Source: a virus. From it: DNA of 64,000 nucleotides. The stretch lies in IMG/VR virus record IMGVR_UViG_3300032245_001466, positions 1 to 64,000 of that record; one strand, given 5' to 3'. The position numbers and the translations under genes were made by a program. Shown piece by piece: positions 1 to 64,000 of the stretch. The notes beneath the pieces were generated by a model, which saw only the letters and a program-made list of their open reading frames with translations, ran no database searches and was not told the DNA's origin. Every line of letters starts with the position of its first letter. Within the stretch, counting starts at the first letter, position 1.

Positions 1-2
1 AA

Positions 3-3000
3 AGAATTAAGTATCTGACCATGAAGGTCAGCGACACGGCTGGACTATACGCTGCAAGAATAACAACAACGTTTGAGAGATCGTTCATGGCGTTCCACAG
101 GATGATGATTCGCCTTGCCGGAGCTCCGGCAAGAATCTTTACCATGCAAAACTTTGACAAACTTATTACAAGATTTGCTGAGTCAATGGTCAAGGGCTTT
201 ACCCCAAAGACCGCCCCTATGGCCGGGTTCCTTGCTGGCGGCACCAAGAAGGCTCCTACAGAGCTTTTCGCGGGGCTAAAAGACGCTATTGCCAGAAAAG
301 TAATACCAAATACCCTTGTAGGTGCACCAGGGCCAACATTTACAGACAAGATATTTGCTGGGGCAGACAAGCTTGCAAAGGTTTCTGAGCGCTTTGCGGA
401 GATGATGGTCAGGGGCTTTGCTCCAAAGACTGTCCCAATAGAGAAGTTCCTTGCCGGAGGAACTGTCCGTGCGCCTAAGGAATTGTTTACTGGCTTGAAG
501 GACGCAATTGCAAGAATTGTAATTCCAGATAAATTTACACAGCCAATAAGTATTTTCCAGCGAGCGGTAATGTTCTTTAAGAGCGCAACGGCAAACTTTG
601 GCGGTTTCATCAAGGGAATGGGCTCCTCCGTGTCTGGTGCTGGATCAAACCTTCTTAGCAAGTTCGGCACCACGGTTGTTGGCGGTGGCGGAGCAATGCT
701 TGCTGCCATTCGCGCATCTAAGGGAATGGCAGTTGCGTCCTCATCGATTAAGGCGGTTGGAACAGGAATCATGGGCGCAGTTAACAAGATTGGAAAATTC
801 AATCTTCTTCTAACTGCTCTCCTTGCGGGAAATACAATTAGAGAGAGAATTGGCGCAGAAGGAGATAAGAACGCCGGGGCAATTGTTGGGCAGGAGCTCA
901 CCGGAGCCGCTGGGGCACTTATTGGTGGTAAAGTCATTGGTGGCGCAATTGCGGGGAGGCTGGGAACAGCAGTTGGCGCTCTCGGCGGCCCAATCGGAAT
1001 GATTGCTGGAACAATCATTGGTCAGATGCTTGGGTCAGTTCTGGGCGGACTTGTATTCCCTGGTCAAGAAGTAACTCCAGCCGATCAGGAAAAAACTGCA
1101 AAAGAGGCAGCCGTCGCAGAGTACATGAAGGACCAGGTAATGAGCGCCCAGGAGTTCACGCAGCTCCTTACAGACTTTAACTTTACCCCAATAGAGCTTC
1201 TTGACATGAGCAAGGACTATTATGGATCTGTTGACAGCGTGTTCGAACGAATCAAAAATGGTGTTTCAACGCTTGTCCCATCCCTCCAGGAATCTCTTGG
1301 AAATATGTTGCAAGGTCTTGGAACAAAGGCAACAGAAAAAGTAGACGGCACAAGCTATATGGACTTTGCAACGCAGGCTCTTGAAAAGGTAAGAGCCGCA
1401 ATGACTCAATACTACCTCAACCTTGGCAAGAGCCCGGCAGAGGCAATGATTATTGCGCAAAACGAACTGGCTATGGCCCTTGCTGATTTTGGTCAGGTAA
1501 AGACGCTTGACGAAGCAAACTCCCTGTTGCAGCAGCTCGCCTCAAGCTGGCAGGTCAATATCATGGGAATCAAGGGATTCAACCTGTTTATTGGCGGCGC
1601 AAATACTGGCCTTGAGAAACTTCAAACAAACTTGGAAAAGATTAGATCTGAGTTCCAAAAGCTTTCTTCCAGACTACAGTCAAGAATTAACGCCGTATTT
1701 GAGCAGCAGATGGAGAAGGCACTTGAAAAAGCCAAGGACGCGTTCCTTGCGACTCAAATGGTCATGGTTGATGGCGCTGAAACAAACATCCTTGCACTGC
1801 GCGAGGAAATTGAGGCAACAGAGAAACGAAACAAGTTGCTTGCCATCGAGAAGAAGCTTCGAGATGCCGCCAGAAGCGTCGAAATGGCAAAGCTTGCTCA
1901 ATACGATGCCTCTATGGACCCACTTGAGGCTGCCGCAAGAATGCGGGAAGCGCAAGATGCGCAGACCGAAGCCGTTAAGGAAGCAGCTCTGGAAAGAAAG
2001 AAGATCGCTTTGGAAGAGGCAATGGCAAGCGACCCGGTCGTTGCAGGCCTACAGAACGTTGACGAAAGATTTGAAGCTGCAAGAATAAAGTTCCAGGAGG
2101 GAATGGAAGACATTCTTGATCTTGTTGAGCAGGGGAAACTCACTGGTGCACAGGCTGCCGCAAAAATTAAGGAACTGTATACCACAACACTAGGGGAAGT
2201 TGGCGTCCTTGATGCAAACCTTGACGTTGACGCAAAAAACTTTGGCGACTCGTTCCTTGGAACATGGGAAACAATTCTTAAGAAGTTTGAGAATATTGTC
2301 ACAAAACTAAAGAAGGCCATTGCTGCTGTAAACGGATATACTCCACCAGGAAGCGATCCAGGCACCCCAACTAATCCAAACTCTTCAACAACCGGCCTGC
2401 CAAATAGCGACAGCGTTTATGGCGGTAGAGCCTATGATAACTGGAGAGGATTTGGTATTCCTTGGGATGCAAAAGTAATTAGAGACGCAATTATTGCACG
2501 AGTAAATCTAATGGTTGCGGCACTCAGGGGTGAAAGCCAGAAGAATATGGCCGGTCTAATTTACACCGATCAAGACAGACAAATGGGATATGGTGTTGCC
2601 CTGAGCAAGGCAATTACCTCATTCACCACACCAAGCGGATCAATGAATAAAAAGATAGAAGCGGCAAAAAACGATAAGAATGGCAACGAAATTCTTAGCA
2701 GTGCATTGACGACATACATTAAGCCACTATTTAAGTATATGGATTCTCAAAGCGGAAGAATGTACGATTTGAAGTTCCCGCTACAGGGCATGGCCAGCGG
2801 TGGTGAGGTTATGGGCGTTGGTGGAACATTCCAGGTTGGCGAAACTGGCAGGGAGACCCTACAGGTTGTCCCCGGTGGCGTCGCAAGAATCTTCCCACGA
2901 AGAATACGACCAATCAGCCAGATCGGCATGGCTGGTGGCAATGGCGGCGGGGTTAATGCAAGTGTTATAATCAACAACCCAACGGTCAGAAGCGATCAGG

Positions 3001-3077
3001 ACATCCGAAAGCTGGCTGATGCCGTTGGGAAGGCGCAATCGTCGCTTTTGAGGTCCGCGGGCATCGGGAGAATATAA
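3..3077 (+). CDS. Tape measure protein, C-terminal part (5' truncated by window)
   Basis: The frame is open to the left edge, so this is the C-terminal part of a longer protein; the first in-window ATG is at 21. It shows the usual tape-measure layout: a glycine-rich hydrophobic stretch (about residues 200-360 counted from that ATG), alpha-helical coiled-coil-prone segments (about 540-720), and a C-terminus with NNPTVRSDQDIRKLADAV, a motif common at tape measure C-termini. The protein would set tail length inside the tail tube. Residues 45-97 and 115-170 are an imperfect duplication (GFLAGGTKKAP against KFLAGGTVRAP). The stop abuts the next start (TAA-ATG), so it is cotranscribed with the tail protein. 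Confidence 0.85.
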   Translation, partial: RIKYLTMKVSDTAGLYAARITTTFERSFMAFHRMMIRLAGAPARIFTMQNFDKLITRFAESMVKGFTPKTAPMAGFLAGGTKKAPTELFAGLKDAIARKVIPNTLVGAPGPTFTDKIFAGADKLAKVSERFAEMMVRGFAPKTVPIEKFLAGGTVRAPKELFTGLKDAIARIVIPDKFTQPISIFQRAVMFFKSATANFGGFIKGMGSSVSGAGSNLLSKFGTTVVGGGGAMLAAIRASKGMAVASSSIKAVGTGIMGAVNKIGKFNLLLTALLAGNTIRERIGAEGDKNAGAIVGQELTGAAGALIGGKVIGGAIAGRLGTAVGALGGPIGMIAGTIIGQMLGSVLGGLVFPGQEVTPADQEKTAKEAAVAEYMKDQVMSAQEFTQLLTDFNFTPIELLDMSKDYYGSVDSVFERIKNGVSTLVPSLQESLGNMLQGLGTKATEKVDGTSYMDFATQALEKVRAAMTQYYLNLGKSPAEAMIIAQNELAMALADFGQVKTLDEANSLLQQLASSWQVNIMGIKGFNLFIGGANTGLEKLQTNLEKIRSEFQKLSSRLQSRINAVFEQQMEKALEKAKDAFLATQMVMVDGAETNILALREEIEATEKRNKLLAIEKKLRDAARSVEMAKLAQYDASMDPLEAAARMREAQDAQTEAVKEAALERKKIALEEAMASDPVVAGLQNVDERFEAARIKFQEGMEDILDLVEQGKLTGAQAAAKIKELYTTTLGEVGVLDANLDVDAKNFGDSFLGTWETILKKFENIVTKLKKAIAAVNGYTPPGSDPGTPTNPNSSTTGLPNSDSVYGGRAYDNWRGFGIPWDAKVIRDAIIARVNLMVAALRGESQKNMAGLIYTDQDRQMGYGVALSKAITSFTTPSGSMNKKIEAAKNDKNGNEILSSALTTYIKPLFKYMDSQSGRMYDLKFPLQGMASGGEVMGVGGTFQVGETGRETLQVVPGGVARIFPRRIRPISQIGMAGGNGGGVNASVIINNPTVRSDQDIRKLADAVGKAQSSLLRSAGIGRI

Positions 3078-6000
3078 ATGGCTGATGTACGGGTATACAT
3101 AAAGCTTAAATATGAAGGAATGACTGCGGCCTTCTATGACGTCAGCAGAAGAGTTAATTACGAGAGCCTGAATTGGGAAAGCAACAGCGAGGGTACTAGT
3201 GCCAACGCGACAATTGACCTTTGGACCATCCTTCCTAAGTCATCAACCGCAGTTCAAGGCTATGCTGGTGCAACAGAGGCCGACAAGATCAATGCGGCGA
3301 TAGCGGACGAATCGTTTGTTATTGAGATTCCCAGCAAGACAGAGGTACGGATTCTTGACGTCGCAACAAACCCTGATACCGTGTTGTTTGCTGGATATGT
3401 CACGCGAGTTTCAACAAGAAAAGATGGCGGGGCAATCACCCAGGAGGTTGAATGCGCGGACAACACCGCGCTACTGGAAGAGCTAATTATTGCCGATTTC
3501 TATGGGGCGAGAGACTCCAGAGATATTGACATTATTAACGGTGGAAGCGGTGCGTCCACAAGCGCGGCATCCCTCCCATCAATCGTAGGACAGGTCGATG
3601 GGTTGCAAATATCTTCCGAGGCCGTTGGTGGAAGCCTTACTGACGGGGTCTACAGCGTAAGAATTCAAGCAAGGAGCACGACGCTTCTGGGAAGAGACGC
3701 TGCCGCTCCGCAGTATTCGCAAGTCACCTCTGCTATCAGCATAACCCTAAGTGCCGGAACGACAACCCAAAGGCTAAAGGTAAAGTGGAAGAATGCTTCT
3801 CTTGCAGACCAGCATAGGGTTTACGTAATAAAAAACGCCGGCACTGAATACCTTGGTAAAACAACAAAGGCTCTACTTTCTGCAATTGACATCACTGCCG
3901 CAAATAGAGCGTCTAATATTGTCACGATCACAACGGCATCCTCGCACGGGCTTTCTGCGGGAGATCCAATTGTTGTTACAATCCCACAAACAGCAGGATT
4001 CTCCGTTGCTCTTGACGACTACGTTATAGCAACTGCAACAACAACCAATACGATCTCGTATGCAAGCGTTGGTGGTGACGGTTCTGCAACTATTACCAAC
4101 GCAAAACTAACGTCTGGATCGGCTGGTTATGTTTCCAGTCTCGTAACGGCCGAGTCACCAACCGCCCTGACATCTTCTTCTCCGCGTGGGTGGGTCGACG
4201 GAGAGTTTTATGTTGTTGCCGGAAGCACCTACAGGCTTGGCGTTGGGGACGACAACATTCGTGGGTGGCAATACCCAATATCTATTTTTGACGCGTTGTT
4301 TGACAAGAGCCTGATTACAGCCGGAACCCTTGACGTAAAAACATATGTCAATGCCGTAGACACCCAGTATCGCTTTAGCCCATATCTCCCAGAAAGTGAC
4401 ACCGCTAATTACGAGCAGTATGGCGGAAGAAGCGTCCGAAATGTCCTGGACTATATCTCTCAAAAAACTGGTGGCGAGTTCTGGGTGGACAAGGGAACAA
4501 TTGACGGATCTGGAAATTACAAGGCCTACCTGCACTACGGAGCAAAGACGCCAAAGGAACTTGTGGTCAACGGCATATACGATGGCAACATTGACGGATG
4601 GACGACTGCAAGTGGTTTTGCCATTGGCTCCGCAACCAGCGGGCCATACGGGGCTGGCTATAGCGTTTCATCAAGCGCTAGCAACACTAAAATAGAAACA
4701 GCAACTTCTAGCCGCGTTTCGACGGTTTCCGGGAGAAAATACTTTTTCTCCGTAAGAGGAAAGGTTAGCACGCATCAGAACAGGTGGGGCGCATATATTG
4801 TCTGGTACAATTCTGGCGGAACGGAGCTTTCTACTACGCACATTGGCAACCTCCCCGGCTCCCCTGTCGGAACTTGGCACAGGGTATGGAAGACAGCGAC
4901 GGCGCCATCAACCGCTGCCTACTTTGGGCTAAGGGGGCAGTGCACGGGATCGCAGAGCGGCTCTGCTTCATTCACCGACTGGAGCGCTATACAGATCACT
5001 GGGAGCATGGGCTACGGTGACGTAGAGGACTCTGTCACGCATGCTGTCCCCGTTTATGAGATGGAAGTTCCAAGCAGCCCTGTTGAGTCTGGAAACTCAG
5101 CAAATAGGCTGCATCTTTACGCGGTATTCCGCACACGAGACGAAGACGGCAACAAGGTTGCGCTAACCGACGAAAGTGGAAATCCAGTTCAGTATGTTGA
5201 TTATGACTTTGTCCCCGGCATCTGGGCAACAAACGGAAAGATCATTGAGACCGCAACCACAAACGACAAGGTAGAGACACTTGCCGACGCTCAGCTCGCT
5301 GCGAAGGGGTTCTGGAAAGAGAACGGCCTGCCAATTGAGTCGTATGAGTTTGATATCCGACCAAGAGACGCATATGATTCCGTTTACCCAGTACCGAACG
5401 TTGGCGACATTATCCCATTTATCTGGGACACCATGAACGTTGCAAAGCCGCTGATCGTCAAGTCTGTCAAGGCAAAGATGCTTGGTATGGACATTGTTTA
5501 CAGCATCACCGTAGGCGGGGATATTAGGCTGCAAAGAAACTCATTTATCCTTGTAAGTGAGCGGCTTAGGGAGCTTGATAAAGTCAATCCTGTTCCGCCT
5601 ACCCCCTCTGCGCCGACGGAAATCAGTGCTATAGCCAGCATTAAGTCTGCAACAGTCAGCTGGAACTTTGATGAAGACATTGAAAGAAACAAGAATCTTT
5701 CATCGTTTGAGGTCCAGCGACAGGACGGTATATTCAAGGCAATCACAAACGTAGCAAGGGCACTTACTACCGTAACAATTACAACCTCTGGCGCGCATGG
5801 AATAGTAAACGGCGACAAGGTCAGGGTTGAGATGAAGGAATCTATTTACAATCAGGCAACAAAAAAGATCCAGGGCGAATGGATAGTAACTGGAACTACA
5901 ACCACAACATTCACCTACACGTCGGTTGAGAGCGGGCTTATTACCTCTGTCGCGGCAACTGGGTGGGCAATTTACAACTTCACAGAATTTAGGGCAATAC

Positions 6001-7850
6001 AGAATACAAAGTCTACGTATATAAACGACAATGGCCTGTCTTCACTAGTGCAGTACAGATATCAAGTAAGGGCAATGTCTACTGACGATACTGCTGGAAA
6101 CTGGACAGACGAAAGCGACCCCGTAACCCCCGGCGAGGTTGTTGCCGACTCTGTTGCCGACGGATCTATTACTGCCGCAAAGCTTGTTGCCTCCCTTAAG
6201 GCAATAGAAATCGTTTCAGCCGCAGCCCTACCGACACTGCCAAGCAGCTCTTATACAGCAGGAACAATTGTCTACCACCTCGGCGGAACTCCCCCTGGCC
6301 TCAGGAGGGTCTCTGTTGCGGGCACGGCGTGGGAAAATGCCGTTGGCGCTGGTGACATTGTCGCGAATAGCATTACTGCTGGCCTTATCTCTACGGCGGG
6401 AATCGACGCTGGGGTTATAAAATCTGGGCAGTTGACCATTGACAGCCGCTTTGGACTTGGCGTTTTGAAGGATGTTTCGTATAAGCAAAAAACCACAACT
6501 GTTGCAACGCTCACGACAACAGCAGCGCATGGTTTTGTTTCCGGGAATACGGTAACAGTATCTGGGGTGGGCTCTCCGTTTGATGGAACATTCAGCGTGC
6601 TGGCAAGCCCTGCGCCAACAACATTCACGTTTTCCTATACGACTGCTACGGGTGCGGTTAATCTAACAGAAGTCAACCCGCGCGGAGCAGCACTTGTAAA
6701 AACTAATGATTTTGCGATCAGGACTACAACTGATAACTTTACTGTTGACTACCTGGGAAACGTAGTGGCCAAGTCAATCACGCTACAGGGCGCAAATACT
6801 GGCTCCTACACTGGCGCTGGAGTACTAGGATCTGTTGTTCTCAAGGCTCAATCCGGACAGTCTGGTGCGGCAATTATTGCGCAGACATCAGCGGGCGCGC
6901 TTGGTGCCAACCTTGCAATCCAGGCTGGATCTACCACCGCCGGCGGCGTTTACTTCTACAGCTCAAGCGGGACAGACGAGGGCCTTATTGTTGCCGGTGG
7001 AATTGCTGTTAGCAGCAACTTCGCTTATGTATATGACGCAGTAAACAACCCTACGTATGGACCACCAGCTGATGGCGAGCTTGTATTTGCATATGCCGGC
7101 GGAATTACCCCAAGGTATGCTGGCGGAGGAAACCTTTATCAAAGCGCCACCAACGTTCTGCGAACCAGCGGGGGTTTTTCTGTTGGCAGCACCCTTGCGG
7201 TTGGGTCAACTGCGACTTTTACTGGAGTAGTTGATATCAACAACACAACAGACTCCTCATCAACCGCCGGCTCCGGCGCCCTTTATGTTGCTGGCGGTAT
7301 GTATGTTGCTAAGAAAACTTTCCAAATTGGCAATTTTTATGCTAACTACATAGATGTTGGAACATCAACAACTGACGATAGCGTACTTATGACCTTGCCA
7401 TGGAGTTCCGGCTCATCTAATACCTATTCCCTTCGGGCTGTTCAGACGCAGGGCATCGTGACGACAAACGAAGCTGGATCAACCGGCGGTTCGTATGGAA
7501 ATCAACTTACGGCAAGAAGTGTGTATAAGTTTATCTCGCAGAGGGCATACAAAGAAGAGATTGAGGACCTCTTAGACACTGAGGATATTCTTGATGCGCA
7601 ACCCGTATCTTACTATCCAAAGGGTTCTCGTGAAACACTTGGAGACAAAGCGCAAATAGAATACGGTTTTGTTGTTGAAGATTTTGCCCCACTCAACAAA
7701 CTGACGTCTAAATACACCGTTCGAGACCAGGATGGGGTCCCAATGACTGTTCAGTATGAGCTGCTCGCTGTACCAATCATTTCCGCAATGCGCTCCCTTA
7801 GGTCTAGGATTGCTGCGCTTGAGGCCAAAATCGTAGAACTAGAAGGCTAG
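3078..7850 (+). CDS. Large modular minor tail / receptor-binding protein with C-terminal chaperone domain
   Basis: 1590 aa. The N-terminal about 170 residues look like a baseplate-hub domain. Residues about 490-650 resemble a jelly-roll carbohydrate-binding module (opens VVNGIYDGNIDGW). From about 836 there is a fibronectin type III domain (SAPTEISAIASIKSATVSW) interrupted by a module of the type HGIVNGDKVRVE...TTTFTYTS; similar HGLSAGD and HGFVSGNTVTVSG modules occur elsewhere in the protein. The C-terminus (about 1485-1590) fits an S74-type intramolecular chaperone: a Ser and Lys in SQRAYKEEI, then IEYGFVVEDF and a terminal coiled coil. It follows the tape measure gene, as host-recognition tail genes do. 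The assignment is by domain look only. Confidence 0.75.
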   Translation: MADVRVYIKLKYEGMTAAFYDVSRRVNYESLNWESNSEGTSANATIDLWTILPKSSTAVQGYAGATEADKINAAIADESFVIEIPSKTEVRILDVATNPDTVLFAGYVTRVSTRKDGGAITQEVECADNTALLEELIIADFYGARDSRDIDIINGGSGASTSAASLPSIVGQVDGLQISSEAVGGSLTDGVYSVRIQARSTTLLGRDAAAPQYSQVTSAISITLSAGTTTQRLKVKWKNASLADQHRVYVIKNAGTEYLGKTTKALLSAIDITAANRASNIVTITTASSHGLSAGDPIVVTIPQTAGFSVALDDYVIATATTTNTISYASVGGDGSATITNAKLTSGSAGYVSSLVTAESPTALTSSSPRGWVDGEFYVVAGSTYRLGVGDDNIRGWQYPISIFDALFDKSLITAGTLDVKTYVNAVDTQYRFSPYLPESDTANYEQYGGRSVRNVLDYISQKTGGEFWVDKGTIDGSGNYKAYLHYGAKTPKELVVNGIYDGNIDGWTTASGFAIGSATSGPYGAGYSVSSSASNTKIETATSSRVSTVSGRKYFFSVRGKVSTHQNRWGAYIVWYNSGGTELSTTHIGNLPGSPVGTWHRVWKTATAPSTAAYFGLRGQCTGSQSGSASFTDWSAIQITGSMGYGDVEDSVTHAVPVYEMEVPSSPVESGNSANRLHLYAVFRTRDEDGNKVALTDESGNPVQYVDYDFVPGIWATNGKIIETATTNDKVETLADAQLAAKGFWKENGLPIESYEFDIRPRDAYDSVYPVPNVGDIIPFIWDTMNVAKPLIVKSVKAKMLGMDIVYSITVGGDIRLQRNSFILVSERLRELDKVNPVPPTPSAPTEISAIASIKSATVSWNFDEDIERNKNLSSFEVQRQDGIFKAITNVARALTTVTITTSGAHGIVNGDKVRVEMKESIYNQATKKIQGEWIVTGTTTTTFTYTSVESGLITSVAATGWAIYNFTEFRAIQNTKSTYINDNGLSSLVQYRYQVRAMSTDDTAGNWTDESDPVTPGEVVADSVADGSITAAKLVASLKAIEIVSAAALPTLPSSSYTAGTIVYHLGGTPPGLRRVSVAGTAWENAVGAGDIVANSITAGLISTAGIDAGVIKSGQLTIDSRFGLGVLKDVSYKQKTTTVATLTTTAAHGFVSGNTVTVSGVGSPFDGTFSVLASPAPTTFTFSYTTATGAVNLTEVNPRGAALVKTNDFAIRTTTDNFTVDYLGNVVAKSITLQGANTGSYTGAGVLGSVVLKAQSGQSGAAIIAQTSAGALGANLAIQAGSTTAGGVYFYSSSGTDEGLIVAGGIAVSSNFAYVYDAVNNPTYGPPADGELVFAYAGGITPRYAGGGNLYQSATNVLRTSGGFSVGSTLAVGSTATFTGVVDINNTTDSSSTAGSGALYVAGGMYVAKKTFQIGNFYANYIDVGTSTTDDSVLMTLPWSSGSSNTYSLRAVQTQGIVTTNEAGSTGGSYGNQLTARSVYKFISQRAYKEEIEDLLDTEDILDAQPVSYYPKGSRETLGDKAQIEYGFVVEDFAPLNKLTSKYTVRDQDGVPMTVQYELLAVPIISAMRSLRSRIAALEAKIVELEG

Positions 7851-7914
7851 TTTAGACTATCTATATAGCTTATAATGACCTGGCCCCAACTATGGGCTAA
7901 GTTAGGAGTAGGCT
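7851..7914 (+). promoter_or_regulatory. Promoter and leader of the lysis genes
   Basis: A TATAAT hexamer lies at about 7873 with only a poor -35 (TAGTTT) 17 nt upstream. It is followed by a small leader hairpin (GCCC/GGGC) and the Shine-Dalgarno TAGGAG. The order -10, leader hairpin, Shine-Dalgarno recurs elsewhere in this genome. Confidence 0.45.
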
Positions 7915-8628
7915 ATGAAGTATAGGGTTAAGTCTCAGCTCGACCACGAGGAAAAGGGCGGAATTCTGGACGACTGCGGTCCATCCTCAGTCGCCGCAAT
8001 GGTTTCTTGGGTTAATAAGTATGCTCCTGGTGGCGACTTTAGCGCCGCTGACGGCATCGCGGCAAAGACTAAAGCTACAGGCAAGATTGACAAGCAGGGC
8101 GTTTCTGACAACGGCTCTACGCTCGGTGATTTGATCCTCACGGCACGCCAGCTTGGCGCCAATGCCCGCTGGGCAAAGGACTGGAACGATGTTATTGCCA
8201 GCGCCAAGGCTGGCGCAGCCCTCGGCGTGTGGGTTGAGCAGCCATTTGGATACCCAAAGGACCTTGAGGTCTCTGAGTGGCACGAGAGATGGAAGCGCTG
8301 GTGGTGGGTTAAGCAGAAGCAGCCAAATCGCACCTACGGACACATGACCTCAGCGGTCTACGACCCAGAGGACGGCTGGCAGTGGATTTGCCCAACTCGA
8401 TCCGGTAAAGGCAATGAGCAATATGGCGTAAAGATTGATGAGAAGATTCTCCTCACTCTTGCTGATTCCAAGCGGCTTTCGAAGCAGCACGTTGCCCCAG
8501 CATTCAAGCACATCATCATCGTTGAGGCAAAGAAGGGGACCGCACAGCCCGCCCCAGCGCCCGTACCGGCGGCCCCGGTAAAGCCAGCCCCGTGCCCAGC
8601 GTGCGGCGGCACCGGCGTCAAGAAGTAA
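7915..8628 (+). CDS. Endolysin, C39-like cysteine peptidase
   Basis: 237 aa. Residues 17-30 contain DDCGPSSVAAMVSW, the catalytic-cysteine segment of papain-fold C39-like peptidases, and about residue 143 has YGHMTSAV with the matching histidine. Such domains are the peptidase part of many actinobacteriophage endolysins and cut peptide cross-links in peptidoglycan. A Pro/Ala-rich linker leads to a C-terminal CPACGGTG, half of a DnaJ-type zinc motif, in place of a recognisable wall-binding domain. It lies directly upstream of the holin, which supports the lysis role. No signal peptide is seen, so export would depend on the holin. Confidence 0.75.
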   Translation: MKYRVKSQLDHEEKGGILDDCGPSSVAAMVSWVNKYAPGGDFSAADGIAAKTKATGKIDKQGVSDNGSTLGDLILTARQLGANARWAKDWNDVIASAKAGAALGVWVEQPFGYPKDLEVSEWHERWKRWWWVKQKQPNRTYGHMTSAVYDPEDGWQWICPTRSGKGNEQYGVKIDEKILLTLADSKRLSKQHVAPAFKHIIIVEAKKGTAQPAPAPVPAAPVKPAPCPACGGTGVKK

Positions 8629-8641
8629 GCAGGAGAGTATC

Positions 8642-9034
8642 ATGGGACTCTGGACAAAGATTAAGTGGGTTTTGGACAATACTGGCGTTGACGAGGCTCT
8701 CCTTGAGGCCGTTCGCGTGGGTCTTGCCACCGGTATTGCAGTTATGCTTGCAACCGGCGCTCCAATTCTCGATATGACAGCACAGGATTTCCGGACTGTA
8801 GCCTCCGGCGCCATCGCCGCGACGCTTCAGGTAATCGTTCGCGCCCTCAACCCAGAGGACACGAAGTTTGGCGTAGGCAAGGCGAAGGCCGTAAAGGCCG
8901 AGGAGAAGGCCGCCCTTGCGGACACCTCCCACATCGCTGGGTCTGCTATTGACACCGATGGAGACGGGATTCCCGACCAGCTCGCTGGCAGCCTTGCCGG
9001 AGAGACCTGGGACGAGGAAGAGTCCGTCAAGTAA
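8642..9034 (+). CDS. Holin
   Basis: 130 aa with a short amphipathic N-terminus, two hydrophobic segments (about residues 24-45 and 50-68) separated by a short turn, and a charged C-terminal tail. This is the two-helix layout of small phage holins, which form membrane lesions that release the endolysin. The tail ends with DTDGDGIPDQL, a DxDxDG motif that resembles a calcium-binding loop and is not typical of holins. Shine-Dalgarno GGAGAG lies 13 nt after the endolysin stop, so the pair forms one lysis cassette. Confidence 0.7.
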   Translation: MGLWTKIKWVLDNTGVDEALLEAVRVGLATGIAVMLATGAPILDMTAQDFRTVASGAIAATLQVIVRALNPEDTKFGVGKAKAVKAEEKAALADTSHIAGSAIDTDGDGIPDQLAGSLAGETWDEEESVK

Positions 9035-9094
9035 TGTGCTATAGTGGCACTGCGGCAGTTAGCCGTAAGTCATATAGTAGGAGAGAATCTAAGA
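9035..9094 (+). promoter_or_regulatory. Leader with GCGGCAGTTAGCC hairpin
   Basis: Between the holin stop and the basic peptide there is a TATAGT, a leader hairpin (GCGGC-agtta-GCCGt) and the Shine-Dalgarno TAGGAGAG. The leader is close to those of the small-gene arrays at 29-45 kb (GCGGCAGTTGCCGT), so the same transcription-unit plan is used outside the arrays. Confidence 0.4.
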
Positions 9095-9244
9095 ATGGCA
9101 GACAAGAAGAAGGTAGCTCCAAAGCCAGCACCAGCCAAGAAGGCAGGCAAGCCGGCAGTAAAGCCGGTAGCCAAGAAGAGCCCCGCGAAAAAGAGTGCGG
9201 CTCCTAAGAAGAAGAGCCTCCTAGGCCGCCTTCTCGGCAAGTAA
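9095..9244 (+). CDS. Small lysine/alanine-rich basic protein
   Basis: 49 aa, almost entirely Lys, Ala and Pro (repeated PAKK/PAKKS units), ending KSLLGRLLGK. The composition resembles the tails of histone H1-like and HU-like DNA-compacting proteins, but there is no folded domain. It could bind DNA or RNA, or act at the membrane through the amphipathic C-terminal ten residues. Strong start: GGAGAG 8-9 nt before ATG. It is the last gene before the terminator that closes the tail and lysis block. Confidence 0.65.
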   Translation: MADKKKVAPKPAPAKKAGKPAVKPVAKKSPAKKSAAPKKKSLLGRLLGK

Positions 9245-9249
9245 CAGCG

Positions 9250-9311
9250 AGGGGTCCCGAACCCCTCCTTCCAGGAAGCCCCGGTGACGCCCCACCGGGG
9301 CTTCCTCTTTT
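9250..9311 (+). terminator. Double-hairpin terminator after the tail/lysis block
   Basis: A 6-bp hairpin (AGGGGT/ACCCCT, 9250-9266) is followed by a 14-bp perfect stem (AGGAAGCCCCGGTG with its complement, 9273-9306) and CTTTT. It is an intrinsic terminator for plus-strand transcription. Confidence 0.85.
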
Positions 9312-9331
9312 CCGTACACATCTGTGTGCAC

Positions 9332-9405
9332 ATGTGGAAAAGTATTCGTATACCTGTTATGCTGTTTTAGTAGGCGAATGTCCTACCACCAAGGAAGGAG
9401 AGCAT
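9332..9405 (+). promoter_or_regulatory. Promoter and leader of the HTH gene
   Basis: TGGAAA with about 16 nt to TTATGC, then a leader hairpin (GTAGG-cgaatgt-CCTAC) and AAGGAGAG before ATG 9406. It starts a new unit after the strong terminator. Confidence 0.4.
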
Positions 9406-9645
9406 ATGTCCGTAGAGAACATTTTGGAAGAGATTCGTGGCACATCCACGAAGAAGGGTCCACAGTGCAGCGTCAGGGCAATCTTGACCTCTATTGATGG
9501 CGAAAAGAGGGACGCAATGGCTGCTGCCCTTGAAGACCTTTCTATTGACTCTAGCGCCATCTCTCGGTGGCTTTTAAAGAATGGCCATGACGCCAAGCCG
9601 CATACGCTTGCTCGTCATCGCCGGAAAGAGTGCAGGTGCGCATAG
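9406..9645 (+). CDS. Small helix-turn-helix protein
   Basis: 79 aa. The second half (SSAISRWLLKNGHDAKPHTLARHRR) reads as a helix-turn-helix that chooses between conditional states, followed by a basic tail KECRCA. Very similar short HTH proteins precede Mre11-like genes in actinobacteriophages, where they are annotated as DNA-binding or small-terminase-like. The start at 9406 is supported by AAGGAGAG; an upstream in-frame start at 9334 has no ribosome site. It overlaps the next gene by about 16 nt. The true small terminase is more likely the gene at 61.2-61.7 kb. Confidence 0.65.
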   Translation: MSVENILEEIRGTSTKKGPQCSVRAILTSIDGEKRDAMAAALEDLSIDSSAISRWLLKNGHDAKPHTLARHRRKECRCA

Positions 9646-10850
9646 TGGGAAACCCATTAGACGAAATCAAGGCAATCCAGACGGAAATGCAGGCTGAGCG
9701 CCGGCCAAAGCGCCAGCACCCAGAGGGCTGGGAGCCTGGGGTGTCTTGGAACGGCAATGAGGGAACCATTACCACGACGGGAATGCCCGCAGAGAACGCG
9801 CCAGACTGGGCAACCGTTCTTAGGGTTTGGGGTCTTGACCCAGAGCATTTTGACGTCGTAGAGCCAGTCCTGTTTAACGTTTGGGGCGACACGCTTGGCG
9901 TGCTTAACCGGCAGTGGAAGGGCAAGGTTGTGCGCAAGGCGGCCTCTATGGGGTCGGACGTTCAGGAAATTATTGACGAGATTAAGAAGCATCGTTTTGT
10001 TCGACCTGAGGTTACTGAAAATGGCACGGCAATGGTTGTCGCCATCTCAGACCTTCAGTTGGGCAAGGGCGAGAATGGCGGCAGCGCCAAGATTGTTGAG
10101 CGCTTCCTTGCTGGGATCAACGAGGTTGAGAGCCGCTGGAAAGAGCTTCGCAAGGCTGGCAGGCCGCTATCTAAGCTTGTGGTTGTTGGCCTTGGGGACA
10201 TCATTGAGTCCTGCGACGGTCACTACGACATGCAGGCATTCCAGACAGACCTTGACCGCCGAGAGCAGGTAACCGTCGCTCGCCGACTCATTACCAAGGC
10301 GCTCACGCAGTGGTCTAAGTTTGCGCCAGAAATGCTGGTTGCCTGTATTCCTGGAAATCACGGTGAAAACCGAAAGGGTGGTAAGGCGTTTACTACCTTT
10401 GGCGACAACGACGACGTTGCCGTATTTGAGCAGGTTGCGGAGATTCTTGCCGCAAACGAAGAGGCGTATGGGCACGTTAAGTTTGTGATCCCGAAGAACG
10501 ACTTAACCGTGACCATTGATGTCTACGGGACGATCGTTGCCCTTGCTCACGGTCATCAGGCCCGACGTGGCGGAGGAAATGCCATTGGCAAGATTGAGAA
10601 CTGGTGGGCTCGACAGGCGCTGGGAATGGCCCCAGTATCTGACGCCACGCTGCTTCTCACGGGGCACTACCATCACCTTGCCCTTGCTCAGCATGGCGCA
10701 AGGACACACATTCAGGCCCCGTCGCTTGACGGCGGCTCCCAGTGGTACAGGGAGGTAGCGGGAGTCGACGCCCCATCAGGTATCTTGACTCTAGCGGTCA
10801 ACGAAAACGGCTGGGACGACTTGAAAGTCATGCCGTGCAGAATTGATTAG
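9630..10850 (+). CDS. Mre11-like metallophosphoesterase
   Basis: About 406 aa. The metal-binding motifs of the calcineurin-like phosphoesterase fold appear in order: ISDLQLGKG (DxQ instead of the usual DxH), VVGLGDIIES (GDxxE), IPGNHGE (GNHE), LAHGHQ and LLTGHYHH. Phage members are annotated as Mre11/SbcD-like nucleases. The first 110 residues are a family-specific extension. Possible GTG starts lie at 9630, 9636 and 9645; the last overlaps the upstream stop by one base. The 3' end converges with the minus-strand head gene, overlapping by 4 bp. Confidence 0.75.
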   Translation: MQVRIVGNPLDEIKAIQTEMQAERRPKRQHPEGWEPGVSWNGNEGTITTTGMPAENAPDWATVLRVWGLDPEHFDVVEPVLFNVWGDTLGVLNRQWKGKVVRKAASMGSDVQEIIDEIKKHRFVRPEVTENGTAMVVAISDLQLGKGENGGSAKIVERFLAGINEVESRWKELRKAGRPLSKLVVVGLGDIIESCDGHYDMQAFQTDLDRREQVTVARRLITKALTQWSKFAPEMLVACIPGNHGENRKGGKAFTTFGDNDDVAVFEQVAEILAANEEAYGHVKFVIPKNDLTVTIDVYGTIVALAHGHQARRGGGNAIGKIENWWARQALGMAPVSDATLLLTGHYHHLALAQHGARTHIQAPSLDGGSQWYREVAGVDAPSGILTLAVNENGWDDLKVMPCRID

Positions 10851-11182
10851 CGATCGATTCTTTCTGCCCTGAGTAGTAGGTGATGTCGGATGGCCTCGAA
10901 GTCTACCGCGATAACGCGGAACTCGAGGCCATCAGTTTCTAGGCGATCATTAAGTTCCGGCTTATCTCTTCCCTCCAGGTATGGAGTCCAGAAGCGGTAT
11001 ATTTGACGAGCTGTCATACCAGTCTGGGTGGCGTAGTCCCTGCTTCCGTCCTGCCTCAGGGATTGATAGTGGCATTTCTTCACCCAGATAATTTCATCAG
11101 TTGTAATCGGAGTTCCGTCAGCGGCCTGGCTTGACATCCCTTTACGCCTAAGGGTGACAGTTGCCATCGCCCCTGGGATCAT
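10847..11182 (-). CDS. Head closure / head-tail joining protein
   Basis: About 111 aa. It starts by an ATGA overlap with the upstream connector gene. A small beta-rich protein (MATVTLRRKGMSSQ, then EIIWVKKCHYQSLRQD and FWTPYLEGRDKPELNDRLETDG) with the style of phage head-closure proteins, which sit between connector and tail. The position, directly after the connector in the head operon, is the main support. Confidence 0.5.
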   Translation of the reverse strand: MIPGAMATVTLRRKGMSSQAADGTPITTDEIIWVKKCHYQSLRQDGSRDYATQTGMTARQIYRFWTPYLEGRDKPELNDRLETDGLEFRVIAVDFEAIRHHLLLRAERIDR

Positions 11183-12099
11183 CTTAGGGACACCGATACG
11201 TACTGGTCAAGGATGGCGGCTGCCGTAGGCGGAATTGAGAGCGCAGAATATCTTCCCCCAACAACTTGCGGCAGACGCTCCATGGTTGTGTCGCCAACGG
11301 TCAGGCGAGTCAGGAGGCCCATTCCGCTCTGGTAGAGGGAATCCCTGGCCGCAAGGTCCATGGCGATAAGGGCTGTTGCGTCTTTGATCTCGTGTGGTGG
11401 CACCTTGTATCCGTGTGTATACGAAATCTTTGCTACTGGGTTAATAAGGCCTAATGCAACAATTGCCGGAAACAAAGAATACGTAACGTTGGCAAGGCTT
11501 GTGACCTCGACATAGTTTTGGGTGTTGTTGATGTATAGGTCTGTATTGCTAAAAGTTGCTCGCTGCGTATTGCTTACAAAAACTTCAAGCGATTCAACGT
11601 TAATAATTGGTGAGTTATATGGAAATACCCGCCTTGTTTCCTGATTCCAAACGTGTTGCTCAGTGGCAGAGAGATGCTGGAATGAAAACCCACAGTAGGC
11701 ATCGACCATTGATGAGGCAACTGATATCAGTCGCTCAAGTCGGTTGTCTGTTGATTCGGTTCCGTCAGGAAGGCTAAGCGCGCCAAGCTCATATTCTCTG
11801 AACTCAGAAACTGTTACATATCCAAGTTCCTTGCCCTGGAATGCCGCTGCCCAGGAGCTTGCGGCAGATGTTGAGGAGTTAAATAGTCGATAGGTATACC
11901 AGTAGTTAACTGGGTACCCTGAGTCGGTGTAGTTGTAAACACCAACCTTTGAGTCAAGCGCAATGACCGACCCTAGGTTAGCAAAGGTCCCATTCTGAGC
12001 GCTGGCGTACTCCTCCGTCGAAGCCCTGCCAATTTGAATATGGGTGTAGGACGACGCTGAGGCTGCTGGATTGTCGATGTTTACGGTGACTCTTATCAT
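11179..12099 (-). CDS. Head-tail connector (gp6/adaptor-like)
   Basis: 306 aa. The N-terminal about 100 residues are beta-rich with an immunoglobulin-like look (TVNIDNPAASASSYTHIQIGR). The rest follows the phage adaptor pattern: a helix with LERLISVASSMVDAYCGFSF, a beta segment with VFPYNSPIINVESLEVFV, and helices with EIKDATALIAMDLAARD. Adaptors form a ring under the portal. It lies between the capsid genes and the head-closure gene on the minus strand. Shine-Dalgarno AGGA lies close to the ATG. Confidence 0.6.
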   Translation of the reverse strand: MIRVTVNIDNPAASASSYTHIQIGRASTEEYASAQNGTFANLGSVIALDSKVGVYNYTDSGYPVNYWYTYRLFNSSTSAASSWAAAFQGKELGYVTVSEFREYELGALSLPDGTESTDNRLERLISVASSMVDAYCGFSFQHLSATEQHVWNQETRRVFPYNSPIINVESLEVFVSNTQRATFSNTDLYINNTQNYVEVTSLANVTYSLFPAIVALGLINPVAKISYTHGYKVPPHEIKDATALIAMDLAARDSLYQSGMGLLTRLTVGDTTMERLPQVVGGRYSALSIPPTAAAILDQYVSVSLR

Positions 12100-12109
12100 T
12101 TGTCCATCC

Positions 12110-12165
12110 TAAAGCAATGGGGCCCGCATGGCACCTAATAAGTGTCCTGCGAGCCCCACCGCAAA
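12110..12165 (-). terminator. Imperfect hairpin between head genes
   Basis: The minus strand carries GGGGCTCGC facing GCGGGCCCC with a loop of about 20 nt, between the small head gene stop and the connector start. There is no clear U-tract; it may attenuate transcription or tune mRNA levels within the head operon. Confidence 0.35.
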
Positions 12166-12177
12166 CTACGGAGTTAA

Positions 12178-12498
12178 TTACTCGGCTTTGCCGAAAACCT
12201 TCTCCAGCTCAGCCTTCTGGGCGTCGGTAAGCTCCTTCTTGGCTGGGGCAATCGCTGGCTCCACCTCTACGGTGCACCCCTGCGCTACCACATCAAGAAG
12301 ATACTTTGCCTTTACGCTCCCCACCCCAAGGTGGAACCGGACGACGGTGCCGTCGCCAAGTACCAAGGATGAAAGGCCGCTGTGATTGCGAATCTTAACA
12401 ATCTGGTCGTCGGCAACAGCAACCTTTGCAGCCGCAACGGCCTTCTTGGCTACTGCTGCGGAGTCCACCGCAGGAGCTTCCTTCTTATCATCAAACAT
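12178..12498 (-). CDS. Small head-operon protein of unknown function
   Basis: 106 aa: an Ala/Lys-rich N-terminal third, a compact central domain (IVKIRNHSGLSSLVLGDGTV) and a C-terminal helix (KKELTDAQKAELEKVFGK). Downstream of the major capsid gene and before the connector, so a capsid decoration or head-completion role is possible, but no family was recognised. Shine-Dalgarno TAGGAG precedes ATG. Confidence 0.6.
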   Translation of the reverse strand: MFDDKKEAPAVDSAAVAKKAVAAAKVAVADDQIVKIRNHSGLSSLVLGDGTVVRFHLGVGSVKAKYLLDVVAQGCTVEVEPAIAPAKKELTDAQKAELEKVFGKAE

Positions 12499-12517
12499 TT
12501 TTGCTCCTAACGCTTCT

Positions 12518-12543
12518 GGGACCCCGGATCACTCCGGGGTCCC
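12518..12543 (-). terminator. Hairpin after the major capsid gene
   Basis: A perfect 10-bp stem GGGACCCCGG/CCGGGGTCCC with a 6-nt loop, 18 nt after the capsid stop and without a U-tract on the minus strand. It probably lowers expression of downstream head genes relative to the capsid protein. Confidence 0.65.
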
Positions 12544-12561
12544 TTCAGCAAATTGCTTAGA

Positions 12562-13797
12562 TTACGCGGTTACGCGAATCTTGGCCTGGAACTGAGGAGC
12601 CTTGTTCGCAAAGCCCTGCATCACATACATGATGTAGAGTCGCGTCAGGGCGCCGTTCACGCCAATCGGGATCTCGAGCGTCGTGATCGAGTCCGAACCA
12701 AGGTAAGGCATCGACCAGCCGGACTCATCTACCACGTACATATCGCGATAGTTCGTTCCTGAGATCGCATAGCCGCCGATGGCGTCTCCTGGGACCGCAA
12801 GAATTGGAAGCGAACCAGCCGCCGTGACGACCGAGCCAAAGGTTGCGCCAGCGAGCTGGTCAGCCTGTGCAGGGGCGTTGTAGCGAACAAGGTTCGTGAG
12901 CTCATTTACAAGACCAGCGTAGTCCGTTGGCGTGCAAACGATTGCCGATGGGTTTCCACCGTTGTCAAGAACGCCAGCGACGGCAGTGTTGATCGTCGAA
13001 AGGTACGAAGCCGTACCCTTGCCAACGATACCATTGCCGGCAGCGGCGGCCGTGCCAAGGAGCTTGCGGAGGCCGTCGAACGAGTTGGCATCATAGGCGC
13101 CAAGCTCGGTCGTTGCGCCCGCACCCGTGGTAACGGTTGCGTTGCCCTGGAAAAGGGTCTTCTGAAGCTTGTGCGCAATGGCGGTGACGCCGCTGCCAAG
13201 CTCCTGCGAAAGGCCATTGAACGGCGAGCCGCCCTGACCAAGCGCGAACTGATTCTTCAGCGTGATACCACGGCGGGTAGCAAGCACAGCGACGTTGGTC
13301 GTCTGGCGAGCGTAGGTCGCGGTGTCATCCGTCACGGTGCCGGTCTCCGTCTGGAAGACGGCGTCGCCGTAGGCGGTCTGCTGGTTGAACGCGTGCACGA
13401 GGCCGTTTGCGGGCTCCTTGCGAAGTCGCTCAAACAGTGGGAACTTCTTTACGAAAAGGCTGTAAAGAATAGGCTCGAGGTCCTGGCGGATGAGCGCCGT
13501 ACCGGCCGAGCTATCAAGGGCCTTAGCGATTGCTGGGTTCGACATAGCAAGCTGGTTAAGCACTGCCGAATCGGCCTGCTTGCCAACCTGGGCCGAAGCC
13601 TGAACATCGAGCATCTCATTGAGCTCGGTGGCCGACATCTTCGAGAACTTCTTGCGAAGTTCGCGCTGAACGGCATAGGCCTCTGCTGGGTCAAACGCAC
13701 TCTTCTTCTCGACGTCGATCTCGCGACCAACGTGGCCGTCGTTCAACGAGGCAAGGCCTCGCTCGACGTCCTGGAGCTTCTCACGAATCTCACTCAT
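12562..13797 (-). CDS. Major capsid protein, HK97 fold
   Basis: 411 aa. An N-terminal charged helical region (about 1-110, starting MSEIREKLQDVERGLASL) has the character of a scaffolding delta domain, followed by HK97-type capsid features: an N-arm/E-loop region about 150-200 (FQTETGTVTDDTATYARQ), the P domain and a C-terminal A domain (RLYIMYVMQGFANKAPQFQAKIRV). It is just downstream of the prohead protease, the usual order protease then capsid. The hairpin beyond its stop fits the high expression expected. Confidence 0.85.
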   Translation of the reverse strand: MSEIREKLQDVERGLASLNDGHVGREIDVEKKSAFDPAEAYAVQRELRKKFSKMSATELNEMLDVQASAQVGKQADSAVLNQLAMSNPAIAKALDSSAGTALIRQDLEPILYSLFVKKFPLFERLRKEPANGLVHAFNQQTAYGDAVFQTETGTVTDDTATYARQTTNVAVLATRRGITLKNQFALGQGGSPFNGLSQELGSGVTAIAHKLQKTLFQGNATVTTGAGATTELGAYDANSFDGLRKLLGTAAAAGNGIVGKGTASYLSTINTAVAGVLDNGGNPSAIVCTPTDYAGLVNELTNLVRYNAPAQADQLAGATFGSVVTAAGSLPILAVPGDAIGGYAISGTNYRDMYVVDESGWSMPYLGSDSITTLEIPIGVNGALTRLYIMYVMQGFANKAPQFQAKIRVTA

Positions 13798-13803
13798 AAT
13801 CTA

Positions 13804-15972
13804 TTAATCCTTCTGCGCCTCAAGGACGCGCTGTACATATGGGCTCAACCACGGAGCGGTCTCCGCGGCCTTTACCTGAATTCCTTGCGGAACGTCAACA
13901 GACTTTCGCCCAACCCCAAGAGCGCTGATGCGCTCAATGAGATCGAGAGCCTTCGACAGATCCTCTTCGACCTTGGCCTTTGACTCAGCAAGTTCGGTCA
14001 CCTTTGCCGCAAGGGCAGCGACCTCCTCGTGAGCAGCATTGGCTGCATCGAGAGCGGACTTTGCGATTGACTTGACCTCCTCAAGAGGGGCCACGTCAGC
14101 CTCGACAACCTCCGCTGCCGGGGCCTCCTCAACGGGGGCCTCAACAACAACTTCCGCCTCGGCCGCTTCCGGCTGTACGGATGATTCATCGCCGTCGACG
14201 GACTTCTCCTCTTCGACGAGCTTGGCGCCAAGCGCCTCAAGTGCAGCAACGGCTGGGTCCTTGGCAGGCTCTTCGGCCTCCTCTGGCTCCCCAACCGGAG
14301 CGTCTTCCTCGCCGTCTGGGGTGGCAGAGGCCTTAACCTCTTCCTTCTCCGACGGGGCGACCTCATCCTCTGAGACCGCAGGAGCCGCTACTGGCTGCTT
14401 GTCTTCATTGTCCGTGCTGACCGTAACGGTCACACGGGTCTTCTTCTCAAGTTCGCTGTCCATACTATTCTCCACGCTACTTTCTTCTTGCTCCGGAGCA
14501 TCGCCCGGCATTTCCGGCTTTTCGTTATCCATTGACTCATCTTCCTCGGGGGCAAGCGAAGCGCGAAGCTGCCATGACCACTTCTGGTGCATGTCTTGCC
14601 GCTCTGCCAAAAGATTGGCAATACCCTGCTGATTTGCATCAGTGGCGGCCTTAAAGGCGACCATGATGTGCTCCAGCAGCGCCTCATTTGCGGCGTAGAG
14701 AGCCTCTGCAAGGCTTTCTGCGTCGTAGTCATCGGCAAGAGCGCCATTGCTGGTCATTCTTGCCAAATCCTTGAGTTCAAATGGGGCAGAAGAATTAAGT
14801 TTTCTAAGGCTTTCTGCAATTGGGTCAAGCGACTCATGAACGTCTTCGTAAATTTCTCCAAATAGTTCATGATATTGAGCAAACTCTTCACCAACTACAT
14901 TCCAGTGGGCGCCATGCGCTTTTAGATAGAATGCCGTAGTTTCAGCAAGAAGGTTGTACAAAGCGCCAATTAGCGGCGACTTTTCCGCCGATGGCTGTCC
15001 CTCAATCTCAACAGCTTTCCAAGCATTGAGAATGTCTTCTACTGACTTTTTTGGCTTCTTGAGGCGAGATTGATATGAATCGATAATTGATCGCGCGCGA
15101 TCCAGAACTTCAGCCGGGGCATCTGTCTGGGGAAGTCTTGAGGCGGCGGCGCGAATGCCGGCATCAACGGCAACAAGCTTTCCATTTGAGACGTCCGCAA
15201 AAGGCAATTTATAAGATCCCTTTAGATTTGGATTGGCACTATCGTGAATGAGGAATCCCTTTGAAACCGCGGAAAGGTTGTCTCCGGCGAGGGCCCACAT
15301 GCGGCTTTCTGCCGCCGCTCCATCCCACGAATCGCGTCGAAGAATTGGAAGACTTGAAGATCCTCCGGCGACCCACTTTGAGGCAGCTTTATTGCTTTCG
15401 GCAAGTTCACCTTCAAGAAGATCAAGATCAACGCCGGCAGACTTAATGCTCTTAATGGCATTGTGAAGATATGAGCGCTGGTTGGCGGGAATGCCAACGA
15501 CGCTTGCCTCAAGGAGTCTGACCTTTTCAATCACAATTGACTCAGGCTGATCCCCCTGCGCAGCCTTTCGGCTGGCCTTCTCAACTCTGGCGCCAATAGA
15601 CAGTCCCAGCTTGACGCCGCGCTTGATTGCGCGATAAGCACGAAGGGCTTCTGGGTTTTCGTCTTCGTTTACGACACGGATATTGACGTCAAGGTCATAA
15701 ACTTCCTGATTGGTCTCCGAGTCCCATCGCTTTACAATCTCGGCATCAGTGGCCGAGCCAAAAAGGTCCTCTGGAACGTTGTAATTATGATTCAAGAATA
15801 CAGTCATATTCTGGCGAGCGGTGTCCGCCATTGACTTAAGCGCCCCGAGGGACATCTCATCACCGTGGAGGTCCCTGATTGATGAAGATGTGGTTCCGGC
15901 GACAAACTTCTCGCCGCTCTCGTTTTCGTATGCCTTCAAGGCATTTGTATAAATCTTGAAGTCCAAGTTCAT
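13804..15972 (-). CDS. Prohead protease fused to a Dps-like ferritin domain and an acidic scaffold-like tail
   Basis: 722 aa. Residues 1-180 are an S78/U35-type prohead protease: His62 in FLNHNY, Ser125 in KLGLSIGARV and Glu155 in LLEASVVGIPANQRS. Residues about 218-308 form a small domain seen in other phage head proteins (FLIHDSANPNLKGSYKLPF, then GIRAAASRLP). Residues about 330-475 match Dps/ferritin: LLAETTAFYLKAHGAHWNVV, with His356, His368, Asp383 and Glu387 in the same spacing (+12, +27, +31) as the E. coli Dps ferroxidase ligands His51, His63, Asp78 and Glu82. Residues 480-655 are acidic and low-complexity, and the end is a coiled coil that could act as scaffold. It lies directly upstream of the capsid gene (6 nt). 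Inference: the fusion brings a ferritin-like unit into the assembling head. Confidence 0.85.
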   Translation of the reverse strand: MNLDFKIYTNALKAYENESGEKFVAGTTSSSIRDLHGDEMSLGALKSMADTARQNMTVFLNHNYNVPEDLFGSATDAEIVKRWDSETNQEVYDLDVNIRVVNEDENPEALRAYRAIKRGVKLGLSIGARVEKASRKAAQGDQPESIVIEKVRLLEASVVGIPANQRSYLHNAIKSIKSAGVDLDLLEGELAESNKAASKWVAGGSSSLPILRRDSWDGAAAESRMWALAGDNLSAVSKGFLIHDSANPNLKGSYKLPFADVSNGKLVAVDAGIRAAASRLPQTDAPAEVLDRARSIIDSYQSRLKKPKKSVEDILNAWKAVEIEGQPSAEKSPLIGALYNLLAETTAFYLKAHGAHWNVVGEEFAQYHELFGEIYEDVHESLDPIAESLRKLNSSAPFELKDLARMTSNGALADDYDAESLAEALYAANEALLEHIMVAFKAATDANQQGIANLLAERQDMHQKWSWQLRASLAPEEDESMDNEKPEMPGDAPEQEESSVENSMDSELEKKTRVTVTVSTDNEDKQPVAAPAVSEDEVAPSEKEEVKASATPDGEEDAPVGEPEEAEEPAKDPAVAALEALGAKLVEEEKSVDGDESSVQPEAAEAEVVVEAPVEEAPAAEVVEADVAPLEEVKSIAKSALDAANAAHEEVAALAAKVTELAESKAKVEEDLSKALDLIERISALGVGRKSVDVPQGIQVKAAETAPWLSPYVQRVLEAQKD

Positions 15973-15984
15973 TTCCTCCGGCTA

Positions 15985-16134
15985 CTATGCTTCAAAGGCG
16001 CACGGGGCGCTGCCGCCATCAACCTGATAGACGGCTGTGTCAGTAGATAGTCCCGTATGATCACCCGTAGATAATCCATCAACAAGGCTCTTTTCGCAAG
16101 GATATTCATTCCTACACATGCTGCTAATATACAT
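15985..16134 (-). CDS. Possible small protein upstream of the prohead protease
   Basis: A 49-codon ORF (MYISSMCRNEYPCEKSLVDG at the start) ends 12 nt before the protease start, with GGAGG between. No Shine-Dalgarno precedes either ATG (16134 or 16119). The coding case is weak. The alternative is that 15973-16139 is only the leader and promoter region of the head operon. Confidence 0.3.
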   Translation of the reverse strand: MYISSMCRNEYPCEKSLVDGLSTGDHTGLSTDTAVYQVDGGSAPCAFEA

Positions 16135-16139
16135 GATTT

Positions 16140-16176
16140 TTGCACAGATTGTTAGGAAAAGTGTATACTGACAGGC
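16140..16176 (+). promoter_or_regulatory. Promoter for a leaderless gene
   Basis: TTGCAC, 18 nt, TATACT at 16164-16169, then 7 nt to ATG 16177. The start site would fall on or next to the ATG, and there is no Shine-Dalgarno, so the transcript is probably leaderless. Confidence 0.65.
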
Positions 16177-16665
16177 ATGTGTGAGAGAGGGGCAGTCAAC
16201 TGCCATTTGTGCCGGGAATTGAACGCGTCGGAGACCGCCCTTATTGACATCGTACTCACTATGAGGCGCCTGCAAAAGACCCTTTCTCCCATCATGAAGC
16301 GCTATGAGGAGATCCACCGCGCCCACCCAAGATGTGCTCTATGTACCATTATGATTGGCCCAGAGCACCTAGAGACCAAGCTAGTCCCAGAGCCTATGGT
16401 CCCCAGGGCTAAGGGCCAGAAGCGCTACTCGGTCTGTCCAAACTGCTACGACGTCCTTAAGTCAGTCAAGAGAAGCGTTCCCCAGCAGATTAAGTATTCT
16501 CGTCATGTTGAGGAAGAATTGGTTAGGCTGGACGAAGATGATAAAATTGAGTATGATGGCTTCTGGAAAAAGTTCCGAGACCAGAATATTGTAGACACCG
16601 ACGCCATTCTTGGGCTTAGCGGGGAGGGCCCTGAAGCTAACCCCGAAGAAGGGGACGAGGAATAA
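16177..16665 (+). CDS. Cysteine-rich protein upstream of the portal, unknown function
   Basis: 162 aa. Three CxxC pairs (CHLCRE, CALCTI and CPNCYD at about 9, 51 and 89) suggest zinc binding; a helical and acidic C-terminal half follows. Probably read from a leaderless transcript. It is the first gene of the portal operon and could be a head-assembly or packaging accessory, but the family is unknown to me. Confidence 0.7.
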   Translation: MCERGAVNCHLCRELNASETALIDIVLTMRRLQKTLSPIMKRYEEIHRAHPRCALCTIMIGPEHLETKLVPEPMVPRAKGQKRYSVCPNCYDVLKSVKRSVPQQIKYSRHVEEELVRLDEDDKIEYDGFWKKFRDQNIVDTDAILGLSGEGPEANPEEGDEE

Positions 16666-16666
16666 A

Positions 16667-16903
16667 TTGGAATTTAGCGAAAGTGTTGAGATTCATTTTG
16701 AGGACGGAAGATACGTCGTGCCAAAATGGTGGGCTCGATTGCCTTCTTTTCGTGGCATTGGGATGGTCGATGGGATTAGAATGGTACCGTTCAAGTATAC
16801 AGAGGCCAGAGCAATTGTAAACAAAGACTTGGATCAAACTGCGATAACTAGCGCAATCAGGTCCTGGAGAACGAGAAAGCCGAAGGAGCAAAATCCGTGG
16901 TAA
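16667..16903 (+). CDS. Small protein between Cys-rich gene and portal
   Basis: About 78 aa from TTG 16667, which is preceded by a GACGAGG ribosome site; an upstream in-frame ATG at 16610 lies inside the previous gene. It starts with EFSESVEIHFEDGRYVVP and is basic at the C-terminus. It overlaps the portal start by 7 nt, so translation is likely coupled. Function unknown. Confidence 0.6.
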   Translation: MEFSESVEIHFEDGRYVVPKWWARLPSFRGIGMVDGIRMVPFKYTEARAIVNKDLDQTAITSAIRSWRTRKPKEQNPW

Positions 16904-19068
16904 TGATGCCGTGGGAGCGACTAAAGCGCTCCGAAACTACGTCAGAAGCGCAGGCAACCGTTGATGCGATTAAGGACGCAATCCTTATCCCCAACTACGA
17001 CTCGCAGCCATATGCCCGAGGCGCTGGGCAAAGTACCGTGCAGAAGCGATCGGTCAACATGCTTCGCAAGTGGTCGCGCAACAATCCATGGATTCGTGCT
17101 GCCATCAACCTGCGCCGGCAGCAGATTAGCCGCGCCCGCTGGGACATTGTGACCATTGATGGCGAAAGTCAGGCAAACGTAGAAATCGTTCACAAGATTA
17201 AACATCTTTTGCGAGACCCAAACACTCGGATGGATTCATGGAGATCATTTATTGAGCCCATTGTTGAAGACATCTTGGTTCTTGACCAAGGCGCAATTGA
17301 AAAGGAATTGACCGTTGGCGCAAGGGCTGGTCGCGCAGTGGACCCAATTAAGAATCTTTGGCCAAAAGATGCTTCAAGAATAGCATTTGATCCAAATTGG
17401 GATGGAAGCAATCTCAAAAAGCCTAGATATTTTGAATACGATGATACGGGCAAGGTAATTGCAGAATACAAGAACGAAGAAATGGTGGTCATTGTTGCCA
17501 ACAAAGTTACCTATTCCCCACTTGGGCTTTCTCCCCTAGAGGTTCTTGCTGAAACTATTGAGGCAGACCTGCGCGCTGCAAAGTACAACAACAACATTGT
17601 GGAACAGGCAACGCCACCAGGCATCATTGATCTTGGCGAGGGCGTGCGTCCAGATCAGGTTGATGCATTTAAGACTTATTGGGAGGGCGAGATTGCAGGG
17701 AAGAGCCAGACCGCAATCACCGGCGGCGGCAAAGGGGTCAAGTGGATTCCAATGGCCCAGTCCAACAGGGACATGCAGTTTATGGAATGGCAGATCTATC
17801 TTGCCCGAAAGATCTGTGCAGTATTTGGCGTTCAGCCACAAGACATTGGTTTGAACTTTGACGTCAACAAGAGCACGTCTGAGTATGGGGCGGCATTCAC
17901 TGCCGACAACGGTATCGCACCGCTATGCGAGCTAATCGCGGATTATATTACCCGCGAGATCGTCTGGTTGTATGACAGAAACCTTAGATTTGTTTACACC
18001 GACGTCGGCAGGGAATCCGCAGCGGCCGTTTCCGACTACTATAAGGCGGCACTTGCTGGACTCCCTTGGCTTCGACTAAACGATGCACTCAAGGAGCGCG
18101 GGCAGGACGCTGTCGGCGATCTTGGAAATGAGATCTGGATGCCAAGCCCGCTTGGCTATATGCCGCTTAGATTTTACGAGCTTTATTTGAAGGGAAAAGT
18201 TGGCGATCCCGATATGCCGCCACCGCCGACGGTTCCTGACGCCCCGGAGGGAGCAGTCGATACGTCTCCCGGTGCTGGCGGCACCAAGCCAAGCCCCAAG
18301 CCGCCACAGGGCAAGGATCAGCTTGAGTCAAAGCCAAATCCAGATATGAACCCAAGGCAGCAAGAGAACAAGAAGCAGATTGTGGTTATCGAGCCAGATA
18401 GCATTCTTTCTGATGAATGCCCGTCTGAGGTAATTGACGCAATTGATGATTACGTTGCGCAGGGCGCGGAAATCATTGCAATTTCTCGATCAAAGGCAGA
18501 CAAGGAAGAGATTCGCGCTGAACTTGAGGAGTGCGGAATTAATGTTGTTGATGTTCTCTGCAACACATTCCCAGACGATACTGTCTTGCAATTCAAGCGA
18601 TATGAGTCGCAAAAGATTAGCAGGCTTGGTGCAGAGGTTATCGCCTACTACGACGGCGACCAACAAATTGCCGATGCCTATAAATCTTCGCATCCGCTTG
18701 CTAAGGATCTTGCAGTGTTTGATGCCGAGAAGGCGGATGGGATCAATCTAAATGTTCCCGATGGCGTAAAGGCAGAGGCAAAGAAGGGCCTTGATTGGCG
18801 TCGGGAGTTTGGCAGGGGCGGCATTGGCCCTGGTCAGCAGACCGCAAGAATGCTGATCGGCAACAAGATGACCATTGCACGAGTAAGAAAGATGCGCTCG
18901 TACCTTGCTCGGCACGAAGTCGACAAGCGCGGTGAAGGCTGGGCTCCTGGCCAGAAGGGATTCCCTTCAGCCGGAAGAATCGCGTGGGCTCTCTGGGGTG
19001 GAGATTCGGGCAAGGCGTGGTCAAACAAGGTCATGCGTTCGGTTGAAGCCAAAGAGAGAAACGGCTAG
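16897..19068 (+). CDS. Portal protein with C-terminal HAD-like and WALWGG domains
   Basis: 723 aa from GTG, with AGGAG 8 nt upstream (ATG 16903 is the alternative). Residues 1-435 are an HK97-family portal: KWSRNNPWIRAAINLRR, the clip/wing region, and MEWQIYLARKICAVFGVQP with the stem helices. After a Pro-rich linker, residues 494-598 look like a HAD-type Rossmann domain (VVIEPDSI for motif I, IISRSK-like motif II, a Lys, then YYDGDQQIADAY for motif IV); motif I lacks the usual DxD, so catalysis is doubtful. Residues 620-713 (GLDWRREFGRGG to IAWALWGGDSGKAW) are a domain common in phage head proteins. The portal is the DNA channel and packaging-motor dock. Confidence 0.85.
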   Translation: MVMMPWERLKRSETTSEAQATVDAIKDAILIPNYDSQPYARGAGQSTVQKRSVNMLRKWSRNNPWIRAAINLRRQQISRARWDIVTIDGESQANVEIVHKIKHLLRDPNTRMDSWRSFIEPIVEDILVLDQGAIEKELTVGARAGRAVDPIKNLWPKDASRIAFDPNWDGSNLKKPRYFEYDDTGKVIAEYKNEEMVVIVANKVTYSPLGLSPLEVLAETIEADLRAAKYNNNIVEQATPPGIIDLGEGVRPDQVDAFKTYWEGEIAGKSQTAITGGGKGVKWIPMAQSNRDMQFMEWQIYLARKICAVFGVQPQDIGLNFDVNKSTSEYGAAFTADNGIAPLCELIADYITREIVWLYDRNLRFVYTDVGRESAAAVSDYYKAALAGLPWLRLNDALKERGQDAVGDLGNEIWMPSPLGYMPLRFYELYLKGKVGDPDMPPPPTVPDAPEGAVDTSPGAGGTKPSPKPPQGKDQLESKPNPDMNPRQQENKKQIVVIEPDSILSDECPSEVIDAIDDYVAQGAEIIAISRSKADKEEIRAELEECGINVVDVLCNTFPDDTVLQFKRYESQKISRLGAEVIAYYDGDQQIADAYKSSHPLAKDLAVFDAEKADGINLNVPDGVKAEAKKGLDWRREFGRGGIGPGQQTARMLIGNKMTIARVRKMRSYLARHEVDKRGEGWAPGQKGFPSAGRIAWALWGGDSGKAWSNKVMRSVEAKERNG

Positions 19069-19074
19069 CGCTTT

Positions 19075-19224
19075 ATGGCAGATAAATACTTTCACGTGCA
19101 GCCTTGCTTTTGCCTCCCCTGTAAGGTGCTAAAGCAGGACAAGGGAGAGCGACTTCCGCTCAGAGCAGAAACAGCAGCGCCAGAGAAAAAGCCTAAGAAG
19201 GCACGTGGCGCAAAGAAGTCCTAA
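19075..19224 (+). CDS. Small Cys-containing basic protein
   Basis: 49 aa: an N-terminal CFCLPCKVL motif, then a Lys/Ala/Pro-rich tail (EKKPKKARGAKKS). Stop and next start overlap (TAATG). It sits between the portal and HNH genes. Function unknown; the tail suggests nucleic-acid contact. Confidence 0.55.
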   Translation: MADKYFHVQPCFCLPCKVLKQDKGERLPLRAETAAPEKKPKKARGAKKS

Positions 19225-19538
19225 TGGCGCACAAAGATCCCGTCACGCCGGAGCTGAGGAAGGCCATCTTGGATCGAGATCGAGGATGCGTTGGCCCAAG
19301 GGTTGGAATGCACGATCAATGTGGCAGCCAATTTGGGTCGGGAGGTCAAGTTGTTTTAGAGCTCGACCACGTATTTAATTCTGGCATGGGGAAGCGGGGG
19401 CCATCGGAAATGTGGAATCTGGTCACCCTCTGTGGCTGGCATCATAAGATTAAAACCGAATCGTCAAGAAAGTGGCGTGAGGTTTTGTATGAGTATTTGG
19501 AGACGTTTCAATATGACAGAGAACAATATCTACCGTAA
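19224..19538 (+). CDS. HNH endonuclease
   Basis: 104 aa with a full HNH pattern: VLELDHVFNSG (DH), WNLVTLCGWHHKIKT (N and HH), preceded by ILDRDRGCVGP. Small HNH proteins next to portal or terminase genes often assist packaging and DNA cleavage at head filling in siphophages; a free homing-type nuclease is the other option. Here it lies next to the portal but 40 kb from terminase. Confidence 0.8.
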   Translation: MAHKDPVTPELRKAILDRDRGCVGPRVGMHDQCGSQFGSGGQVVLELDHVFNSGMGKRGPSEMWNLVTLCGWHHKIKTESSRKWREVLYEYLETFQYDREQYLP

Positions 19539-19686
19539 CCAACCTTGCTCGAGCAAGATCTGCCCCTCAAAGCAGGCCAGCCTTGTGTCGCGGGGGCTTG
19601 GCCCAATGGTTAAGCGGGGAAATCAAAAATACCACCTGTGCTGCCTTCCTGAGCGCGGCTTGACAAAGGGTGATACAATCAAGTAA
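19513..19686 (+). CDS. Small Cys-containing protein
   Basis: 57 aa overlapping the HNH gene end by 26 nt. Cysteines in PCSSKICPS and LCCLPERG form a probable zinc site. The start is ATG 19513; the frame extends upstream but only inside the HNH gene. Function unknown. Confidence 0.5.
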   Translation: MTENNIYRNQPCSSKICPSKQASLVSRGLGPMVKRGNQKYHLCCLPERGLTKGDTIK

Positions 19687-19709
19687 GGTGATACCGAAAA
19701 GGAGGGAGC

Positions 19710-20030
19710 ATGGCAGATAAGGGAATCTGGTGGCGATCTTGCTACGCGTGCGGCGGAAAGCTTTTTGAGCTATCTGCTGGTCCATTGTTTTGCTCAAACG
19801 AGCATTGCAAGCGTGGCGGAAGAATAATGTCGTTTGAAGAAACGACAGATAAGCAGGGGCAGGCGCAATCGGTGTGCATCTTAGATGACTGCCTGATGCA
19901 TAGAAAGGGAAGGTACGCAGATGACGGAAGCGGAGATGGCGGATCTTGGGAGATCCCGGTTCGACCTTCAACTGAAAAGGGTTCTAGAAGGCGATCAGGG
20001 AGAAAGACCAAAGGTGGTTCTGGGGTTTGA
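19710..20030 (+). CDS. Zinc-ribbon protein with low-complexity tail
   Basis: 106 aa. The first 40 residues carry CYACGGKLF and CSNEHCKRGG, a four-cysteine zinc ribbon. AAGGAGGGAG lies before ATG. The last 37 residues (Gly/Ser/Arg-rich) are read in a frame that overlaps the next gene by 110 nt, so either the tail is a by-product of the overlap or the two genes truly share sequence. Confidence 0.6.
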   Translation: MADKGIWWRSCYACGGKLFELSAGPLFCSNEHCKRGGRIMSFEETTDKQGQAQSVCILDDCLMHRKGRYADDGSGDGGSWEIPVRPSTEKGSRRRSGRKTKGGSGV

Positions 20031-20154
20031 GGCAGCAAACGCAGCGGCCGCGATGGAACAGGGCCTCTCTTACGAGGATCGGGCGGCGTATCATTTAGGA
20101 ATTAATTATGCACTTGAGGCGTGGCTGGTGTATGATCTCAGCCAGAAGGATTGA
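19921..20154 (+). CDS. Small helical protein
   Basis: 77 aa, starts at ATG after GGGAAGG; helical with an Ala-rich centre (GFEAANAAAAMEQGLSYEDR). It overlaps the zinc-ribbon gene by 110 nt in another frame and is followed directly by the HTH gene. Function unknown. Confidence 0.6.
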   Translation: MTEAEMADLGRSRFDLQLKRVLEGDQGERPKVVLGFEAANAAAAMEQGLSYEDRAAYHLGINYALEAWLVYDLSQKD

Positions 20155-20159
20155 GTTAC

Positions 20160-20429
20160 ATGAAGCAGACGGGTCCTAATTTTGCAGAGCAGCGACTAAT
20201 TCAGCGGAAGAAAACCGCGCAGGTTTGGCGACTGCTTGAGGAGACCGGCATTAAGCGCAGGTTTCTTGCGCGACACCTTGGGGTGTCGTATGGTTATCTC
20301 AACCAGGTTCAGTATGGGCAGGCCCCAATCAGTGGGCCAATGCGAAAGCGCATCGCTGAGTTTCTTGGTGTAGACGAAAAGAAACTGTTCGAAGATCTCG
20401 ATCAGTTCATTAGCAATAAGGAGAGCTAG
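20160..20429 (+). CDS. Cro/C1-type HTH DNA-binding protein
   Basis: 89 aa. KRRFLARHLGVSYGYLNQVQ is a clear helix-turn-helix of the Cro/C1 family, followed by GPMRKRIAEFLGVDEKKLFE, the usual fourth and fifth helices. ATG 20160 has AAGGA at proper spacing; TTG 20151 is too close. It heads the replication operon and may regulate it. Confidence 0.75.
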   Translation: MKQTGPNFAEQRLIQRKKTAQVWRLLEETGIKRRFLARHLGVSYGYLNQVQYGQAPISGPMRKRIAEFLGVDEKKLFEDLDQFISNKES

Positions 20430-20430
20430 T

Positions 20431-21000
20431 ATGGCATTCGACAAGAGCGCACTCAAGGATTACGTAGATGTTGCAGAGCGCATCCGTGCGTGGTACGAAG
20501 CGTACCCAAACGCACGTATTGAAACAAATATTATTGAGCACACCGAAAAGCGTGTGGTGATTGAGGCAAAAGCATATCGTGGCGAAACCCCCGAGGACAA
20601 GCCGGCTGGCGTTGGCCACAGCGCCATGCAGATTCCAGGAGCAACGCCATATACTCGTGGTTCCGAGATTGAGAACTGCGAGACATCGGCTGTTGGTCGC
20701 GCGCTGGTGATGGCGGGCCTCCCATCAAAGCGCATCGCCTCAGACGACGAGATCAAGTCAAAGGGCGGAACGTCCAAGACTCTGGCAAAGGCAGCGGCAG
20801 AGATTTTTGATGATGCCGTTTTGCCACCGCACGTTCAGAAGTATGTTGACGAGTTTGACGCCGCTACAACGGTTGAGCAGCTCAATGCAATTGGCCAGAA
20901 GATCAACAATTCTTCGGCAGACGGCGTTGAGATTGACGATCTCTCTCGCCAGTACCTTGTGAATAAGTTCAAGACACGCCGAGCGGAGATTGCTGGATGA
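20431..21000 (+). CDS. Erf-like single-strand annealing protein
   Basis: 189 aa. The core ENCETSAVGRALVMAGL, preceded by a beta-rich stretch (RVVIEAKAYRGETPED), is the hallmark segment of Erf-type phage single-strand annealing proteins, which pair complementary strands during recombination. It is directly followed by a RecB/Cas4-type exonuclease gene (ATGA overlap), the usual annealase-exonuclease pair. Confidence 0.65.
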   Translation: MAFDKSALKDYVDVAERIRAWYEAYPNARIETNIIEHTEKRVVIEAKAYRGETPEDKPAGVGHSAMQIPGATPYTRGSEIENCETSAVGRALVMAGLPSKRIASDDEIKSKGGTSKTLAKAAAEIFDDAVLPPHVQKYVDEFDAATTVEQLNAIGQKINNSSADGVEIDDLSRQYLVNKFKTRRAEIAG

Positions 21001-21869
21001 TTCCAGAGAGGCACCCAGAGCACGTTAGCGTAAGCGAGTTACGCGAGTTTCTTTCCTGTCCTCTTAGGTGGTGGTACAAATACCGCCTGGGTATGTGGAC
21101 GGAAAAAACAACGCCATACTTTGCTCTGGGCACCTCTGTCCACGCTGGTCTTCAGAAGTGGTACGAGCCAATTACTGGCGGCAAGCAGCATGGCGACCTT
21201 ACGAAGGTCTTTGATTACTACCGAAAGACTTGGGCACTTGAATCGTCAAAGGTTGACTGGACTGGAGAGAAAGATCGAGACCTTCTGAGTGAAGGTTTTA
21301 ACGGCGAGGAGATGCTTCGCGCCGCGATCTATGCCGGCGACGATTGGGAGGCGAAGGCCGTTGAGCATGCGATGTTCTCGGAGATTAAGCACTCAAAACT
21401 TGGCAAACTACCAATTAAACTGAAGACGCAAGTTGACATGCTTACCAAGGGTCTTGACGTTGTGGAGCACAAGACCGCTCAGCGAAAATGGGAGGCCGAA
21501 CGAGAGCACGGAGACATTCAGGCGACCGCTTATGCGCTTGCCGTCCGTGAGAACTATTCCCACGACCCGACGGTTACCTTTAACATCATTAGCAATTCCG
21601 CAAAGGGTCCGAATGTTGATCGAAGAATGACGACAAGAACGCAGAGCGAAATTGATAAGTTGTACATTGGCGCTCGGGCATTTGTTGACGCAATCGAAAA
21701 GGGTGCGATCTATCCAAACCCAACAGCGTTTGCCCACGCGACGTGCGAGTTCAAATCGCTGTGCAATGATTGGGAGAGCCACCCGCAGAAACTTCCAGAT
21801 ACGCGAAAGAAACTTTATGATAAGGTTCCGACCCTAAAGAAAGATCTCTGGCCAGATCACGACTGGTAA
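20997..21869 (+). CDS. PD-(D/E)XK exonuclease, Cas4/RecB-like
   Basis: 290 aa. SVSELREFLSCPLRWWYKYR and ALGTSVHAGLQKWY match the N-terminal part of RecB/Cas4-family nucleases, and QVDMLTKGLDVVEHKTAQ is the D-(x)n-EHK catalytic core, followed by GDIQATAYALAV. Three C-terminal-type cysteines of Cas4 are not obvious. It would resect DNA ends for the adjacent annealing protein. Confidence 0.8.
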   Translation: MIPERHPEHVSVSELREFLSCPLRWWYKYRLGMWTEKTTPYFALGTSVHAGLQKWYEPITGGKQHGDLTKVFDYYRKTWALESSKVDWTGEKDRDLLSEGFNGEEMLRAAIYAGDDWEAKAVEHAMFSEIKHSKLGKLPIKLKTQVDMLTKGLDVVEHKTAQRKWEAEREHGDIQATAYALAVRENYSHDPTVTFNIISNSAKGPNVDRRMTTRTQSEIDKLYIGARAFVDAIEKGAIYPNPTAFAHATCEFKSLCNDWESHPQKLPDTRKKLYDKVPTLKKDLWPDHDW

Positions 21870-21891
21870 CGCGCAAATTAAGGAGGGGAGA

Positions 21892-22056
21892 ATGTACGAC
21901 TGGGCGATGAAGTGCGCCACTTGTGGCGAAATCAATACTGCCGAGTTTTTCCAGGGCGATGACAACGTTTGTATTGATTGCCAGGTGGAAATCATTTCGG
22001 ATGCGCCGAAATTTGACCAGCTTTCCTTTGCCCTTGATGACGAGGGTAGTAAGTGA
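21892..22056 (+). CDS. Small zinc-finger protein
   Basis: 54 aa. Two CxxC pairs (KCATCGE and CIDCQV) give a zinc ribbon, followed by an acidic tail. GGAGGGGAG precedes ATG; the stop overlaps the next start (GTGA). Located within the replication operon. Confidence 0.7.
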   Translation: MYDWAMKCATCGEINTAEFFQGDDNVCIDCQVEIISDAPKFDQLSFALDDEGSK

Positions 22057-22742
22057 AGCAGCAGATTATTCCGATCGAGGAGATGGTCGAAGTGCGCGTT
22101 TATTGGCGCTGCTACAGTGATCTTCCGCGGCACGCGAAGCTGTGGAGGCTTCCCGACAATAATGCGCGCTGGGCATGGATTACGTTGCTCTGCGCGGCAT
22201 CCGAGACTAACGGCGTCTTTGAGTCTGATCAGCACGTTGAGGCACTTATTGGAACACAGAACGCCAAGTATCTTCCGCACTTCCGCCGAGTCGGCCTGCT
22301 TGACGGGCTCGTTGTTCATGACTGGGATGAGTGGCAGGAGCCATCAGACGGGTTAACCGAGGCTCGTGAGCGCCTTGCTGAGGCGGGAAGGTCGAGACTT
22401 GATCGACTTGGCCTAAGGGATAATCATGAAACGCCAATAACGCGCAGTCTTAAGGAGTGGCTTGGCTACGTTGTCGCTGGGCCAAACACGCAGGGCAGGC
22501 TTGGGGAGTTTTTTGGCGCAATGCTTGGCGTTGTCCCGCAGCGAAATGACTACAGCAGGATTGCGAAGTTGATGAAAGATTTTCCTGGCGGCATTCCTGC
22601 GCTTATGGCTGCCGTTTGCGACGCCGCCCTCCGTGACCTCAAGGGCGACCCGATCTCGTATTTGACAGCGGTTGGGCAGAAGCGTAAGATGGCTGCTCCT
22701 CGGCAAACGAGCAGTACGCGCGATGCGCATTTGGAGGGATAA
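22053..22742 (+). CDS. Replication initiation / replisome organiser protein
   Basis: 229 aa from GTG. The N-terminal 100 residues have the winged-helix layout of phage replisome organisers (WRCYSDLPRHAKLWRLP, ARWAWITLLCAASETNGVF, HFRRVGLLDGLVVHDW). The C-terminal half has a DnaD-like helical look (LGEFFGAMLGVVPQRND). It lies just before a DnaC-type loader gene, the typical order for origin-binding protein and loader. Confidence 0.7.
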   Translation: MKQQIIPIEEMVEVRVYWRCYSDLPRHAKLWRLPDNNARWAWITLLCAASETNGVFESDQHVEALIGTQNAKYLPHFRRVGLLDGLVVHDWDEWQEPSDGLTEARERLAEAGRSRLDRLGLRDNHETPITRSLKEWLGYVVAGPNTQGRLGEFFGAMLGVVPQRNDYSRIAKLMKDFPGGIPALMAAVCDAALRDLKGDPISYLTAVGQKRKMAAPRQTSSTRDAHLEG

Positions 22743-23383
22743 TGCAAGAGACGATCTATATGGGAGACATTGAGAATCGCGTCAAGCCACCAACGGACAT
22801 CCACGCCGCACTACTGAAGGCTGGAATTCCGCAGCGGTATCTTGATAGTTCGTTTAAGAAGTTTAACGTGCAGAAAGAGTCTAAGACCGCGTTTGAGGCG
22901 GCAGCAGATTGGGCTCGGTCACCGATCACGGATCGTGGCCTGCTGTTCGTGGGCCCTCCGGGAACGGGTAAGACCCACCTTGCAGTCTCAGCCGTGCGAG
23001 AAAAAATCACAGAGGGGATCTCGGGAATCAAGTTTATCAACGTGCCACTGTTTTTAGATAGAATTCGCATGTCGATGAAGTATACTGATTCGGAAGTGAT
23101 CACTCTGTTTGAGCACTGTCTCGAGAAGGCTCCAGTCGTCGTTCTTGATGATCTTGGGAAAGAGAAAGCAACAGACTGGGCAGCCGAGCGGCTGTATGTG
23201 ATGGTGGAGAGCCGATATAGTGCGTGCCGTGCGACGATTGCCACGACGAATCGTGGGCTTGACGAACTCGACGCCCTTGGATATGGGGCTCTCGTCTCCC
23301 GCCTACAGCAAACCTGTCGCGCTGTCAAAGTGGGAGGGGAAGACCAGCGTATCCGACTTGGAAGGCTGGACCAGCCCGCTTGA
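22742..23383 (+). CDS. DnaC-like AAA+ helicase loader
   Basis: 213 aa. Walker A GPPGTGKTH at about 73-81, Walker B VVVLDDLG at about 129-136, sensor-like TIATTNRGLDEL, and RLQQTCRAVKVGGEDQR at the end, as in DnaC/IstB ATPases. It loads a replicative helicase, which is not seen in the window and would be the host DnaB. The start overlaps the previous stop (TAATG). Confidence 0.85.
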   Translation: MQETIYMGDIENRVKPPTDIHAALLKAGIPQRYLDSSFKKFNVQKESKTAFEAAADWARSPITDRGLLFVGPPGTGKTHLAVSAVREKITEGISGIKFINVPLFLDRIRMSMKYTDSEVITLFEHCLEKAPVVVLDDLGKEKATDWAAERLYVMVESRYSACRATIATTNRGLDELDALGYGALVSRLQQTCRAVKVGGEDQRIRLGRLDQPA

Positions 23384-23735
23384 GATTTACCTACCGGGGC
23401 GGCCGCCGTCTTGGAATCGCGCATATCGAGTGGCGAACAGAATTATCTACATGACACGAGAGGCAAAAGCGTGGAAGGAGGAAGTGACAAAGAGGACAGA
23501 GGCTGCTATACTCAGCAGACCGGATTTTATTCCGGTGGATAAGAAGCGAATTGTCATTGACATTTGGGCGCATCTCAATCGCCCGATGGACGCAGATAAT
23601 TTGCTGAAGCTCACGCTCGATGCGGTCGCGACGGGGCTTCATGTGAACGATCGCTGGTTCATACCACGTGTGTGGGAACTAGAGTTTGGGAATAAGGATG
23701 AGCACATTGTCCTTGTTCTCAGTCAGGAGTTATAA
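23358..23735 (+). CDS. rusA: RusA-family Holliday junction resolvase
   Basis: About 125 aa. LPGRPPSWNRAYR at the N-terminus and RPMDADNLLKLTLDAV carry the conserved acidic residues of RusA, which cuts Holliday junctions in replication intermediates. No good ribosome site is visible. TTG 23358 is the most likely start and overlaps the loader gene by 26 nt; longer forms up to 23220 are possible. Confidence 0.8.
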   Translation: MEGWTSPLEIYLPGRPPSWNRAYRVANRIIYMTREAKAWKEEVTKRTEAAILSRPDFIPVDKKRIVIDIWAHLNRPMDADNLLKLTLDAVATGLHVNDRWFIPRVWELEFGNKDEHIVLVLSQEL

Positions 23736-24113
23736 ATGGCTAAGGAGAGACTAGAGATCACGGGGCGACTTGGCGCGAAGCCAGAGTTGCGCGCAACCAA
23801 GAACGGCAAGCAGGTAAGTTCATTCAGCGTTGCCGTAAAGAACAAGCGCGGCGGCGAAGAGACCACCAACTGGTACGACGTTTCCGTATGGGAGAAGCAG
23901 GCAGAGCTTGCGGTCCGACTGCTCGACAAGGGTGACCTTGTGTGCGTTGCTGGATCGCCAAGCGTGAAGACCTTCACCACCCGCAATGGTGAGCAGAAGG
24001 CTTCGATCCAGATCACCGCGCAGACGTTTGATTTGCTCGCAAAGGGCAAGGGCGCTGGCGGGAGCACGGCCGCAGCCGCGGAGGAGCCAGACTTCTCCGA
24101 CATCCCATTCTAA
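23736..24113 (+). CDS. ssb: Single-stranded DNA-binding protein
   Basis: 125 aa. OB-fold SSB features: RLEITGRLGAKPELR, NWYDVSVWEKQAELA and KGDLVCVAGSPS. A short Gly/Ala linker leads to the acidic tip DFSDIPF that contacts partner proteins. GGAG precedes ATG directly after the RusA stop. Confidence 0.92.
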   Translation: MAKERLEITGRLGAKPELRATKNGKQVSSFSVAVKNKRGGEETTNWYDVSVWEKQAELAVRLLDKGDLVCVAGSPSVKTFTTRNGEQKASIQITAQTFDLLAKGKGAGGSTAAAAEEPDFSDIPF

Positions 24114-24115
24114 TC

Positions 24116-24217
24116 GTGGACCTCGGTACGTTCCTGAGTTACGTGGGCGCAGTTGTAGTTGGATCAACGCTCACGCTGGCTTTGTGGACAATCTGGTTCA
24201 GGATCGTTAATCGATAG
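24116..24217 (+). CDS. Tiny single-pass membrane protein
   Basis: 33 aa from GTG two bases after the ssb stop. One hydrophobic helix (LSYVGAVVVGSTLTLALWTI) is followed by FRIVNR. No ribosome site of its own, so expression would depend on coupling. Similar tiny membrane peptides occur at 25979, 37955 and 47137. Confidence 0.45.
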   Translation: MDLGTFLSYVGAVVVGSTLTLALWTIWFRIVNR

Positions 24218-24219
24218 CA

Positions 24220-24289
24220 GTTCACTTCTCTTTATGAGACCCGTACCCAAGAGTTGCCTAGTGGCTCTTGGGTACGGGAACTAGTGAAC
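24220..24289 (+). terminator. Long nested inverted repeat after ssb
   Basis: A perfect 14-bp stem (CCCGTACCCAAGAG with its complement, 24240-24253/24265-24278) lies inside an outer 6-bp stem GTTCAC/GTGAAC (24220-24225/24284-24289). There is no U-tract. It probably ends or attenuates the replication operon. Confidence 0.6.
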
Positions 24290-24307
24290 CTGCGCGCGAG
24301 GCTCAAG

Positions 24308-24604
24308 ATGAAACAGAATCGCATGGTTATCGCCATCAAAGACGATCTTGTCCAGATACTCCCGTTTTCTGCATTGTATTCAGATCACACGGGAAAAATT
24401 TTTTGCGGGAAAATTGAGGTAGCGGCTAGTGATGCTGTACACCACATACGCTTGCTACCCAACCGCCGCTACCAGCAACTCCGTTTGACAAAGTTCATCC
24501 CCATGTATTACCCTCAGTTGTACAAGGCTTGGGTATTGGATGCCTGGCATGTAAGTAGCCCGATGAGCGAGAACTCCATCGGAAAAATAAGGAGAGCAAA
24601 GTGA
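24308..24604 (+). CDS. Uncertain ORF downstream of the inverted repeat
   Basis: 98 aa from ATG 24308, basic, overlapping the next gene by GTGA. It has no recognisable domain and no clear ribosome site, and it contains a TTGACA at 24485. It may instead be the leader of the next gene, which has its own small leader hairpin (CCGATG/CATCGG) before AAGGAGAG. Confidence 0.35.
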   Translation: MKQNRMVIAIKDDLVQILPFSALYSDHTGKIFCGKIEVAASDAVHHIRLLPNRRYQQLRLTKFIPMYYPQLYKAWVLDAWHVSSPMSENSIGKIRRAK

Positions 24605-24975
24605 GAGAAGGTCTCGACGAGATTGTGGACGCCAGAATGGAGACCACGGTCTACAAGCCTGTAATTGAACAGATTGAAGGCGTGATCTACGCAGACGGCT
24701 GGGAGGATTGCCTGGTCGGCCATGGAAACATCTTCCACGGCAGCGATGGCCCAAAGGTTGTCGCCATCTATGACCGAACCAAGATGGTTGAGCGTCTTGG
24801 CAAGGATTTTGAAGACACCTGCGAGGCCAACAACGGCGCCCTACATGAGGATTGCGACCATATCGGCGAGGCAGATGAGTACATCTCCTACAACGTCGAA
24901 GGTGCGTTCTTTAAGACAGGAATGCCAGTCTACGCGTCTTTTCAGGCCCCAACAATCAACGTGGAGGAGATGTAA
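24601..24975 (+). CDS. Hypothetical acidic protein
   Basis: 124 aa from GTG after AAGGAGAG. Contains IEQIEGVIYADGWEDCLVGH and a Cys/His-bearing segment (DTCEANNGALHEDCDHIGEA), perhaps a metal site. First gene of an accessory run of overlapping genes to 29024. Family not recognised. Confidence 0.65.
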   Translation: MREGLDEIVDARMETTVYKPVIEQIEGVIYADGWEDCLVGHGNIFHGSDGPKVVAIYDRTKMVERLGKDFEDTCEANNGALHEDCDHIGEADEYISYNVEGAFFKTGMPVYASFQAPTINVEEM

Positions 24976-25538
24976 TGGCAAAGAAAAAGACTGAAGCCAC
25001 AGAGACGATTGAAGTCCGTATGTACGACGAAGAAGTCGGGGATTTCTACATGCGCTCCGTGCCAAAAGTGCCAGTCAGTGCTTGCGTCCTTTGCGGATGC
25101 GCAGGATGCCTCAGTGATAAGTGCTGTGAGCATCTTGAGTATTGGGGTTCGGAGCATGGTCAGCCAGCGCGCTATCAGGTGCGCACGCTTGCCGAGCGAA
25201 TCGAACGACTCGAGGGGCTCATTACCAAGCTGGAGCGCAATCGTACCGACGCGGTTGCAGCGATTACCGCTGTGGTCTCGCAGTACGAAAAATCGAGTTA
25301 CCAGCCGCAAGAGGTCTCGGTCCTCAGGACGCTCAAGGCAGCACTCAGCGAGGATGTTGTGGCGACCGGGCGAACGTTCTGCCATAAGGACGAGCACTTG
25401 TGCTCTGCGTGCAGTTGCCAGAAGTGCAGCGCTCGAATCTATCAGGCGTTGAAGAACAAGCACAATTGGGATTCGTTTACGCCAGTTCCGGAATGCTGTG
25501 GTCACAAAGACTACACGCCGGATGAGTTGCCGTTTTAG
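24975..25538 (+). CDS. Cysteine-rich protein
   Basis: 187 aa. Two cysteine-rich knots (CVLCGCAGCLSDKCCEH at about 36 and CHKDEHLCSACSCQKCSARI at about 135) flank a coiled coil (LAERIERLEGLITKLERN). Probably zinc-bound and dimeric. TAATG overlap with the previous gene. Function unknown. Confidence 0.65.
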   Translation: MAKKKTEATETIEVRMYDEEVGDFYMRSVPKVPVSACVLCGCAGCLSDKCCEHLEYWGSEHGQPARYQVRTLAERIERLEGLITKLERNRTDAVAAITAVVSQYEKSSYQPQEVSVLRTLKAALSEDVVATGRTFCHKDEHLCSACSCQKCSARIYQALKNKHNWDSFTPVPECCGHKDYTPDELPF

Positions 25539-25547
25539 GCAGAAGGA

Positions 25548-25979
25548 ATGAAGATCATGACAAAGCGAACCGTTACAGTTGACACGTCGTGGATTGGCGG
25601 GGCTAAGGGGAAGGCTCTTGGCTTTGTCCTTGGGCTTATCGTTGTGGCGCTCATTGCGTTCAGTGTCGGTCACGACGGCGGATACAAGGAAGGTCTTACC
25701 AAGGGACTTGAGGATGGCAATAAGGCAGGATTTGATCGCGGGGATCGAGCTGGATTTGAGAATGGCTACTGGAGCGGACGAGAAGATGGTTGCCTCTGGG
25801 TGATTGATTCTTCAGGTAAGCAGTACGTCATTGGTTCTGGCAATCCGTTCACCACGTGGTACTACCTGATGGACCTTGGGTCAATCTATATCACGCGATC
25901 TAATTGCAGCACTGATGGACACGGCAATGCTCCATACGAGCCATCGACCTATGTTCCAAGCACAACGGATACCAACTAA
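25548..25979 (+). CDS. Membrane-anchored glycine-repeat protein
   Basis: 143 aa. An N-terminal helix (ALGFVLGLIVVALIAFSVGH) anchors it; next comes a strict four-residue repeat (GYKEGLTKGLEDGNKAGFDR, continuing to about residue 80) with Gly at every fourth position, then a folded C-terminal part with two cysteines. The repeat resembles Gly-x-x-x-Gly arrays of envelope proteins. The start is ATG 25548 or 25557. Confidence 0.6.
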   Translation: MKIMTKRTVTVDTSWIGGAKGKALGFVLGLIVVALIAFSVGHDGGYKEGLTKGLEDGNKAGFDRGDRAGFENGYWSGREDGCLWVIDSSGKQYVIGSGNPFTTWYYLMDLGSIYITRSNCSTDGHGNAPYEPSTYVPSTTDTN

Positions 25980-26137
25980 TGTTGGCCATTGTGCAGGACC
26001 TTGTCATTGTTGTGGGCGGAGGAGTTTTGCTTTTGAGCGGAATTCTTGAACATAATCTCATCCACATGTCGATTGGCGGCGCGGTGGAGATCTTCGGTCT
26101 CCTCGCGCTGTTCTTCGATGTCACTAGGGGGAAGTGA
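25979..26137 (+). CDS. Small two-helix membrane protein
   Basis: 52 aa. Two hydrophobic helices (IVQDLVIVVGGGVLLLSGIL and SIGGAVEIFGLLALFFDV) are joined by EHNLIHM. The start overlaps the previous stop (TAATG). It pairs with the preceding membrane protein; function unknown. Confidence 0.6.
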   Translation: MLAIVQDLVIVVGGGVLLLSGILEHNLIHMSIGGAVEIFGLLALFFDVTRGK

Positions 26138-26139
26138 GC

Positions 26140-26562
26140 ATGCAATACAGCGATCTGACAGTTCAGGATATCAATCGCAAGGTCGAGCTCCTCAATCGCC
26201 TTTCTGGTTTTCCAGACGGATTTAAGGGGTACACCACGCCAGGTTTTTTCCGCACGCTGAGTGATTACGGTGGCATGAAACTTGTCAGGGTAATCAACTA
26301 CGCCGGCGGGGTCCGCGCGGTGATTCAGGGTTATCAGCATCCAGACGTTCTCCTCACCAAGTTAGACGGCTTCATTGCCGGATGGCATGAGGGGAAGATG
26401 ACGCTGGAAGAGTACAAGAATATCGCCGACGATTACGAGAAGCGTGGTAATCTCGTCTCGGCACCGTCAGGGGACGAGGCTGCTGAACGGAAGTTCCTTC
26501 AGCCGCTCAATCCAGATCCAATTGCGGCGCTGGCGAAAACACTTAGAGGAGGGAAGAGATGA
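26140..26562 (+). CDS. Hypothetical protein
   Basis: About 140 aa. ATG 26140 follows GGGGGAAG; GTG 26134 is too close to it. A mixed alpha/beta N-terminal half (VQDINRKVELLNRLSGFPD) and a helical C-terminus. It overlaps the MazG gene by ATGA-type coupling. Family not recognised. Confidence 0.6.
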   Translation: MQYSDLTVQDINRKVELLNRLSGFPDGFKGYTTPGFFRTLSDYGGMKLVRVINYAGGVRAVIQGYQHPDVLLTKLDGFIAGWHEGKMTLEEYKNIADDYEKRGNLVSAPSGDEAAERKFLQPLNPDPIAALAKTLRGGKR

Positions 26563-26972
26563 TTAGCGAAGTAGAGTGCAATTGCGCGTGTGTTGGTTGC
26601 TCTGAGGGCAACTGCTGCGACCATAAGGCGTGGGTGCAGGGTTTTTCTGATTACCAGCGCGGTGCAGCGGTGACCGCTCGCGGAGAGGTGTACCTCACCC
26701 CAGAGTACGGCCGTATCGCCATCGCAGCCATGGGGCTCGCAGGAGAATCTGGCGAGTTGATTGACCACCTCAAAAAGGTCATCGGTCACGGTCACGCCGT
26801 AGACAAGGACTATCTGACCAAGGAGCTTGGTGATATACTCTGGTACGTGGCGGAGATTGCCACCGTGTCTGGGATAGACCTTGGCGATGTCGCAGTTGCC
26901 AACGAGAAGAAACTACGACTTCGCTACCCGCAGGGGTTCTCTGTGGACCGAAGCGTTAACAGGAGAGACTAA
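26559..26972 (+). CDS. MazG-like nucleotide pyrophosphohydrolase
   Basis: 137 aa. MGLAGESGELIDHLKKVIGH and LTKELGDILWYVAEIA carry the acidic metal-binding motifs ExxE and ExxD of MazG-type all-alpha NTP pyrophosphatases. A Cys-rich N-terminal extension (CNCACVGCSEGNCCDHKAW) is unusual. Phage MazG proteins are linked to nucleotide pools and alarmone control. Confidence 0.85.
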   Translation: MISEVECNCACVGCSEGNCCDHKAWVQGFSDYQRGAAVTARGEVYLTPEYGRIAIAAMGLAGESGELIDHLKKVIGHGHAVDKDYLTKELGDILWYVAEIATVSGIDLGDVAVANEKKLRLRYPQGFSVDRSVNRRD

Positions 26973-27682
26973 TGCCTGAACTGAACGCCAATATTCCGTC
27001 AATTGAGTGCTACGTTCGTGGCAACTATTTGCGCGATCAGGAAGACAGCCACGACAAATACTTCCCAGTTGTCGTCTTCGGCGTCGCTTCTATTGCCGGA
27101 AGAAGCCCACTCTTTCACTTTATGATGGAAGACGGTGGGATCTGGTGGAGGGCCCCGCTTAGTGCCTTCTGCGCAAAGCCAGGCGTTCCAGAAGTGGACA
27201 TCCACGATCTTGTGCTGTGGAATTCATTTTCACACAACATCAGCGTGACAAAGTTTTACGCGCTGGATGGCATGCGCGTCTCGTACATTGATCGCCACAA
27301 GAACAACATTGGCGGAAAGTATCTGTTCACGCTGGACTGGAGCGCGCCGGACTACAACACGCTGGATGTCGGGTATAGCCAGAACCCAGGGCAGCACAAG
27401 TGCGGTCACATGATCCTGCGCGACGATGGTAACTTTGCCATTCAGCCAAACAACCGCATTCATCTTTATGACCCATCGTTCTCTACGAAGCCGAACGAAA
27501 ACCTGATTCAGCGTAAGGTCAATACCCGCAAGTGGGATGTCGAGGATGCGGCAAAGTGGATCACGTCCGACGACGATCTCTACAACTACGGCGTGGTAAG
27601 CAACCCGCTTAATTTTACGGCGCAAGACCTTGAGCCGTTCTTCCTGACCAAGAAAGGACCGAACGATGCCGAAGCCAAATAA
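26972..27682 (+). CDS. Hypothetical protein
   Basis: 236 aa, beta-rich in the middle (YFPVVVFGVASIAGRSPLF, FHFMMEDGGIWWRAPLSAF). No known family recognised. The start overlaps the mazG stop; the end overlaps the glycosyltransferase by 17 nt, so it belongs to the same operon and may act with it. Confidence 0.6.
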   Translation: MPELNANIPSIECYVRGNYLRDQEDSHDKYFPVVVFGVASIAGRSPLFHFMMEDGGIWWRAPLSAFCAKPGVPEVDIHDLVLWNSFSHNISVTKFYALDGMRVSYIDRHKNNIGGKYLFTLDWSAPDYNTLDVGYSQNPGQHKCGHMILRDDGNFAIQPNNRIHLYDPSFSTKPNENLIQRKVNTRKWDVEDAAKWITSDDDLYNYGVVSNPLNFTAQDLEPFFLTKKGPNDAEAK

Positions 27683-28475
27683 GTACGCTCCGAACGCAAG
27701 GCCAGAACAGAAGCCAATCTCTTTGTATGTCGGTGGCCCAATTGCTCATGATATGCACCCCCGCAATACGATGGGGCTGATGACGCTCCAGCGCGAGTGC
27801 GGAAAAGCTGGCATCCCGTTTAAGTGGAAGATTGTCCACGGCTCTTCGGTCTTGCCAGATGCGAGAAACATTGTGTGCTCGCAGTTTCTTGAATCAGACG
27901 CTACGCACCTCTTTATGGTGGACGCAGACATTGAGTTCCAGGGCGTTGATGTCTTGCGCGCAATTGTGACGGGTAAGGACATTGTTGGTCTGCCGTGCGC
28001 AAAGAGACAGCCACACTTTGACCTTGCGGCGGAAGTGCTTCGAAAGTACCCAGAAATTCCAGGAGAGAACCTGCCTGCTTATCTTGGCGGAATGAACTTC
28101 CTTCCGTTGAATGAAGAAACGCAGCCAGAGCAGGACATGACGCTAAAAGTTACACACATTGGAACAGGCGCAATGATTATTAGCAGAAAGGCGCTGGAAA
28201 CATTTATTGCCGCCTACCCAGACCGATGGTATAGAAACACGATCACCGGTCAGGACCTTAAGGAATTCTTTAGATTTTGGAATAATCCTGAGACAAAAGA
28301 GCAGTGGGGTGAGGACTACGGATTCTGCATCGATATGCGGAACGCAGGTGTAGACGTTCACGTGCTTATTGACGCAAAAACGATTCATTACGGATCATTT
28401 GGCTTTGAGGCGGACTTCTCTAAGCTCGCCGTGCATTACATTAAGGATGTGGATGTGGAGGTGGAAAATGGTTGA
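27666..28475 (+). CDS. GT-A-type glycosyltransferase
   Basis: 269 aa. LPDARNIVCSQFLESDATHL and LFMVDADIEF give a nucleotide-sugar site with a DxD motif; KDIVGLPCAKRQ, THIGTGAMIISRKALE and WGEDYGFCIDMRNAGVDV follow in the order of GT2/Anp1-like enzymes. It could modify phage DNA, virion or host surface; the acceptor cannot be told from the sequence. Confidence 0.75.
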   Translation: MPKPNKYAPNARPEQKPISLYVGGPIAHDMHPRNTMGLMTLQRECGKAGIPFKWKIVHGSSVLPDARNIVCSQFLESDATHLFMVDADIEFQGVDVLRAIVTGKDIVGLPCAKRQPHFDLAAEVLRKYPEIPGENLPAYLGGMNFLPLNEETQPEQDMTLKVTHIGTGAMIISRKALETFIAAYPDRWYRNTITGQDLKEFFRFWNNPETKEQWGEDYGFCIDMRNAGVDVHVLIDAKTIHYGSFGFEADFSKLAVHYIKDVDVEVENG

Positions 28476-28776
28476 GCAGAATAAAGAACTTGGGGTTATT
28501 GCCAGCGAGATTAGCAGCAACCTACGGAAGTTGATCTCTTCACTTCCAAGTGGTGAGCGCCTGTCGTCGATTGAATACAATCACGATCAGGCCGAGTGGA
28601 TTGCGGCATCATCCCGATGGAACGAAGAAGAGATGTCCCCGCCGTCCATGCTGAATTACCTCCGACCAGAGGGTGAGCCACTTGCCCCAAGCGGCGCATG
28701 GGTAACGGTTGGTAGGGCAACGGGCGCAAGCATCGGCGAAGCAATCAAGAACCTTGTTGAGGACCGCGCAAAGTGA
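28468..28776 (+). CDS. Hypothetical protein
   Basis: 102 aa, starting inside the end of the glycosyltransferase gene (ATGGTTGA overlap). An N-terminal helix (VIASEISSNLRKLISSLP) and a Ser/Pro-rich loop region. Function unknown. Confidence 0.6.
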   Translation: MVEQNKELGVIASEISSNLRKLISSLPSGERLSSIEYNHDQAEWIAASSRWNEEEMSPPSMLNYLRPEGEPLAPSGAWVTVGRATGASIGEAIKNLVEDRAK

Positions 28777-29024
28777 GCCCGCGCTGGATGGACTACGCCA
28801 CCCTCTCGCACGAAGAGGCAGAGGCAGAGATCAACCAATCCGGCTATTTGCTCGCAGCCATTCACCACGCCTTCGTAGACGGGGACTGGATGGCAGTCTC
28901 CTACGACAAGAAGGGGCGCAGAATTACCGCAAAGGGCAGAAACCCGCAAGAAGCCGTCTGTAAGCTTGCGTGGGAGCTCCGGGTGCGGCTAGATGGTAAA
29001 GAGGGCTCTACGGGCCGCAAATAG
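28773..29024 (+). CDS. Hypothetical protein
   Basis: 83 aa from GTG (GTGA overlap). Pattern EEAEAEINQSGYLLAAIHHA, a beta hairpin (GDWMAVSYDKKGRRITAKG), then EAVCKLAWELRVRLDG: a small alpha/beta fold resembling many phage proteins of about 80 residues. Last gene of the long plus-strand accessory operon. Confidence 0.6.
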   Translation: MSPRWMDYATLSHEEAEAEINQSGYLLAAIHHAFVDGDWMAVSYDKKGRRITAKGRNPQEAVCKLAWELRVRLDGKEGSTGRK

Positions 29025-29159
29025 GCCTTTCTGTGGGGTTTGGAAGGCGCTTGGGGGCTGATTATCGAACCGCCAACCCCACTGCTGTGAAAAATCCGCC
29101 GGTGTCCCTAGCGCAGGGGCCAGGGGGGGCCTCGAGGGCGCACGAGAGGGGTTAGACCC
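29025..29159 (+). terminator. End of accessory operon: inverted repeats, no gene
   Basis: Holds GGCC-n7-GGCC followed by TTTCTGT, and an 8-bp inverted repeat GTGGGGTT/AACCCCAC (29033-29040/29075-29082). It probably ends the long accessory operon before the first array promoter. Otherwise nothing recognisable. Confidence 0.45.
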
Positions 29160-29277
29160 GACCCTCCGGGTCTATCAGTCGACCAGATACAGACTGCGTG
29201 CGCGTGGCATTCTCTCCTCAGCGGCGAGACACTCTCGCCCATAGACGCATCGGACGCGATGCGAGAAGGAGTCAATC
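29160..29277 (+). promoter_or_regulatory. Plus-array unit 1: palindrome, promoter-like boxes, leader hairpins
   Basis: GACCC-TCC-GGGTC palindrome (29160-29172), TATCAG, a weak ACCAGATACAGAC box, and GGCATTCT at 29206, exactly 33 nt after the palindrome, as in the other units. Two leader hairpins (GGCGAG/CTCGCC and GCATCG/CGATGC) and AAGGAG follow. Confidence 0.65.
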
Positions 29278-29574
29278 ATGACGGATCGAGTAGACGCAAT
29301 CGGAGCCACGCTCCTCGCAATCTTCGCGGCAACGGTTGCCGCTATGATCTTCGGCAGCGTGCCGTTCAGCGTGCTGAACGATCACGCGTTCGCCTACGCG
29401 GTGATGTCGCTCACGATGGGCGTCATCGCAGCGGTAGCGTTCTTCGCTCTCATGGAGTTCGTTGTTGTTCCTGTTGTCGATAGGATCTACTGGGCGCGGC
29501 GAGCAGCACGCCAAGAGCGCGAGCGCATTGAGCGCGCTTATCGCTCGTGGTCAGTCACGCGCAATCAGCGCTAG
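29278..29574 (+). CDS. Two-helix membrane protein (plus-array unit 1)
   Basis: 98 aa. Two hydrophobic segments (about 8-33 and 40-68, IGATLLAIFAATVAAMIFG and MGVIAAVAFFALMEFVVVP) and a strongly basic cytoplasmic tail (RRAARQERERIERAYRSW). It could be a superinfection-exclusion or membrane-acting host-takeover protein; function unknown. It has its own promoter, so it is a single-gene unit. Confidence 0.7.
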   Translation: MTDRVDAIGATLLAIFAATVAAMIFGSVPFSVLNDHAFAYAVMSLTMGVIAAVAFFALMEFVVVPVVDRIYWARRAARQERERIERAYRSWSVTRNQR

Positions 29575-29712
29575 TCGGATTCACCCGCTGTACCGCGGAC
29601 GCGCGGTGCGGCGGGTGGTTCGTTCGCGCCCACCTGTGGCCGCGTTCGATCTCACACACACATAATATAAGTAAGTAACTAAGTAATCTGACTAACCTAA
29701 CAGGTTCGAGAC

Positions 29713-29805
29713 AGCGCTCCGCGCTTATCGAGGCCACCTAATGACTGACCGCTATCGTGGCATTCTCTCGGTGCGGCAGTTGCCGTATAGTTTATTGGAG
29801 GGTGT
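29713..29805 (+). promoter_or_regulatory. Plus-array unit 2 promoter module
   Basis: AGCGC-TCC-GCGCT palindrome (29713-29725), ACCTAATGACTGAC, GGCATTCT at 29759, then leader GCGGCAGTTGCCG and GGAGGG. Upstream, 29669-29700 is a TAAC/TAAG run with stops in all frames. Confidence 0.7.
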
Positions 29806-30120
29806 ATGTTCGAGTATGGTGAACCAGTCGTATCCGCAACCTACCGCAACGACGCGGTCGCAACGGTCACGATGACCTATCCGTCATTGGAGGGCAAGCT
29901 TCCAATGTGGTACACGCTTGATTTGACAATCGGCGATCTACCGCGTCTCGTTTGGGGCTACGGCGAATGGAAGGCGGGTAGCGTCAGCGATACGCCGCGC
30001 GTCTACTCACTGCTCAAGAATATTGGCGTGTGGACGGATGTGCCAGCGTTCATCCGCAGGGATGTTCTCAACGACTACGCGTCATTGGTCGGCGTGACCA
30101 TTCGCGGCAGCGTCCTGTAG
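29806..30120 (+). CDS. Hypothetical protein (plus-array unit 2)
   Basis: 104 aa, beta-rich first half (PVVSATYRNDAVATVTMTYP, WYTLDLTIGDLPRLVWG), helical end. No family recognised. TTGGAGGG before ATG. Single-gene unit with a hairpin after the stop. Confidence 0.65.
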   Translation: MFEYGEPVVSATYRNDAVATVTMTYPSLEGKLPMWYTLDLTIGDLPRLVWGYGEWKAGSVSDTPRVYSLLKNIGVWTDVPAFIRRDVLNDYASLVGVTIRGSVL

Positions 30121-30247
30121 CGCACGCAACCCCCATCGTCCAGACCATCGGGTCTGGGCGGTGGGTGGTTCGTTGGCCGCCCCCCGATGGGCACAGTTCG
30201 ATATCGAGACTCCATAATATAAGTAACAGCCTAACTAAGTTCGAAGC

Positions 30248-30345
30248 GGCGCTCCGCGCCTAACAACACCACCTAAACGAATCTGCTGCTCGTGGCACTC
30301 TCTTGGTGCGGGGCAACAGCACCGCAATAGTATGGAGGGAATCAA
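30248..30345 (+). promoter_or_regulatory. Plus-array unit 3 promoter module
   Basis: GGCGC-TCC-GCGCC palindrome (30248-30260), ACCTAAACGAATC, GGCACTCT at 30294, leader stem TGCGG/CCGCA and GGAGGG. A TAAG/TAAC run precedes it. Confidence 0.7.
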
Positions 30346-30561
30346 ATGGCGTCAACGGCATGGAATCGCAAGAGTGCTGATTGGTATCAGCACAAGGCTA
30401 CTGAGATCGTTGATATTGCGATGGACCTCACGAATCCATCGGCAGACCTGGCGTTGGGTCTAGCCCACAAATGCGCAACGGCGTGGAGCCTCTCACCGCT
30501 CAATCGTGAGAAGTTCATGATGCTCGTATACGCAACGTTCAAGAACGCAATCAAGAAGTAG
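30346..30561 (+). CDS. Hypothetical protein (plus-array unit 3)
   Basis: 71 aa, all-helical and slightly basic (IVDIAMDLTNPSADLALGLA, REKFMMLVYATFKNAIKK). No family recognised. Good ribosome site GGAGGG. Confidence 0.6.
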   Translation: MASTAWNRKSADWYQHKATEIVDIAMDLTNPSADLALGLAHKCATAWSLSPLNREKFMMLVYATFKNAIKK

Positions 30562-30703
30562 ATCGACCAATAGGTCGGCAACAGAATCCACTCGCGGGTC
30601 GCAGTCGATGCGGCTCGCGGGTGGTTCGTTCGCCACCACACACAGGCCAGAGTTCTATCTCGAAGCTATGTAATATAAGTAAGTGGGTAACTAAGTTCGA
30701 CGC

Positions 30704-30806
30704 GGCGCTCCGCGCCTAACATGCCCACCTAAACAACACTCTGGCGTGTGGCACTCTCTGGTCAGCGGCGGACGCGCCGCGTAATCGTATAGTAGTAGGA
30801 GGTAGT
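30704..30806 (+). promoter_or_regulatory. Plus-array unit 4 promoter module
   Basis: GGCGC-TCC-GCGCC palindrome (30704-30716), ACCTAAACAACAC, GGCACTCT at 30750, a GC-rich leader hairpin (GCGGCG/CGCCGC) and AGGAGG. Confidence 0.7.
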
Positions 30807-31103
30807 ATGGTAGACGCAACCGTCAAGCACTACAACCCTATCGAGTGGGTTGTCTGGTTCGTAGAGGATAGGTCGCTATCTGATACGGAGAATAGCATCG
30901 AGTTCACGGAGCTTCAGGATCGTGTGAATGATCGGATCACCGCCGCAATCACGGCGCTCCGTCATTCCAATCCAAACGGCTGGCTCGATAGCCTGGATCA
31001 GGGTGGCATGCGCATCATTAACGATGCGCTCGCGCCGATCCAATGCCGCACGAATCGTCAGGACGATTCTGGCGCGTGGATCATTGAACGAGTAGACGCG
31101 TAA
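30807..31103 (+). CDS. Hypothetical protein (plus-array unit 4)
   Basis: 98 aa: YNPIEWVVWFVEDRSLSDT, then a helical middle (FTELQDRVNDRITAAITALR) and WLDSLDQGGMRIINDALAPI. No family recognised. AGGAGG before ATG. Confidence 0.6.
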   Translation: MVDATVKHYNPIEWVVWFVEDRSLSDTENSIEFTELQDRVNDRITAAITALRHSNPNGWLDSLDQGGMRIINDALAPIQCRTNRQDDSGAWIIERVDA

Positions 31104-31225
31104 AACATCCCCCACTCATCGCGGACGCGCGGTGGGTGGGGGGTTAGTTCGTCGCACCCCGTTCTGTGGCCAAGTTCTAACTCGAGATCCCATAATATAA
31201 CTAACAGCCTAACTAAGTTCGAGTC

Positions 31226-31339
31226 AGCGCTCCGCGCTTAACGAGCACACCTAAATGAATCTGCTGCTCGTGGCATTCTCTTCTTGCGAGCGATGGCACC
31301 CGTATAGCAGCGGTGCTCGCAGAAAGGTAGGTGTTCACG
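31226..31339 (+). promoter_or_regulatory. Plus-array unit 5 promoter module
   Basis: AGCGC-TCC-GCGCT palindrome (31226-31238), ACCTAAATGAATC, GGCATTCT at 31272, then a longer leader hairpin (TGCGAGC/GCTCGCA with inner GCACC/GGTGC) and AAAGGTAGG. Confidence 0.7.
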
Positions 31340-31582
31340 ATGTCTAAGAATGACAATCTTGCCGTCGCGATCAAGCGCCGAGACAATGCTCTCGCGTTGC
31401 TTGTAAGCGCGAAGGCGGATGTTGTTGCTGCGACGCGTCGTATCGCCGAGAGCGGTGGTTCCTATTTGGGGAATCGCCCTTCGTCGCATCCGAGCGTTCA
31501 GACAGCACAACGCGTCCTCTGGAACGTTGAAGAGCAGTACGCCAAAGCGGCGGCTGATCTGGCAACGATCCAGAAGGCGTAG
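31340..31582 (+). CDS. Coiled-coil-like small protein (plus-array unit 5)
   Basis: 80 aa, mostly helical with heptad-like spacing (LAVAIKRRDNALALLVSAKA and VLWNVEEQYAKAAADLATIQ). ATG 31340 follows AGGTAGG; a GTG nine bases upstream is possible. Function unknown. Confidence 0.6.
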   Translation: MSKNDNLAVAIKRRDNALALLVSAKADVVAATRRIAESGGSYLGNRPSSHPSVQTAQRVLWNVEEQYAKAAADLATIQKA

Positions 31583-31745
31583 CGTCCGTCTGGATTCTCC
31601 GAACCGCTCGTCGCTGCTAGGCGAGCGGTTCCCCTTCTCCCCTCACCGAGCAAGCGCGGTGGGGGGAGAGGTCTATCGGGCCTCTCTCACTACGTTCGAT
31701 CCCGACAGTCCATAATATAACTAACTAAGTAACTAAGTTCGAGTC

Positions 31746-31853
31746 AGCGCTCCGCGCTTAACGAGCCAACCTAAATGAATCTGCCGTCCGTGGGAATATT
31801 CATTTGCGACGGGAGAGACGTCGCCCATGTGGTTAAAGCAAATAGGAGGCTCT
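31746..31853 (+). promoter_or_regulatory. Plus-array unit 6 promoter module
   Basis: AGCGC-TCC-GCGCT palindrome (31746-31758), ACCTAAATGAATC, GGGAATATT at 31792 in the place of GGCATT, leader hairpin GCGACG/CGTCGC and AGGAGG. Confidence 0.65.
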
Positions 31854-32126
31854 ATGACGGATACCGAAAAGAAGGCAGCTCCGGTCACGTTGCTGCCATT
31901 TGTTGTCGTGGTCGCACGACTCGTTGAATTCTACATCCCTGTAGCAGCGGCTACAGCGGCTGATGCGAGTGATATCGCTCAGCAGATGGTCATGGATGGC
32001 CATGCTGATGATTTCTCCAACGAATGCGACATCCAGGAGGATGACGTTGACGTTCGGGGGGCGACGTTTGACGATCGCAACCTGTACAAATTCTTTGACG
32101 CGGACGGCGAAGAGCACCGCTTCTAG
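31854..32126 (+). CDS. Hypothetical acidic protein (plus-array unit 6)
   Basis: 90 aa. Starts MTDTEKKAAPVTLLPFVVVV, then a helix and a strongly acidic C-terminus (DDVDVRGATFDDRNLYKFFD). The hydrophobic strand is probably buried rather than membrane-spanning. AGGAGG before ATG 31854. An acidic DNA-mimic role is conceivable but not shown. Confidence 0.6.
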   Translation: MTDTEKKAAPVTLLPFVVVVARLVEFYIPVAAATAADASDIAQQMVMDGHADDFSNECDIQEDDVDVRGATFDDRNLYKFFDADGEEHRF

Positions 32127-32273
32127 ATCCTGACCGCCATCTCTCGGCGGTCAACATCCCCCTCACCGCAGCGATGCGGTGAGGGGGATGGTAGATCCCT
32201 AGTCTCTCTCACTACGTTCGAGCTCGAGAATCCGCAATATAACTAACTAACTAACTAACCCAGAGTTCGACTC

Positions 32274-32392
32274 GCCGCTCCGCGGCTAACATGCGTACCT
32301 AAATGAATCGGGCGGTCGGGGCATTATGTCGGCACGGGGACGCCCGACGCGTTGTGAATCGCAACGCGAAACAGAATCAAATAGGAGGCAGT
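32274..32392 (+). promoter_or_regulatory. Plus-array unit 7 promoter module
   Basis: GCCGC-TCC-GCGGC palindrome (32274-32286; arms differ from other units yet pair), ACCTAAATGAATC, GGCATTAT at 32320, leader hairpin GCGTTG/CAACGC and AGGAGG. Confidence 0.7.
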
Positions 32393-32653
32393 ATGGACGC
32401 ACTGGAAATCTTGTACAAGGTATTCGCACTATCGTATGTTGCCGAGCGCGAGGCGTATCGCAATGTTCAGCGTTGGGAGACGCTCGCAGCGGCGCAGGGG
32501 AAACCCGAACCGCAGTACGCAACCGATAGCGTGTACGCTTCGCTCATTGATGAGTGGGACGAAGCGCACAAGGAACTGAAGAAGTTTGAGCGCGAACTTC
32601 TCAAGGAGTACCGCAAGCAGCGAGCAGCGGGCACCTTCACAGTGATGGCGTAG
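32393..32653 (+). CDS. Helical coiled-coil protein (plus-array unit 7)
   Basis: 86 aa, almost all helix (EILYKVFALSYVAEREAYRN, EAHKELKKFERELLKEYRKQ), probably a coiled-coil dimer. The start at ATG 32393 is set by AGGAGG; longer upstream frames have none. Function unknown. Confidence 0.65.
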   Translation: MDALEILYKVFALSYVAEREAYRNVQRWETLAAAQGKPEPQYATDSVYASLIDEWDEAHKELKKFERELLKEYRKQRAAGTFTVMA

Positions 32654-32793
32654 ACACCGCCACGACACCACACCCCATCAACCGCGGACGCGCGGTTGGT
32701 GGGGTGGTCGGTCGGTACTCTCTCTCACGTTGTTCGAGCTCGGCAGCCCATAAGATAACTAACTAACTAACTAACCAATAACTGGTTCGAATC

Positions 32794-32888
32794 GGCGCTC
32801 CGCGCCTAACGAGCCCACATAAACGAATCCGTCGCCTATGACATTATTCAGGTGCGGCAGTTGCCGTGTAGTATGAAAGGGGAAAGAA
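32794..32888 (+). promoter_or_regulatory. Plus-array unit 8 promoter module
   Basis: GGCGC-TCC-GCGCC palindrome (32794-32806), ACATAAACGAATC, GACATTAT at 32840, leader GCGGCAGTTGCCGTGTAG and AAAGGGG. The leader segment GGCAGTTGCCGTGTAG is identical to one in minus-array unit 11. Confidence 0.7.
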
Positions 32889-33215
32889 ATGTCACACGAG
32901 TTAGAGTTCAGTCACGATCCAAAGAGCGTCGCAGATCCCTGCTCTCTGGATAGTATCGTTGAGGCGTACATTGAATTCCGCAACGCACCTGTGCGTGGCA
33001 CGAATCTCGTTTATCGGCAAATGCCCGTAGACGAGATGCTCGCGATGACGCGCCGACCAGAGGATTTCATTGAGAGGCTAGGATCGTGGGCTGCGATCTG
33101 GGGTTCAGATTCTCAGCGATACGACATCGGCAAGTTCGGGTGGTGGTCCTGCTCCGAGTGCGGCGCCGATGACATTGAGTTAGGTTCATACGACGACGAG
33201 TGCGACGAAGAGTAG
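32889..33215 (+). CDS. Hypothetical protein with single CxxC (plus-array unit 8)
   Basis: 108 aa. YIEFRNAPVRGTNLVYRQMP in the middle and a C-terminal GWWSCSECGADDIELGSYDD. The last motif resembles GYWECEECGEESKRIS at the end of unit 11, so the two proteins may be distant relatives. Function unknown. Confidence 0.65.
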   Translation: MSHELEFSHDPKSVADPCSLDSIVEAYIEFRNAPVRGTNLVYRQMPVDEMLAMTRRPEDFIERLGSWAAIWGSDSQRYDIGKFGWWSCSECGADDIELGSYDDECDEE

Positions 33216-33223
33216 TCGCCAAT

Positions 33224-33264
33224 CGCTCCACTCTCCCACCGCTCACCGCTTCGGCGGTGGGCGG
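33224..33264 (+). terminator. Terminator of plus-array unit 8
   Basis: CCCACCGC/GCGGTGGG-type stem closed by a UUCG-like loop region (CTCACCGCTTCGGCGGTG). Equivalent UUCG or near-UUCG hairpins follow the stops of units 7, 9, 10 and 11 (about 32160, 33770, 34300 and 34865); units 2 to 6 have related GC-rich hairpins there. Confidence 0.6.
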
Positions 33265-33343
33265 TGGTAGTTCCATCCCGAGTCTCTCACTTCGTTCGAT
33301 CTCGAAACTCCATAAGATAACTAACTAACTGGGCGTTCGATCC

Positions 33344-33436
33344 GACGCTCCGCGTCTATCAGGAGAACCTAAACAATAATGGCGTCTATGTCATTGTCTC
33401 TCTGCGGCACCTGCCGTATAGTTTGTAGGAGGTAGT
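33344..33436 (+). promoter_or_regulatory. Plus-array unit 9 promoter module
   Basis: GACGC-TCC-GCGTC palindrome (33344-33356), ACCTAAACAATAA, GTCATTGT at 33390, leader GCGGCACCTGCCG and AGGAGG. Confidence 0.7.
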
Positions 33437-33760
33437 ATGTCGGACACAGAAACGATGAGCCTTCAGGAGATGGCTCGCGAACTGACGGTAATGCGCATTG
33501 AGCGTTCCCGCTGCTGCGATCCATACGATTGTATGCATCACGAGATGTGCGGCGAAGAGTGGTACGGGAAATGCAGCGGCTGCGAGCGTCGTGCGTACCT
33601 TTCCAATGAATTCTACGCTGCGTGCGAAGCAGAGAATGCAGATCCTGCCGCGCTGCTCAATGCAGAAGAGCGCGCTATTGAGGATGAGCGCTTTGACTTC
33701 TACTCGCGAATGAACGAGTGGGGCAATGACGACGCTGCCTTCTGGACCGATCAAGAGTAG
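33437..33760 (+). CDS. Cysteine-rich acidic protein (plus-array unit 9)
   Basis: 107 aa. Six cysteines in CCDPYDCMHHEMCGEEW and CSGCERRAYL make a zinc site; helical and acidic afterwards (AEERAIEDERFDFYSRMNEW). AGGAGG precedes ATG. Function unknown. Confidence 0.65.
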   Translation: MSDTETMSLQEMARELTVMRIERSRCCDPYDCMHHEMCGEEWYGKCSGCERRAYLSNEFYAACEAENADPAALLNAEERAIEDERFDFYSRMNEWGNDDAAFWTDQE

Positions 33761-33873
33761 TCGCATCACCCCGTTCACCGCTTTGGCGGTGGGCGGGGTG
33801 GTCTACCGAGGCTCTCTCACTACGTTCGATACCGAACCCCCGTAAGATAACTAACTAACCCTGAGTTCGACTC

Positions 33874-33969
33874 GGCGCTCCGCGCCTAACGAGAGCACCT
33901 AAATGAATCACCCCCTCGTGGCATTCTCTTGGTGCGGCACTTGCCGCGTAGTATGAAAGGGGAGCGCAA
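33874..33969 (+). promoter_or_regulatory. Plus-array unit 10 promoter module
   Basis: GGCGC-TCC-GCGCC palindrome (33874-33886), ACCTAAATGAATC, GGCATTCT at 33920, leader GCGGCACTTGCCGC and AAAGGGGAG. This unit is closest to the array consensus. Confidence 0.75.
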
Positions 33970-34275
33970 ATGTTTGATTGCGTAAAGCACGGCGAGGTAG
34001 CGAAGAGTCTCAGTGGCTATTGCGTTGCTTGCTGCTCAGAGGATCATATCTGCGAAACCTGCGGATTGCGCAGCGGCAGTGATGATGGCTTCACTCTCGT
34101 TGAGTGGCGCAGCACGCAAATTTGGAAGGGTCAGATGCTTTGCGATGATTGCGTTGCGTGCGCAGATTGCGAAGTTTCTGGTGACGGTACCGTGAACACC
34201 CACAACGATTACAGCGAACTGCTTTGCGATGCTTGCGTTGAGGATCGCGACGCAGAGTGGGAGAGCGAAGAGTAG
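33970..34275 (+). CDS. Multi-zinc-ribbon protein (plus-array unit 10)
   Basis: 101 aa with at least six Cys pairs: CVACCSEDHICETCG, CDDCVACADCEVSG and CDACVEDRD. Probably two zinc knuckles, LIM-like in spacing, and an acidic tail. It may be a protein- or nucleic-acid-binding adaptor; family unknown. Confidence 0.7.
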   Translation: MFDCVKHGEVAKSLSGYCVACCSEDHICETCGLRSGSDDGFTLVEWRSTQIWKGQMLCDDCVACADCEVSGDGTVNTHNDYSELLCDACVEDRDAEWESEE

Positions 34276-34413
34276 TCACAACCGATCCACTCCACCATCG
34301 TCAACCGCTCGGCGGTTGGCGGTGGTGGTTCAATCGGGAGTCTCTCACTTCGTTCGATCCCGACAGTCCGTAATATAACTAACTAATTAACTAACTAATA
34401 ACTGGTTCGACTC

Positions 34414-34508
34414 GGCCCTCCGGGCCTATCGGCCTAACATAAATGAATCAATCGTTTGCCGTACTCTCTGGGTGCGGCGGTTGCCGTGTAGTAATAAGGA
34501 GGCTAGTA
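34414..34508 (+). promoter_or_regulatory. Plus-array unit 11 promoter module
   Basis: GGCCC-TCC-GGGCC palindrome (34414-34426), ACATAAATGAATC, CGTACTCT at 34460, leader GCGGCGGTTGCCGTGTAG and AAGGAGG. Confidence 0.65.
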
Positions 34509-34853
34509 ATGGGAGCAATGAAGAATCAAGCAATAGAGGAGCGCAACGATAGCGTCGTTGATTATCACACATGGCGATTCGTAGAAGCCGATGGCGGTGC
34601 TGATCAGCACGCGCTAGAGTGGTGGGCGTCATCATACGCTCGCCGTGCCGATACCGCCGACGAAGCGGTAGACGTCATGGAGAAGCCGCATCACTACGCT
34701 GAGGAGATTGCAGAGTTCGCCAGCATTTATGCTGACGCGAGCGATGACGACCTCTCGCTATTCGGCTATTGGGAGTGTGAAGAGTGCGGCGAAGAGTCCA
34801 AGAGGATCTCGCACTCGATAGACATGGCGAAGACCTGCTACGGTCAGCAGTAG
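34509..34853 (+). CDS. Hypothetical protein with CxxC (plus-array unit 11)
   Basis: 114 aa, helical and acidic (QHALEWWASSYARRADTADE, ASIYADASDDDLSLFG), ending GYWECEECGEESKRIS. It shares the aromatic-x-C-x-E-C-G ending with unit 8. AAGGAGG selects ATG 34509 over upstream in-frame starts. Confidence 0.65.
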   Translation: MGAMKNQAIEERNDSVVDYHTWRFVEADGGADQHALEWWASSYARRADTADEAVDVMEKPHHYAEEIAEFASIYADASDDDLSLFGYWECEECGEESKRISHSIDMAKTCYGQQ

Positions 34854-34982
34854 CGCACCGCCCCACTCACCGCTTCGGCGGTGGGTGGGGCGGTCTATCG
34901 GGCCTCTCTCACTTCGTTCGAGCTCGCCAACCTGACTAATAACTAACTGCATAACTAACTAAGATAACTAACCTAACGTTCT

Positions 34983-35082
34983 GACGCTCGCTCCGCTCGC
35001 TTCGGCCGAACTATAATGAACCCAGCGATTCAGGCACTATGTCGGTGCGGGGCTTCCCGTGTTGCGATAAGGAGGCAATAAA
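34983..35082 (+). promoter_or_regulatory. Plus-array unit 12 promoter module (divergent)
   Basis: The palindrome is degenerate (GCTCGCTCCGCTCGC, then TTCGGCCGAA), but ACTATAATGAACC and GGCACTAT at 35033 keep the spacing. Leader CGGTGCGGGGCTTCCCG and AAGGAGG. CTATAATG contains a TATAAT that could serve as a second promoter. Confidence 0.5.
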
Positions 35083-35313
35083 ATGGTAGCGTGCCAAGAT
35101 TGTGGCGTTGAGTTCTTCAACGAGTTTGAGCCACTATCAACTATCTGCGCAGCGTGCGTAGATGAGCGCGATTCCTATTACGAGAAATGGGCGGCAGAAT
35201 ACGCTGACGCTATGGCGGAAGAAGATGACGCTTGGGAGCGCACCAAGCGCAGGATTAGCCCTGAGCGCGGGTTTATCGGAACGGATACCGACCCGCTACC
35301 AGGCGGCGACTAA
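35083..35313 (+). CDS. Small zinc-ribbon protein (plus-array unit 12)
   Basis: 76 aa. CQDCGVEFFNEFEPLSTICAAC is a compact CxxC...CxxC ribbon; the rest is helical and acidic (YYEKWAAEYADAMAEEDDAW). Last gene of the plus array, facing the minus array. Confidence 0.65.
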   Translation: MVACQDCGVEFFNEFEPLSTICAACVDERDSYYEKWAAEYADAMAEEDDAWERTKRRISPERGFIGTDTDPLPGGD

Positions 35314-35319
35314 ACCAGA

Positions 35320-35437
35320 AGCCCCTCGTTGCCACGCGGCAGCGGGGGGCTTTCTGTTTGACCCCTCCTCGCCGGGCGAGGAGGGCTTGCCCAAATAATA
35401 AGCCCCCCAAGAGCCTCGGCGGTTTCTTGGGGGGCTT
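35320..35437. terminator. Bidirectional terminator cluster at the array junction
   Basis: Three strong stems: AGCCCCTCGTTGC/GCAGCGGGGGGCT with TTTCTGTTT (35320-35356, plus direction), CCCTCCTCGC/GCGAGGAGGG (35363-35385), and AAGCCCCCCAAGA/TCTTGGGGGGCTT with ATTATT on the minus strand (35400-35437). They separate the facing arrays. Confidence 0.85.
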
Positions 35438-35455
35438 GCTTTGCTTCTGGTGTGT

Positions 35456-35773
35456 TTATGCTTCTGCCTTTGCCTCGGCTTTCGCGTCATCTACATAGGT
35501 GCGTGCGATTTCGTGCCAGTTGATTGCCTCAACCGCGGCGCGCAATAGGTCTGCCTCAAGTCCTGCCGCCTTCGTTGTCCAAGTTTCGTCAATCTCGTTG
35601 CGCAAGGTGTCCGCGAGAGTGTCGGCGGCGTCGTCCGTGTCGCCTTCGTTGTCCGTAAGAATCTCGGCGGCAATCTCCGCAACATAGTCGCTGCCGCCCG
35701 CATAGCCTTCGCCAATCCACAACGCGGCAAGCCAAGTTTCGTAGTTGCTCCAGCCGTTGTATTGTCCGCTCAT
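35456..35773 (-). CDS. DUF7249-like protein (minus-array unit 1)
   Basis: 105 aa. YNGWSNYETWLAALWIGE at the N-terminus is typical of a small phage/plasmid family (DUF7249-like, NGWxNYETWxxxLW). The rest is helical and acidic. GGAGG before ATG, own sigma-70 promoter, terminator shared with the array junction. Family function unknown. Confidence 0.7.
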   Translation of the reverse strand: MSGQYNGWSNYETWLAALWIGEGYAGGSDYVAEIAAEILTDNEGDTDDAADTLADTLRNEIDETWTTKAAGLEADLLRAAVEAINWHEIARTYVDDAKAEAKAEA

Positions 35774-35878
35774 TGTCTAGCCTCCTTCTATGCCTTGCCC
35801 AAGTGGGCTAGTCGCATTATAGAGTGAGATTCTGCGCCCTGTCAAGCGTTCTATCTCAGGTAGCCGGGGCTACCTGAG
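35774..35878 (-). promoter_or_regulatory. Minus-array promoter 1 with upstream palindrome
   Basis: TTGACA (35840-35845), 18 nt, TATAAT (35816-35821). Upstream a perfect 10-bp palindrome CTCAGGTAGC with its complement and a 4-nt loop (35855-35878). Leader hairpin GCCCACTTGGGC and GGAGG follow. A UUCG-capped terminator of the preceding unit lies at about 35892-35912. Confidence 0.85.
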
Positions 35879-35954
35879 CCATAACAATAAACCCCGCCGA
35901 AGCGGGGCTTATCGTTTCACGACGGGGGGCTAGTTCCCCGTAGCGAGCATCTAG

Positions 35955-36176
35955 TTATCGCGCAAGCGCGACGGCCTCTTGTACGCGGCTTGCCGCGCCC
36001 TCGGCGCTACCGAACTCCTCAATGCCGAACACCTCAACGAGATTGTTTACAAAGTCGGTCGCCATCTTCTCAAAGTAGAAGGTCGTATCGCCCTCCGCGT
36101 CCTGCCCCTCATACCAACGGGCAAAGGTTGTGCTTGCTCCGTTTGTGTGAATCTGATACCAAGTGTTTGCGTTCAT
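35955..36176 (-). CDS. Hypothetical protein (minus-array unit 2, second gene)
   Basis: 73 aa, begins MNANTWYQIHTNGASTTFAR; aromatic beta N-terminus then a helix (SAEGAASRVQEAVALAR). It starts 5 nt after the preceding stop, so it is cotranscribed with the zinc protein at 36182. Function unknown. Confidence 0.6.
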   Translation of the reverse strand: MNANTWYQIHTNGASTTFARWYEGQDAEGDTTFYFEKMATDFVNNLVEVFGIEEFGSAEGAASRVQEAVALAR

Positions 36177-36181
36177 TAGTC

Positions 36182-36331
36182 CTACTCCTCACATACGCAG
36201 GTTTCGCACCCGCAGTTGATTTTGTTGTGGCACTTCTCGCAAAGCACCTTGCCGCTCTGGTTGAGTGTTTCGCTCATACCATCGCCGCAGTTCTCGCAGG
36301 GCGAGTAGTCCAAGTCCTCAAAGGTCGCCAT
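36182..36331 (-). CDS. Small zinc-binding protein (minus-array unit 2, first gene)
   Basis: 49 aa with eight cysteines: CENCGDGMS, CEKCHNKINCGCETCVC. Two zinc sites are likely. GGAGGCTAGAA before ATG, the same ribosome-site sequence used by its neighbours. Function unknown. Confidence 0.65.
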   Translation of the reverse strand: MATFEDLDYSPCENCGDGMSETLNQSGKVLCEKCHNKINCGCETCVCEE

Positions 36332-36436
36332 TTCTAGCCTCCTATTCCTAGCCAGCCCAAGTGGGCTACGGGCATTATAGAGTCATCTTCTGCCTGCCGT
36401 CAAGTGGTTCTAGTCCAATCTGCCGAGGCAGATTGG
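36332..36436 (-). promoter_or_regulatory. Minus-array promoter 2 with upstream palindrome
   Basis: TTGACG (36398-36403), 18 nt, TATAAT (36374-36379). Palindrome CCAATCTGC with its complement (36415-36436, loop CTCG on the minus strand). Leader hairpin GCCCACTTGGGC. Just upstream, AACGAGGGG/CCCCTCGTT with TTTTTG terminates the previous unit. Confidence 0.85.
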
Positions 36437-36492
36437 AGGCAAACAAAAACGAGGGGCGCACCCCTCGTTTCTGTTTTCTGAGCTGCGAAACC

Positions 36493-36900
36493 TTACGCGA
36501 TAGGGTAGCCGCCCAGTTCTAGCAGCGTGCGGATTTCTTCCACCTGCTCATCATTGAGGGCGAGCGTCTGCCCGTCCTTATCCTCTGCGGTGAGTACGCA
36601 GTTGCCATAGATGCCGTCAAAGTTTCCGCCGAGGATTTCATTTCGCAGCGAAGTTGCCGCCTGATTGCGGACGACTGGCTCATTGAAAAGCCCTTCCTCA
36701 TCGCACCAGAGCACCACACTCGTTGCGCCGTACTTGCCAGAAACCGCAACCTCGGTAATGTCAAACTCGCCCACGCGGTAAATCTCTTTGAGCGTGCTGC
36801 CGTCATCGTTGAAGTCCACCACCTCAACCCAGTTGAAGAGTGCGCCGTTTGGCGTTGCGTCCTCAAACTTGCCGACTCCGAACTTGAACGCCTTACCCAT
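36493..36900 (-). CDS. Hypothetical protein (minus-array unit 3)
   Basis: 135 aa, beta-rich (FNWVEVVDFNDDGSTLKEIY, YGATSVVLWCDEEGLFNEP) with a C-terminal IYGNCVLTAEDKDGQTLALN and helix. The last part resembles small phage DUF3846-type proteins, but I cannot assign it firmly. GGAGGCTAG before ATG. Confidence 0.6.
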   Translation of the reverse strand: MGKAFKFGVGKFEDATPNGALFNWVEVVDFNDDGSTLKEIYRVGEFDITEVAVSGKYGATSVVLWCDEEGLFNEPVVRNQAATSLRNEILGGNFDGIYGNCVLTAEDKDGQTLALNDEQVEEIRTLLELGGYPIA

Positions 36901-37010
36901 TTTCTAGCCTCCTACTTTTTCCATCGGGAAGCCCCGACCTCTGAATCTTACGCGATAAATCCGCAGCCTGTCAAGCGGGTTCTACCCCTAATGGCCGGAG
37001 CCATTAGGGG
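36901..37010 (-). promoter_or_regulatory. Minus-array promoter 3 with upstream palindrome
   Basis: TTGACA (36969-36974), 18 nt, TAAGAT (36945-36950). An 11-bp palindrome CCCCTAATGGC with its complement and UCCG loop (36985-37010). Leader hairpin TCGGGGCTTCCCGA. No separate terminator lies between it and the preceding gene, so the palindrome itself may end transcription. Confidence 0.85.
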
Positions 37011-37030
37011 CTGAACTATTATCTGGCGAT

Positions 37031-37372
37031 TTAGGCGAAGACGCTTGTGATGTCCTGCATTTCGCGCTCAGCGGCTTCGGCGGAATCAAAGACAACGAAG
37101 TCAATGAATCCATCGTTGCGCCAGTGAACGATTGCATACTGGAACCTATCGTAAGTCCCATCAAGTTCGGTTTCATACGATTCATCTGGGATAGCAACGC
37201 CATCCATCGTATCTCCATAGATGAGTTCAATCTTGATAGCGTGCGGCTCAACGCGGCTCCGAACTTCTGGTCGGAGATACCAAACTGGGCACTTGCTGCA
37301 CACTTCGCCCTGTGAGCAGTGGAACTGGTAGAAGTCGCTCTTCGTGAGTGAGATTGCAAACGCCTTGAACAT
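37031..37372 (-). CDS. Hypothetical protein (minus-array unit 4)
   Basis: 113 aa. MFKAFAISLTKSDFYQFHC and CSKCPVWYLRPEVRSRVEPH, then alternating strands and helix (YAIVHWRNDGFIDFVVFDS, AEAAEREMQDITSVFA). Possibly one zinc pair. GGAGGCTAGG before ATG. Confidence 0.6.
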   Translation of the reverse strand: MFKAFAISLTKSDFYQFHCSQGEVCSKCPVWYLRPEVRSRVEPHAIKIELIYGDTMDGVAIPDESYETELDGTYDRFQYAIVHWRNDGFIDFVVFDSAEAAEREMQDITSVFA

Positions 37373-37476
37373 CCTAGCCTCCTGTTCTCAATCAGCCCAA
37401 GTGGGCTACGCCCATTGTAATGTGAACTTTCCCAGCCTGTCAAGCGTTCTATCCCAAGTGGCCTCGGCCACTTGGG
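37373..37476 (-). promoter_or_regulatory. Minus-array promoter 4 with upstream palindrome
   Basis: TTGACA (37438-37443), 18 nt, TACAAT (37414-37419). Palindrome CCCAAGTGGC with its complement, loop CGAG (37453-37476). Leader hairpin GCCCACTTGGGC. Upstream terminator AAGCGGGCTAGTTG with its complement at about 37492-37527. Confidence 0.85.
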
Positions 37477-37573
37477 GCATAACAATAATAAAGCGGGCTA
37501 GTTGGCTGCGATCAACTAGCCCGCTTGGGGAAGAGGTGGTGGAGGCTGCCGCCACCTCGTAGACATTAGTCCG

Positions 37574-37837
37574 CTATGCGAACTCAAACTGGCGACAATC
37601 TGCGCCGAACAAACAACTGGCTGGCTCGTGTGGTTGTGGCTCTATTGCCCAGTTTAGGCAAGTGCCGCAAGAATCGCCACAAAGGTTGATGTCATCCCAG
37701 TCAAAGACAGGTCCGAGGGTGTTGCCCTCGCGGTCAGTTGTCTGTGGGTCGTCAAGCGCGTCGCCGAAGCGAACCTCAGCGCACGCCACGCAATGGAATG
37801 AACCCTCGTAAGTCCAAGCCAAGATTCTGCTATCCAT
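37574..37837 (-). CDS. Cysteine-containing protein (minus-array unit 5)
   Basis: 87 aa. Cysteines in CVACAEVRFGD, LCGDSCGTCLNW and CLFGADCRQF suggest two metal sites. AGGAGG before ATG 37837; an upstream in-frame start lacks a ribosome site. Function unknown. Confidence 0.6.
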   Translation of the reverse strand: MDSRILAWTYEGSFHCVACAEVRFGDALDDPQTTDREGNTLGPVFDWDDINLCGDSCGTCLNWAIEPQPHEPASCLFGADCRQFEFA

Positions 37838-37940
37838 AAGTCCTCCTACTCGCAACTATCGGTAGTTCCCGACCACACGATTATACGCGATAAGTTCTGA
37901 GCCTGTCAAGTTCCACCGCAAGGAGCCGAGGCTCCTTGCG
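37838..37940 (-). promoter_or_regulatory. Minus-array promoter 5 with upstream palindrome
   Basis: TTGACA (37904-37909), 18 nt, TATAAT (37880-37885). Palindrome CGCAAGGAGC with its complement, loop CTCG (37917-37940). Leader hairpin TCGGGAACTACCGA. Confidence 0.85.
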
Positions 37941-37954
37941 CCTACCCAATAATG

Positions 37955-38035
37955 CTATCTACTGCTGATGAGGGCGAGTGTGTACAGCATTAGGAGCAGG
38001 AGCAGCCCGTAGAAGATGGCGTACTCCACAATCAT
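37955..38035 (-). CDS. 26-residue membrane peptide (minus-array unit 6, second gene)
   Basis: MIVEYAIFYGLLLLLMLYTL plus six residues: one transmembrane helix. The ATG overlaps the upstream stop (ATGA), so translation is coupled. A 26-codon membrane ORF with the same coupling is found at 47137. Confidence 0.5.
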   Translation of the reverse strand: MIVEYAIFYGLLLLLMLYTLALISSR

Positions 38036-38289
38036 ACAACCACGCTTTGGAGCGCGTCGTAGCAGTCATCGCATAGCGACTGCTTATGCTCGTAGGCGTT
38101 CTCGTAGCCGTTCCAGCCGTAGGCAAACGAACGCGTCTTGCCCTCAAACGGGCAACGCTTGTCCAGACCAAGAGCCTCCTCGCCCTCGCACTCCTGAACC
38201 ATTGGGTGATCGTGCGTTTCGCACTCGCATTGGTCGTAGTAGCAATCGCCGTTGCCACACATCGTCATTGACGCTTGTAGGTATGCCAT
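38032..38289 (-). CDS. Cysteine-rich protein (minus-array unit 6, first gene)
   Basis: 85 aa. MCGNGDCYYDQCECETHDH at the N-terminus and SLCDDCYDALQSV at the C-terminus form probable zinc sites. AAGGAGGCAACA before ATG 38289. Function unknown. Confidence 0.65.
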   Translation of the reverse strand: MAYLQASMTMCGNGDCYYDQCECETHDHPMVQECEGEEALGLDKRCPFEGKTRSFAYGWNGYENAYEHKQSLCDDCYDALQSVVV

Positions 38290-38395
38290 TGTTGCCTCCT
38301 TCACTAGCCTCCCCAAGTGGGGTACTCGTATTCTATACACACTCCTAGCCAGCCGTCAAGCGGGGTTCTAGTCATCTTTGCCGGAGCAAAGATGA
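38290..38395 (-). promoter_or_regulatory. Minus-array promoter 6 with upstream palindrome
   Basis: TTGACG (38354-38359), 18 nt, TAGAAT (38330-38335). Palindrome TCATCTTTGC with its complement, UCCG loop (38372-38395). Confidence 0.8.
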
Positions 38396-38408
38396 GCAGA
38401 ACAAATAG

Positions 38409-38628
38409 AAAGACCCCCCAGAGCCGTCGCCCTGAGAGGTCTTTCCTCGGATTCGTTGTCTGGGGCTAATCACTTCCCCAGACTCCTTTTCCTTCCGCTC
38501 CGCCGATACATTGGCTCCTAGCGGTCATCGTCCTTTGCGTCTCTATCCCCGCATTTCTTGGCTGCGGCATCTGCTCGCTCGTCCAGAGTCTCACCCAGTC
38601 GGTTGCTATTCCTAGGATCGCTTCCGAC
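38409..38628 (-). ncRNA. Candidate structured non-coding RNA 1
   Basis: A canonical array promoter reads into about 220 nt with no ribosome site and no convincing ORF, ending in an intrinsic terminator (AAAGACC/GGTCTTT stem, 38409-38444, then TCTATTTGTT). Within it lie GTCGG/CCGAC at the 5' end (38598-38628), CCGCA/TGCGG (38549-38567), CCGCT/AGCGG with inner GCC/GGC (38495-38524), and an 8-bp GTCTGGGG/CCCCAGAC hairpin (38458-38483). The last can be replaced by AGACTC/GAGTCT (38480-38485 with 38586-38591), a possible switch. A 54-codon ORF starting 4 nt after the -10 is possible but improbable. Confidence 0.55.
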
Positions 38629-38749
38629 ATAGGGAGTATCTCACCTCGTCTGGGGTCTTGTCAAGCACTTTCCCAAAGATTCTTTATGAATCTTTTTTAT
38701 CCACCAGCCGCCCCCTTGACAGTTCTATCCCGAAGTGCAGCTGCACTTC
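38629..38749 (-). promoter_or_regulatory. Minus-array promoter 7 (drives ncRNA 1) with distant palindrome
   Basis: TTGACA (38659-38664), 18 nt, GATACT (38635-38640). The palindrome CCCGAAGTGC with its complement (38726-38749) sits about 60 nt further upstream than in other units. Between them lies a plus-oriented terminator-like hairpin (AAGATTC/GAATCTT then TTTTT, about 38673-38700). Confidence 0.7.
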
Positions 38750-38792
38750 GGGCTGCCACAATAATAAACTCAAAGAACAAGGAGCCAAATAA

Positions 38793-38927
38793 CTAACTCT
38801 CTTGCGGGTGCTCGCAGTTTTCTGACTGCTCCAACTCGTAGCACGCGTTATCCCGAACGGGATTGTCTACACACTCGCAGACAATCTCATTGCGTTCGCA
38901 GTCATCGCACCAAACCATCGTACTCAT
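38793..38927 (-). CDS. Small Cys-rich acidic protein (minus-array unit 8, third gene)
   Basis: 44 aa. CDDCERNEIVCECVDN, then CYELEQSENCEH: seven cysteines in total, probably a zinc site. TAATG overlap with the preceding gene. Function unknown. Confidence 0.55.
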   Translation of the reverse strand: MSTMVWCDDCERNEIVCECVDNPVRDNACYELEQSENCEHPQES

Positions 38928-39145
38928 TAGAGCCTCCCAGTTCCGCCGCAGCCGCAGATGCCGCCCTCGCAGGTTGCGCCTTCCTCAACGAGCAGCGCGC
39001 AGCCGTACTTCTCGGCTCGGTGTTCCTCGCACGATTCGCAGTAAAGAGCAGATTTGCCAGACTCATTGTTGTCGGAGATGTACGCTGCCTGACCGTCGCA
39101 GAAGTCGCAGAAGCGCGACTCCAAGATGAACTCGCCCTCGCTCAT
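38927..39145 (-). CDS. Zinc-ribbon protein (minus-array unit 8, second gene)
   Basis: 72 aa. CDFCDGQAAYISDN and CESCEEHRAEKYG form one ribbon; the end CEGGICGCGGTG is a second cysteine cluster. The start overlaps the upstream stop (ATGA). Function unknown. Confidence 0.65.
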   Translation of the reverse strand: MSEGEFILESRFCDFCDGQAAYISDNNESGKSALYCESCEEHRAEKYGCALLVEEGATCEGGICGCGGTGRL

Positions 39146-39351
39146 AGTGCCACCTCAAATCCGTCAGCCTGAATACCATCTAGAATCTGCTGAACATAGC
39201 GGCGCTCAATCGCAAGACCGCGACCAAGATACATCGCGTCCTCGCCGATGTTCTCGTCCAGCCAGCGGCGAGCATCGCTCGTCGTCGGAGTGAGTAGGCA
39301 GACGGAGCCGCCGTCCGTGAGCGTGAAGTCCGCGCTGTGCTTCTTTGCCAT
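39142..39351 (-). CDS. Hypothetical protein (minus-array unit 8, first gene)
   Basis: 69 aa: DFTLTDGGSVCLLTPTTSDA then ARRWLDENIGEDAMYLGRGL and YVQQILDGIQADGFEV. A small alpha/beta fold; many phage proteins of this size and pattern are known without function. AGGAGG precedes ATG. Confidence 0.65.
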   Translation of the reverse strand: MAKKHSADFTLTDGGSVCLLTPTTSDARRWLDENIGEDAMYLGRGLAIERRYVQQILDGIQADGFEVAL

Positions 39352-39452
39352 TGTGTCCTCCTATCGCAACGCGCCCAAGTGAGCGTGAGGAAAGTGTAAA
39401 TGATCATTGACCAGCCGTCAAGTTCTAACTCAAACAGCCGCGGCTGTTTGAG
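39352..39452 (-). promoter_or_regulatory. Minus-array promoter 8 with upstream palindrome
   Basis: TTGACG (39416-39421), 17 nt, TACACT (39393-39398). Palindrome CTCAAACAGC with its complement, loop CGCG (39429-39452). Confidence 0.8.
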
Positions 39453-39465
39453 CCGAAACAATAAA

Positions 39466-39668
39466 GGGGAGCCGCGCCAGACACCACATCTGGCACGACT
39501 CCCCGCGTATCGCCGCTATGACGCTTATCCCCTTGCGGAGGCAACCTTCGGCTCTCGCCTAGTTGCTGCTGACTCTACCTTCTCTGGTTAGGAGCCCAAG
39601 AGCCAGACCTTATCGTCGCGGGCAGTTCGTCAATCTGCCAACTAGCCGTCCTCTACACGGCGCGGATT
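39466..39668 (-). ncRNA. Candidate structured RNA 2 (3' region of unit 9)
   Basis: After the stop of the unit-9 gene about 165 nt of non-coding sequence lead to a terminator (GGGGAG plus GCCAGA stems, 39466-39504, then TTTATTG). Paired segments include GCCGT/ACGGC (39645-39661), a closing stem CTAGTTG/CAACTAG (39559-39565 with 39639-39645) around TCTGG/CCAGA (39583-39607) and GGCAG/CTGCC (39621-39639), a GCAA-capped CUCC/GGGG hairpin and a GAGA-capped GGC/GCC. Two GNRA tetraloops and a multibranch closing stem suggest a folded RNA. No own promoter is visible. Confidence 0.5.
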
Positions 39669-39671
39669 TAT

Positions 39672-39956
39672 TTACGCTTTCACCTCGTACTGCTCGCCGC
39701 CGATTCGCAGCGCGGTGATTGCGTCAAGGGCGATTGAGCGATAGCCCTCTGCGGTAATGTCATAGACGAAGATGAGGTCTTTGGCAGCAGCGTCATACGC
39801 AGCCTCGCCGCCTTTGAGATGCTTCTTTACGCCAAGACGCGCCGTCATCTTGCGAAGTTCGCCCGTGGTTCGCTTGATGAAGTCCACGCCGAAGATTGCG
39901 CCATTGCTGTTGCGAATCATCTCTGCCGCTTCGCTTCGCTTGATTGCCTTTGCCAT
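39672..39956 (-). CDS. Conserved phage/plasmid small protein, SH3-like (minus-array unit 9)
   Basis: 94 aa. Pattern MIRNSNGAIFGVDFIKRTTG, RLGVKKHLKGGEAAYD, DLIFVYDITAEGYRSIALD and GGEQYEV. This small beta-rich family (KKHLKGG and GYRSI motifs) is widespread in phages and plasmids, without known function. GGAGGAAGAA selects ATG 39956. Confidence 0.7.
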   Translation of the reverse strand: MAKAIKRSEAAEMIRNSNGAIFGVDFIKRTTGELRKMTARLGVKKHLKGGEAAYDAAAKDLIFVYDITAEGYRSIALDAITALRIGGEQYEVKA

Positions 39957-40062
39957 TTCTTCCTCCTTGTTCACAGCACCCCAATCGGGGCAAGCCCATT
40001 ATAGGGTCATCTTTTGCCAGCCGTCAAGTGGGTTCTAGCCCAAGAGGCCGGAGCCTCTTGGG
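39957..40062 (-). promoter_or_regulatory. Minus-array promoter 9 with upstream palindrome
   Basis: TTGACG (40022-40027), 18 nt, TATAAT (39998-40003). Palindrome CCCAAGAGGC with its complement, UCCG loop (40039-40062). Confidence 0.85.
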
Positions 40063-40078
40063 GCTGAACTATAATCGC

Positions 40079-40255
40079 CTACTTCCAGTCTTCTGGAACT
40101 AACTGCCAATCCTTTTCGCAATCACTAGAATAAAGGTCGCAATGCCGACACCAGACGACAAAGCAGCCCTCCTCGTGTCCGTCTTTCTCGCAATCAGACC
40201 AGAGCCAATGCGCCTCGCGAAGATTGTCTGGGCAGTCGCAGCGAAGAACGCTCAT
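40079..40255 (-). CDS. Small Cys/His-rich protein (minus-array unit 10, second gene)
   Basis: 58 aa. CDCPDN, CEKDGHEEGC and WCRHCDLYSSDCEKDW give two possible zinc sites. ATGA overlap with the upstream gene. Function unknown. Confidence 0.6.
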   Translation of the reverse strand: MSVLRCDCPDNLREAHWLWSDCEKDGHEEGCFVVWCRHCDLYSSDCEKDWQLVPEDWK

Positions 40256-40701
40256 AGGACTTCGCAACCTTTCAGGGTGCGGCAAAGACCCAGAAACTCT
40301 CGCCACTCCTCAATAATCGCAACCCAAGCCGTAGCCTCTTCATCTGGGTCAGCCTTCGTCTTATCGTCCGTGTACGGGCTGGCAAGAAGAATACCAGTAA
40401 TAATCTTCTTGATTTCTTCTTCGCTCAACTTGGAGATGGCATTGTGTAGTTCTTCGCACTCATAGTCCTTGATGATGTTGCCGCTGTTATCGTACAGATT
40501 CTCATTGACCTCGGTGAATCCAATCTCATCGTGGAAAGCGCGCAGGTAGCCCATACCCCAAATGTTCAGTCGGAAATAGACCGCGCTTGGAGCCTTCTCA
40601 GCGTAAGAGCCGTCTGGCTCAATCCACATTGAGCGGAACTTCTTGGCGTGCGCCGCAGCCAGTTCACGATTCTCTCGCAATGAGTAGATGTCGTATCCCA
40701 T
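40252..40701 (-). CDS. Hypothetical protein (minus-array unit 10, first gene)
   Basis: 149 aa. MGYDIYSLRENRELAAAHAK, YFRLNIWGMGYLRAFHDEIG and SKLSEEEIKKIITGILLASP. The start MGYDIY... and an aromatic N-terminal half recur in small phage proteins, but the family is not certain. GGAGGACAAA precedes ATG 40701; an upstream in-frame extension lies in the promoter region. Confidence 0.65.
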   Translation of the reverse strand: MGYDIYSLRENRELAAAHAKKFRSMWIEPDGSYAEKAPSAVYFRLNIWGMGYLRAFHDEIGFTEVNENLYDNSGNIIKDYECEELHNAISKLSEEEIKKIITGILLASPYTDDKTKADPDEEATAWVAIIEEWREFLGLCRTLKGCEVL

Positions 40702-40803
40702 TTTGTCCTCCTTATTCCACACCCCAATCAGGGCAAGGTCATTGTAAGGTACCGCTCTCCGCTCGTCAATAGGTTCTAGCCAAGATGGCCGGAGCCATCT
40801 TGG
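40702..40803 (-). promoter_or_regulatory. Minus-array promoter 10 with upstream palindrome
   Basis: TTGACG (40764-40769), 17 nt, TACAAT (40741-40746). Palindrome CCAAGATGGC with its complement, UCCG loop (40780-40803). Upstream terminator AACCGCC-TTCG-GGCGGTT with TTTTTTG at about 40812-40830. Confidence 0.85.
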
Positions 40804-40854
40804 GTACAACAAAAAACCGCCCGAAGGCGGTTAGTTGTTTGGAAATAATCCTGA

Positions 40855-41331
40855 CTAAACGATAACTTCCTGCGGCTCCATAAGCCCAGCCCAGATGTTT
40901 GGCACATTAGAGCGGATGCTCGTGTATCCGTCAGAGGAAATAACGAGATGGTCAAGAAACTCAATGTCCAACAGGCGCGCCCCTGCCACCAAGTCCTCAG
41001 TTAGTTTCTTGTCCTCGTCGGACGGAGTGTGGTCGCCGCTTGGGTGATTGTGAACAACCACAATGCCCTGACCGCCAGTCAGGATACAAGAGCGAAACAC
41101 TTCGTTGATGCGAACGCTTGTGCCTGTTGCCGTGCCAAGATAGACCTGCTCAATCCCGATGAGATTATTCCTTGCCCCAAGCACCATCACAAACAGCGAC
41201 TCCTGATTAGAGTCCTTTGCGAAATCGCGGAACATCTTTACTGCCTCGGCTGGCTGCTCAACCCTCTCATCGGACTGATCAGCAACCTTCTTTCTCTTTA
41301 CCACCATTTCGTATGCTTTCCAGTTCTTCAC
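40855..41331 (-). CDS. RadC-like JAB-domain protein (minus-array unit 11, second gene)
   Basis: 158 aa. VVVHNHPSGDHTPSDED is the JAB/JAMM metal motif (HxH...D) of RadC-like proteins, followed by LLDIEFLDHLVISSDGYTSI. Residues 1-35 are a basic extension. RadC-like genes are common in mobile elements and defence islands; their biochemical role is unsettled. The start overlaps the upstream stop by ATGA. Confidence 0.85.
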   Translation of the reverse strand: MKNWKAYEMVVKRKKVADQSDERVEQPAEAVKMFRDFAKDSNQESLFVMVLGARNNLIGIEQVYLGTATGTSVRINEVFRSCILTGGQGIVVVHNHPSGDHTPSDEDKKLTEDLVAGARLLDIEFLDHLVISSDGYTSIRSNVPNIWAGLMEPQEVIV

Positions 41332-41876
41332 GCTACCACCACCTTTGCTGCTTCCTCTTTGGTTGTCTTGCCGCTGCGAATCTCATCTCGCAACTCAATC
41401 CCTTCCTTCATCCAGATTGCGTCAAGTTCGGCGTTGCGCTTCTCAGCGTGCTTTGCCTCGCGCAAACCTTCCTCAGTCATACGCTCAACAACGCGCTTGC
41501 GCCAAGCCGTCGGCGACTCATAAGAGGCGTTTGTTGAGAGTCCGATGTGCCGAACGATGTCGGCACGCGTCAGAGGGCGAGCCTCAAAGCAATCTGCGTT
41601 CTTATCGCCGTCTGGCTCGTTTCCGTTCCATACGGTCATCTTTGAGAGCCAACCGATTTCGTATGCGAGCGCGAGTCGCTGCTCCCACTCATCCACATTG
41701 GCTTCGGTGATTTCGTTTAGTCCAATCGTCATCGTCGCCCAGATGAAGGAGTTCGTGATTGGGCTGAGGTACTCCTCGCCGCGCACGCGTCCATCCATCA
41801 CGCTGCTCTTTGTTGCGGTGAGCCAACAGACATCATCCGCGTCCTTGATGTTTCCCACGAACCAACTTAGTGGCAT
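41328..41876 (-). CDS. Hypothetical protein (minus-array unit 11, first gene)
   Basis: 182 aa. MPLSWFVGNIKDADDVCWLT, then FIWATMTIGLNEITEANVDE and a highly charged helical end (MTEEGLREAKHAEKRNAELD). Not recognised. It is encoded with the RadC-like gene. Confidence 0.6.
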   Translation of the reverse strand: MPLSWFVGNIKDADDVCWLTATKSSVMDGRVRGEEYLSPITNSFIWATMTIGLNEITEANVDEWEQRLALAYEIGWLSKMTVWNGNEPDGDKNADCFEARPLTRADIVRHIGLSTNASYESPTAWRKRVVERMTEEGLREAKHAEKRNAELDAIWMKEGIELRDEIRSGKTTKEEAAKVVVA

Positions 41877-41984
41877 ACTGCCTCCTTATGTCCTCTTATC
41901 GGGAAGCCCCGACCTGCTTATTCTAAGACCACGCTTGACCCGCTGTCAAATGGGTTCTAGTCCAATGAGCCGGAGCTCATTGGA
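41877..41984 (-). promoter_or_regulatory. Minus-array promoter 11 with upstream palindrome
   Basis: TTGACA (41944-41949), 18 nt, TAGAAT (41920-41925). Palindrome TCCAATGAGC with its complement, UCCG loop (41961-41984). Leader hairpin TCGGGGCTTCCCGA. No other terminator precedes it. Confidence 0.85.
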
Positions 41985-42004
41985 GGCGAACTATTATCTG
42001 CTTA

Positions 42005-42475
42005 TTACTTGATTTGGTTTGTCGTATAACCGCACGCCATACAAACTGGGACGGAGCAGCCTTCGGGATTGTCGCCCGTATCTACGCCCTCATCTGGGTC
42101 GCACAATCCACACGGCGCATAATCGACATCACGGCAGAGGCACTCGCTTTTCGCATCTCGCGGCAAGTCGTTGTAGTGCCTGTGCCAGTTTGCGTCGCCG
42201 TCGCGATTCAGCGCAAACTCGCAATCAGGGCGGAAGCACCAACCATCAGCAACGGCTTCCTTGTCCGACATAAATGGCGGGTGAAACTCACACTCGCACG
42301 GAGCGCAGTCCAAGCAGTAGACGAGATAGCCATCTGGCACGCTTCCATCATACTGATCAAAGTCAAGCGTATCGAATCGCGTGTACGGCATACCATTCCA
42401 AGTGCCGATGACCTTCTCGTCGGCGTAGAAGACCATCGTGGAGCAGCGAACGCATTTGTCCATCTGCCCACTCAT
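42005..42475 (-). CDS. Cysteine-rich protein (minus-array unit 12, second gene)
   Basis: 156 aa with about 14 cysteines in pairs (CVRCSTMVFY, CLDCAPCECEFH, CRDVDYAPCGLCD, VCMACGYTT). Probably several zinc ribbons. ATGA overlap with the upstream gene. Function unknown. Confidence 0.65.
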   Translation of the reverse strand: MSGQMDKCVRCSTMVFYADEKVIGTWNGMPYTRFDTLDFDQYDGSVPDGYLVYCLDCAPCECEFHPPFMSDKEAVADGWCFRPDCEFALNRDGDANWHRHYNDLPRDAKSECLCRDVDYAPCGLCDPDEGVDTGDNPEGCSVPVCMACGYTTNQIK

Positions 42476-42780
42476 TCTGCTTCCTCCCACTCCGCGCCCT
42501 GCTCAATCAGGGAAACGAATCCTTCATTTGGATCATCGTGGTTGGTGTGAACTGCCTGTACGAATCGCAACGAACAAGAGTTCTCGTACCACTCCATCAC
42601 CGCGCTCAGCATCTCATCTGGCGTGGTGTCTTCCGCGGAGATCAGCGGATCATAGCCGTACCCGCGCATCTCCGACATCTGCTCATCGTCCATCAAGACA
42701 TAGATCTTGTGGCAGGTATCAAACGCGATGCCCTTCGCATTTTCTAGATACTCCTCAACCTTGTCGAAACTCGCTGCCAT
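42472..42780 (-). CDS. Hypothetical protein (minus-array unit 12, first gene)
   Basis: 102 aa: MAASFDKVEEYLENAKGIAF, KIYVLMDDEQMSEMRGYGYD, and an acidic tail. The pattern YLENAKGIAFDTCHKIYVLMD followed by G-Y-D-P resembles small phage proteins of unknown function. Confidence 0.65.
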   Translation of the reverse strand: MAASFDKVEEYLENAKGIAFDTCHKIYVLMDDEQMSEMRGYGYDPLISAEDTTPDEMLSAVMEWYENSCSLRFVQAVHTNHDDPNEGFVSLIEQGAEWEEAE

Positions 42781-42885
42781 TTCGTCCTCCTAGTTTCTAC
42801 ACGGCAACTGCCGTAGGTGGATTGTAAGGCACAACCTAGCGGCTCGTCAAATGTTCTACTCCAAGTGGCCGGAGCCACTTGGAGT
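42781..42885 (-). promoter_or_regulatory. Minus-array promoter 12 with upstream palindrome
   Basis: TTGACG (42845-42850), 18 nt, TACAAT (42821-42826). A 12-bp palindrome ACTCCAAGTGGC with its complement, UCCG loop (42858-42885). The leader GGCAGTTGCCGTGTAG equals that of plus-array unit 8. Upstream terminator AAATCCCGCCC with its complement and TTTTTG. Confidence 0.85.
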
Positions 42886-42940
42886 AAAACAAAAATCCCG
42901 CCCCGAAGGGCGGGATTTCTGGTTGATCTTCTGGTGAAGA

Positions 42941-43903
42941 TTACGCGAGGGCGAGAATCGCCTCGCGCTTTGTCTTCGCTGCGAAGCCCGTATCCAACAT
43001 CACGCTTGACGCTCGCGCATCAAGAGCCGTTGAGCGAACGCCGCCACGATACGAAACGCCGTGATCGAGGTACTCCGCGATGGCGTTGTACACGCCCCAC
43101 TTCGTATCGCGAAGCCCGTCAAGATTCTCCGCGTTATTGAGAATCGCGAAAGTTGCCTTAGCGCGCTCCGACATTACTTCCTTATCGCGCTTCTCCGATT
43201 CAGAGAGCGGGAAGATCTTTGAGATGATGCGGAACGCCTCAGATCGCTCAATCTTCTGGGCAACCATCTGCGAGCCGATGCGCGAGAACTCATCAACAGC
43301 GGCAGAGGCAAGCCCAAGAGCGCGCTTCGCCTCCGCGACTTTCTCCTCAATCTTCGCCGTGTGGCGAAGTGTGAACGACATCTTCGCGCTTCCAAGAGCC
43401 GCGTTGAGCGTATTCTGGCATACCACGCGCACAGGAGTGATCATCGCTTTGAGCGGGAACAGCCCGTTGTGCCCATTGGCGATGACGAGGTAAGTCGTCG
43501 TGCCGCCGTTGTCGCCCTTGATCTCGATCTTCTCAGGAATCTCCAACGCCGCGAAGATCACCTGACCGCCTTTGAGTGAACCAGCCGTTTCGTAGCGCGC
43601 ACCCTCATCAAGCAGCGCGTCCGCGAACGACAGCATCTCATCGTTCTGGATTGGCGTGTAGCGGTCGCCGACAACGCCAAGAACCGCGCCGTCAGTTGAT
43701 CGAACATTTGCGCGCTTGCCCTCGATGGCGAGCGTCTTGTTGTCGAGCGTTGTGAAGATCGGCTGCTGCTTGACCTGCCAATCAAGACCCGCGGCAACGA
43801 TCATTTCCGCGCTCGTAGTAAGACCTGCGTTTGCTACGCCAAGTCCGTGCCACGGCATACCGCGCTCCGCGTTGTATGCCATCGTTTCTACCTCGTGTGC
43901 CAT
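42941..43903 (-). CDS. DUF932 / TIGR03299-type phage/plasmid protein (minus-array unit 13)
   Basis: 320 aa. MAYNAERGMPWHGLGVANAG, VGDRYTPIQNDEMLSFADAL, TYLVIANGHNGLFPLKAM and PVRVVCQNTLNAALG are characteristic of the DUF932 family (TIGR03299), frequent in phages and on conjugative plasmids near the leading region, where it is expressed early. Biochemical function unknown. GGAGGACACA before ATG 43903. Confidence 0.85.
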   Translation of the reverse strand: MAHEVETMAYNAERGMPWHGLGVANAGLTTSAEMIVAAGLDWQVKQQPIFTTLDNKTLAIEGKRANVRSTDGAVLGVVGDRYTPIQNDEMLSFADALLDEGARYETAGSLKGGQVIFAALEIPEKIEIKGDNGGTTTYLVIANGHNGLFPLKAMITPVRVVCQNTLNAALGSAKMSFTLRHTAKIEEKVAEAKRALGLASAAVDEFSRIGSQMVAQKIERSEAFRIISKIFPLSESEKRDKEVMSERAKATFAILNNAENLDGLRDTKWGVYNAIAEYLDHGVSYRGGVRSTALDARASSVMLDTGFAAKTKREAILALA

Positions 43904-44003
43904 TGTGTCCTCCTTCTTTACATACGGCAACTGCCGTAAGAAGATTCTCCCACAAGCACAAGATCGCGTCAAGTTCTAGCCCAAAGGGCCGGAGCCCTTT
44001 GGG
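43904..44003 (-). promoter_or_regulatory. Minus-array promoter 13 with upstream palindrome
   Basis: TTGACG (43967-43972), 17 nt, GAGAAT (43944-43949). Palindrome CCCAAAGGGC with its complement, UCCG loop (43980-44003). Leader GGCAGTTGCCGTATG. Upstream terminator at about 44014-44042 with TTATTATTAT. Confidence 0.8.
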
Positions 44004-44088
44004 TGGAACATAATAATAAGCCCCCCGAATAATCGAGGGGCTTATTACTTTGTGGGGCGCAGGGAGGACGCCTTGCGCCCCGAAGTCA

Positions 44089-44901
44089 TCAGCCTCCGAC
44101 GATGCCGCCGAAATGCTCCTCGCAGAACGACTCAAACTCCGTCTGCGGAACGGCATCATAATCTCGCTCGCCGTATTGCGGCTTGCCATCTTCGCCCTTG
44201 TACCACGCCTCATCTGGCAGCGAGTCGCCATCGCCAAACTCACGCCGCGAGATTTCGTTTCCCGCGTGATAGACAACTTCGCCAGCGTAGCCCATACCGC
44301 CTTCGCAATAACGATGAGTAATGGTCAGCGTTGGGAATAACCCAGAGAGCGCGTGAATCACAGGCTCGGCAGGGCTCCACGCGGTATCAAAGTTGTATGA
44401 AGTTATACCCGCGACAAATGAGTCGTCGCGGTCGTGCCAAGCCTCGGAGCAGTTCCACTTTGTTCCCCAATGCTCAACATTCCAGTTGTACCACCAGTCT
44501 GGGTGTGAGGAAATCTTTGGGGTGTTGTGCTTTGGGCAGACCTCTGAGCCGCCGAACATCTGAGCAACAGAGTCAGTAATCGTGCCGTTATCAAGGTTCG
44601 TCTTCTTTACCTCAACGCCGTCCACAGCCCAATAGCCTTCTTGAGGCTCAAAGCCGTAGTCCTTCTCGTACTCGTGTCCTTCGGCTCCCTTGACCACCGC
44701 CTTGGTGATAACGAACTCTGGGTGGCAGCCACAAAGGAAATCGTTCTGATTCTCGTTGGCTGAATAGTACGGAACATCAGGAGTCGGAACAATCTTCGCG
44801 AAATCGAAGCCGTCCTCTTCGCCCTTGACCAACTCAATGAGTCGGACAATCTCCTGCTCGTTTCCGCTGATGTCTACTTGGTTTACGCACCAGTTTGGCA
44901 T
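44089..44901 (-). CDS. Api92-like DUF1281 protein, ferredoxin-like fold (minus-array unit 14)
   Basis: 270 aa. MPNWCVNQVDISGNEQEIVR at the start and WYNWNVEHWGTKWN in the middle are the signature of Api92/YubB-like DUF1281 proteins found in phages and on plasmids next to anti-restriction and DUF932 genes. The C-terminal half has AWSPAEPVIHALSGLFPTLT. Function unknown; plasmid co-occurrence suggests an early host-interaction role. Confidence 0.85.
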   Translation of the reverse strand: MPNWCVNQVDISGNEQEIVRLIELVKGEEDGFDFAKIVPTPDVPYYSANENQNDFLCGCHPEFVITKAVVKGAEGHEYEKDYGFEPQEGYWAVDGVEVKKTNLDNGTITDSVAQMFGGSEVCPKHNTPKISSHPDWWYNWNVEHWGTKWNCSEAWHDRDDSFVAGITSYNFDTAWSPAEPVIHALSGLFPTLTITHRYCEGGMGYAGEVVYHAGNEISRREFGDGDSLPDEAWYKGEDGKPQYGERDYDAVPQTEFESFCEEHFGGIVGG

Positions 44902-45004
44902 TGTGTCCTCCTTGTGTCCTCGCGGGAAGCCCCGCACCATTGGATTGTAAGCCACCGCTTCCGCTGCTGTCAAGTTCTACCTCAACAAGCCGGAGCTTGT
45001 TGAG
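44902..45004 (-). promoter_or_regulatory. Minus-array promoter 14 with upstream palindrome
   Basis: TTGACA (44968-44973), 18 nt, TACAAT (44944-44949). Palindrome CTCAACAAGC with its complement, UCCG loop (44981-45004). The leader GGTGCGGGGCTTCCCG equals that of plus-array unit 12. Confidence 0.85.
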
Positions 45005-45022
45005 CGCGAACTAATTATTTTT

Positions 45023-45355
45023 TTATTTATCGAAAGAGAGTGCACTAACTCCGTCAGGCGTCATGACCACATGTCCACCTTCGACGAAGATGCGTCCGCC
45101 ATCGTTAGCCTCATCATCAGATGAAATAATCAGGGAATAACGCTTGCCGTTCTGCTTGACGAATAACACGGGCATGTATGGCTCTTCCTCGCCATCGCCA
45201 ATAACTGTCCCACCAATAATCGTCGCCCCAATAAATGGCTCGACCATCTCTGTCCGAAGGTAGTGGCGCTCAATGGCATCGCGGCTCAAGCCAGTCCGCT
45301 CTTTCACTAACTGATTCCTATTGCTCAATAACTGCGCAATCGTTTCGACAGCCAT
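45023..45355 (-). CDS. Hypothetical protein (minus-array unit 15, array start)
   Basis: 110 aa: an N-terminal helix (LLSNRNQLVKERTGLSRDAI), then strands (FIGATIIGGTVIGDGEEEPY, YSLIISSDDEANDGGRIFVE). GGAGGAAGTT before ATG 45355. First gene of the minus array; function unknown. Confidence 0.6.
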   Translation of the reverse strand: MAVETIAQLLSNRNQLVKERTGLSRDAIERHYLRTEMVEPFIGATIIGGTVIGDGEEEPYMPVLFVKQNGKRYSLIISSDDEANDGGRIFVEGGHVVMTPDGVSALSFDK

Positions 45356-45452
45356 AACTTCCTCCTTACACCTATAGGCTAACTGCCTAACCGCATTATA
45401 AGTCAGCCAATAACCGTCTGTCAAATAATAAGGTTCGGGCCTCGCTTGCGAG
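45356..45452 (-). promoter_or_regulatory. Minus-array promoter 15 with short upstream hairpin
   Basis: TTGACA (45419-45424), 18 nt, TATAAT (45395-45400): both boxes match the full sigma-70 consensus. Only a short CTCGC/GCGAG hairpin (45441-45452) replaces the long palindrome. Leader hairpin TAGGC/GCCTA. Confidence 0.8.
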
Positions 45453-45508
45453 CTCGGGACTGCCCCAAATAATAAGTCTTGTCAACTCCCCCCACCCCCA
45501 CCCCAAAC

Positions 45509-45560
45509 TTGACTCCCCGCTATCCCCTGCCTTACAATGCCCCCATAGGAAAGGAGTCGC
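45509..45560 (+). promoter_or_regulatory. Promoter of the 45.6-47.4 kb operon
   Basis: TTGACT (45509-45514), 18 nt, TACAAT (45533-45538), then AAAGGAG before ATG 45561. It diverges from the start of the minus array. Confidence 0.8.
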
Positions 45561-45776
45561 ATGGAAATCATCACGATCATTCTCTTCTCGCCGATCCTGT
45601 TGGTTGCGTATCTCTGGCAGGTCGCAGAGGCAGACTGGTGGCAGCGGCTACATCTGGTCATGCTGCCAGTCATCTTCTTCGTAGCGGCGGGTAAGGCGTA
45701 TCTGGGAGTTCTTGGCGGTATCGGAGCGATTGTCGTTTCCACGCCATTTCTGATTTGGGCACTAAGGAGGATTTGA
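45561..45776 (+). CDS. Two-helix membrane protein
   Basis: 71 aa. Hydrophobic helices IITIILFSPILLVAYLWQV and about 32-65 (LVMLPVIFFVAAGKAYLGVL). AAAGGAG before ATG. First gene of an eight-gene operon; overlaps the next by TGATG. Function unknown. Confidence 0.65.
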   Translation: MEIITIILFSPILLVAYLWQVAEADWWQRLHLVMLPVIFFVAAGKAYLGVLGGIGAIVVSTPFLIWALRRI

Positions 45777-46018
45777 TGAAGCGTTTCAGAGTGTACATTA
45801 AGAAGATCGATGACTTCTCAGTCGATCTCTCTTACGATGGAGAGGACTTGGCTGGCTTAGAGGGTAATCAGTTGCTTGCCGCGGTTGCGGACGATGCAGC
45901 CGAGCAGGGGCTTGGCAACTGGGATTTCCTTGAAGGCAACACTATCGCGGTGACGGTAGCCGAAATCAATGAGGACGGCACCGAAGGTAACTCCTTGCAG
46001 ATCAATAAGGAGGTCTAA
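45776..46018 (+). CDS. Hypothetical acidic protein
   Basis: 80 aa: KRFRVYIKKIDDFSVDLSYD (two strands), a helix, and NTIAVTVAEINEDGTEGNS. A small alpha/beta fold. Start overlaps the previous stop. Function unknown. Confidence 0.6.
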   Translation: MKRFRVYIKKIDDFSVDLSYDGEDLAGLEGNQLLAAVADDAAEQGLGNWDFLEGNTIAVTVAEINEDGTEGNSLQINKEV

Positions 46019-46019
46019 G

Positions 46020-46409
46020 ATGTGGCACATCATTCACGACGAGAGCATCACGGCAAACGAGAATCTGTCGATCTGGGCGAAGGATGGCAAGGGTGATCGA
46101 GAGGTTCTCTTCGAGAAGAGCAATCAAGGTCTTGAGGTTGTCTACTATCACACAGCCTTCGACGGGATCAATGAGAAGTTCCCCGCAGCGCGGATCTGCT
46201 ACGGCTGGGATGTGATCCAGATGGAGAGCGAGGAGAAGGACGCGTTCCTTGAGCGCGTTGTTGACAACCAAGACATCCATCGGGTACTCTCTTGTGAGCA
46301 TGACTTCACCTGCGAGGAGATCTTCCACGCAGCAGCGGTCATGCTGAGCAATGAAGAGTGCGACGGCTGTGAGCCATGCGCCCGCTATGGGTACAAGGAG
46401 GAAGAATGA
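46020..46409 (+). CDS. Hypothetical protein with Cys pair
   Basis: 129 aa. MWHIIHDESITANENLSIWA, LEVVYYHTAFDGINEKFP; the C-terminus has CEHDFTCEEIFHAAAVML and CDGCEPCARYG, a possible zinc site. AGGAGG before ATG. Function unknown. Confidence 0.6.
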   Translation: MWHIIHDESITANENLSIWAKDGKGDREVLFEKSNQGLEVVYYHTAFDGINEKFPAARICYGWDVIQMESEEKDAFLERVVDNQDIHRVLSCEHDFTCEEIFHAAAVMLSNEECDGCEPCARYGYKEEE

Positions 46410-46600
46410 AGTACACGGTGAAAGTACAGTATCCGCTCTATCTCGACATCGAGATCGAAGCAGACGACGTGCCAGAGGCGCGGGCAGAGGCGATGAAGAT
46501 CGCTGAGGCTACGCCCATTGGCGAGTGGGACGCGTATGCGCTCCCTGAGGTCTTTGAAACTGAGTGGACAGACGAGAGCGGTATCCACACCATCATTTAG
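46406..46600 (+). CDS. Hypothetical small protein
   Basis: 64 aa, a strand-helix-strand pattern: MKYTVKVQYPLYLDIEIEAD, VPEARAEAMKIAEA, then an acidic end. The look is that of DpnD/PcfM-type or similar small alpha/beta proteins, without certainty. ATGA overlap. Confidence 0.6.
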   Translation: MKYTVKVQYPLYLDIEIEADDVPEARAEAMKIAEATPIGEWDAYALPEVFETEWTDESGIHTII

Positions 46601-46608
46601 GAGGAATA

Positions 46609-46929
46609 ATGTTAGTTCATAAATCGTGTGATCTTCAGGACGTAGACGGTAGGGACGCGGTTGCTCGCGTTCGCCGCGGGGTCTACTTCCTTGGCAATAC
46701 GCCTGTATCGTTTGAGTTGTTCAGCACCACATCGGCAGAGGGCGGCATTCAGATTGCCGTTGCCAATGATTACGCAATCGGAGAGGGCGGCGGGTACATC
46801 GACTCGATCGAGTGCTACGACTGCGGCAAGACGGTTGAGTCGTTCCCAGAGATCGAGATGTACAAGTTGGAGCGGATTCTTGACGCGTCCCCAGAAGACT
46901 ACGACTTGGTTGAATACCATGCCGAGTGA
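46609..46929 (+). CDS. Hypothetical protein
   Basis: 106 aa with SIECYDCGKTVESFPEIEM, one CxxC. AGGAGG before ATG 46609. It and the next protein (ECLDCSAVIVDYDIDAEM) share a similar C-x-D-C segment and may be related. Function unknown. Confidence 0.6.
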   Translation: MLVHKSCDLQDVDGRDAVARVRRGVYFLGNTPVSFELFSTTSAEGGIQIAVANDYAIGEGGGYIDSIECYDCGKTVESFPEIEMYKLERILDASPEDYDLVEYHAE

Positions 46930-47140
46930 ACACCGAGGACACGAGATCGAGGTTGGGGTCTACGGCCCTAATCTTGTCAAGAATGATCAGTTGTTATTCG
47001 ATATGAGCGACATACACAACTTATCACTGGAATGCCTTGACTGTTCCGCGGTCATCGTGGATTATGACATCGACGCAGAGATGACTGTGGCGAAGGCCCG
47101 CAATCTGATCTCTGACGCAATCAAGGAGGTACTCGCATGA
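46919..47140 (+). CDS. Hypothetical protein
   Basis: 73 aa, overlapping the previous gene by 11 nt. HNLSLECLDCSAVIVDYDID carries a CxxC; the end is a helix (AKARNLISDAIKEVLA). Possibly a paralogue of its upstream neighbour. Function unknown. Confidence 0.55.
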   Translation: MPSEHRGHEIEVGVYGPNLVKNDQLLFDMSDIHNLSLECLDCSAVIVDYDIDAEMTVAKARNLISDAIKEVLA

Positions 47141-47217
47141 TCGAAACTGTCCTACCCCAAAGTTCAATTGTTTTCTTGATCGCAGTCTGGCTCTTTGCTT
47201 GGGTAACTGCTCGATGA
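47137..47217 (+). CDS. 26-residue membrane peptide
   Basis: A single hydrophobic helix (SSIVFLIAVWLFAWVTAR) after MIETVLPQ. ATGA overlaps on both sides join it to the neighbours. Same length and arrangement as the peptide at 37955. Confidence 0.5.
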   Translation: MIETVLPQSSIVFLIAVWLFAWVTAR

Positions 47218-47387
47218 TCGTGGAGGAGGCGACGGAACGGTTCCTCTGCTACGACTGCGAGGACTACCATCACGGCAAGCCATACTTCACCATGATCGCC
47301 GCGACAAAGCGCGACCCAGGCGCGTTCCTCTGTAAGGAGTGCTTCGCGGGACTAGAGAAGCGGGGGTACGTTCCCGATTCTGAATAA
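47214..47387 (+). CDS. Small zinc-ribbon protein
   Basis: 57 aa. CYDCEDYHHGKPYFTMIAAT and CKECFAGLEKRGY make a CxxC...CxxC ribbon. The start at 47214 overlaps the upstream stop (ATGA). Last gene of the operon. Confidence 0.65.
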   Translation: MIVEEATERFLCYDCEDYHHGKPYFTMIAATKRDPGAFLCKECFAGLEKRGYVPDSE

Positions 47388-47390
47388 TAA

Positions 47391-47461
47391 TAGCCCCGAT
47401 TAGGGGGCTAGGAGCCCTGGAAACGATAGACCCCCTCCTGGGACACCAGGTTGGGGGTTTT
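47391..47461 (+). terminator. Terminators after the 45.6-47.4 kb operon
   Basis: TAGCCCC/GGGGCTA (47391-47410), then CCCCC/GGGGG with inner CCTGG/CCAGG (47431-47457) followed by TTTTCG. Confidence 0.8.
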
Positions 47462-47497
47462 CGTTGCTCTCCGTGGCGCAAATCTGGGTGTGCGGTT

Positions 47498-47582
47498 GTT
47501 CTAACTCGGGACTCTGTCCCCTGGTTCTATCCCGCCAGCCCGGACAATAACTTTTGTTCGATCCCGCCAGCCCAGAAAATAA
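47498..47582. repeat. Degenerate array-like modules, tandem 27-bp repeat
   Basis: On the minus strand a GGGAC/GTCCC hairpin (47508-47520) is followed by TTAGAAC, like the palindrome-TAGAAC part of minus-array units but without a promoter. Next to it are two similar 27-bp copies (47525-47551 and 47556-47582) sharing ATCCCGCCAGCCC. Confidence 0.5.
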
Positions 47583-47583
47583 C

Positions 47584-47754
47584 CTAGCCGCGCCGTGCCC
47601 AGCCCTCTCCGCGGTATACAACCTGGATACTATTTATGCAGCGCACTAACTCACCCCCACAGTCTTCGTGGACAAGGTCCGGCACTTCGTCTGCCTTATG
47701 GAGGAGCTCAATAACTGCCTCGCACTTCTGGCACTGGTAGTCGTAGGTGGGCAT
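47584..47754 (-). CDS. FmdB-like zinc ribbon protein
   Basis: 56 aa. MPTYDYQCQKCEAVIELLHK with a second Cys (HEDCGGELVRC) matches the FmdB-type regulatory zinc ribbon, common in phages and bacteria. It follows tRNA-Ile in the same direction. GGAGG precedes ATG. Confidence 0.75.
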   Translation of the reverse strand: MPTYDYQCQKCEAVIELLHKADEVPDLVHEDCGGELVRCINSIQVVYRGEGWARRG

Positions 47755-47772
47755 ATGGGCCTCCTGAATAAC

Positions 47773-47848
47773 TGGTGGGGGCGCCTGGATTTGAACCAGG
47801 GGCCGTCCGGATATAAGCCGGATGCTCTAACCGCTGAGCTACGCCCCC
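47773..47848 (-). tRNA. tRNA-Ile (anticodon TAT)
   Basis: Complete cloverleaf on the minus strand: acceptor GGGGGCG/CGCCCCC, D-arm GCTC/GAGC, anticodon stem TCCGG/CCGGA with loop CTTATAT (anticodon TAT, reading AUA), T-arm with GGTTCAAATCC, discriminator A and encoded CCA. It would help decode AUA, rare in high-GC hosts. Confidence 0.9.
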
Positions 47849-48045
47849 TCGGTGTCGTAGCGGTTCCATTCTTTGCGGGCGCGCAACTTCTTCATTTTTT
47901 GATCAATCTCTAACCTGGTGATGACGTCCTTGATGCATCGCTTACAGACCAGGAAAATAACCCGTTGCTCGTCTTCCTGCTCATAGATAGGACCCAGTTC
48001 CTGGCAGTAGTTGCACATCCCTATCTTTTGCTCTGATTTCGCCAT
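47839..48045 (-). CDS. Small zinc-finger protein overlapping the tRNA
   Basis: 68 aa: MCNYCQELGPIYEQED and CKRCIKDVITRLEIDQK form a ribbon, followed by a basic helix. Its TAG stop is the TAG of tRNA positions 8-10, so gene end and tRNA start overlap by 10 nt. Start ATG 48045; an upstream extension has no ribosome site. Confidence 0.65.
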   Translation of the reverse strand: MAKSEQKIGMCNYCQELGPIYEQEDEQRVIFLVCKRCIKDVITRLEIDQKMKKLRARKEWNRYDTEGA

Positions 48046-48158
48046 ATGGGCCCCCGGAATAACTACGTGGTTAGCGCGAAAACCTAACGAATGAGCGTGA
48101 ACCTGCTCGAGAGGCATTCGGCCGGGGGGTGGCCCAGGTGTTTCCACCCCACCCCACC

Positions 48159-48554
48159 TCACGCAATAGTATCACCTTTTTCACCATCCGCAACCCCATC
48201 GCCACGATCCTCTGTGCTCAAACTGCGGAACGACCCCAAGATTTCCTCACCTGACGGCATCCCGTATAAATCCCCCACACGTAGGGTATCGATGGTGCCT
48301 TTCAGCCCCTTTATCATTGCGACCCGAAGATCCATATGATCGCTGTTCATACAGATCAACCCTGTGCGATTTCCGCCACACTCGCAGTCATTACGCTTTG
48401 CGATAGAGAGCACGGTGACATGGGAGAGGGAGCCCGCATTCCATAACTCCCATGCCTTCTCCAAAGAGATGATCTCTGCAAGATGGGCTTCCAGTGCGTT
48501 ATCAATCACTCCTTGCACCTCACTCACCCAAGAAGTCACGGATGAGCCATGCAC
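48159..48554 (-). CDS. Hypothetical protein downstream of the sigma region 4 gene
   Basis: Up to 131 aa; ATG 48554 overlaps the upstream gene by 35 nt, and GTG 48527 would shorten it by nine residues. Contains a CECGGNRTGLIC metal-like segment and SHVTVLSIAKRN. The C-terminus is acidic. Function unknown; coupled to the sigma-like gene, so a partner role is possible. Confidence 0.55.
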   Translation of the reverse strand: MHGSSVTSWVSEVQGVIDNALEAHLAEIISLEKAWELWNAGSLSHVTVLSIAKRNDCECGGNRTGLICMNSDHMDLRVAMIKGLKGTIDTLRVGDLYGMPSGEEILGSFRSLSTEDRGDGVADGEKGDTIA

Positions 48555-48735
48555 GTGCTGGGTGCTTGAGCTTCTTCAGTGCTCGCTGTTCAATCTGTCG
48601 CACGCGTTCACGAGAGATACGGAACTCTGCTGCGATCTCCTCCAATGTCCATGGACGACCTGTGCCAATGGTGAGATTCCCTGCGTCGTAGGTGCCTTGT
48701 TCGTCTTTTGTCACTGCTACCTTTTTGCGTCCCAT
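48520..48735 (-). CDS. Free-standing sigma-70 region 4 protein
   Basis: 71 aa. RPWTLEEIAAEFRISRERVR and QIEQRALKKLKHPAR are the helix-turn-helix of sigma-70 region 4.2, which reads the -35 box. Regions 1-3 are absent, so it cannot open promoters alone; it may compete with or replace host region 4 on RNA polymerase, or act as a DNA-binding coactivator. GGAGAGGAG precedes ATG. It sits among phage regulators and could direct the unusual plus-array promoters (inference). Confidence 0.85.
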   Translation of the reverse strand: MGRKKVAVTKDEQGTYDAGNLTIGTGRPWTLEEIAAEFRISRERVRQIEQRALKKLKHPARAWLIRDFLGE

Positions 48736-48827
48736 GTGTTTCTCCTCTCCTTAGGTGCCCATGTGGGCGTGCCCCTCGCAGGCTCGGGTCGGGCTCTCGC
48801 CTCACGGTCAAGCCTCGCTGTCGCGAG
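48736..48827 (-). promoter_or_regulatory. Upstream region of the sigma region 4 gene
   Basis: TTGACC (48806-48811) follows a CTCGC/GCGAG hairpin (48814-48827), as in minus-array unit 15, but the expected -10 position holds GC-rich CCGAGC. Leader hairpin GCCCACATGGGC. The promoter seems to need help or is degenerate. Confidence 0.4.
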
Positions 48828-48852
48828 TCTTGCCCCTACGGGCTTCGATCCC

Positions 48853-49329
48853 TCACGTGTCTGCTGGGAAATATCCGCTATTCCAACCGAACTTTCTGCT
48901 CTCAGGGATGATACCATCATGCACCATCTCTCGCGCAGCGACCATCGCTTGCGGGTATGAGTTTGCCACAGTCCACACCTCGGTGTCAAATAGGTCTGGT
49001 GTGTATTGCTTCATAAGCGCAAAGAAGCCCATCGCCCAATCCTTCGAGTGCGCCTCGTTCAGCCACACATGGGCCAACTCATGCAGCGCAATCAGGATGT
49101 CTGGCCGACAAAGCTGGACAGAGCGCTCCGAGAATGTCGTAAGCCCAAGAGGATGGTTGTCTTGTGGGTATCCGTCTCCATGGCGATGAAGCACTAACTC
49201 TGCGAGCGGGATGTCGTAGGAGGAGCAAGCGTCGGCAAGTGTTGCCACAACAGTATCCCACTCATCCAGATTTTCATACTCAATGCCGTCGCCAAAAGAG
49301 AGGAGGAACGGCAAGCCTTCAAGCGGCAC
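48853..49329 (-). CDS. HExxH metallopeptidase-like protein A
   Basis: 158 aa from GTG. ILIALHELAHVWLNEAHSKD gives a zinc-binding HELAH motif; the following residues (MGFFALMKQY) are helical. The N-terminal part resembles SprT-like or M78-type small metalloproteases only loosely. It starts 4 nt after the next HExxH gene stops, a tandem pair. Confidence 0.6.
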   Translation of the reverse strand: MPLEGLPFLLSFGDGIEYENLDEWDTVVATLADACSSYDIPLAELVLHRHGDGYPQDNHPLGLTTFSERSVQLCRPDILIALHELAHVWLNEAHSKDWAMGFFALMKQYTPDLFDTEVWTVANSYPQAMVAAREMVHDGIIPESRKFGWNSGYFPADT

Positions 49330-49332
49330 GAA

Positions 49333-49734
49333 TTAACTCTTAGGGAATTGTGGGAGCGGCAGGAGTGGTGAAACAATGCGCGCCCAGTGGTCTGTCGCCC
49401 GCTCGGTAGCGTCAAGATAGTTTGGCTCAAACGTCGACCAGCCAATCTTCCCCAGCGCCTCTTCTAGGTTCTCAACAACGCGATCGGTTCCGGCGTTGAC
49501 GATGTGTCCTAACTCGTGGCACAGCGTGACGCGTTGCTTCTCTGGGTCGTAAGAGAAAAAATCTTTTTGCAGTCGCATCTCAGCATAGCTTCTCTGGGGT
49601 GATACTTCAATGTCAGCGTCAGCATCTGGATCAGCAAAGTCGCGAGAGATGGCAATCTCCCAGTGCGAAATACCAAACACAATAGCGGCGGCGGTGACCC
49701 ACTCTTCAACAGCCTTAAACTTGTCTACCTTCAT
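49333..49734 (-). CDS. HExxH metallopeptidase-like protein B
   Basis: 133 aa. RVTLCHELGHIVNAGTDRVV carries HELGH. Preceded by MRLQKDFFSYDPEKQ, a layout like ImmA/IrrE (M78) and related peptidases. Phage proteins of this kind may cleave host regulators, but substrate is unknown. Transcribed with protein A. Confidence 0.6.
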   Translation of the reverse strand: MKVDKFKAVEEWVTAAAIVFGISHWEIAISRDFADPDADADIEVSPQRSYAEMRLQKDFFSYDPEKQRVTLCHELGHIVNAGTDRVVENLEEALGKIGWSTFEPNYLDATERATDHWARIVSPLLPLPQFPKS

Positions 49735-49850
49735 TGCACACGCTCCGTACTACGCACCAGCATTGGGTGGGGGCAGAGCATAACAGCGGTGCATCTTCCG
49801 CCGCAATCTGTCATAATGCTGCCTATAACCACCATAGATAGGAGCCCCCC

Positions 49851-50153
49851 ATGATCATCAACCTTGAGTCGTCGACCCTCCAAGAGACCATCGGAACCGC
49901 CAGTGCCATTGTAGACTTTTGGGCGCCGTGGTGCAACCCATGCAAGGCAATCAATGCGGAGTTGGAAAAGGTTAATCAAACTCGACCAGACATCACGATT
50001 GTCAAGGTGAATGTGGATAACCATCAAGAACTGGTACGGGAATATCATATCAAATCAGTACCCACCGTCTTGTTTATTCGCGATGGCGGGGCACCCACCT
50101 CGGTGGCGGGACTGATCCGCGCCGAAGAAATGATCAAGAAGGTTAGCCGTTGA
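49851..50153 (+). CDS. Thioredoxin-like protein
   Basis: 100 aa. VDFWAPWCNPCKAINAELEK is the thioredoxin active site, with CNPC in place of CGPC, and IKSVPTVLFIRDGGAP contains the cis-proline. Short form without extra domains. Phage thioredoxins supply reducing power for ribonucleotide reductase or act as polymerase factors. Divergent from the HExxH pair, with a TATA-like -10 at about 49815. Confidence 0.9.
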   Translation: MIINLESSTLQETIGTASAIVDFWAPWCNPCKAINAELEKVNQTRPDITIVKVNVDNHQELVREYHIKSVPTVLFIRDGGAPTSVAGLIRAEEMIKKVSR

Positions 50154-50380
50154 AGCTCGTTGCGACAATCACCCTGCTTCCTGGGCGGGTGCAGGTATGG
50201 CGGGTTGACGCCAATGGAGAGGTGCATCTTGCCATTACCCCAGAAGAGGCGCTTGACGCAGTGCTCTCCGCTGCGACCGGTCGGTCAGTGAGTGTAAACT
50301 GGATTGGCGTCCCTCAGGACTTTGACCCGCCCGGATGGGATGGTCGCCTTGATCGTCTTCCACCAAACGCAATGGCGTGA
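50150..50380 (+). CDS. Small protein coupled to thioredoxin
   Basis: 76 aa, starting at the thioredoxin stop (ATGA-type overlap, TTGAAG start context). Strands KLVATITLLPGRVQVWRVDA and EALDAVLSAAT. The end overlaps the minus-strand ParB-like gene by 67 bp (convergent). Function unknown. Confidence 0.5.
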   Translation: MKLVATITLLPGRVQVWRVDANGEVHLAITPEEALDAVLSAATGRSVSVNWIGVPQDFDPPGWDGRLDRLPPNAMA

Positions 50381-50832
50381 AATTTGTGCCCACACATCGG
50401 GCACTCAGTCTTTTTCTCGTCAAGGTCCATTGGGTCTGGCTCCATCGCCTGCCGAACCAGTCGGTCCATATCTTCAAGGTCATAGCCAGTAGAGTCAAGG
50501 AGCCCATCTACGGCGGACTCGTACACAACGCGCGCCAGGATTTCGTCGTCATAGCCACCAAGATCTGACGCTCGATTGTCGGCAAGAAGAATTGCCCTTG
50601 CCCGCTGATCGTCGACATCTGCCCATTGCACGGGGATCTCTTCAAGATTAAGAATGAGCGCGGCCTTAACTCGATGGTTTCCAACCAAGATTCTTCGCGT
50701 AGACTTTTGGCAAACGACTACGCCGTGCCAGCCATTCTTTTTGATTGACTCGACAATTGCCCCAACGTCACCCGAGCGCGGATTGTCTGGGTGCGGCTTT
50801 AGGGTTGCTGGTCGCTCTTGCGTGATTTCCAA
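50314..50832 (-). CDS. ParB-like nuclease-domain protein A
   Basis: 172 aa from TTG. LKPHPDNPRSGDVGAIVESI, VGNHRVKAALIL and LLADNRASDLGGYDDEILAR match the ParB/Srx-like nuclease fold. The end has CPMCGHKFH (zinc pair). Such phage proteins are linked to DNA modification and partition-like activities. It is the last gene of the glycan cluster. Confidence 0.75.
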   Translation of the reverse strand: MEITQERPATLKPHPDNPRSGDVGAIVESIKKNGWHGVVVCQKSTRRILVGNHRVKAALILNLEEIPVQWADVDDQRARAILLADNRASDLGGYDDEILARVVYESAVDGLLDSTGYDLEDMDRLVRQAMEPDPMDLDEKKTECPMCGHKFHAIAFGGRRSRRPSHPGGSKS

Positions 50833-51530
50833 GCTTCACCCCCATCGTTGGGGAAGCCCTTATGCTTTCGGGCCTCAAAGATCATCTTGTCATATGTGTA
50901 TAGCCATGGCTGCTCGTTTCTCTCAAGCAATGGATCGCGAAATTCATTTGTGCCAATCCATTCGTGCTTAACAATATCATCAGAAATGTACGTCAATTTA
51001 CCAAGGGCATTGCCAACTTCGGTATACTCGTTGTCGGCAAAAAGAGATTTGTACCCAGGGTAGTATATATGACCAAAGCGTTCATAATACTTTCTCCCAG
51101 AGGCGACAATTGTGCAGTTATTGCTTCCGCCCATTGCATGATCATCCAGCCATAGCGCGCCGTCCGTGTCCGGATAGTGCTCAATTAGGCGAGAGAGCAT
51201 CATGTCATCATAGCCAAATGAGAGCGGGATCATGTCGTCCTGCCCATTGAAGACCATATCCCAGTCGTCGCTTGCCTTGTCCATGTCGGCGTTAATTGCC
51301 TCAATCTTTGTGGAAGAGTTTCCGTAGAAATATTTAAGATCCGTGCCGTTTGACTTAATGCGCTCAAGCTTTTCCTTCACGGCGTCGTTGTTCATTAGCT
51401 TGTCGTCTTCGTCCATAGAAATAAGAATCTCAATCTGATGTCGACCAGATGCCATGGCAATGTACTTTTCTAACGTCTTAAAGAAAAGCTCAGGGCGCTG
51501 TCTAGTTGGAAATTTAATAAGTAGTTTCAC
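50799..51530 (-). CDS. Glycosyltransferase, GT2-like (A)
   Basis: 243 aa from GTG. MKLLIKFPTRQRPELFFKTL, then DMVFNGQDDMIPLSFGYDDM in the donor-site region. Fits GT-A enzymes of phages. ATGA/GTGA overlap with glycosyltransferase B, so they are cotranscribed with the epimerase. Confidence 0.7.
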   Translation of the reverse strand: MKLLIKFPTRQRPELFFKTLEKYIAMASGRHQIEILISMDEDDKLMNNDAVKEKLERIKSNGTDLKYFYGNSSTKIEAINADMDKASDDWDMVFNGQDDMIPLSFGYDDMMLSRLIEHYPDTDGALWLDDHAMGGSNNCTIVASGRKYYERFGHIYYPGYKSLFADNEYTEVGNALGKLTYISDDIVKHEWIGTNEFRDPLLERNEQPWLYTYDKMIFEARKHKGFPNDGGEAWKSRKSDQQP

Positions 51531-52114
51531 TTGATGTTCTTCAACAGTTCTGCCCGGAGTGCCAGCGGGAACTCATGGGACTGATAGTAATAATAAATCA
51601 CGCCATCCACCTTTCCTTCCGTCTTCAGATATTTCTGAAGATCCTTTGAGTATTGATGGTCCTCGCCATGATTAATCTCTTGGAACCGAACTTGCAGCGC
51701 ATACTCTCGCTTGATAGCGTTTAGGTGACTTGGCATGCGGTAGTCAATGCCCTCGCTTGTATACCAGCTTGTGTACTCGATTGAATGCCTAAAGAGCCGC
51801 TTGCTTCCGTCGCGCCAGTAAACATACCCATCGAGAGAAGCGCAGTCTGGGTTGCCCTCAAGGGCCGCCAAGACCTTTTCCACATAATCCTTGCTGATCA
51901 TGTCGTCATCGTCAATGAACGCGACGTAATCGCCGGTAGCACCCTCAAGCAGCGTGTTCCTCTTGGCCCCAATGGTCTGCTCCCCATTGTCGGGGAGGAT
52001 GAGCATCTCAACGTCAGTTGTCAGTTGATTGACAATTTCTGACGTAATTTGCTCACAAATTTTTGAGCGCTCATGCAGCGTTGGGATTAAGAGCGAAAGC
52101 CGCTTGTGACCCAT
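51527..52114 (-). CDS. Glycosyltransferase, GT2 (B)
   Basis: 195 aa. LSLLIPTLHERSKICEQITS, IGAKRNTLLEGATGDYVAFI and FIDDDDMISKDYVEKVL give the GT2 nucleotide-sugar and DDD motifs. Short, catalytic domain only. Start overlaps the epimerase stop (TAATG). Confidence 0.8.
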   Translation of the reverse strand: MGHKRLSLLIPTLHERSKICEQITSEIVNQLTTDVEMLILPDNGEQTIGAKRNTLLEGATGDYVAFIDDDDMISKDYVEKVLAALEGNPDCASLDGYVYWRDGSKRLFRHSIEYTSWYTSEGIDYRMPSHLNAIKREYALQVRFQEINHGEDHQYSKDLQKYLKTEGKVDGVIYYYYQSHEFPLALRAELLKNIK

Positions 52115-53100
52115 TACTCCGATCCCCGCTTCTTCTTCTCTACCTGCTCAAATACCCATGCATACGTTTTTTCTAAGCCGCTGCGCAAAGAGATAGACGG
52201 CTGCCAACCAAGGCGCTCCTGAATCATGGTGTTGTCGCTGTTTCTTCCGCGAACGCCCTTTGGCGCATCAAGGTTGTATTGCCGCTCAAGTTTTATCCCC
52301 GCAATGTCTTCCACAATAGAAACCAGTTGATTAATCGAAACCAACTCAGACGACCCAAGGTTTAGCGGATCATGAATGTCCGACTGCATAATGCGAATCG
52401 TCCCCTGGACACAATCGTCAATGTACATAAATGATCGCGTCTGTTCGCCATCGCCCCAAATCTCAATTTCATGCTTTCTACCAATGACCGCCTCTGCAAC
52501 TTTTCGACAAATAGCGGCGGGGGCTTTTTCTCTTCCGCCAATCCACGTTCCATTTGGTCCGTATACATTGTGATATCGAGCAATGCGAGTCTCAAGTTTA
52601 AAGTCTTCGTAAAAGTGTCGGGCCATGCGCTCAGAAAAAAGTTTCTCCCAGCCATAGCCGTCCTCTGCCATTGCGGGATAGGCATCAGACTCTTTTAGCG
52701 CGGTGACATTGGGGTCAATCTGCTTATCTGCCGCATACACACAGGCGCTGGAAGAATAGAAAAATCGTTTAACGTTTGCTTTTCGGGCAGCAACCAACAT
52801 GTTGGTGCTAGTTAAGACGGAAAGCATGCAGGCGGCTTTGTTGTGTTCAATAAAACCCATACCGCCCATGTCGGCGGCAAGATTGTACACCTCGTCCATG
52901 CCAAGCGCTGACATATTGGCATACTCCGCAATAGAAAGATTTGTCTCACCATGCGACTTTGCCGTTGGGGAAATTTGCTCCCACTCCGAGAGCGGCTTTT
53001 TATCCACGGCAAAAACTTGGCCCTCATCGCGACGCACAAGTTCACGAACAAGCCACCCGCCAATAAAGCCACCCGCACCCGTAACAAGAATTCGCTTCAT
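52114..53100 (-). CDS. GDP-mannose 3,5-epimerase
   Basis: 328 aa from ATG 53100. MKRILVTGAGGFIGGWLVRE (Rossmann GxxGxxG), YNLAADMGGMGFIEHNKAAC, SSACVYAADKQIDP, GYGWEKL (YxxxK), NVYGPNGTWIGGREKAPAAI and GVRGRNSDN closely follow plant and bacterial GME enzymes, which convert GDP-D-mannose to GDP-L-galactose and GDP-L-gulose. With two glycosyltransferases it suggests a phage-made L-sugar. A longer ATG at 53226 lacks a ribosome site. Confidence 0.9.
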   Translation of the reverse strand: MKRILVTGAGGFIGGWLVRELVRRDEGQVFAVDKKPLSEWEQISPTAKSHGETNLSIAEYANMSALGMDEVYNLAADMGGMGFIEHNKAACMLSVLTSTNMLVAARKANVKRFFYSSSACVYAADKQIDPNVTALKESDAYPAMAEDGYGWEKLFSERMARHFYEDFKLETRIARYHNVYGPNGTWIGGREKAPAAICRKVAEAVIGRKHEIEIWGDGEQTRSFMYIDDCVQGTIRIMQSDIHDPLNLGSSELVSINQLVSIVEDIAGIKLERQYNLDAPKGVRGRNSDNTMIQERLGWQPSISLRSGLEKTYAWVFEQVEKKKRGSE

Positions 53101-53147
53101 GGGGGGAGTATACACAACCTTTGGATATTGCCAGGGTTGTTTGTGTT

Positions 53148-53450
53148 TTAGCCTGTGCCAAGCATACTTTGTAACTTTTTTCTGTCGCGTTTTCTTCTCT
53201 GACGCTCGGCCATCTTTGCCTTCCATACCGGGTCCCCTTTACGGCGTTGCCAGCGGAGGCGCTGTTTTTCCGCCGCCCTTGCCCTCTGCTCTGGGGTTCT
53301 TACCCTGCTTGGGTCTCGATCGTGCTGCGCTTTTTTTACTTCGTATTTGCAGGCCTTACAGTTTTTGTCCGTACTTTTTTGATAAAAATCCGCAGAGTCT
53401 GGCCAGTTCTCGCCACATCGACCGCACGTTTTTACATCAACCCAAGCCAT
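53148..53450 (-). CDS. Zinc-finger basic protein
   Basis: 100 aa. CGRCGENWPDSADFYQKSTD and CKACKYEVKKAQHD are a CxxC-FY-CxxC ribbon seen in phage HNH-associated proteins; a long Arg/Lys-rich tail follows (WQRRKGDPVWKAKMAERQRR). It probably binds nucleic acid. No HNH catalytic residues are visible. Confidence 0.65.
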   Translation of the reverse strand: MAWVDVKTCGRCGENWPDSADFYQKSTDKNCKACKYEVKKAQHDRDPSRVRTPEQRARAAEKQRLRWQRRKGDPVWKAKMAERQRRKRDRKKLQSMLGTG

Positions 53451-53463
53451 TCCCGAACCCCAC

Positions 53464-54183
53464 CTACGGAAGATATTCTACCGTGATCCAGTTGCTTCCC
53501 CACTGCGCGCCCGTTAATGCATTTCGGTAGTATCTCTTGCCGTTTATGTAATACGTTTCTCGCCCCATCTCGGCCCACGCCTCTGGGCTTAAGTCTACCA
53601 AAGGACGAATCTTTTTGCCATCAGAAACCACGTATCCACTACACTCGCATGAATCAGCAACCCAGACAACAACACGAATACCTGTCTCCAGGGATGTGAT
53701 TCTAAGTTTGTGAGCCGGAACCGTGTGGTGTCTTGGAATTTGCTTCGCAATGATGCTTCGCAAATATGGCCCAAGCGCTGCATAAAGATTTTCTGTTGTT
53801 GAGGTCCATTTCCTTCGATACTGAATCCATCCGCCCATATTAACAGCGCGACACTTCCATTGCGGGTTTTTTGCACATGACTTTTTTGTCTCAACGAGAT
53901 ATCCATTTCTGCCGGGCTTACCTTTTCTGCTAAGCGAATACCACGCCTGGACGTTACCAGCATAAAAAGCGTCATAAGTTGTCGCGTATCCAGTAACTGA
54001 TTCAGAAAAAATCCACTCAAGTGGCTCCGAACATTCCGGCAGTTGCCTATCTACCCCAGCGCATTCTGCCTTCGTAATCTGAAAATTAATTGGCTGTTTT
54101 GGCTCGACCAAAATCGTCGTCGGGAGAGCCAGCGACGCAATGACGATTGCGGAAACTACAAGGCGCAAAAGCCTTAGCTGCAA
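53464..54183 (-). CDS. Secreted RlpA/expansin-like double-psi barrel protein
   Basis: 239 aa from TTG 54183, or better from TTG 54168. An N-terminal signal peptide (LVVSAIVIASLALPTTILVE) is followed by a Cys-bearing mature protein; GYATTYDAFYAGN, RVVVWVADSCECSGYVVSDG and PLVDLSPEAWAEMGRETYYI resemble double-psi beta-barrel domains (RlpA, expansins, resuscitation-promoting-like proteins). It would act outside the membrane on cell wall. Unusual for a phage. Confidence 0.6.
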   Translation of the reverse strand: MQLRLLRLVVSAIVIASLALPTTILVEPKQPINFQITKAECAGVDRQLPECSEPLEWIFSESVTGYATTYDAFYAGNVQAWYSLSRKGKPGRNGYLVETKKSCAKNPQWKCRAVNMGGWIQYRRKWTSTTENLYAALGPYLRSIIAKQIPRHHTVPAHKLRITSLETGIRVVVWVADSCECSGYVVSDGKKIRPLVDLSPEAWAEMGRETYYINGKRYYRNALTGAQWGSNWITVEYLP

Positions 54184-54392
54184 ATCCCGATACCACGACG
54201 AGTCATCTCCTCGTCAACAAGTGCGATGCCACCCATCGCGCTGGCAATGTAGCGAAGGCGATCTTTTTCGCTTCGATCCTCAAGATACGCTACCCAGCTA
54301 AACATTAGCGATCTTCTTTCTGCTGCGCGAATCAGATCGCTGTCGCTCATTTTTGAGAAATCTTTTCTAGGCTTATGCCTATGCTTTGCCAC
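54174..54392 (-). CDS. Hypothetical helical protein
   Basis: 72 aa from GTG 54392, selected by AGGAGG 6 nt upstream (inside the preceding gene). Basic N-terminus (AKHRHKPRKDF), then SDSDLIRAAERRSLMFSWVA. It overlaps the previous gene by 14 nt and the secreted-protein gene by 10 nt. Function unknown. Confidence 0.6.
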   Translation of the reverse strand: MAKHRHKPRKDFSKMSDSDLIRAAERRSLMFSWVAYLEDRSEKDRLRYIASAMGGIALVDEEMTRRGIGICS

Positions 54393-54711
54393 GCTTTTCC
54401 TCCTCTTCGTAAAAAGCAAGCCAAACGCAAAGCGCCATTGCTTTGCACTGTGCGGCAATGCCTTGCTTTTGATTGTATTCATCAGGGTTTACTTCTAACA
54501 CATCACAAAGCGCCTGAAGAAATTCTTTATGCCAAATGCCATACGAAACAACTGGCTCTGACTGATGTGGGCGGACCAACTGGTCAACAAAACTTTTTGG
54601 CCACCCACCGTCAATGTAGAACGATGGGTCAACAACTTCTCGCCAGTTGTCACCGACGGTTAGTTGCGCCTTGGTCTCACGCATAATTTGCAGTGCTTCC
54701 GACCTAGTCAT
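54379..54711 (-). CDS. Hypothetical protein, probably leaderless
   Basis: 110 aa. DNWREVVDPSFYIDGGWPKS and AQCKAMALCVWLAFYEEEEK. The sequence before ATG is TATACT plus 6-7 nt, with no ribosome site, so the message is probably leaderless. It starts the minus-strand cluster down to ParB-like A. Function unknown. Confidence 0.6.
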   Translation of the reverse strand: MTRSEALQIMRETKAQLTVGDNWREVVDPSFYIDGGWPKSFVDQLVRPHQSEPVVSYGIWHKEFLQALCDVLEVNPDEYNQKQGIAAQCKAMALCVWLAFYEEEEKRGKA

Positions 54712-54733
54712 GATGCGAGTATAGCAGAAATCG

Positions 54734-54809
54734 TGGCGCCGCCGACAGGAATCGAACCTGCGACTAACTGCTTAGAAGGCAGCTGCTCTATCCACTGAGC
54801 TACGGCGGC
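54734..54809 (-). tRNA. tRNA-Arg (anticodon TCT)
   Basis: Complete cloverleaf on the minus strand: acceptor GCCGCCG/CGGCGGC, D-arm GCTC/GAGC, anticodon loop CTTCTAA (anticodon TCT, reading AGA), T-arm GGTTCGATTCC, discriminator G and encoded CCA. AGA is frequent in phage genes here (about the tail region) and rare in high-GC hosts. Confidence 0.92.
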
Positions 54810-54814
54810 GAAGA

Positions 54815-55165
54815 TTACCGCTTCCCCTTGCTCACCAGTTCGTATGCCGCACTGCCAATCAAGAAGTGACTTACGCCCAACTCTTTTGCAATGCGGCCAA
54901 TGGGCTTTTTATTTTTTGCTGCGGATTCAACCGCTCGCAAAAGATTCTCATCAACCTTCTTTGACTTAAATGTTTGTCGGTTGCGATTACTTCCGTAAGA
55001 CTCCACCTCTGAGCGAACGTACATGATCCGCGGACGCCCACCGTTAGGTCCTTGGCCGGCGTTAAACTTCTGCCACCCATAGCGTCGAGCGGCCTGTACT
55101 GCCGCAGAATACGAGACTCCAAGAATCTCTGCCGCTTCGGAAATCGAAACGTGCTCTGTCTTCAT
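54815..55165 (-). CDS. HTH DNA-binding protein
   Basis: 116 aa from ATG 55165 (AAGAAGGAG). Two helix-turn-helix-like segments: SISEAAEILGVSYSAAVQAA (MerR/excisionase-like) and PIGRIAKELGVSHFLIGSAA. It probably binds DNA, perhaps the hairpin-rich region just upstream. Own strong promoter. Confidence 0.75.
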   Translation of the reverse strand: MKTEHVSISEAAEILGVSYSAAVQAARRYGWQKFNAGQGPNGGRPRIMYVRSEVESYGSNRNRQTFKSKKVDENLLRAVESAAKNKKPIGRIAKELGVSHFLIGSAAYELVSKGKR

Positions 55166-55235
55166 TTTCTCCTTCTTTCCCCAAGTCATCTTCGCTTGGA
55201 CAACCACTATACGCGACCCACAATGAGGCTGTCAA
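55166..55235 (-). promoter_or_regulatory. Sigma-70 promoter of the HTH gene
   Basis: TTGACA (55230-55235), 18 nt, TATAGT (55206-55211), then about 40 nt of leader and AAGGAG. No upstream palindrome. Confidence 0.8.
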
Positions 55236-55310
55236 GTTGGCGATCAAAGTAAGACATCACTCAAAATGCGTCAACGGGGGAAAAAGGGTAGGGATAAAGG
55301 GGGAAATAGG

Positions 55311-55529
55311 ATTACGAAGGTATCTTAAGAACATGAGGTATGAAATACCGAATGTTCTTGAGATACCGTAGTAATCGGGTACAGTATCCCGAGAGTTCCT
55401 GAGGTACGTAGTACCGAAGGAACTAGAGGGATAGCTGTACCCGGAAGTTAACGGTATTTCTAAGAGTACATAATACTTAAGTACCGTTATACCTAAGAAC
55501 CATATTGTTCCTGTTACCTGAGAACAATA
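55311..55529. repeat. Tandem block of four segmented hairpins (origin- or RNA-like)
   Basis: Hairpin 1 (55311-55375): helices ATTAC/GTAAT, GGTATCT/AGATACC, AGAACAT/ATGTTCT and GGTAT/ATACC, separated by small symmetric internal loops. Hairpin 2 (55376-55443) abuts it: CGGGTACAG/CTGTACCCG, TCCC/GGGA, AGTTCCT/AGGAACT, GGTAC/GTACC. In both, the last two helices are separated by GA opposite GA. Hairpins 3 (TAACGGTA/TACCGTTA, 55449-55489) and 4 (TATTGTTC/GAACAATA, 55503-55529) are simpler. Gene-free. It could be a replication origin, a packaging or regulatory site, or a structured RNA. Confidence 0.75.
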
Positions 55530-55544
55530 GAGAGGATTGTACAG

Positions 55545-55703
55545 GTGGAAATTGACTTGTCAAGTCCAGACACACAAACTGCCGAGCAGTCGCCTGAAGA
55601 TATTATATTAACTTGCGCAAATTGTGGAAAAAAGATGGAAGAGCGAAAATGCAAGTTGATTTGCGAGTGCGGCTATTACGCGTCGTGTTCTGACTACTAT
55701 TAA
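55545..55703 (+). CDS. Small zinc-ribbon protein
   Basis: 52 aa from GTG, with GAGAGG upstream. ILTCANCGKKMEERKC and LICECGYYASCSDYY give a ribbon; the first 24 residues are acidic and flexible. It starts 16 nt after the last hairpin of the tandem block. Function unknown. Confidence 0.6.
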   Translation: MEIDLSSPDTQTAEQSPEDIILTCANCGKKMEERKCKLICECGYYASCSDYY

Positions 55704-55776
55704 ATTTGCGGCAAAGGGAGAAATGTTGTAGGCTATCCACAAGCAGGTAAATACCCCTGCAAAAAGTGGAGGAGCA

Positions 55777-56145
55777 ATGAATCAAGGGCAAGGCGTTGTT
55801 GACCAAATTATTGTTCAACAAGTTTTAATGCATCGAGCGCCAGCGGGTGTTTCAAGTATTTCTGGAGCTTGTCGCGCACTTGCGTCAGATTACGGAATTA
55901 CTCCGGAAACTATGCGGACGTATGCCCACAAGGGTGTTCCTGGGAAGTCAAAAATTGCAAGAAGGATCTTGATGGAATTTTCCGAAGTTGAAGCAAGTCA
56001 ACATTCCGCCGTCGTTAAAGTTTCTGCGAGCAAAGAAAACCTTATAAAATCAATTGAAGAAATTACGCAAGCGTTTGAATCCTCAGCAGAAACGCTTCGC
56101 GCATTGAAAAAAACCGTTGCAGAAGAAATTGGAGTTTCAAAGTGA
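55777..56145 (+). CDS. DNA-binding HTH protein
   Basis: 122 aa. GVSSISGACRALASDYGITP and ETMRTYAHKGVPGKSK read as a helix-turn-helix; a coiled-coil tail follows (LIKSIEEITQAFESSAETLR). AGTGGAGGAG before ATG. Overlaps the ParB-like gene (GTGA), so the pair may act together. Confidence 0.6.
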   Translation: MNQGQGVVDQIIVQQVLMHRAPAGVSSISGACRALASDYGITPETMRTYAHKGVPGKSKIARRILMEFSEVEASQHSAVVKVSASKENLIKSIEEITQAFESSAETLRALKKTVAEEIGVSK

Positions 56146-56822
56146 TTATTGACGATCTTATCCCACTTGCCACGCCCATTGAAGGGCTAAAGCCATGGGG
56201 GAAAAACCCACGGCGGGGAAACGTTGACGCCATTGCGCGCTCGCTTGCAAAGTTTGGACAGCGACGACCAATTGTTGTTCGCAAAAGCACAAACGAAGTT
56301 ATTGCGGGAAACCACACGCTTCAGGCAGCGCAGCAACTTGGCTGGAAGCAAATTGCCGTAGTTTGGGTGCAGGACGACGACCAAACTGCGACCGCCTTTG
56401 CTCTTGCTGACAACCGCACGCAAGACCTTGGTTTCTACGACGAAGATTTGCTTGAAGAGTTGATTAACAGCATTAACGAGCAGGACTTGTTCCTAGCAAC
56501 TGGGTATTCCGAAGAAGAGCCAGAGTTAGATTTTTCTAGCGGCACACAGACCGCAACCGTTCCGCAAATTCCGCAAATTTCTGACCCAAACGCAATGCGA
56601 ACGGAATTTGTCGAGGGCCTTGACGGGAGCATTTCTCAGCGACCAGCGCCACCGCTTGACCCCAATATGGCAATGCTGGTAAAGATTGGTGGCATTGAGC
56701 TACGCCTTGCAAGGGAAGAGGCAGAACCGCTGGTTATGGCGTATCGCAGGTACGTTGAAAAGAAGGGAACATCAACGGGATTCTTCCTTTGGCTGGTTGA
56801 GGGGAAAGATATCCCCGAGTAA
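56142..56822 (+). CDS. ParB-like nuclease-domain protein B
   Basis: 226 aa. LKPWGKNPRRGNVDAIARSL, FGQRRPIVVRKSTNEVIAGN (GNHT in place of GNHR), then ALADNRTQDLGFYDEDLLEE. The same family as the protein at 50314 but with an extra C-terminal part (PLDPNMAMLVKIGGIELRLA). Function in phages unclear; DNA modification or segregation are the usual guesses. Confidence 0.75.
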   Translation: MIIDDLIPLATPIEGLKPWGKNPRRGNVDAIARSLAKFGQRRPIVVRKSTNEVIAGNHTLQAAQQLGWKQIAVVWVQDDDQTATAFALADNRTQDLGFYDEDLLEELINSINEQDLFLATGYSEEEPELDFSSGTQTATVPQIPQISDPNAMRTEFVEGLDGSISQRPAPPLDPNMAMLVKIGGIELRLAREEAEPLVMAYRRYVEKKGTSTGFFLWLVEGKDIPE

Positions 56823-56964
56823 GGAAGTGGCCGCCGAGGGGAAAAGGAGGAAACCCCAAGGCGGCCAGGGCCAAAGACCCTACCGGCATAGGCCGGTTGG
56901 TCAATAATGCCAGATTGTTTTTATTTTTGCCATAAATTTACTTTTTCTGTGTTATGCTTTTTTT
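56823..56964 (+). promoter_or_regulatory. Hairpin and promoter for a leaderless-like gene
   Basis: GGCCGCC/GGCGGCC hairpin (56829-56866) with inner GGGG/CCCC ends the ParB operon, and CCGGC/GCCGG follows. Then TTGCCA (56927-56932), 17 nt, TGTTAT, and 9 nt to ATG 56965 with no ribosome site. Confidence 0.6.
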
Positions 56965-57174
56965 ATGGCAGGTAAGACAGCGGTCAAGAAGCAATCCGGC
57001 CCACCCTCAAAGGTGGCGATGTCTTCGCGCGTCTGTAATGAGTGCGGCTCCCGCCTGATGAGCAATGCCATTTTCTGCTACAAGGAGATTGCCTTTAGTG
57101 GGGCGTCGGCATCAGCCAGAATGCGCTATACTTGCAAGGAACATGCAAAGAGAACAGAAGCAGGAAGAAAGTAA
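56965..57174 (+). CDS. Zinc-binding protein, probably leaderless
   Basis: 69 aa: basic N-terminus, CNECGSRLMSNAIFCYKE, a Cys/His pair (CKEHAKRTEAG). Probably starts at or near the transcription start. First gene of the operon to 58662. Function unknown. Confidence 0.6.
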   Translation: MAGKTAVKKQSGPPSKVAMSSRVCNECGSRLMSNAIFCYKEIAFSGASASARMRYTCKEHAKRTEAGRK

Positions 57175-57337
57175 CCCAAGAAACCAGCGGTGTGGCGTTT
57201 GCCATATGCGCAAAAGTTCTTGCATTAACGTTGGTTACGACGATGGGAGCGGATGGGGAAACCGCATGGTTTGCTCTGAATGCTTCCCAATGATTTTCAA
57301 AAAGGGGAAGAAAGATGGATCAGGTATTACTAGGTAA
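57143..57337 (+). CDS. Zinc-ribbon protein
   Basis: 64 aa overlapping its neighbours. RCGVCHMRKSSCINVGYDDG and MVCSECFPMIFKKGKK form the ribbon. The start ATG 57143 lies inside the previous gene after AAGGA. Function unknown. Confidence 0.6.
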   Translation: MQREQKQEESNPRNQRCGVCHMRKSSCINVGYDDGSGWGNRMVCSECFPMIFKKGKKDGSGITR

Positions 57338-57506
57338 AATCATCATTGGTTGGCTGTTTTTGCTGACCATATTCCACGCTACAATGTTTGTTCAGGTTTA
57401 TAGGCGGTCAAATGAGCCGGGTGGAGGGCTTGCTGTTACCGTTGCTGGGGCCGTTTTCTTTGGCAGCCTGTTGGCGATGCTTTGGATTGCGCGGAACAAC
57501 GTATGA
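57315..57506 (+). CDS. Two-helix membrane protein
   Basis: 63 aa: IIIGWLFLLTIFHATMFVQV and GLAVTVAGAVFFGSLLAMLW as two membrane helices. Start inside the end of the previous gene after AAGAAAG. Function unknown. Confidence 0.6.
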   Translation: MDQVLLGKIIIGWLFLLTIFHATMFVQVYRRSNEPGGGLAVTVAGAVFFGSLLAMLWIARNNV

Positions 57507-57856
57507 CCAAAGAAGAAAAAACTTTTCAAGAAACGTTTAGGGAAATTTATGGTGAGGCGTTTGCCCTGCTTGTTGAAAGACAGGCAAAGTATGGCAATCT
57601 CAACATTGAGCAGCTAGGATTGTATGGGGTTCTTAGCAGGGTTGCCAACGACAAGATGTCTCGAGTCATGAAGAGTTTGAATGGCAAGATTGTCGACGGA
57701 AAAGTCCTGCTTGACCCAATAAAAGAGGAGCATGTTGACGAGGTTCTGGAAGACGCTCTTCTTGACATTGCCAACTACGCCCTCATTGCCATTGCTTTAA
57801 AGCGTGGCGTCTGGGGCAAGGAATTTGACAAAAAAGACACAAGGCTGGTGAAGTAA
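57503..57856 (+). CDS. DUF1599/Nmad1-like protein
   Basis: 117 aa. LVERQAKYGNLNIEQLGLYG, GVLSRVANDKMSRVMKSL and DALLDIANYALIAIALKRGV fit the DUF1599 (nucleotide modification associated domain 1) family, present in phages with modified DNA and elsewhere. It may act on nucleotides; the function is not firmly known. Confidence 0.7.
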   Translation: MTKEEKTFQETFREIYGEAFALLVERQAKYGNLNIEQLGLYGVLSRVANDKMSRVMKSLNGKIVDGKVLLDPIKEEHVDEVLEDALLDIANYALIAIALKRGVWGKEFDKKDTRLVK

Positions 57857-58020
57857 TGAGCAAGAAAGATCGCTACGAAGTTATTCATATTGGCCTTCAT
57901 GGGGCTGAGTGGATTGCTGTTGTTTGGGACCGCAGAGATAAGCGGGTTGTTGGAAGCGCCGTTAGCAAGAGCCTGGACGAGGTTGTCTCTGCCGTTGTGG
58001 ACCTTATTGCTGCTTTGTAG
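57856..58020 (+). CDS. Hypothetical small protein
   Basis: 54 aa: YEVIHIGLHGAEWIAVVWDR, then KSLDEVVSAVVDLIAAL. Starts by TAATG overlap; its stop directly precedes the next ATG. Function unknown. Confidence 0.6.
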   Translation: MSKKDRYEVIHIGLHGAEWIAVVWDRRDKRVVGSAVSKSLDEVVSAVVDLIAAL

Positions 58021-58662
58021 ATGTATTCGCAAAATAACGAAGAAGAGGTAATTCTTAGAGTTTTTGAGGGACAGATTGGGTCCTTTCTAGACATTGGCGC
58101 ATACGATGGCGTGTCGCTAAGCAATACTCGAGCCCTTGCCGAGCGCGGTTGGTCGGGTGCGTTAATTGAAGGCTCTTCGTTTTCTTTTCAAAAGCTTTTT
58201 TCTCTTTATGGGGGAAATAAAAAGTTTACTCTGATTAACGCAATGCTTGACCCCTTTGGAAAAAACGCTGGGAAAATTGTTAAAATGTGGGAGGCGCCCA
58301 ATTGCGCCGTCACAACCATAAGCCCACAAAACTTTGAAAAATGGCAAAACGACGTTGTAATGCACAGCGATGGTGGGGCTAAGTTTTCTGAGATATTTGT
58401 TGCCCCAACGCCGTTTGCTGCAATTCTTGACTTTTTTAAGAGTCAAGACCTCAAGTTTGATTTTGTATCAATTGACATTGAGGGCGGGTCTGCTGACGTT
58501 GCAATGCTTTATGAACCGGACGAATTTGGCACATCTCTTCTTTGCGTAGAGCACGATGACAGGGACAGTGAAATCGTGGCCAGGTATGCAAAACTTGGCT
58601 TTGTTCTCATCTTAAAAAACGATGAAAATATCATCTTGTCAAGGGGTTCGCAGCAGGGCTGA
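58021..58662 (+). CDS. FkbM-family methyltransferase
   Basis: 213 aa. GSFLDIGAYDGVSLSNTRAL is the SAM-binding motif I of FkbM-type methyltransferases; WSGALIEGSSFSFQKL, FDFVSIDIEGGSADVAML follow in order. These enzymes usually O-methylate sugars. It could decorate a glycan made with the phage glycosyltransferases. Confidence 0.85.
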   Translation: MYSQNNEEEVILRVFEGQIGSFLDIGAYDGVSLSNTRALAERGWSGALIEGSSFSFQKLFSLYGGNKKFTLINAMLDPFGKNAGKIVKMWEAPNCAVTTISPQNFEKWQNDVVMHSDGGAKFSEIFVAPTPFAAILDFFKSQDLKFDFVSIDIEGGSADVAMLYEPDEFGTSLLCVEHDDRDSEIVARYAKLGFVLILKNDENIILSRGSQQG

Positions 58663-58699
58663 CCCTAGAAAAACACAGGGTCCTTGCTACCATTTGCCA

Positions 58700-59086
58700 A
58701 TGGACGAGTTTGAAAGGTACCTTGCTTGGTCAAAGCCCAGCCGCGATGCAGTGGGCGACTTTTACGCGTCCTCCCTCAAAGTTTTTACCAAGAAGTTCTT
58801 TGGGCAAAGCGAAGAAGAGCAGGCCAGTGAAATTGTTGCTCACATCTTTCGGGTACTGAGCGGCATTATTTCTGTTTACGGAGTTGAGGGAGAACAGGAT
58901 AATATTGCCGTAAAATGTCAGCCCCCCAGGGAGACTGGTGGGATTTGGACGTTTGATGTACGATTCTCAATTAATGGAAGAAACTCACAGGTCTTAGCGG
59001 CAGCTAGGGATATCAAAGAAATTGCTGAAAGTCTAAATAAGGAGATCAATGTCATCCTCAGATCAAACCCAGAAATTAGCCGCTAA
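58700..59086 (+). CDS. Hypothetical protein
   Basis: 128 aa from ATG 58700; a hairpin (GACCCT/AGGGTC) ends the FkbM unit just before, and a possible TACCAT -10 lies 8 nt before ATG. SKPSRDAVGDFYASSLKVFT and a beta-rich C-terminal half (IWTFDVRFSINGRNSQVLAA). Function unknown. Confidence 0.55.
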   Translation: MDEFERYLAWSKPSRDAVGDFYASSLKVFTKKFFGQSEEEQASEIVAHIFRVLSGIISVYGVEGEQDNIAVKCQPPRETGGIWTFDVRFSINGRNSQVLAAARDIKEIAESLNKEINVILRSNPEISR

Positions 59087-59267
59087 GCGCATTGTCGCAA
59101 GGCTGTCCGGGGCAATCTCTGCCGCCTTTACAGAGCACTCTGGGGATAAGTTCCCAGGCAAAGTAGACTCAGTTTCCCGGCTTTCATACGTGCTTGGTCT
59201 CCGCAGAGCCCTTGAGATCGTTATGGAGGAAATTGACCCAAGCGATTACCCCCCAAAAAAGAAGTGA
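59049..59267 (+). CDS. Hypothetical small helical protein
   Basis: 72 aa, AAGGAG before ATG; overlaps the previous gene by 38 nt. LAAKRIVARLSGAISAAFTE, LSYVLGLRRALEIVMEEIDP. Function unknown. Confidence 0.6.
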   Translation: MSSSDQTQKLAAKRIVARLSGAISAAFTEHSGDKFPGKVDSVSRLSYVLGLRRALEIVMEEIDPSDYPPKKK

Positions 59268-59415
59268 TTCTGGCTAGTTTCCTTGAATATTTGCAAGATT
59301 ATAAGGGCAGTTTTATGGGGAAAAACAAGCATTGCTGCTTAATTGACAAATATGCTGCCACAGTTGTATCATCCACGCAGATACATAAACGTATCACCTA
59401 GAAGGAGGTTTGAGC
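59268..59415 (+). promoter_or_regulatory. Promoter and leader of the 59.4 kb gene
   Basis: TTGACA (59343-59348), 18 nt, TATCAT, then a leader hairpin GATAC/GTATC (59380-59395) and GAAGGAGG. AT-rich before it (59280-59340), nothing else seen. Confidence 0.75.
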
Positions 59416-59793
59416 GTGAATCAGAGCAAGAAGACTAGGAAGCAGTTGGTGCTAGAGGTCTTAGAGAAAAACCTCAATGTATGGATTGACGGGAGCGTGC
59501 TGATGCAGCCAGACTGCGGCGGTGGCCGCTTTGGCGCAAGAATTGAGGAGTTGCGCAAAGATGGCCACACGGTAGAGGCCCGTCCGCACCCAGATCCAAA
59601 GCGCGACATCTGGCAATACAGAATTTGCGATAAGGCATCTCCAGCTGGGTTTTGGGAGTGTTCTAGGTGCGGGACGAGATCGCAAGACAAGCCGGGGGGC
59701 AACTTGCGGGCAAGCGTTGTTGAGACGATGATTATGGCTGCTTGCTGGAAATGCAAAAAGCAGTCGGTTATTTGGCAGTTTCGGAAGATCTAG
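59416..59793 (+). CDS. Zinc-ribbon protein with winged-helix-like N-terminus
   Basis: 125 aa from GTG 59416 (AGGAGG). KTRKQLVLEVLEKNLNVWID and GARIEELRKDGHTVEARPHP resemble a winged helix as in small phage HTH proteins; CSRCGTRSQDKPG and CWKCKKQSV form a ribbon. It could be a regulator. It converges with terL by 4 bp. Confidence 0.65.
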   Translation: MNQSKKTRKQLVLEVLEKNLNVWIDGSVLMQPDCGGGRFGARIEELRKDGHTVEARPHPDPKRDIWQYRICDKASPAGFWECSRCGTRSQDKPGGNLRASVVETMIMAACWKCKKQSVIWQFRKI

Positions 59794-61250
59794 CGTTTAG
59801 CGGAAGTAAAGTAGAAGCCCACAGTCCCAACGTCAGCAGCATAGACAAGAGCGTCAACAAGGTCGTCATGCTCGCTGTTTGGGAATGACATCATTTCTGA
59901 CTCAAGCTGCCTGATCCCAGGGCCATTTTTAAGGTGAAATACCTTGCCGGCCTCGTACCTGGCGGCAAGCGATCTAGAGCGGAAAACCTTGTCTCTTTCA
60001 GGGCGTACTGCCCGAGCCGGAAGTCTGGTTTCATTGACAAGTTCCCGGACAAAAGTGGATTGGTACTGAACGGCCTCAATGTTTACCTCGGTAAACTTCC
60101 TTGGCTCATCCCCCCAGGTGTCCCTTTGGCCTCGCAGGCCAACAAACTTTGCTGGCCAAAGCAGTTTTGGACTTGACGCATCGTCAATGATTGACCCATC
60201 TCGCTCTACTCCAGTTAGCCACTTTTGATGCCCTTGCTGAATTCTGGTCCGATAGGCGCCAACCACGTATAGGTTGTGATCGTCGTCTTCCACCACCTCA
60301 ACGGCAGCTGTGTAGTCCGAACGCTCTTTCTCGGAGGCTGCAAGGTCAACTCCAATTCTTCTTGCCCCTGGTGGAATTTGATCAACATACTGAAAGAACT
60401 CATAGCGGAAGATATTGCCACCCATGGAGGTAACGTCGTTTTGATATTGAAGGTTAAAGATTGGCGTTCCAAGCTCTTCCCGTTTTCGTTCAAGGTCTTC
60501 AACCGTGTACATGTCTGGCCATAGCGGGCCGGAATCCTCAATTGATCTCCGGAGATACGTAGGAATGCCCTTGCTGGTCAATTCGGCATAGAAATCGTCT
60601 TCATGCCAACGCGTGCCGATATACCACCTTGTTGCACCGGGAACAAGCATTGGATCGATGACCTGCCAATACGTTTCACTTGCTTTCTGACGCTGGGTGG
60701 GGGTGGCATTTTCCTTAAGCCCAACAATGTCGTCTGCGATCAGCAAGTCAAGGCGCGGGCCCGGCTTAATAGAGGTTAGTCCGTCAGCAAAGCAAGTGGC
60801 ATCTTTACCAAGGTTTACGCCCTTGATGGTCCAAACCTCGTCGGTCCATTTTCCGCCCGCAACGCCACCCCTTGCCCACGGGAACACTTCTGCAAATTTT
60901 GCAGATTCGACAATGGTCTTGATAGCCCTAGATCGCGCAAGGGCGTCAGAAAGAACAGATGTAACAATACCAATACGAATTTTGCCTTCCGTCACGCCAA
61001 CAAGGCGAGCGGCGCGATGAATTAATTGCGTGGTTTTTGCGTGACCGCGCGGCATAAGCACTAAGGCCCTTGGGTTGCCGGTGAGAAAATTCTCCATCTC
61101 TCGAAGATGGCGAGGAAAGACTAGCCCGCTGACATATTCAGCAAACGCCGCGTCATCAGAAGCGGCACGGTCCCGAAGCCATGAGCGATACTGCTCGTTA
61201 GTCGGCGGCGGCGGTATCTTCGATTTGCTTTGCTTCTTCGTGCTCTGCAA
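59790..61250 (-). CDS. terL: Terminase large subunit
   Basis: 486 aa. Walker A MPRGHAKTT (about 66-74), Walker B LDLLIADDIVG (about 169), then a nuclease domain with IGVDLAASEKERSDYTAAVE and MMSFPNSEHDDLVDALVYA at the end (metal-binding acids). It drives DNA packaging into heads. It overlaps the small subunit by 53 nt and lies 41 kb away from the portal gene on the opposite strand. Confidence 0.93.
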   Translation of the reverse strand: MQSTKKQSKSKIPPPPTNEQYRSWLRDRAASDDAAFAEYVSGLVFPRHLREMENFLTGNPRALVLMPRGHAKTTQLIHRAARLVGVTEGKIRIGIVTSVLSDALARSRAIKTIVESAKFAEVFPWARGGVAGGKWTDEVWTIKGVNLGKDATCFADGLTSIKPGPRLDLLIADDIVGLKENATPTQRQKASETYWQVIDPMLVPGATRWYIGTRWHEDDFYAELTSKGIPTYLRRSIEDSGPLWPDMYTVEDLERKREELGTPIFNLQYQNDVTSMGGNIFRYEFFQYVDQIPPGARRIGVDLAASEKERSDYTAAVEVVEDDDHNLYVVGAYRTRIQQGHQKWLTGVERDGSIIDDASSPKLLWPAKFVGLRGQRDTWGDEPRKFTEVNIEAVQYQSTFVRELVNETRLPARAVRPERDKVFRSRSLAARYEAGKVFHLKNGPGIRQLESEMMSFPNSEHDDLVDALVYAADVGTVGFYFTSAKR

Positions 61251-61734
61251 TCTTTGATGCCTCCTCTAGCTGCTTTGACCATATTGCCAGCCGACCAGAA
61301 AGCTCGCTGGCAGTCAGAGTATCAATTTCATGCGGTGTTTTAGAAATCTCAATTGCCCCGCCGTCAACCCCGCTGACCTCTTGGCGAACTGGGGCATAGG
61401 CTCCGGTAAGCTTTGCAACTTTATCTAATATTTCAATTTGCACTTTTAAATATTGAATCTCCATGGCGGAACCGCGGGCCTTTGAGGCACCCACCGCAGC
61501 CTGCTGCCCAATCATGCGAGCCCTCTGCACCAGTTCCGCCCGCGTAAGGATCTGGTCCGGCTGATCTTCTGCCCACTTTTTGCGAATAGCCCGAATGTGC
61601 TCTCGGACCGTGTGGACTGAAAGGTCGGTTGCTTTGGAAATCTGTGCGGTAGGCACGCCATTAAGGAGCAGTTGCGTAATCTGCTCTCGCAATGCGTCAA
61701 TCTGTGCTTGTGGCTTTCGCCCCGGCTTACCCAT
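61198..61734 (-). CDS. Terminase small subunit
   Basis: 178 aa. GVPTAQISKATDLSVHTVREHIRAI is an HTH of LuxR/phage small-terminase type, followed by a helical oligomerisation region (MEIQYLKVQIEILDKVAKLT) and a C-terminus that may bind TerL. Upstream neighbour of terL and overlapping it, the usual order. Confidence 0.8.
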   Translation of the reverse strand: MGKPGRKPQAQIDALREQITQLLLNGVPTAQISKATDLSVHTVREHIRAIRKKWAEDQPDQILTRAELVQRARMIGQQAAVGASKARGSAMEIQYLKVQIEILDKVAKLTGAYAPVRQEVSGVDGGAIEISKTPHEIDTLTASELSGRLAIWSKQLEEASKIAEHEEAKQIEDTAAAD

Positions 61735-61810
61735 ACTTGTATATTACACTATACCCAACGTAAAACCACACAGCATTGACTTTGCTGCAAATCTGAAGGA
61801 CAATCCGGCT

Positions 61811-62158
61811 ATGCCTGCAAGTATTTATGACATTATCTGCGAACAGGGTGCAACGCTTGTCCGGGTGGTTACGTATAAGGATTCTGCTGGTAATCCGGTA
61901 AACCTCTCTACGTACACAGCCCGAATGAAGGTGCGCTCTTCTCGGGGCGCCCCAGGAGCGCAGCTTGCGCTGACTACTGGTGGCTCTGGAATTGTTTTGC
62001 AATCTAACGGAGAGATTGAAATTACTGTTCCCGCAGCAACTACCGCAATTATTCCTGCGGGAAAGTATCGCTACGATTTGGAAATTATGTCGTCTAGTGG
62101 AATTGTTACAAGAGTTATTGAGGGAGAATTTACCGTTAGCGGCGAGGTCACTCGGTGA
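61811..62158 (+). CDS. Tail-associated Ig-like protein
   Basis: 115 aa. MPASIYDIICEQGATLVRVV, PVNLSTYTARMKVRSSRGAP and IPAGKYRYDLEIMSSSGIVT follow the pattern of small phage tail/baseplate beta-sandwich proteins (BppU-like N-terminal fold). It is the first gene of the tail-fibre run; the terminase genes diverge from it. Confidence 0.65.
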   Translation: MPASIYDIICEQGATLVRVVTYKDSAGNPVNLSTYTARMKVRSSRGAPGAQLALTTGGSGIVLQSNGEIEITVPAATTAIIPAGKYRYDLEIMSSSGIVTRVIEGEFTVSGEVTR

Positions 62159-62454
62159 CAGACGACTATAATGTAATTATTACCGACCCAGATGGCAACA
62201 TTGTTGTTCAAGATACTGCGTTAAATGTAACCACAACGTCGCTAATTTCTCTTGTTGGCGGATCAACCTATGTTCACACTCAATCCTTCCCCTCCGCAAC
62301 ATGGACAATTAGTCACAATCTTGGCCGAAGACCAAGCGTAACAGTTGTGGATTCCGCAGGTAGCGTGGTTATTGGAGAAGTGACTTATTTGAGCGATAAT
62401 AGCCTTCGAGTTGAGTTTTCGGCTGGCTTTAGTGGCCAAGCATATTTGAATTAG
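62155..62454 (+). CDS. Tail fibre accessory protein
   Basis: 99 aa from GTG (GTGA overlap). [20 protein letters not shown] and [20 protein letters not shown] are a beta domain common at the ends of phage tail fibre proteins. Function likely structural at the tail tip. Confidence 0.65.
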
Positions 62455-62462
62455 GAGATAAA

Positions 62463-64000
62463 ATGGCAGTAAAATTTCTAGCTGGTATTGACCTTCAGAA
62501 AAATGAGCTGCTAAATGCTGCTATTCAAAATCTGCCAACTGCTCCGCCAAGTCCAGTTCAGGGGCAAATTTATTACGACACTGCTGCTGACGCCATTAAG
62601 GTTTGGGACGGAGCTGCCTGGCAAACTCTTGCCACTGGTGGCGGAACAGTTACTTCCGTTGGCGCATCCAGTCCGCTTGCGTCGACCGGCGGCAGCACCC
62701 CAACAATTAGTATTCAGGACGGCACAACCATTCAGAAGGGCGCGGTTCAGCTTGAGGACTCAACAAGCAGCACCTCAACAAGCAAGGCTGCAACGCCAAA
62801 TAGCGTCAAGACTGCTTATGATACGGCTGCTGCCAAAGCAAACCCATCAGACGTTACGTACATTGGTACGACTAGCGTTGCCCTTAATCGATCATCTGCA
62901 AATCTTGCCCTTACCGGAATTACCAGCGTCACCATGCCGGGCTCCACTTCTGGTAGTGCGCAAATTATCCCGTCAGCGGTTGCCGGAACTGGCACCGTTA
63001 TTACACTTCCGGCAACAACCGGCACAGTTGCTTTAACAAGCAATAAGATTTCAGATTTTGCCTCAAGCACATCTTCTGAGCTTGCGGGAAAAATCTCTGA
63101 CGAGACTGGTACTGGCGCGCTCGTCTTTGCCAATACGCCAACACTTGTAACGCCAATTCTTGGAACGCCACAAAGCGCCACGCTAACAAACGCAACTGGG
63201 CTTCCAATTAGCACAGGTGTCTCTGGTCTTGGAACTGGCGTTGCGACGTTCCTTGCAACTCCATCTTCAGCAAACCTCATCAGCGCAATTACCGATGAGA
63301 CCGGAACCGGTGCGTTGGTATTTGCTAACACCCCAACGCTCGTCACGCCAAACATTGGCGTAGCAACTGGTACAAGCCTGGTGCTTTCTGGTGATTTGAC
63401 GGTCAACGGAACCACAACAACAATTAACTCGACAACTATTACGGTCGACGACAAGAACATTGAACTCGGCTCTGTTGCAAGTCCAACAGATGCCGGTGCT
63501 GATGGTGGCGGTATCACCCTCAAGGGCACCACGGACAAGACGATCAACTGGGTTGATGCGACCGACGCATGGACCTCATCGGAACACGTTAATCTCCTTG
63601 CCGGCAAGGCGTATTACATTAACGGAGCCTTAGTTCTTAGCGGCACAACTCTTGGCAGCGGAGTTACTGGCTCCAGCCTAACGTCGGTTGGAACTATTGG
63701 TACTGGCGTTTGGCAGGGAACAGCCGTTGGCATCTCTTACGGTGGTACTGGGGCAACCAGCGCTAGCGCAGCACGAACGGCCCTTGGGCTTGCTATTGGC
63801 ACTGATGTCCAGGCTTATAACAGCACACTCGCGGCGGTTGCTGGCGGAACGTACAGCGGTGATGACAGCATAACGACTGTTGGCACAATTTCTGCTGGCA
63901 CATGGAACGGCACAGACATTGCCGTAGCCGACGGCGGAACTGGCGCAAGCACGGCCGCAGGGGCAAAGACCAACCTTGGATTTATGACCCGCTACAGCAC
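62463..64000 (+). CDS. Tail fibre protein (3' truncated by window)
   Basis: At least 512 aa, open to the right edge. [20 protein letters not shown] and [20 protein letters not shown] start a typical fibre N-terminus. Then long runs of [12 protein letters not shown] and [20 protein letters not shown] (the latter twice), and [17 protein letters not shown] and [17 protein letters not shown] repeats. These are fibre shaft motifs that trimerise. GGAG precedes ATG 62463. Confidence 0.8.

Follow-up and report, generated by a model that had tools for sequence, protein, structure and literature searches.

A conserved, structured non-coding RNA unit with a predicted promoter and terminator of its own in a group of related phages

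The window, by which we mean the whole 64,000-nucleotide stretch of DNA analysed here (part of an 82,937-base viral record), contains a short unit, nc1, that raises the question of whether it encodes an RNA rather than a protein and, if so, how such an RNA might act. An earlier note had described, with the strand unstated, a TTGACA-18-GATACT promoter followed by about 220 nt and an intrinsic terminator. All these elements were found by our scan in the expected location, and all of them are on the minus strand. The predicted promoter (38635-38664, minus strand) consists of TTGACA at 38664-38659, an 18-nt spacer and a TG-extended GATACT at 38640-38635; the predicted 5' end of the RNA is near 38629, and the unit as a whole (about 220 nt) spans 38405-38629 on the minus strand. 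The intrinsic terminator was called at 38446-38407 (minus strand), with an 18-pair stem, about 220 nt past the promoter. Its hairpin (38409-38444, minus strand) shows strong variation of the stem among relatives, yet pairing is kept around an invariant GACG tetraloop (38428-38425). The array around nc1 comprises 15 sites on the minus strand whose first hexamer is TTGACA or TTGACG, and the region contains 26 promoter-like and 34 terminator-like sites, compared with 10.1 and 14.7, respectively, in shuffled sequences. nc1 is presumably transcribed from a promoter of this array type. Possession of a promoter and a terminator of its own, predicted from the sequence and conserved in the relatives, agrees with what defines a phage-encoded structured small RNA.

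Several other features of the surroundings were recorded. In the minus-strand array (35848-45018) the units are separated by near-perfect palindromes with variable arms between GTTCTA and GAAC, for instance at 38365-38402, 39421-39459 and 43972-44010; the arms differ from site to site yet remain complementary, the centre is GC-rich (CCGGAG, CCGCGG), and the palindromes lie just upstream of the -35 hexamers (repeat families D6, D7 and D9). A plus-strand array (29644-34958) is built of units of about 460-560 nt with GTTCGA...TAACTAACTAACTAA tracts (families D2 and D4). Upstream of nc1, at 38676-38762, a palindrome adjoins a plus-strand TTGACA (38716), and on the plus strand an AT-rich hairpin with a run of T residues occurs there as well. 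The upstream region of the related record L010 is regular by comparison, and the segment in the window has the look of a local rearrangement. A second non-coding unit, nc2, lies near nc1 (39681-39466, minus strand) and is also present in L002, L003, L004, L005 and L008. It contains the invariant blocks GACGATAAG and CGCAAGNGGATAAGCGTC, and its stems seem to covary (GGCAG/CTGCC versus GGTAGTT/AACTACC).

A neighbouring protein (phrog_1221) led to four related IMG/VR records, in all of which nc1 was located by BLAST, and three further records were found with exact patterns derived from the conserved core, which gives eight records including that of the window. The cores of L005 and L009 are identical, so that these eight records hold seven distinct nc1 sequences. 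The covariance model R1, which spans 185 positions, scored 195-235 bits in every one of the eight, with one copy in each, whereas the rest of the fetched loci scored at noise. A 94-aa protein served as a marker of the array, and each of the eight records holding it carries exactly one nc1. The 31 further portal-bearing fragments recovered in a portal-based search contain no nc1, but they also lack both the 94-aa marker and the phrog_1221 gene and are therefore uninformative about its absence; among the eight marker records and these 31 fragments, none holds the array without nc1. Short gapped patterns were also run against viral and bacterial collections, where only the known relatives passed the model; the 54 matches in bacterial genomes and the remaining viral ones failed it and are attributed to chance. 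No relative was found among cultured phages (INPHARED) or in 396 sampled actinobacterial genomes, a sample chosen on a host guess from weak protein similarity and searched without a positive control.

Comparison of these records supports the claim that nc1 is non-coding. The 54-codon open reading frame that starts at 38630 is disrupted in every relative: in L002, which is 99% identical, a stop occurs at codon 8, and in all others the frame is shifted or stopped. None of the reading frames in nc1 stays open across the relatives, and those that had been listed are thereby refuted as genes. The statement that the unit lacks a ribosome site does not hold literally, because a GUG of the last hairpin has AAAAGGAG 9 nt ahead of it. 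As read from the alignment, however, the frame opened by this GUG stops within 4-5 codons in L003, L004, L005, L008 and L010, and in the window it meets no stop before the terminator and runs through it, so it is no conserved gene.

The nucleotide sequence itself is strictly conserved. The 184-nt core is 98.9% identical to that of the window in L002 and 82-89% identical in the others, whereas the four-fold degenerate sites of the terminase gene (compared in L003, L004, L005 and L008) show only 35-37% identity to the window. The promoter hexamer TTGACA is preserved at 6/6 positions in all eight records, but the diverged relatives share only 4-9 of the 18 spacer bases with the window. The conserved block opens with TGTCGG, about 6 nt past the -10 hexamer, and this position, together with the unconserved spacer, fits selection on a transcript that starts near 38629. 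The neighbours of nc1 change. On its 3' side lies a gene for a small cysteine-rich protein in the window and L003, an MFKA-type gene in L004 and L005, nc2 in L008, where it follows directly, and another gene in L010; on its 5' side the phrog_1221 gene is found in L003 and other genes elsewhere. In the window, the gene after nc1 has its own promoter. Judged from this pattern of conservation, nc1 is very probably functional.

The minus strand of nc1 folds at -88.7 kcal/mol, compared with -68.3 +/- 4.3 kcal/mol for shuffled sequences (z of -4.7, better than all 200), and the homologues reach z values of -5.3 to -5.75. We drew a structure of 37 pairs, in which 97.3% of the cells of the alignment are paired. 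Seven pairs show two-sided compensatory changes, as opposed to 1.8 +/- 1.1 in shuffled alignments, of which 0/500 scored as high; when the partners were slid by 1-3 columns, pairing dropped to 34-44% and the two-sided changes to 0-1. These values refer to an alignment that was fitted to the drawn structure and to related sequences, only seven of them distinct. RNAalifold, applied to the same alignment, predicted P1, P3, P4 and P5, but not P2. The 5' hairpin P1 (GUCGG/CCGAC, 38598-38628, minus strand) is paired in 97% of cells and largely invariant. It is followed by a middle domain (38541-38588, minus strand) formed by P2 (CUCU/AGAG) and P3 (AU-GCCGCA/UGCGG-AU), and by the invariant hairpin P4 (CCGCU/AGCGG with inner GCC/GGC, 38495-38524, minus strand). 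Hairpin P5 (38449-38492, minus strand) consists of an outer GGA/UCC helix, an internal loop and the inner helix GUCUGGGG/CCCCAGAC (38483-38458), closed by the invariant apical loop AAGUGAUUAG (38475-38466). The compensatory support comes from five pairs in P5 and two in P3; P1, P2, P4 and the outer part of P5 hardly vary, and covariation is therefore no test of these helices. The local stem GTCTGGGG/CCCCAGAC that had been drawn from the window was confirmed: GTCTGGGG...CCCCAGAC occurs there once, at a chance expectation of 0.00, and covaries across the relatives. The middle domain exists in a short form and in a long form, with insertions matched on both sides of the helices: P2 changes from CUC-U/A-GAG to CUCGU/ACGAG, and P3 from AU...AU to GUC[A/U]...[U/A]GAC. 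On the portal tree ((window,(L003,L008)),(L010,(L004,L005))), the form must have changed at least twice. In the long form, as modelled, the extended P2 and P3 would share two bases, so that only one of them would be complete at a time. At the level of sequence, the comparison shows nc1 to be a conserved, non-coding, structured unit.

A search with all 4227 models of Rfam 15, at the gathering threshold and at E<=10, returned nothing credible for nc1; the top sub-threshold match was His_leader, with 18.6 bits against a threshold of 49. Neither ARAGORN nor Rfam detected a tmRNA or tRNA in it, and no description of nc1 was found among open-access papers. The pRNA of phage phi29, a structural RNA that self-assembles by loop pairing, has a similar length, but the likeness is an analogy only, nc1 having neither an Rfam match nor evidence of a packaging role. 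Phage-encoded small RNAs have been reviewed as a class (PMC12197685), which nc1 resembles as a short, independent, untranslated transcript with its own (here predicted) promoter and terminator, while it shows no sequence relation to any described member in Rfam or INPHARED. With ROOL and GOLLD it shares that it is non-coding, structured and phage-encoded and has a palindromic loop with concerted change (PMC12286853). However, GOLLD is far larger than the approximately 220-nt nc1, with many members above 800 nt (PMC12286853); no covariance-model match to ROOL, GOLLD or OLE was obtained, and oligomerisation is a candidate feature of nc1. By these comparisons nc1 is a new RNA family within a known kind, the phage-encoded structured small RNAs.

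How might such an RNA act? Its predicted independent transcription, its single copy, its differing neighbours and an invariance that covers the greater part of its core point to a trans-acting RNA that is recognised as a folded object. In the mechanism that we propose, the phage unit, with a promoter and a terminator of its own, would give a small RNA that folds into a chain of hairpins (P1, the P2/P3 domain, P4, P5 and the terminator) and acts in trans; its most likely mode of action would be to bind a protein of the host or of the phage, as a scaffold, decoy or inhibitor. Recognition would proceed through the invariant loops and linkers GGUGAGACUC, CAAAGGACGAUGACC, AGGAAAAGGAG, AAGUGAUUAG and CGACGG. 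We regard a self-contained, trans-acting folded RNA, most likely protein-binding, as somewhat probable; the invariance could have causes other than protein binding, and a protein partner is our best remaining guess.

The foremost alternative is that nc1 is an antisense regulator, with an invariant stretch pairing with host or phage mRNAs and altering their translation or stability. Many studied bacterial small RNAs act by base-pairing with mRNAs, and nc1 does contain invariant stretches that are predicted to be single-stranded. However, exact-match searches of the phage genomes, which are partial and do not cover the host, found no complementary 10-mer at a shared place in related phages, except for one in the close pair L004/L005. 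In addition, the invariance covers most of the core, beyond what a seed region would need. Anti-Shine-Dalgarno mimicry was rejected, as the match to the 16S anti-Shine-Dalgarno end amounts to 7 nt, which is not above chance: about 35% of sequences generated by a Markov model do as well. We consider antisense action possible but not probable.

A further reading stems from the loop of P1, where a palindrome at 38610-38617 (minus strand) offers a possible kissing site through which two copies of nc1 might pair. The window, L002 and L008 have UCCUAGGA at this place, and L003, L004, L005 and L010 have UCUAGA, so every relative has one form or the other. As read from the alignment, the two forms are linked by a double change from C14/G19 to U14/A19, which must have occurred at least twice on the portal tree, or once if nc1 was exchanged between phages. 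For OLE and GOLLD, similar palindrome switching served as evidence of homo-oligomers, because the adjacent nucleotides involved are unable to pair within one chain (PMC12286853). In nc1, by contrast, one chain could sterically accommodate a C14-G19 pair that closes a CUAG loop, which makes the case for a dimer weaker than in PMC12286853, even if the U14-A19 form would then be a lone pair. The palindrome could also be just this simple pair, or a DNA site. Moreover, only one loop is involved, and the cofolding energies apply to an extended duplex rather than to a kissing complex. We add dimerisation through this loop to the proposed mechanism only tentatively, and we hold it unlikely that nc1 is an RNA-only homo-oligomer assembled by kissing P1 loops in the manner of a small ROOL-, GOLLD- or OLE-type RNA. 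More speculative still is the idea that nc1, perhaps with its neighbour nc2, founds a two-RNA system in this group of uncultured phages, in which a kissing-loop dimer redirects a host machine; if true, the machine bound by such a dimer could be the ribosome, RNA polymerase or a nuclease, for example.

The two exclusive folds proposed in the earlier note would make nc1 a cis-acting leader, riboswitch or attenuator with control over the gene that follows. In the alternative fold, AGACUC (RNA positions 39-44) would pair with GAGUCU (145-150); this pairing is possible in the window, and a terminator closes the unit. The relatives do not bear it out. AGACUC is the same in all of them; where positions 148-150 change, compensation comes from the opposite strand of P5 and never from AGACUC. 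No two-sided change is seen in the alternative helix, which loses one pair in 5/7 sequences and a second in L008, where it breaks. Every covarying change keeps the local hairpin intact and none does so for the alternative, which supports a single fold but not the switch. The next gene, too, varies among the genomes and in the window is under its own promoter, so that neither two conserved exclusive folds nor a fixed downstream gene was found in the relatives, and control in cis appears very improbable. Guide or template RNAs of nucleases and reverse transcriptases (TnpB/omega RNA, retron, DGR) can be carried by phages and mobile elements, but in the eight records, some of them fragments, no TnpB zinc domain scored above the cut-off and no reverse transcriptase was detected, and with no Rfam match either, such a role is hardly credible. 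Equally implausible is an mRNA for a small, possibly leaderless protein such as that of the 54-codon frame: an ATG does stand just downstream of the -10 hexamer in the window, but the frame is broken even at 99% identity, and the differences in length, by 1 and 2 nt, are matched across helices.

The proposed trans-acting, probably protein-binding RNA would thus be encoded by a unit under stricter nucleotide conservation than the terminase gene. This strict conservation, together with the presence of nc1 in all records bearing the array marker, suggests that the RNA matters to these phages. Non-coding RNAs of phages are easily overlooked, as annotation seeks proteins; for nc1, a covariance model and defined mutations are now available for seeking its target.

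Follow-up and report, generated by a model that had tools for sequence, protein, structure and literature searches.

What is the structured stretch between two divergent regulator genes of this uncultured phage, and is it RNA or DNA that folds there? The window analyzed consists of positions 1 to 64,000 of IMG/VR record IMGVR_UViG_3300032245_001466 (82,937 bases), and its plus strand carries at 55310–55442 two abutting hairpins of ~66 nt apiece. These twin hairpins are probably a control element, undescribed so far, whose target we infer. They share a common tip plan consisting of GGTAY, a 3-nt loop, and RTACC, with GA opposite GA immediately beneath (55335–55336 with 55350–55351 in hairpin 1, and 55401–55402 with 55416–55417 in hairpin 2). 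An earlier note, made from the sequence alone, had correctly placed the site between divergent regulator genes, and the abutting hairpins, 5-bp GGTAY tip helices, and opposed GA that it described are seen in the fold. The common geometry it proposed extends to the tips only, because the 7-bp helix below the tip belongs to hairpin 2, while the equivalent helix in hairpin 1 is 16 bp with one G-U pair. Similarly, the further small loop it described is present in both hairpins and is purine-rich (3x3), yet it is placed at different heights.

Table 1. Features at and around the twin hairpins (window positions)
Feature	Positions	Strand	Description
HTH130, two-HTH protein, 116 aa	54815–55165	-	N-terminal winged HTH, BldC/Xis-like; C-terminal three-helix HTH
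P2, promoter for HTH gene	55206–55235	-	TTGACA-18-TATAGT; counterparts with weaker -10 in other lineages
Purine tract, four G-runs	55276–55303	+	G-quadruplex-like by expectation; kept in 4/5 lineages, missing in lineage B
Hairpin 1	55310–55376	+	6-bp outer helix, 3x3 purine-rich loop, 16-bp helix, then tip
Hairpin 1 tip		+	Tandem GA/GA, 5-bp GGTAT helix, GAA loop; surrounding 33 nt almost invariant
Hairpin 2	55377–55442	+	14-bp outer helix with one bulged G, 3x3 purine loop, 7-bp helix
Hairpin 2 tip		+	Tandem GA/GA, 5-bp GGTAC helix, 3-nt loop; exactly 66 nt from hairpin 1 tip in 13/13 sequences
Former hairpins 3 and 4	55443–55529		No conserved fold; short palindromic words in common with hairpin arms
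P1, promoter	55536–55563	-	TTGACA-16-TACAAT; in 9/9 sequences scanned (5 lineages); start predicted at ~55529
Small Cys-rich protein, 52 aa	55545–55703	+	Start GTG 55545 or TTG 55557; first gene of rightward operon
122-aa protein and ParB_N-domain protein	55777–56822	+	Next rightward genes

The stretch folds unusually well. As RNA, the 280 nt at 55281–55560 had a folding energy of -116.9 kcal/mol versus -63.2 kcal/mol for shuffled sequences (z -11.55; 0/200 shuffles as good), and the 136-nt hairpin stretch folded as DNA gave a z of -12.35. In 140-nt windows across both strands of the whole record, 55301–55440 of the plus strand ranked first of 2366 (z -12.55). The second rank was taken by 42841–42980 on the minus strand (z -12.08), where strong neighboring stem-loops are terminator-like; likewise, terminator-like pairs of very strong stem-loops at 43951–44100 (minus) and 9241–9380 (plus) rank with the record's best-folding windows. 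The minus strand of the hairpins also folds strongly (z -8.68). The tip motif, with up to two mismatches allowed, occurs twice in the window versus 0.06 times expected. Four tandem hairpins had been proposed at the locus, of which 1 and 2 are conserved. Hairpins 3 and 4 fold in one sequence, and across eight sequences the stretch after hairpin 2 yielded no common structure (5 consensus pairs at -0.37 kcal/mol); for lack of a conserved fold they were dropped from the element. The purine tract preceding hairpin 1 retains its G-runs in lineage E despite changed sequence. We had considered it as a promoter motif recurring across the genome and dropped this idea, since the genome has no second good copy. 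"G-quadruplex-like" here, as well as "sheared GA" and "leaderless" below, denotes a structural expectation.

Relatives were collected by protein searches with neighboring genes, which yielded 12 IMG/VR contigs bearing the left HTH gene. All 12 hold both hairpins, located by the tip motif, with the tips exactly 66 nt apart. Together with the window they form an alignment (A2) of 13 sequences, 8 of them distinct, which we sorted into five lineages: A (the window, L040, L042, and L082), B (L035, L064, and L088), C (L061, L066, L069, and L124), D (L099), and E (L107). Around tip 1, a segment of 33 nt is 94–100% identical between the lineages compared, and identity drops to 47–88% in the outer arms. 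Of the 424 cells defined by 53 named pairs in the 8 distinct sequences, 99.3% are paired, and 17/53 pairs have changed on both sides, a signal that is partly due to the relatedness of the sequences. No shuffle matched either the pairing or the double-change value (0/500), and control registers slid by 1–3 columns were 28–48% paired with 1–3 double-changed pairs. The outer helices, beyond the repeated words discussed below, contribute 8 of the 17 double changes. With this number of double-changed pairs and nearly none broken, there is little doubt that pairing is kept. Hairpins 1 and 2 are real and under selection, and it is their fold that is kept and not their sequence. Conservation of pairing in relatives had been set beforehand as a test of the earlier note, and it holds for hairpins 1 and 2; the row expected in related phages recurs in the 12 contigs as this pair, without hairpins 3 and 4.

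Template switching during replication can make the arms of a hairpin match without selection, and palindromes kept matched in this way would leave the fold itself unselected. Switching alone could produce the arm matching. It would also erase GA/GA and the other mismatches, yet these persist in all lineages, nearly all mismatches are of one type, and the spacing and tips are fixed. We therefore give hardly any credence to neutral palindromes.

The element appears restricted to these five lineages, as the collections searched yielded no more relatives. A tip-motif search for distant relatives returned 97 stretches; among the 80 listed were 11 two-site contigs (66 nt), all already known, and L124, outside those 80, had also been found by the protein searches. 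Single-site matches occurred at about the chance number by our estimate. A relaxed two-tip pattern gave 22 stretches in viral contigs, with no non-family match having comparable paired arms, and at least 119 matches in genome contigs, with no comparable arms outside the family among the 80 matches listed. By a gap-free count of arm pairing, the best non-family stretch scored 45 versus 51–55 for three family members and 40 for another one that carries an insertion. HTH130 had no match in the genome_contigs collection or the phage collection, nor did the hairpin DNA in the phage collection. In Rfam 15, the sole matches of the window above the gathering cut-off were two tRNAs, and the best weak matches within 55200–55600 were miRNA models at 17–19 bits, far under the cut-off. 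The element thus matches no Rfam family, nor any system that we could name, and literature searches, mostly at the level of titles, turned up no published description of it.

The mismatches indicate which strand is selected. We compared the 8 distinct sequences at 63 opposed positions. Where the plus strand departs from Watson-Crick pairing, it has GA (13 positions), GU (4), or TT (1), with AC and CT at 0 of 63. The same positions on the minus strand are CU, AC, and AA, and never GU. The occurrence of favorable mismatches on the plus strand and of only unfavorable ones on the minus strand argues that selection sees the plus strand, as RNA or single-stranded DNA. A sign test on 10 events, grouped by ourselves, gave a p of about 0.002. 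Purines make up 60% of the plus strand at this site, which makes purine-purine mismatches likelier anyway, and the GA part of the strand signal is therefore weaker than it appears. The plus strand also folds 5–16 kcal/mol better than the minus strand in 8/8 sequences (at 25°C). That GA/GA, expected to form sheared pairs, is confined to the plus strand, as the earlier note remarked, is true by definition; it is the strand asymmetry of the mismatches that makes it matter.

The conserved promoters have the opposite direction. Only leftward ones, P1 and P2, are conserved in every lineage, and P1 has 11/12 consensus bases in 9/9 sequences, with differing spacer sequences. The predicted P1 transcript would run antisense through both hairpins. 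Immediately past hairpin 1, the minus strand is rich in T in the 8/8 sequences inspected, suggesting that this transcript may end there. Ahead of the hairpins, no conserved plus-strand promoter of the sigma-70-like class was found at 9/12 consensus bases or better, which points either to an upstream rightward promoter of another class or to a plus strand that acts as DNA. The phage does use sigma-70-like promoters, as evident from ~12 leftward near-consensus promoters (TTGAC[AG]-17/18-TATAAT-like) at 35845–45424 on the minus strand. Most of these have a short stem-loop directly downstream, which AGGAGG and ATG follow in turn, and together these parts make up a repeated promoter/5'-hairpin module ahead of small genes.

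P1 might instead serve a minus-strand small RNA, ~225 nt in length and ending behind hairpin 1, that would act in trans, for example by means of its hairpins or C-rich end, and HTH130 would be a separate gene behind P2. This is compatible with the conservation of P1, the T-rich stretch, and the considerable folding of the minus strand. The opposed non-canonical pairs are nevertheless all unfavorable on the minus strand, which disfavors minus-strand RNA as the selected fold, and lineage B lacks the C-rich end; we consider a trans-acting RNA quite unlikely.

The hairpins have a constant companion in the HTH130 gene. In a set of 16 whole records, the hairpins (detected with covariance model R1) and the HTH gene occur together in 7 and are both missing from the other 9, which were picked for carrying the small Cys-rich gene. 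The glycosyltransferase and epimerase-like genes are retained in the same divergent place in 7/8 hairpin-less records compared (L013 left out). Among the best 80 of 169 terminase-anchored loci, the identical 10 hold the hairpins and the HTH gene and 70 hold neither; many of these 70 are short, with ~20 including the small gene, one of which is cut at the contig end (L293). By these counts, the hairpin pair and the HTH130 gene are inherited together. P1, the hairpins, P2, and the HTH gene form a leftward-oriented cassette that comes and goes. An AlphaFold model of HTH130 (7 sequences) consists of a winged HTH and, apart from it, an HTH of three helices (pLDDT 79, pTM 0.46), and BldC and Pukovnik Xis are among its best Foldseek matches, all of which are weak (best E 0.052).

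This distribution bears on the proposal that the site is a replication origin or a partition or packaging site. GC skew turns from negative to positive at ~55 kb, and tall hairpins, iteron-like words, and nearby ParB_N genes would fit such a site. However, gene direction also flips at ~55 kb, coinciding with the change in skew, and the recognizable replication genes are 30 kb off, at 20–24 kb. The hairpins and HTH130 are missing from 9/9 small-gene records outside the hairpin-bearing group, and the sister group (terL ~68–69% identical) has neither. A ParA ATPase (PF13614) was not found in the 82.9-kb record, which is possibly incomplete, in a search for ParA alone that was positive in 14/14 controls. 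The ParB-like neighbor had been taken to allow a partition-like site; it is a common phage ParB_N-domain protein, which gives no evidence of a centromere, and the co-inherited partner is the left HTH gene instead. We regard all three kinds of site as very unlikely.

The reading that we favor, with a probability of roughly one in three, is that of a structured plus-strand leader controlled by an antisense RNA and a repressor in the style of plasmids pMV158 and pIP501. The twin hairpins would be the part that folds in an untranslated leader preceding the rightward operon, which encodes the small Cys-rich protein, the 122-aa protein, and the ParB_N protein and would be the governed operon, the small Cys-rich gene being the candidate controlled gene. 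P1, located at the operon start codon, would give rise to a counter-transcript of ~225 nt complementary to the leader, and this transcript may stop where the minus strand turns T-rich past hairpin 1. HTH130, whose gene is divergent, would supply the DNA-binding arm of this control as a repressor. The three components would jointly determine how strongly the operon is expressed, in the way such components govern a plasmid rep gene. The observed basis for this reading is the conserved fold, the preference for the plus strand, the conserved P1, and co-inheritance with the HTH gene. The reading presumes transcription of both strands, an interaction between them, a role for HTH130 at this site, and control directed at the rightward operon. 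It explains how selection for a plus-strand fold can accompany a conserved promoter reading the minus strand. A structured leader RNA was among the options of the earlier note and has become one of two leading readings, in keeping with the covarying pairs and the favorable non-canonical pairs of the plus strand.

In passages of the pMV158 and pIP501 literature, CopG and RNAII control the rep gene of pMV158, with antisense pairing that need not begin at kissing loops (PMC4485353), and in pIP501, which has CopR and RNAIII, a leader of 329 bp separates copR from repR (PMC4485353, PMC4981023). As far as those passages go, the likeness consists of a gene for a small DNA-binding repressor, an antisense promoter in the leader, a hairpin, and a U-rich antisense end, all of which are predicted from sequence here. 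The predicted P1 lies within the putative leader in 9/9 sequences. Unlike the plasmid systems, the locus belongs to a phage record, the regulator is divergent, the loops have 3 nt, no sense promoter is recognizable upstream of the leader (sigma-70-like class at 9/12 or better), and the downstream genes include no rep gene or other replication initiator. The leader reading requires a rightward promoter so far unseen, although it does not require kissing loops. Three-nucleotide loops are poor for initiating RNA-RNA contact, and the P1/hairpins/P2/HTH cassette points leftward. Furthermore, the small gene of hairpin-less relatives appears by eye to have a promoter-like sequence of its own only a few bases upstream, so that the rightward transcript may begin past the hairpins.

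The other leading reading, which we consider almost as probable, is that of a DNA element. The inverted repeats would fold back on the plus strand, extrude as cruciforms, or form an operator array, and HTH130 would bind them and thereby switch P1 and P2. Co-inheritance with a DNA-binding protein fits this reading, as does the resemblance of the HTH130 model to BldC and Pukovnik Xis. The palindromic word YYTNAGRWAC is ~10 times commoner than in shuffled sequences, in the hairpin arms as well as in the stretch after hairpin 2, where the fold is not conserved; such words would be fitting sites for a DNA-binding protein that acts as a dimer or multimer. The loops are of three bases (GAA in hairpin 1 in 13/13 sequences). 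However, a dimer site is expected to be symmetric, but GA is opposite GA at both tips in 13/13 sequences, and operator words do not explain the covariation of the outer arms. The Foldseek matches are weak, as given above, and HTH130 binding is putative. The one-strand signature is unexplained by a DNA element unless the plus strand becomes single-stranded, and no such event is known here.

Hairpins acting as DNA have precedents in phages. Promoters of the N4 virion RNA polymerase, as described in passages of PMC4496689, are hairpins with a short tip stem and a 3-base loop in which sheared G-A favors one strand, and the hairpins here share these features. Unlike those of N4, they are much taller (~31 bp) and do not occupy positions -17 to -5 relative to a promoter start, and an N4/T7-like RNA polymerase (PF00940) had no match in the record or in any control. 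In the target hairpins of diversity-generating retroelements (DGRs), also DNA, it is the stem and not the sequence that counts, according to a portion of PMC3240598. A reverse transcriptase (PF00078), as retrons and DGRs would have, was not found in the possibly incomplete record (positive in 4/14 controls), nor was a tyrosine recombinase (PF00589), as would accompany attC or integrase sites (positive in 14/14 controls). BldC binds head-to-tail repeats, as stated in part of PMC5859096, and the N-terminal fold match of HTH130 and the repeated words near promoters resemble the direct-repeat operators of BldC and Xis. In contrast to these, the words here are palindromic, the protein has a second HTH domain, and the presumed target has a conserved fold. 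TIGR arrays and box C/D-like guide RNAs share with the element the tandem phage units and tips with CUGA-like sequence. We rejected a TIGR array because its geometry, as given in sections of PMC12045711, does not fit: the units here are 66 nt with self-complementary arms and have no 9-nt spacers.

A further reading is a strand-specific folding switch: HTH130 would recognize the folded plus strand, either as an RNA mimic of its operator or as extruded DNA, through the paired tandem-GA tips exactly 66 nt apart. Protein and foldable target would then be one cassette, in which folding itself flips the divergent promoters. We consider such an arrangement, of a kind undescribed before, unlikely. The remaining probability belongs to explanations that we have not thought of.

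A structured regulatory element combined with an antisense promoter and a DNA-binding regulator is of an already known kind; the element itself appears to be new. It covaries, has no relative in Rfam, occurs in one phage group only, and is inherited only with the gene of a small DNA-binding protein, and its one-strand mismatch signature runs opposite to the direction of the conserved promoters. It offers a compact, testable case of selected RNA structure versus selected DNA foldback and, if the leader reading is true, perhaps an example of antisense control of the plasmid type operating in a phage.

Several neighboring features merit mention. Extended -10-like sequences (TGTATACT and similar) occur ~7 nt before a start codon at 16140–16180 and, in L325 and L343, before the small Cys-rich gene; judged by eye, their position suggests leaderless mRNAs, as in actinobacteria. 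Two ParB_N-domain proteins (50314–50832, minus, and 56142–56822, plus) flank the divergent region and are ~43% identical by cross-hits, and both genes recur within the hairpin-bearing group. A tRNA Arg(TCT) gene (54734–54809, minus) is located directly behind the HTH gene, and a tRNA Ile(TAT) gene is at 47773–47848 (minus).
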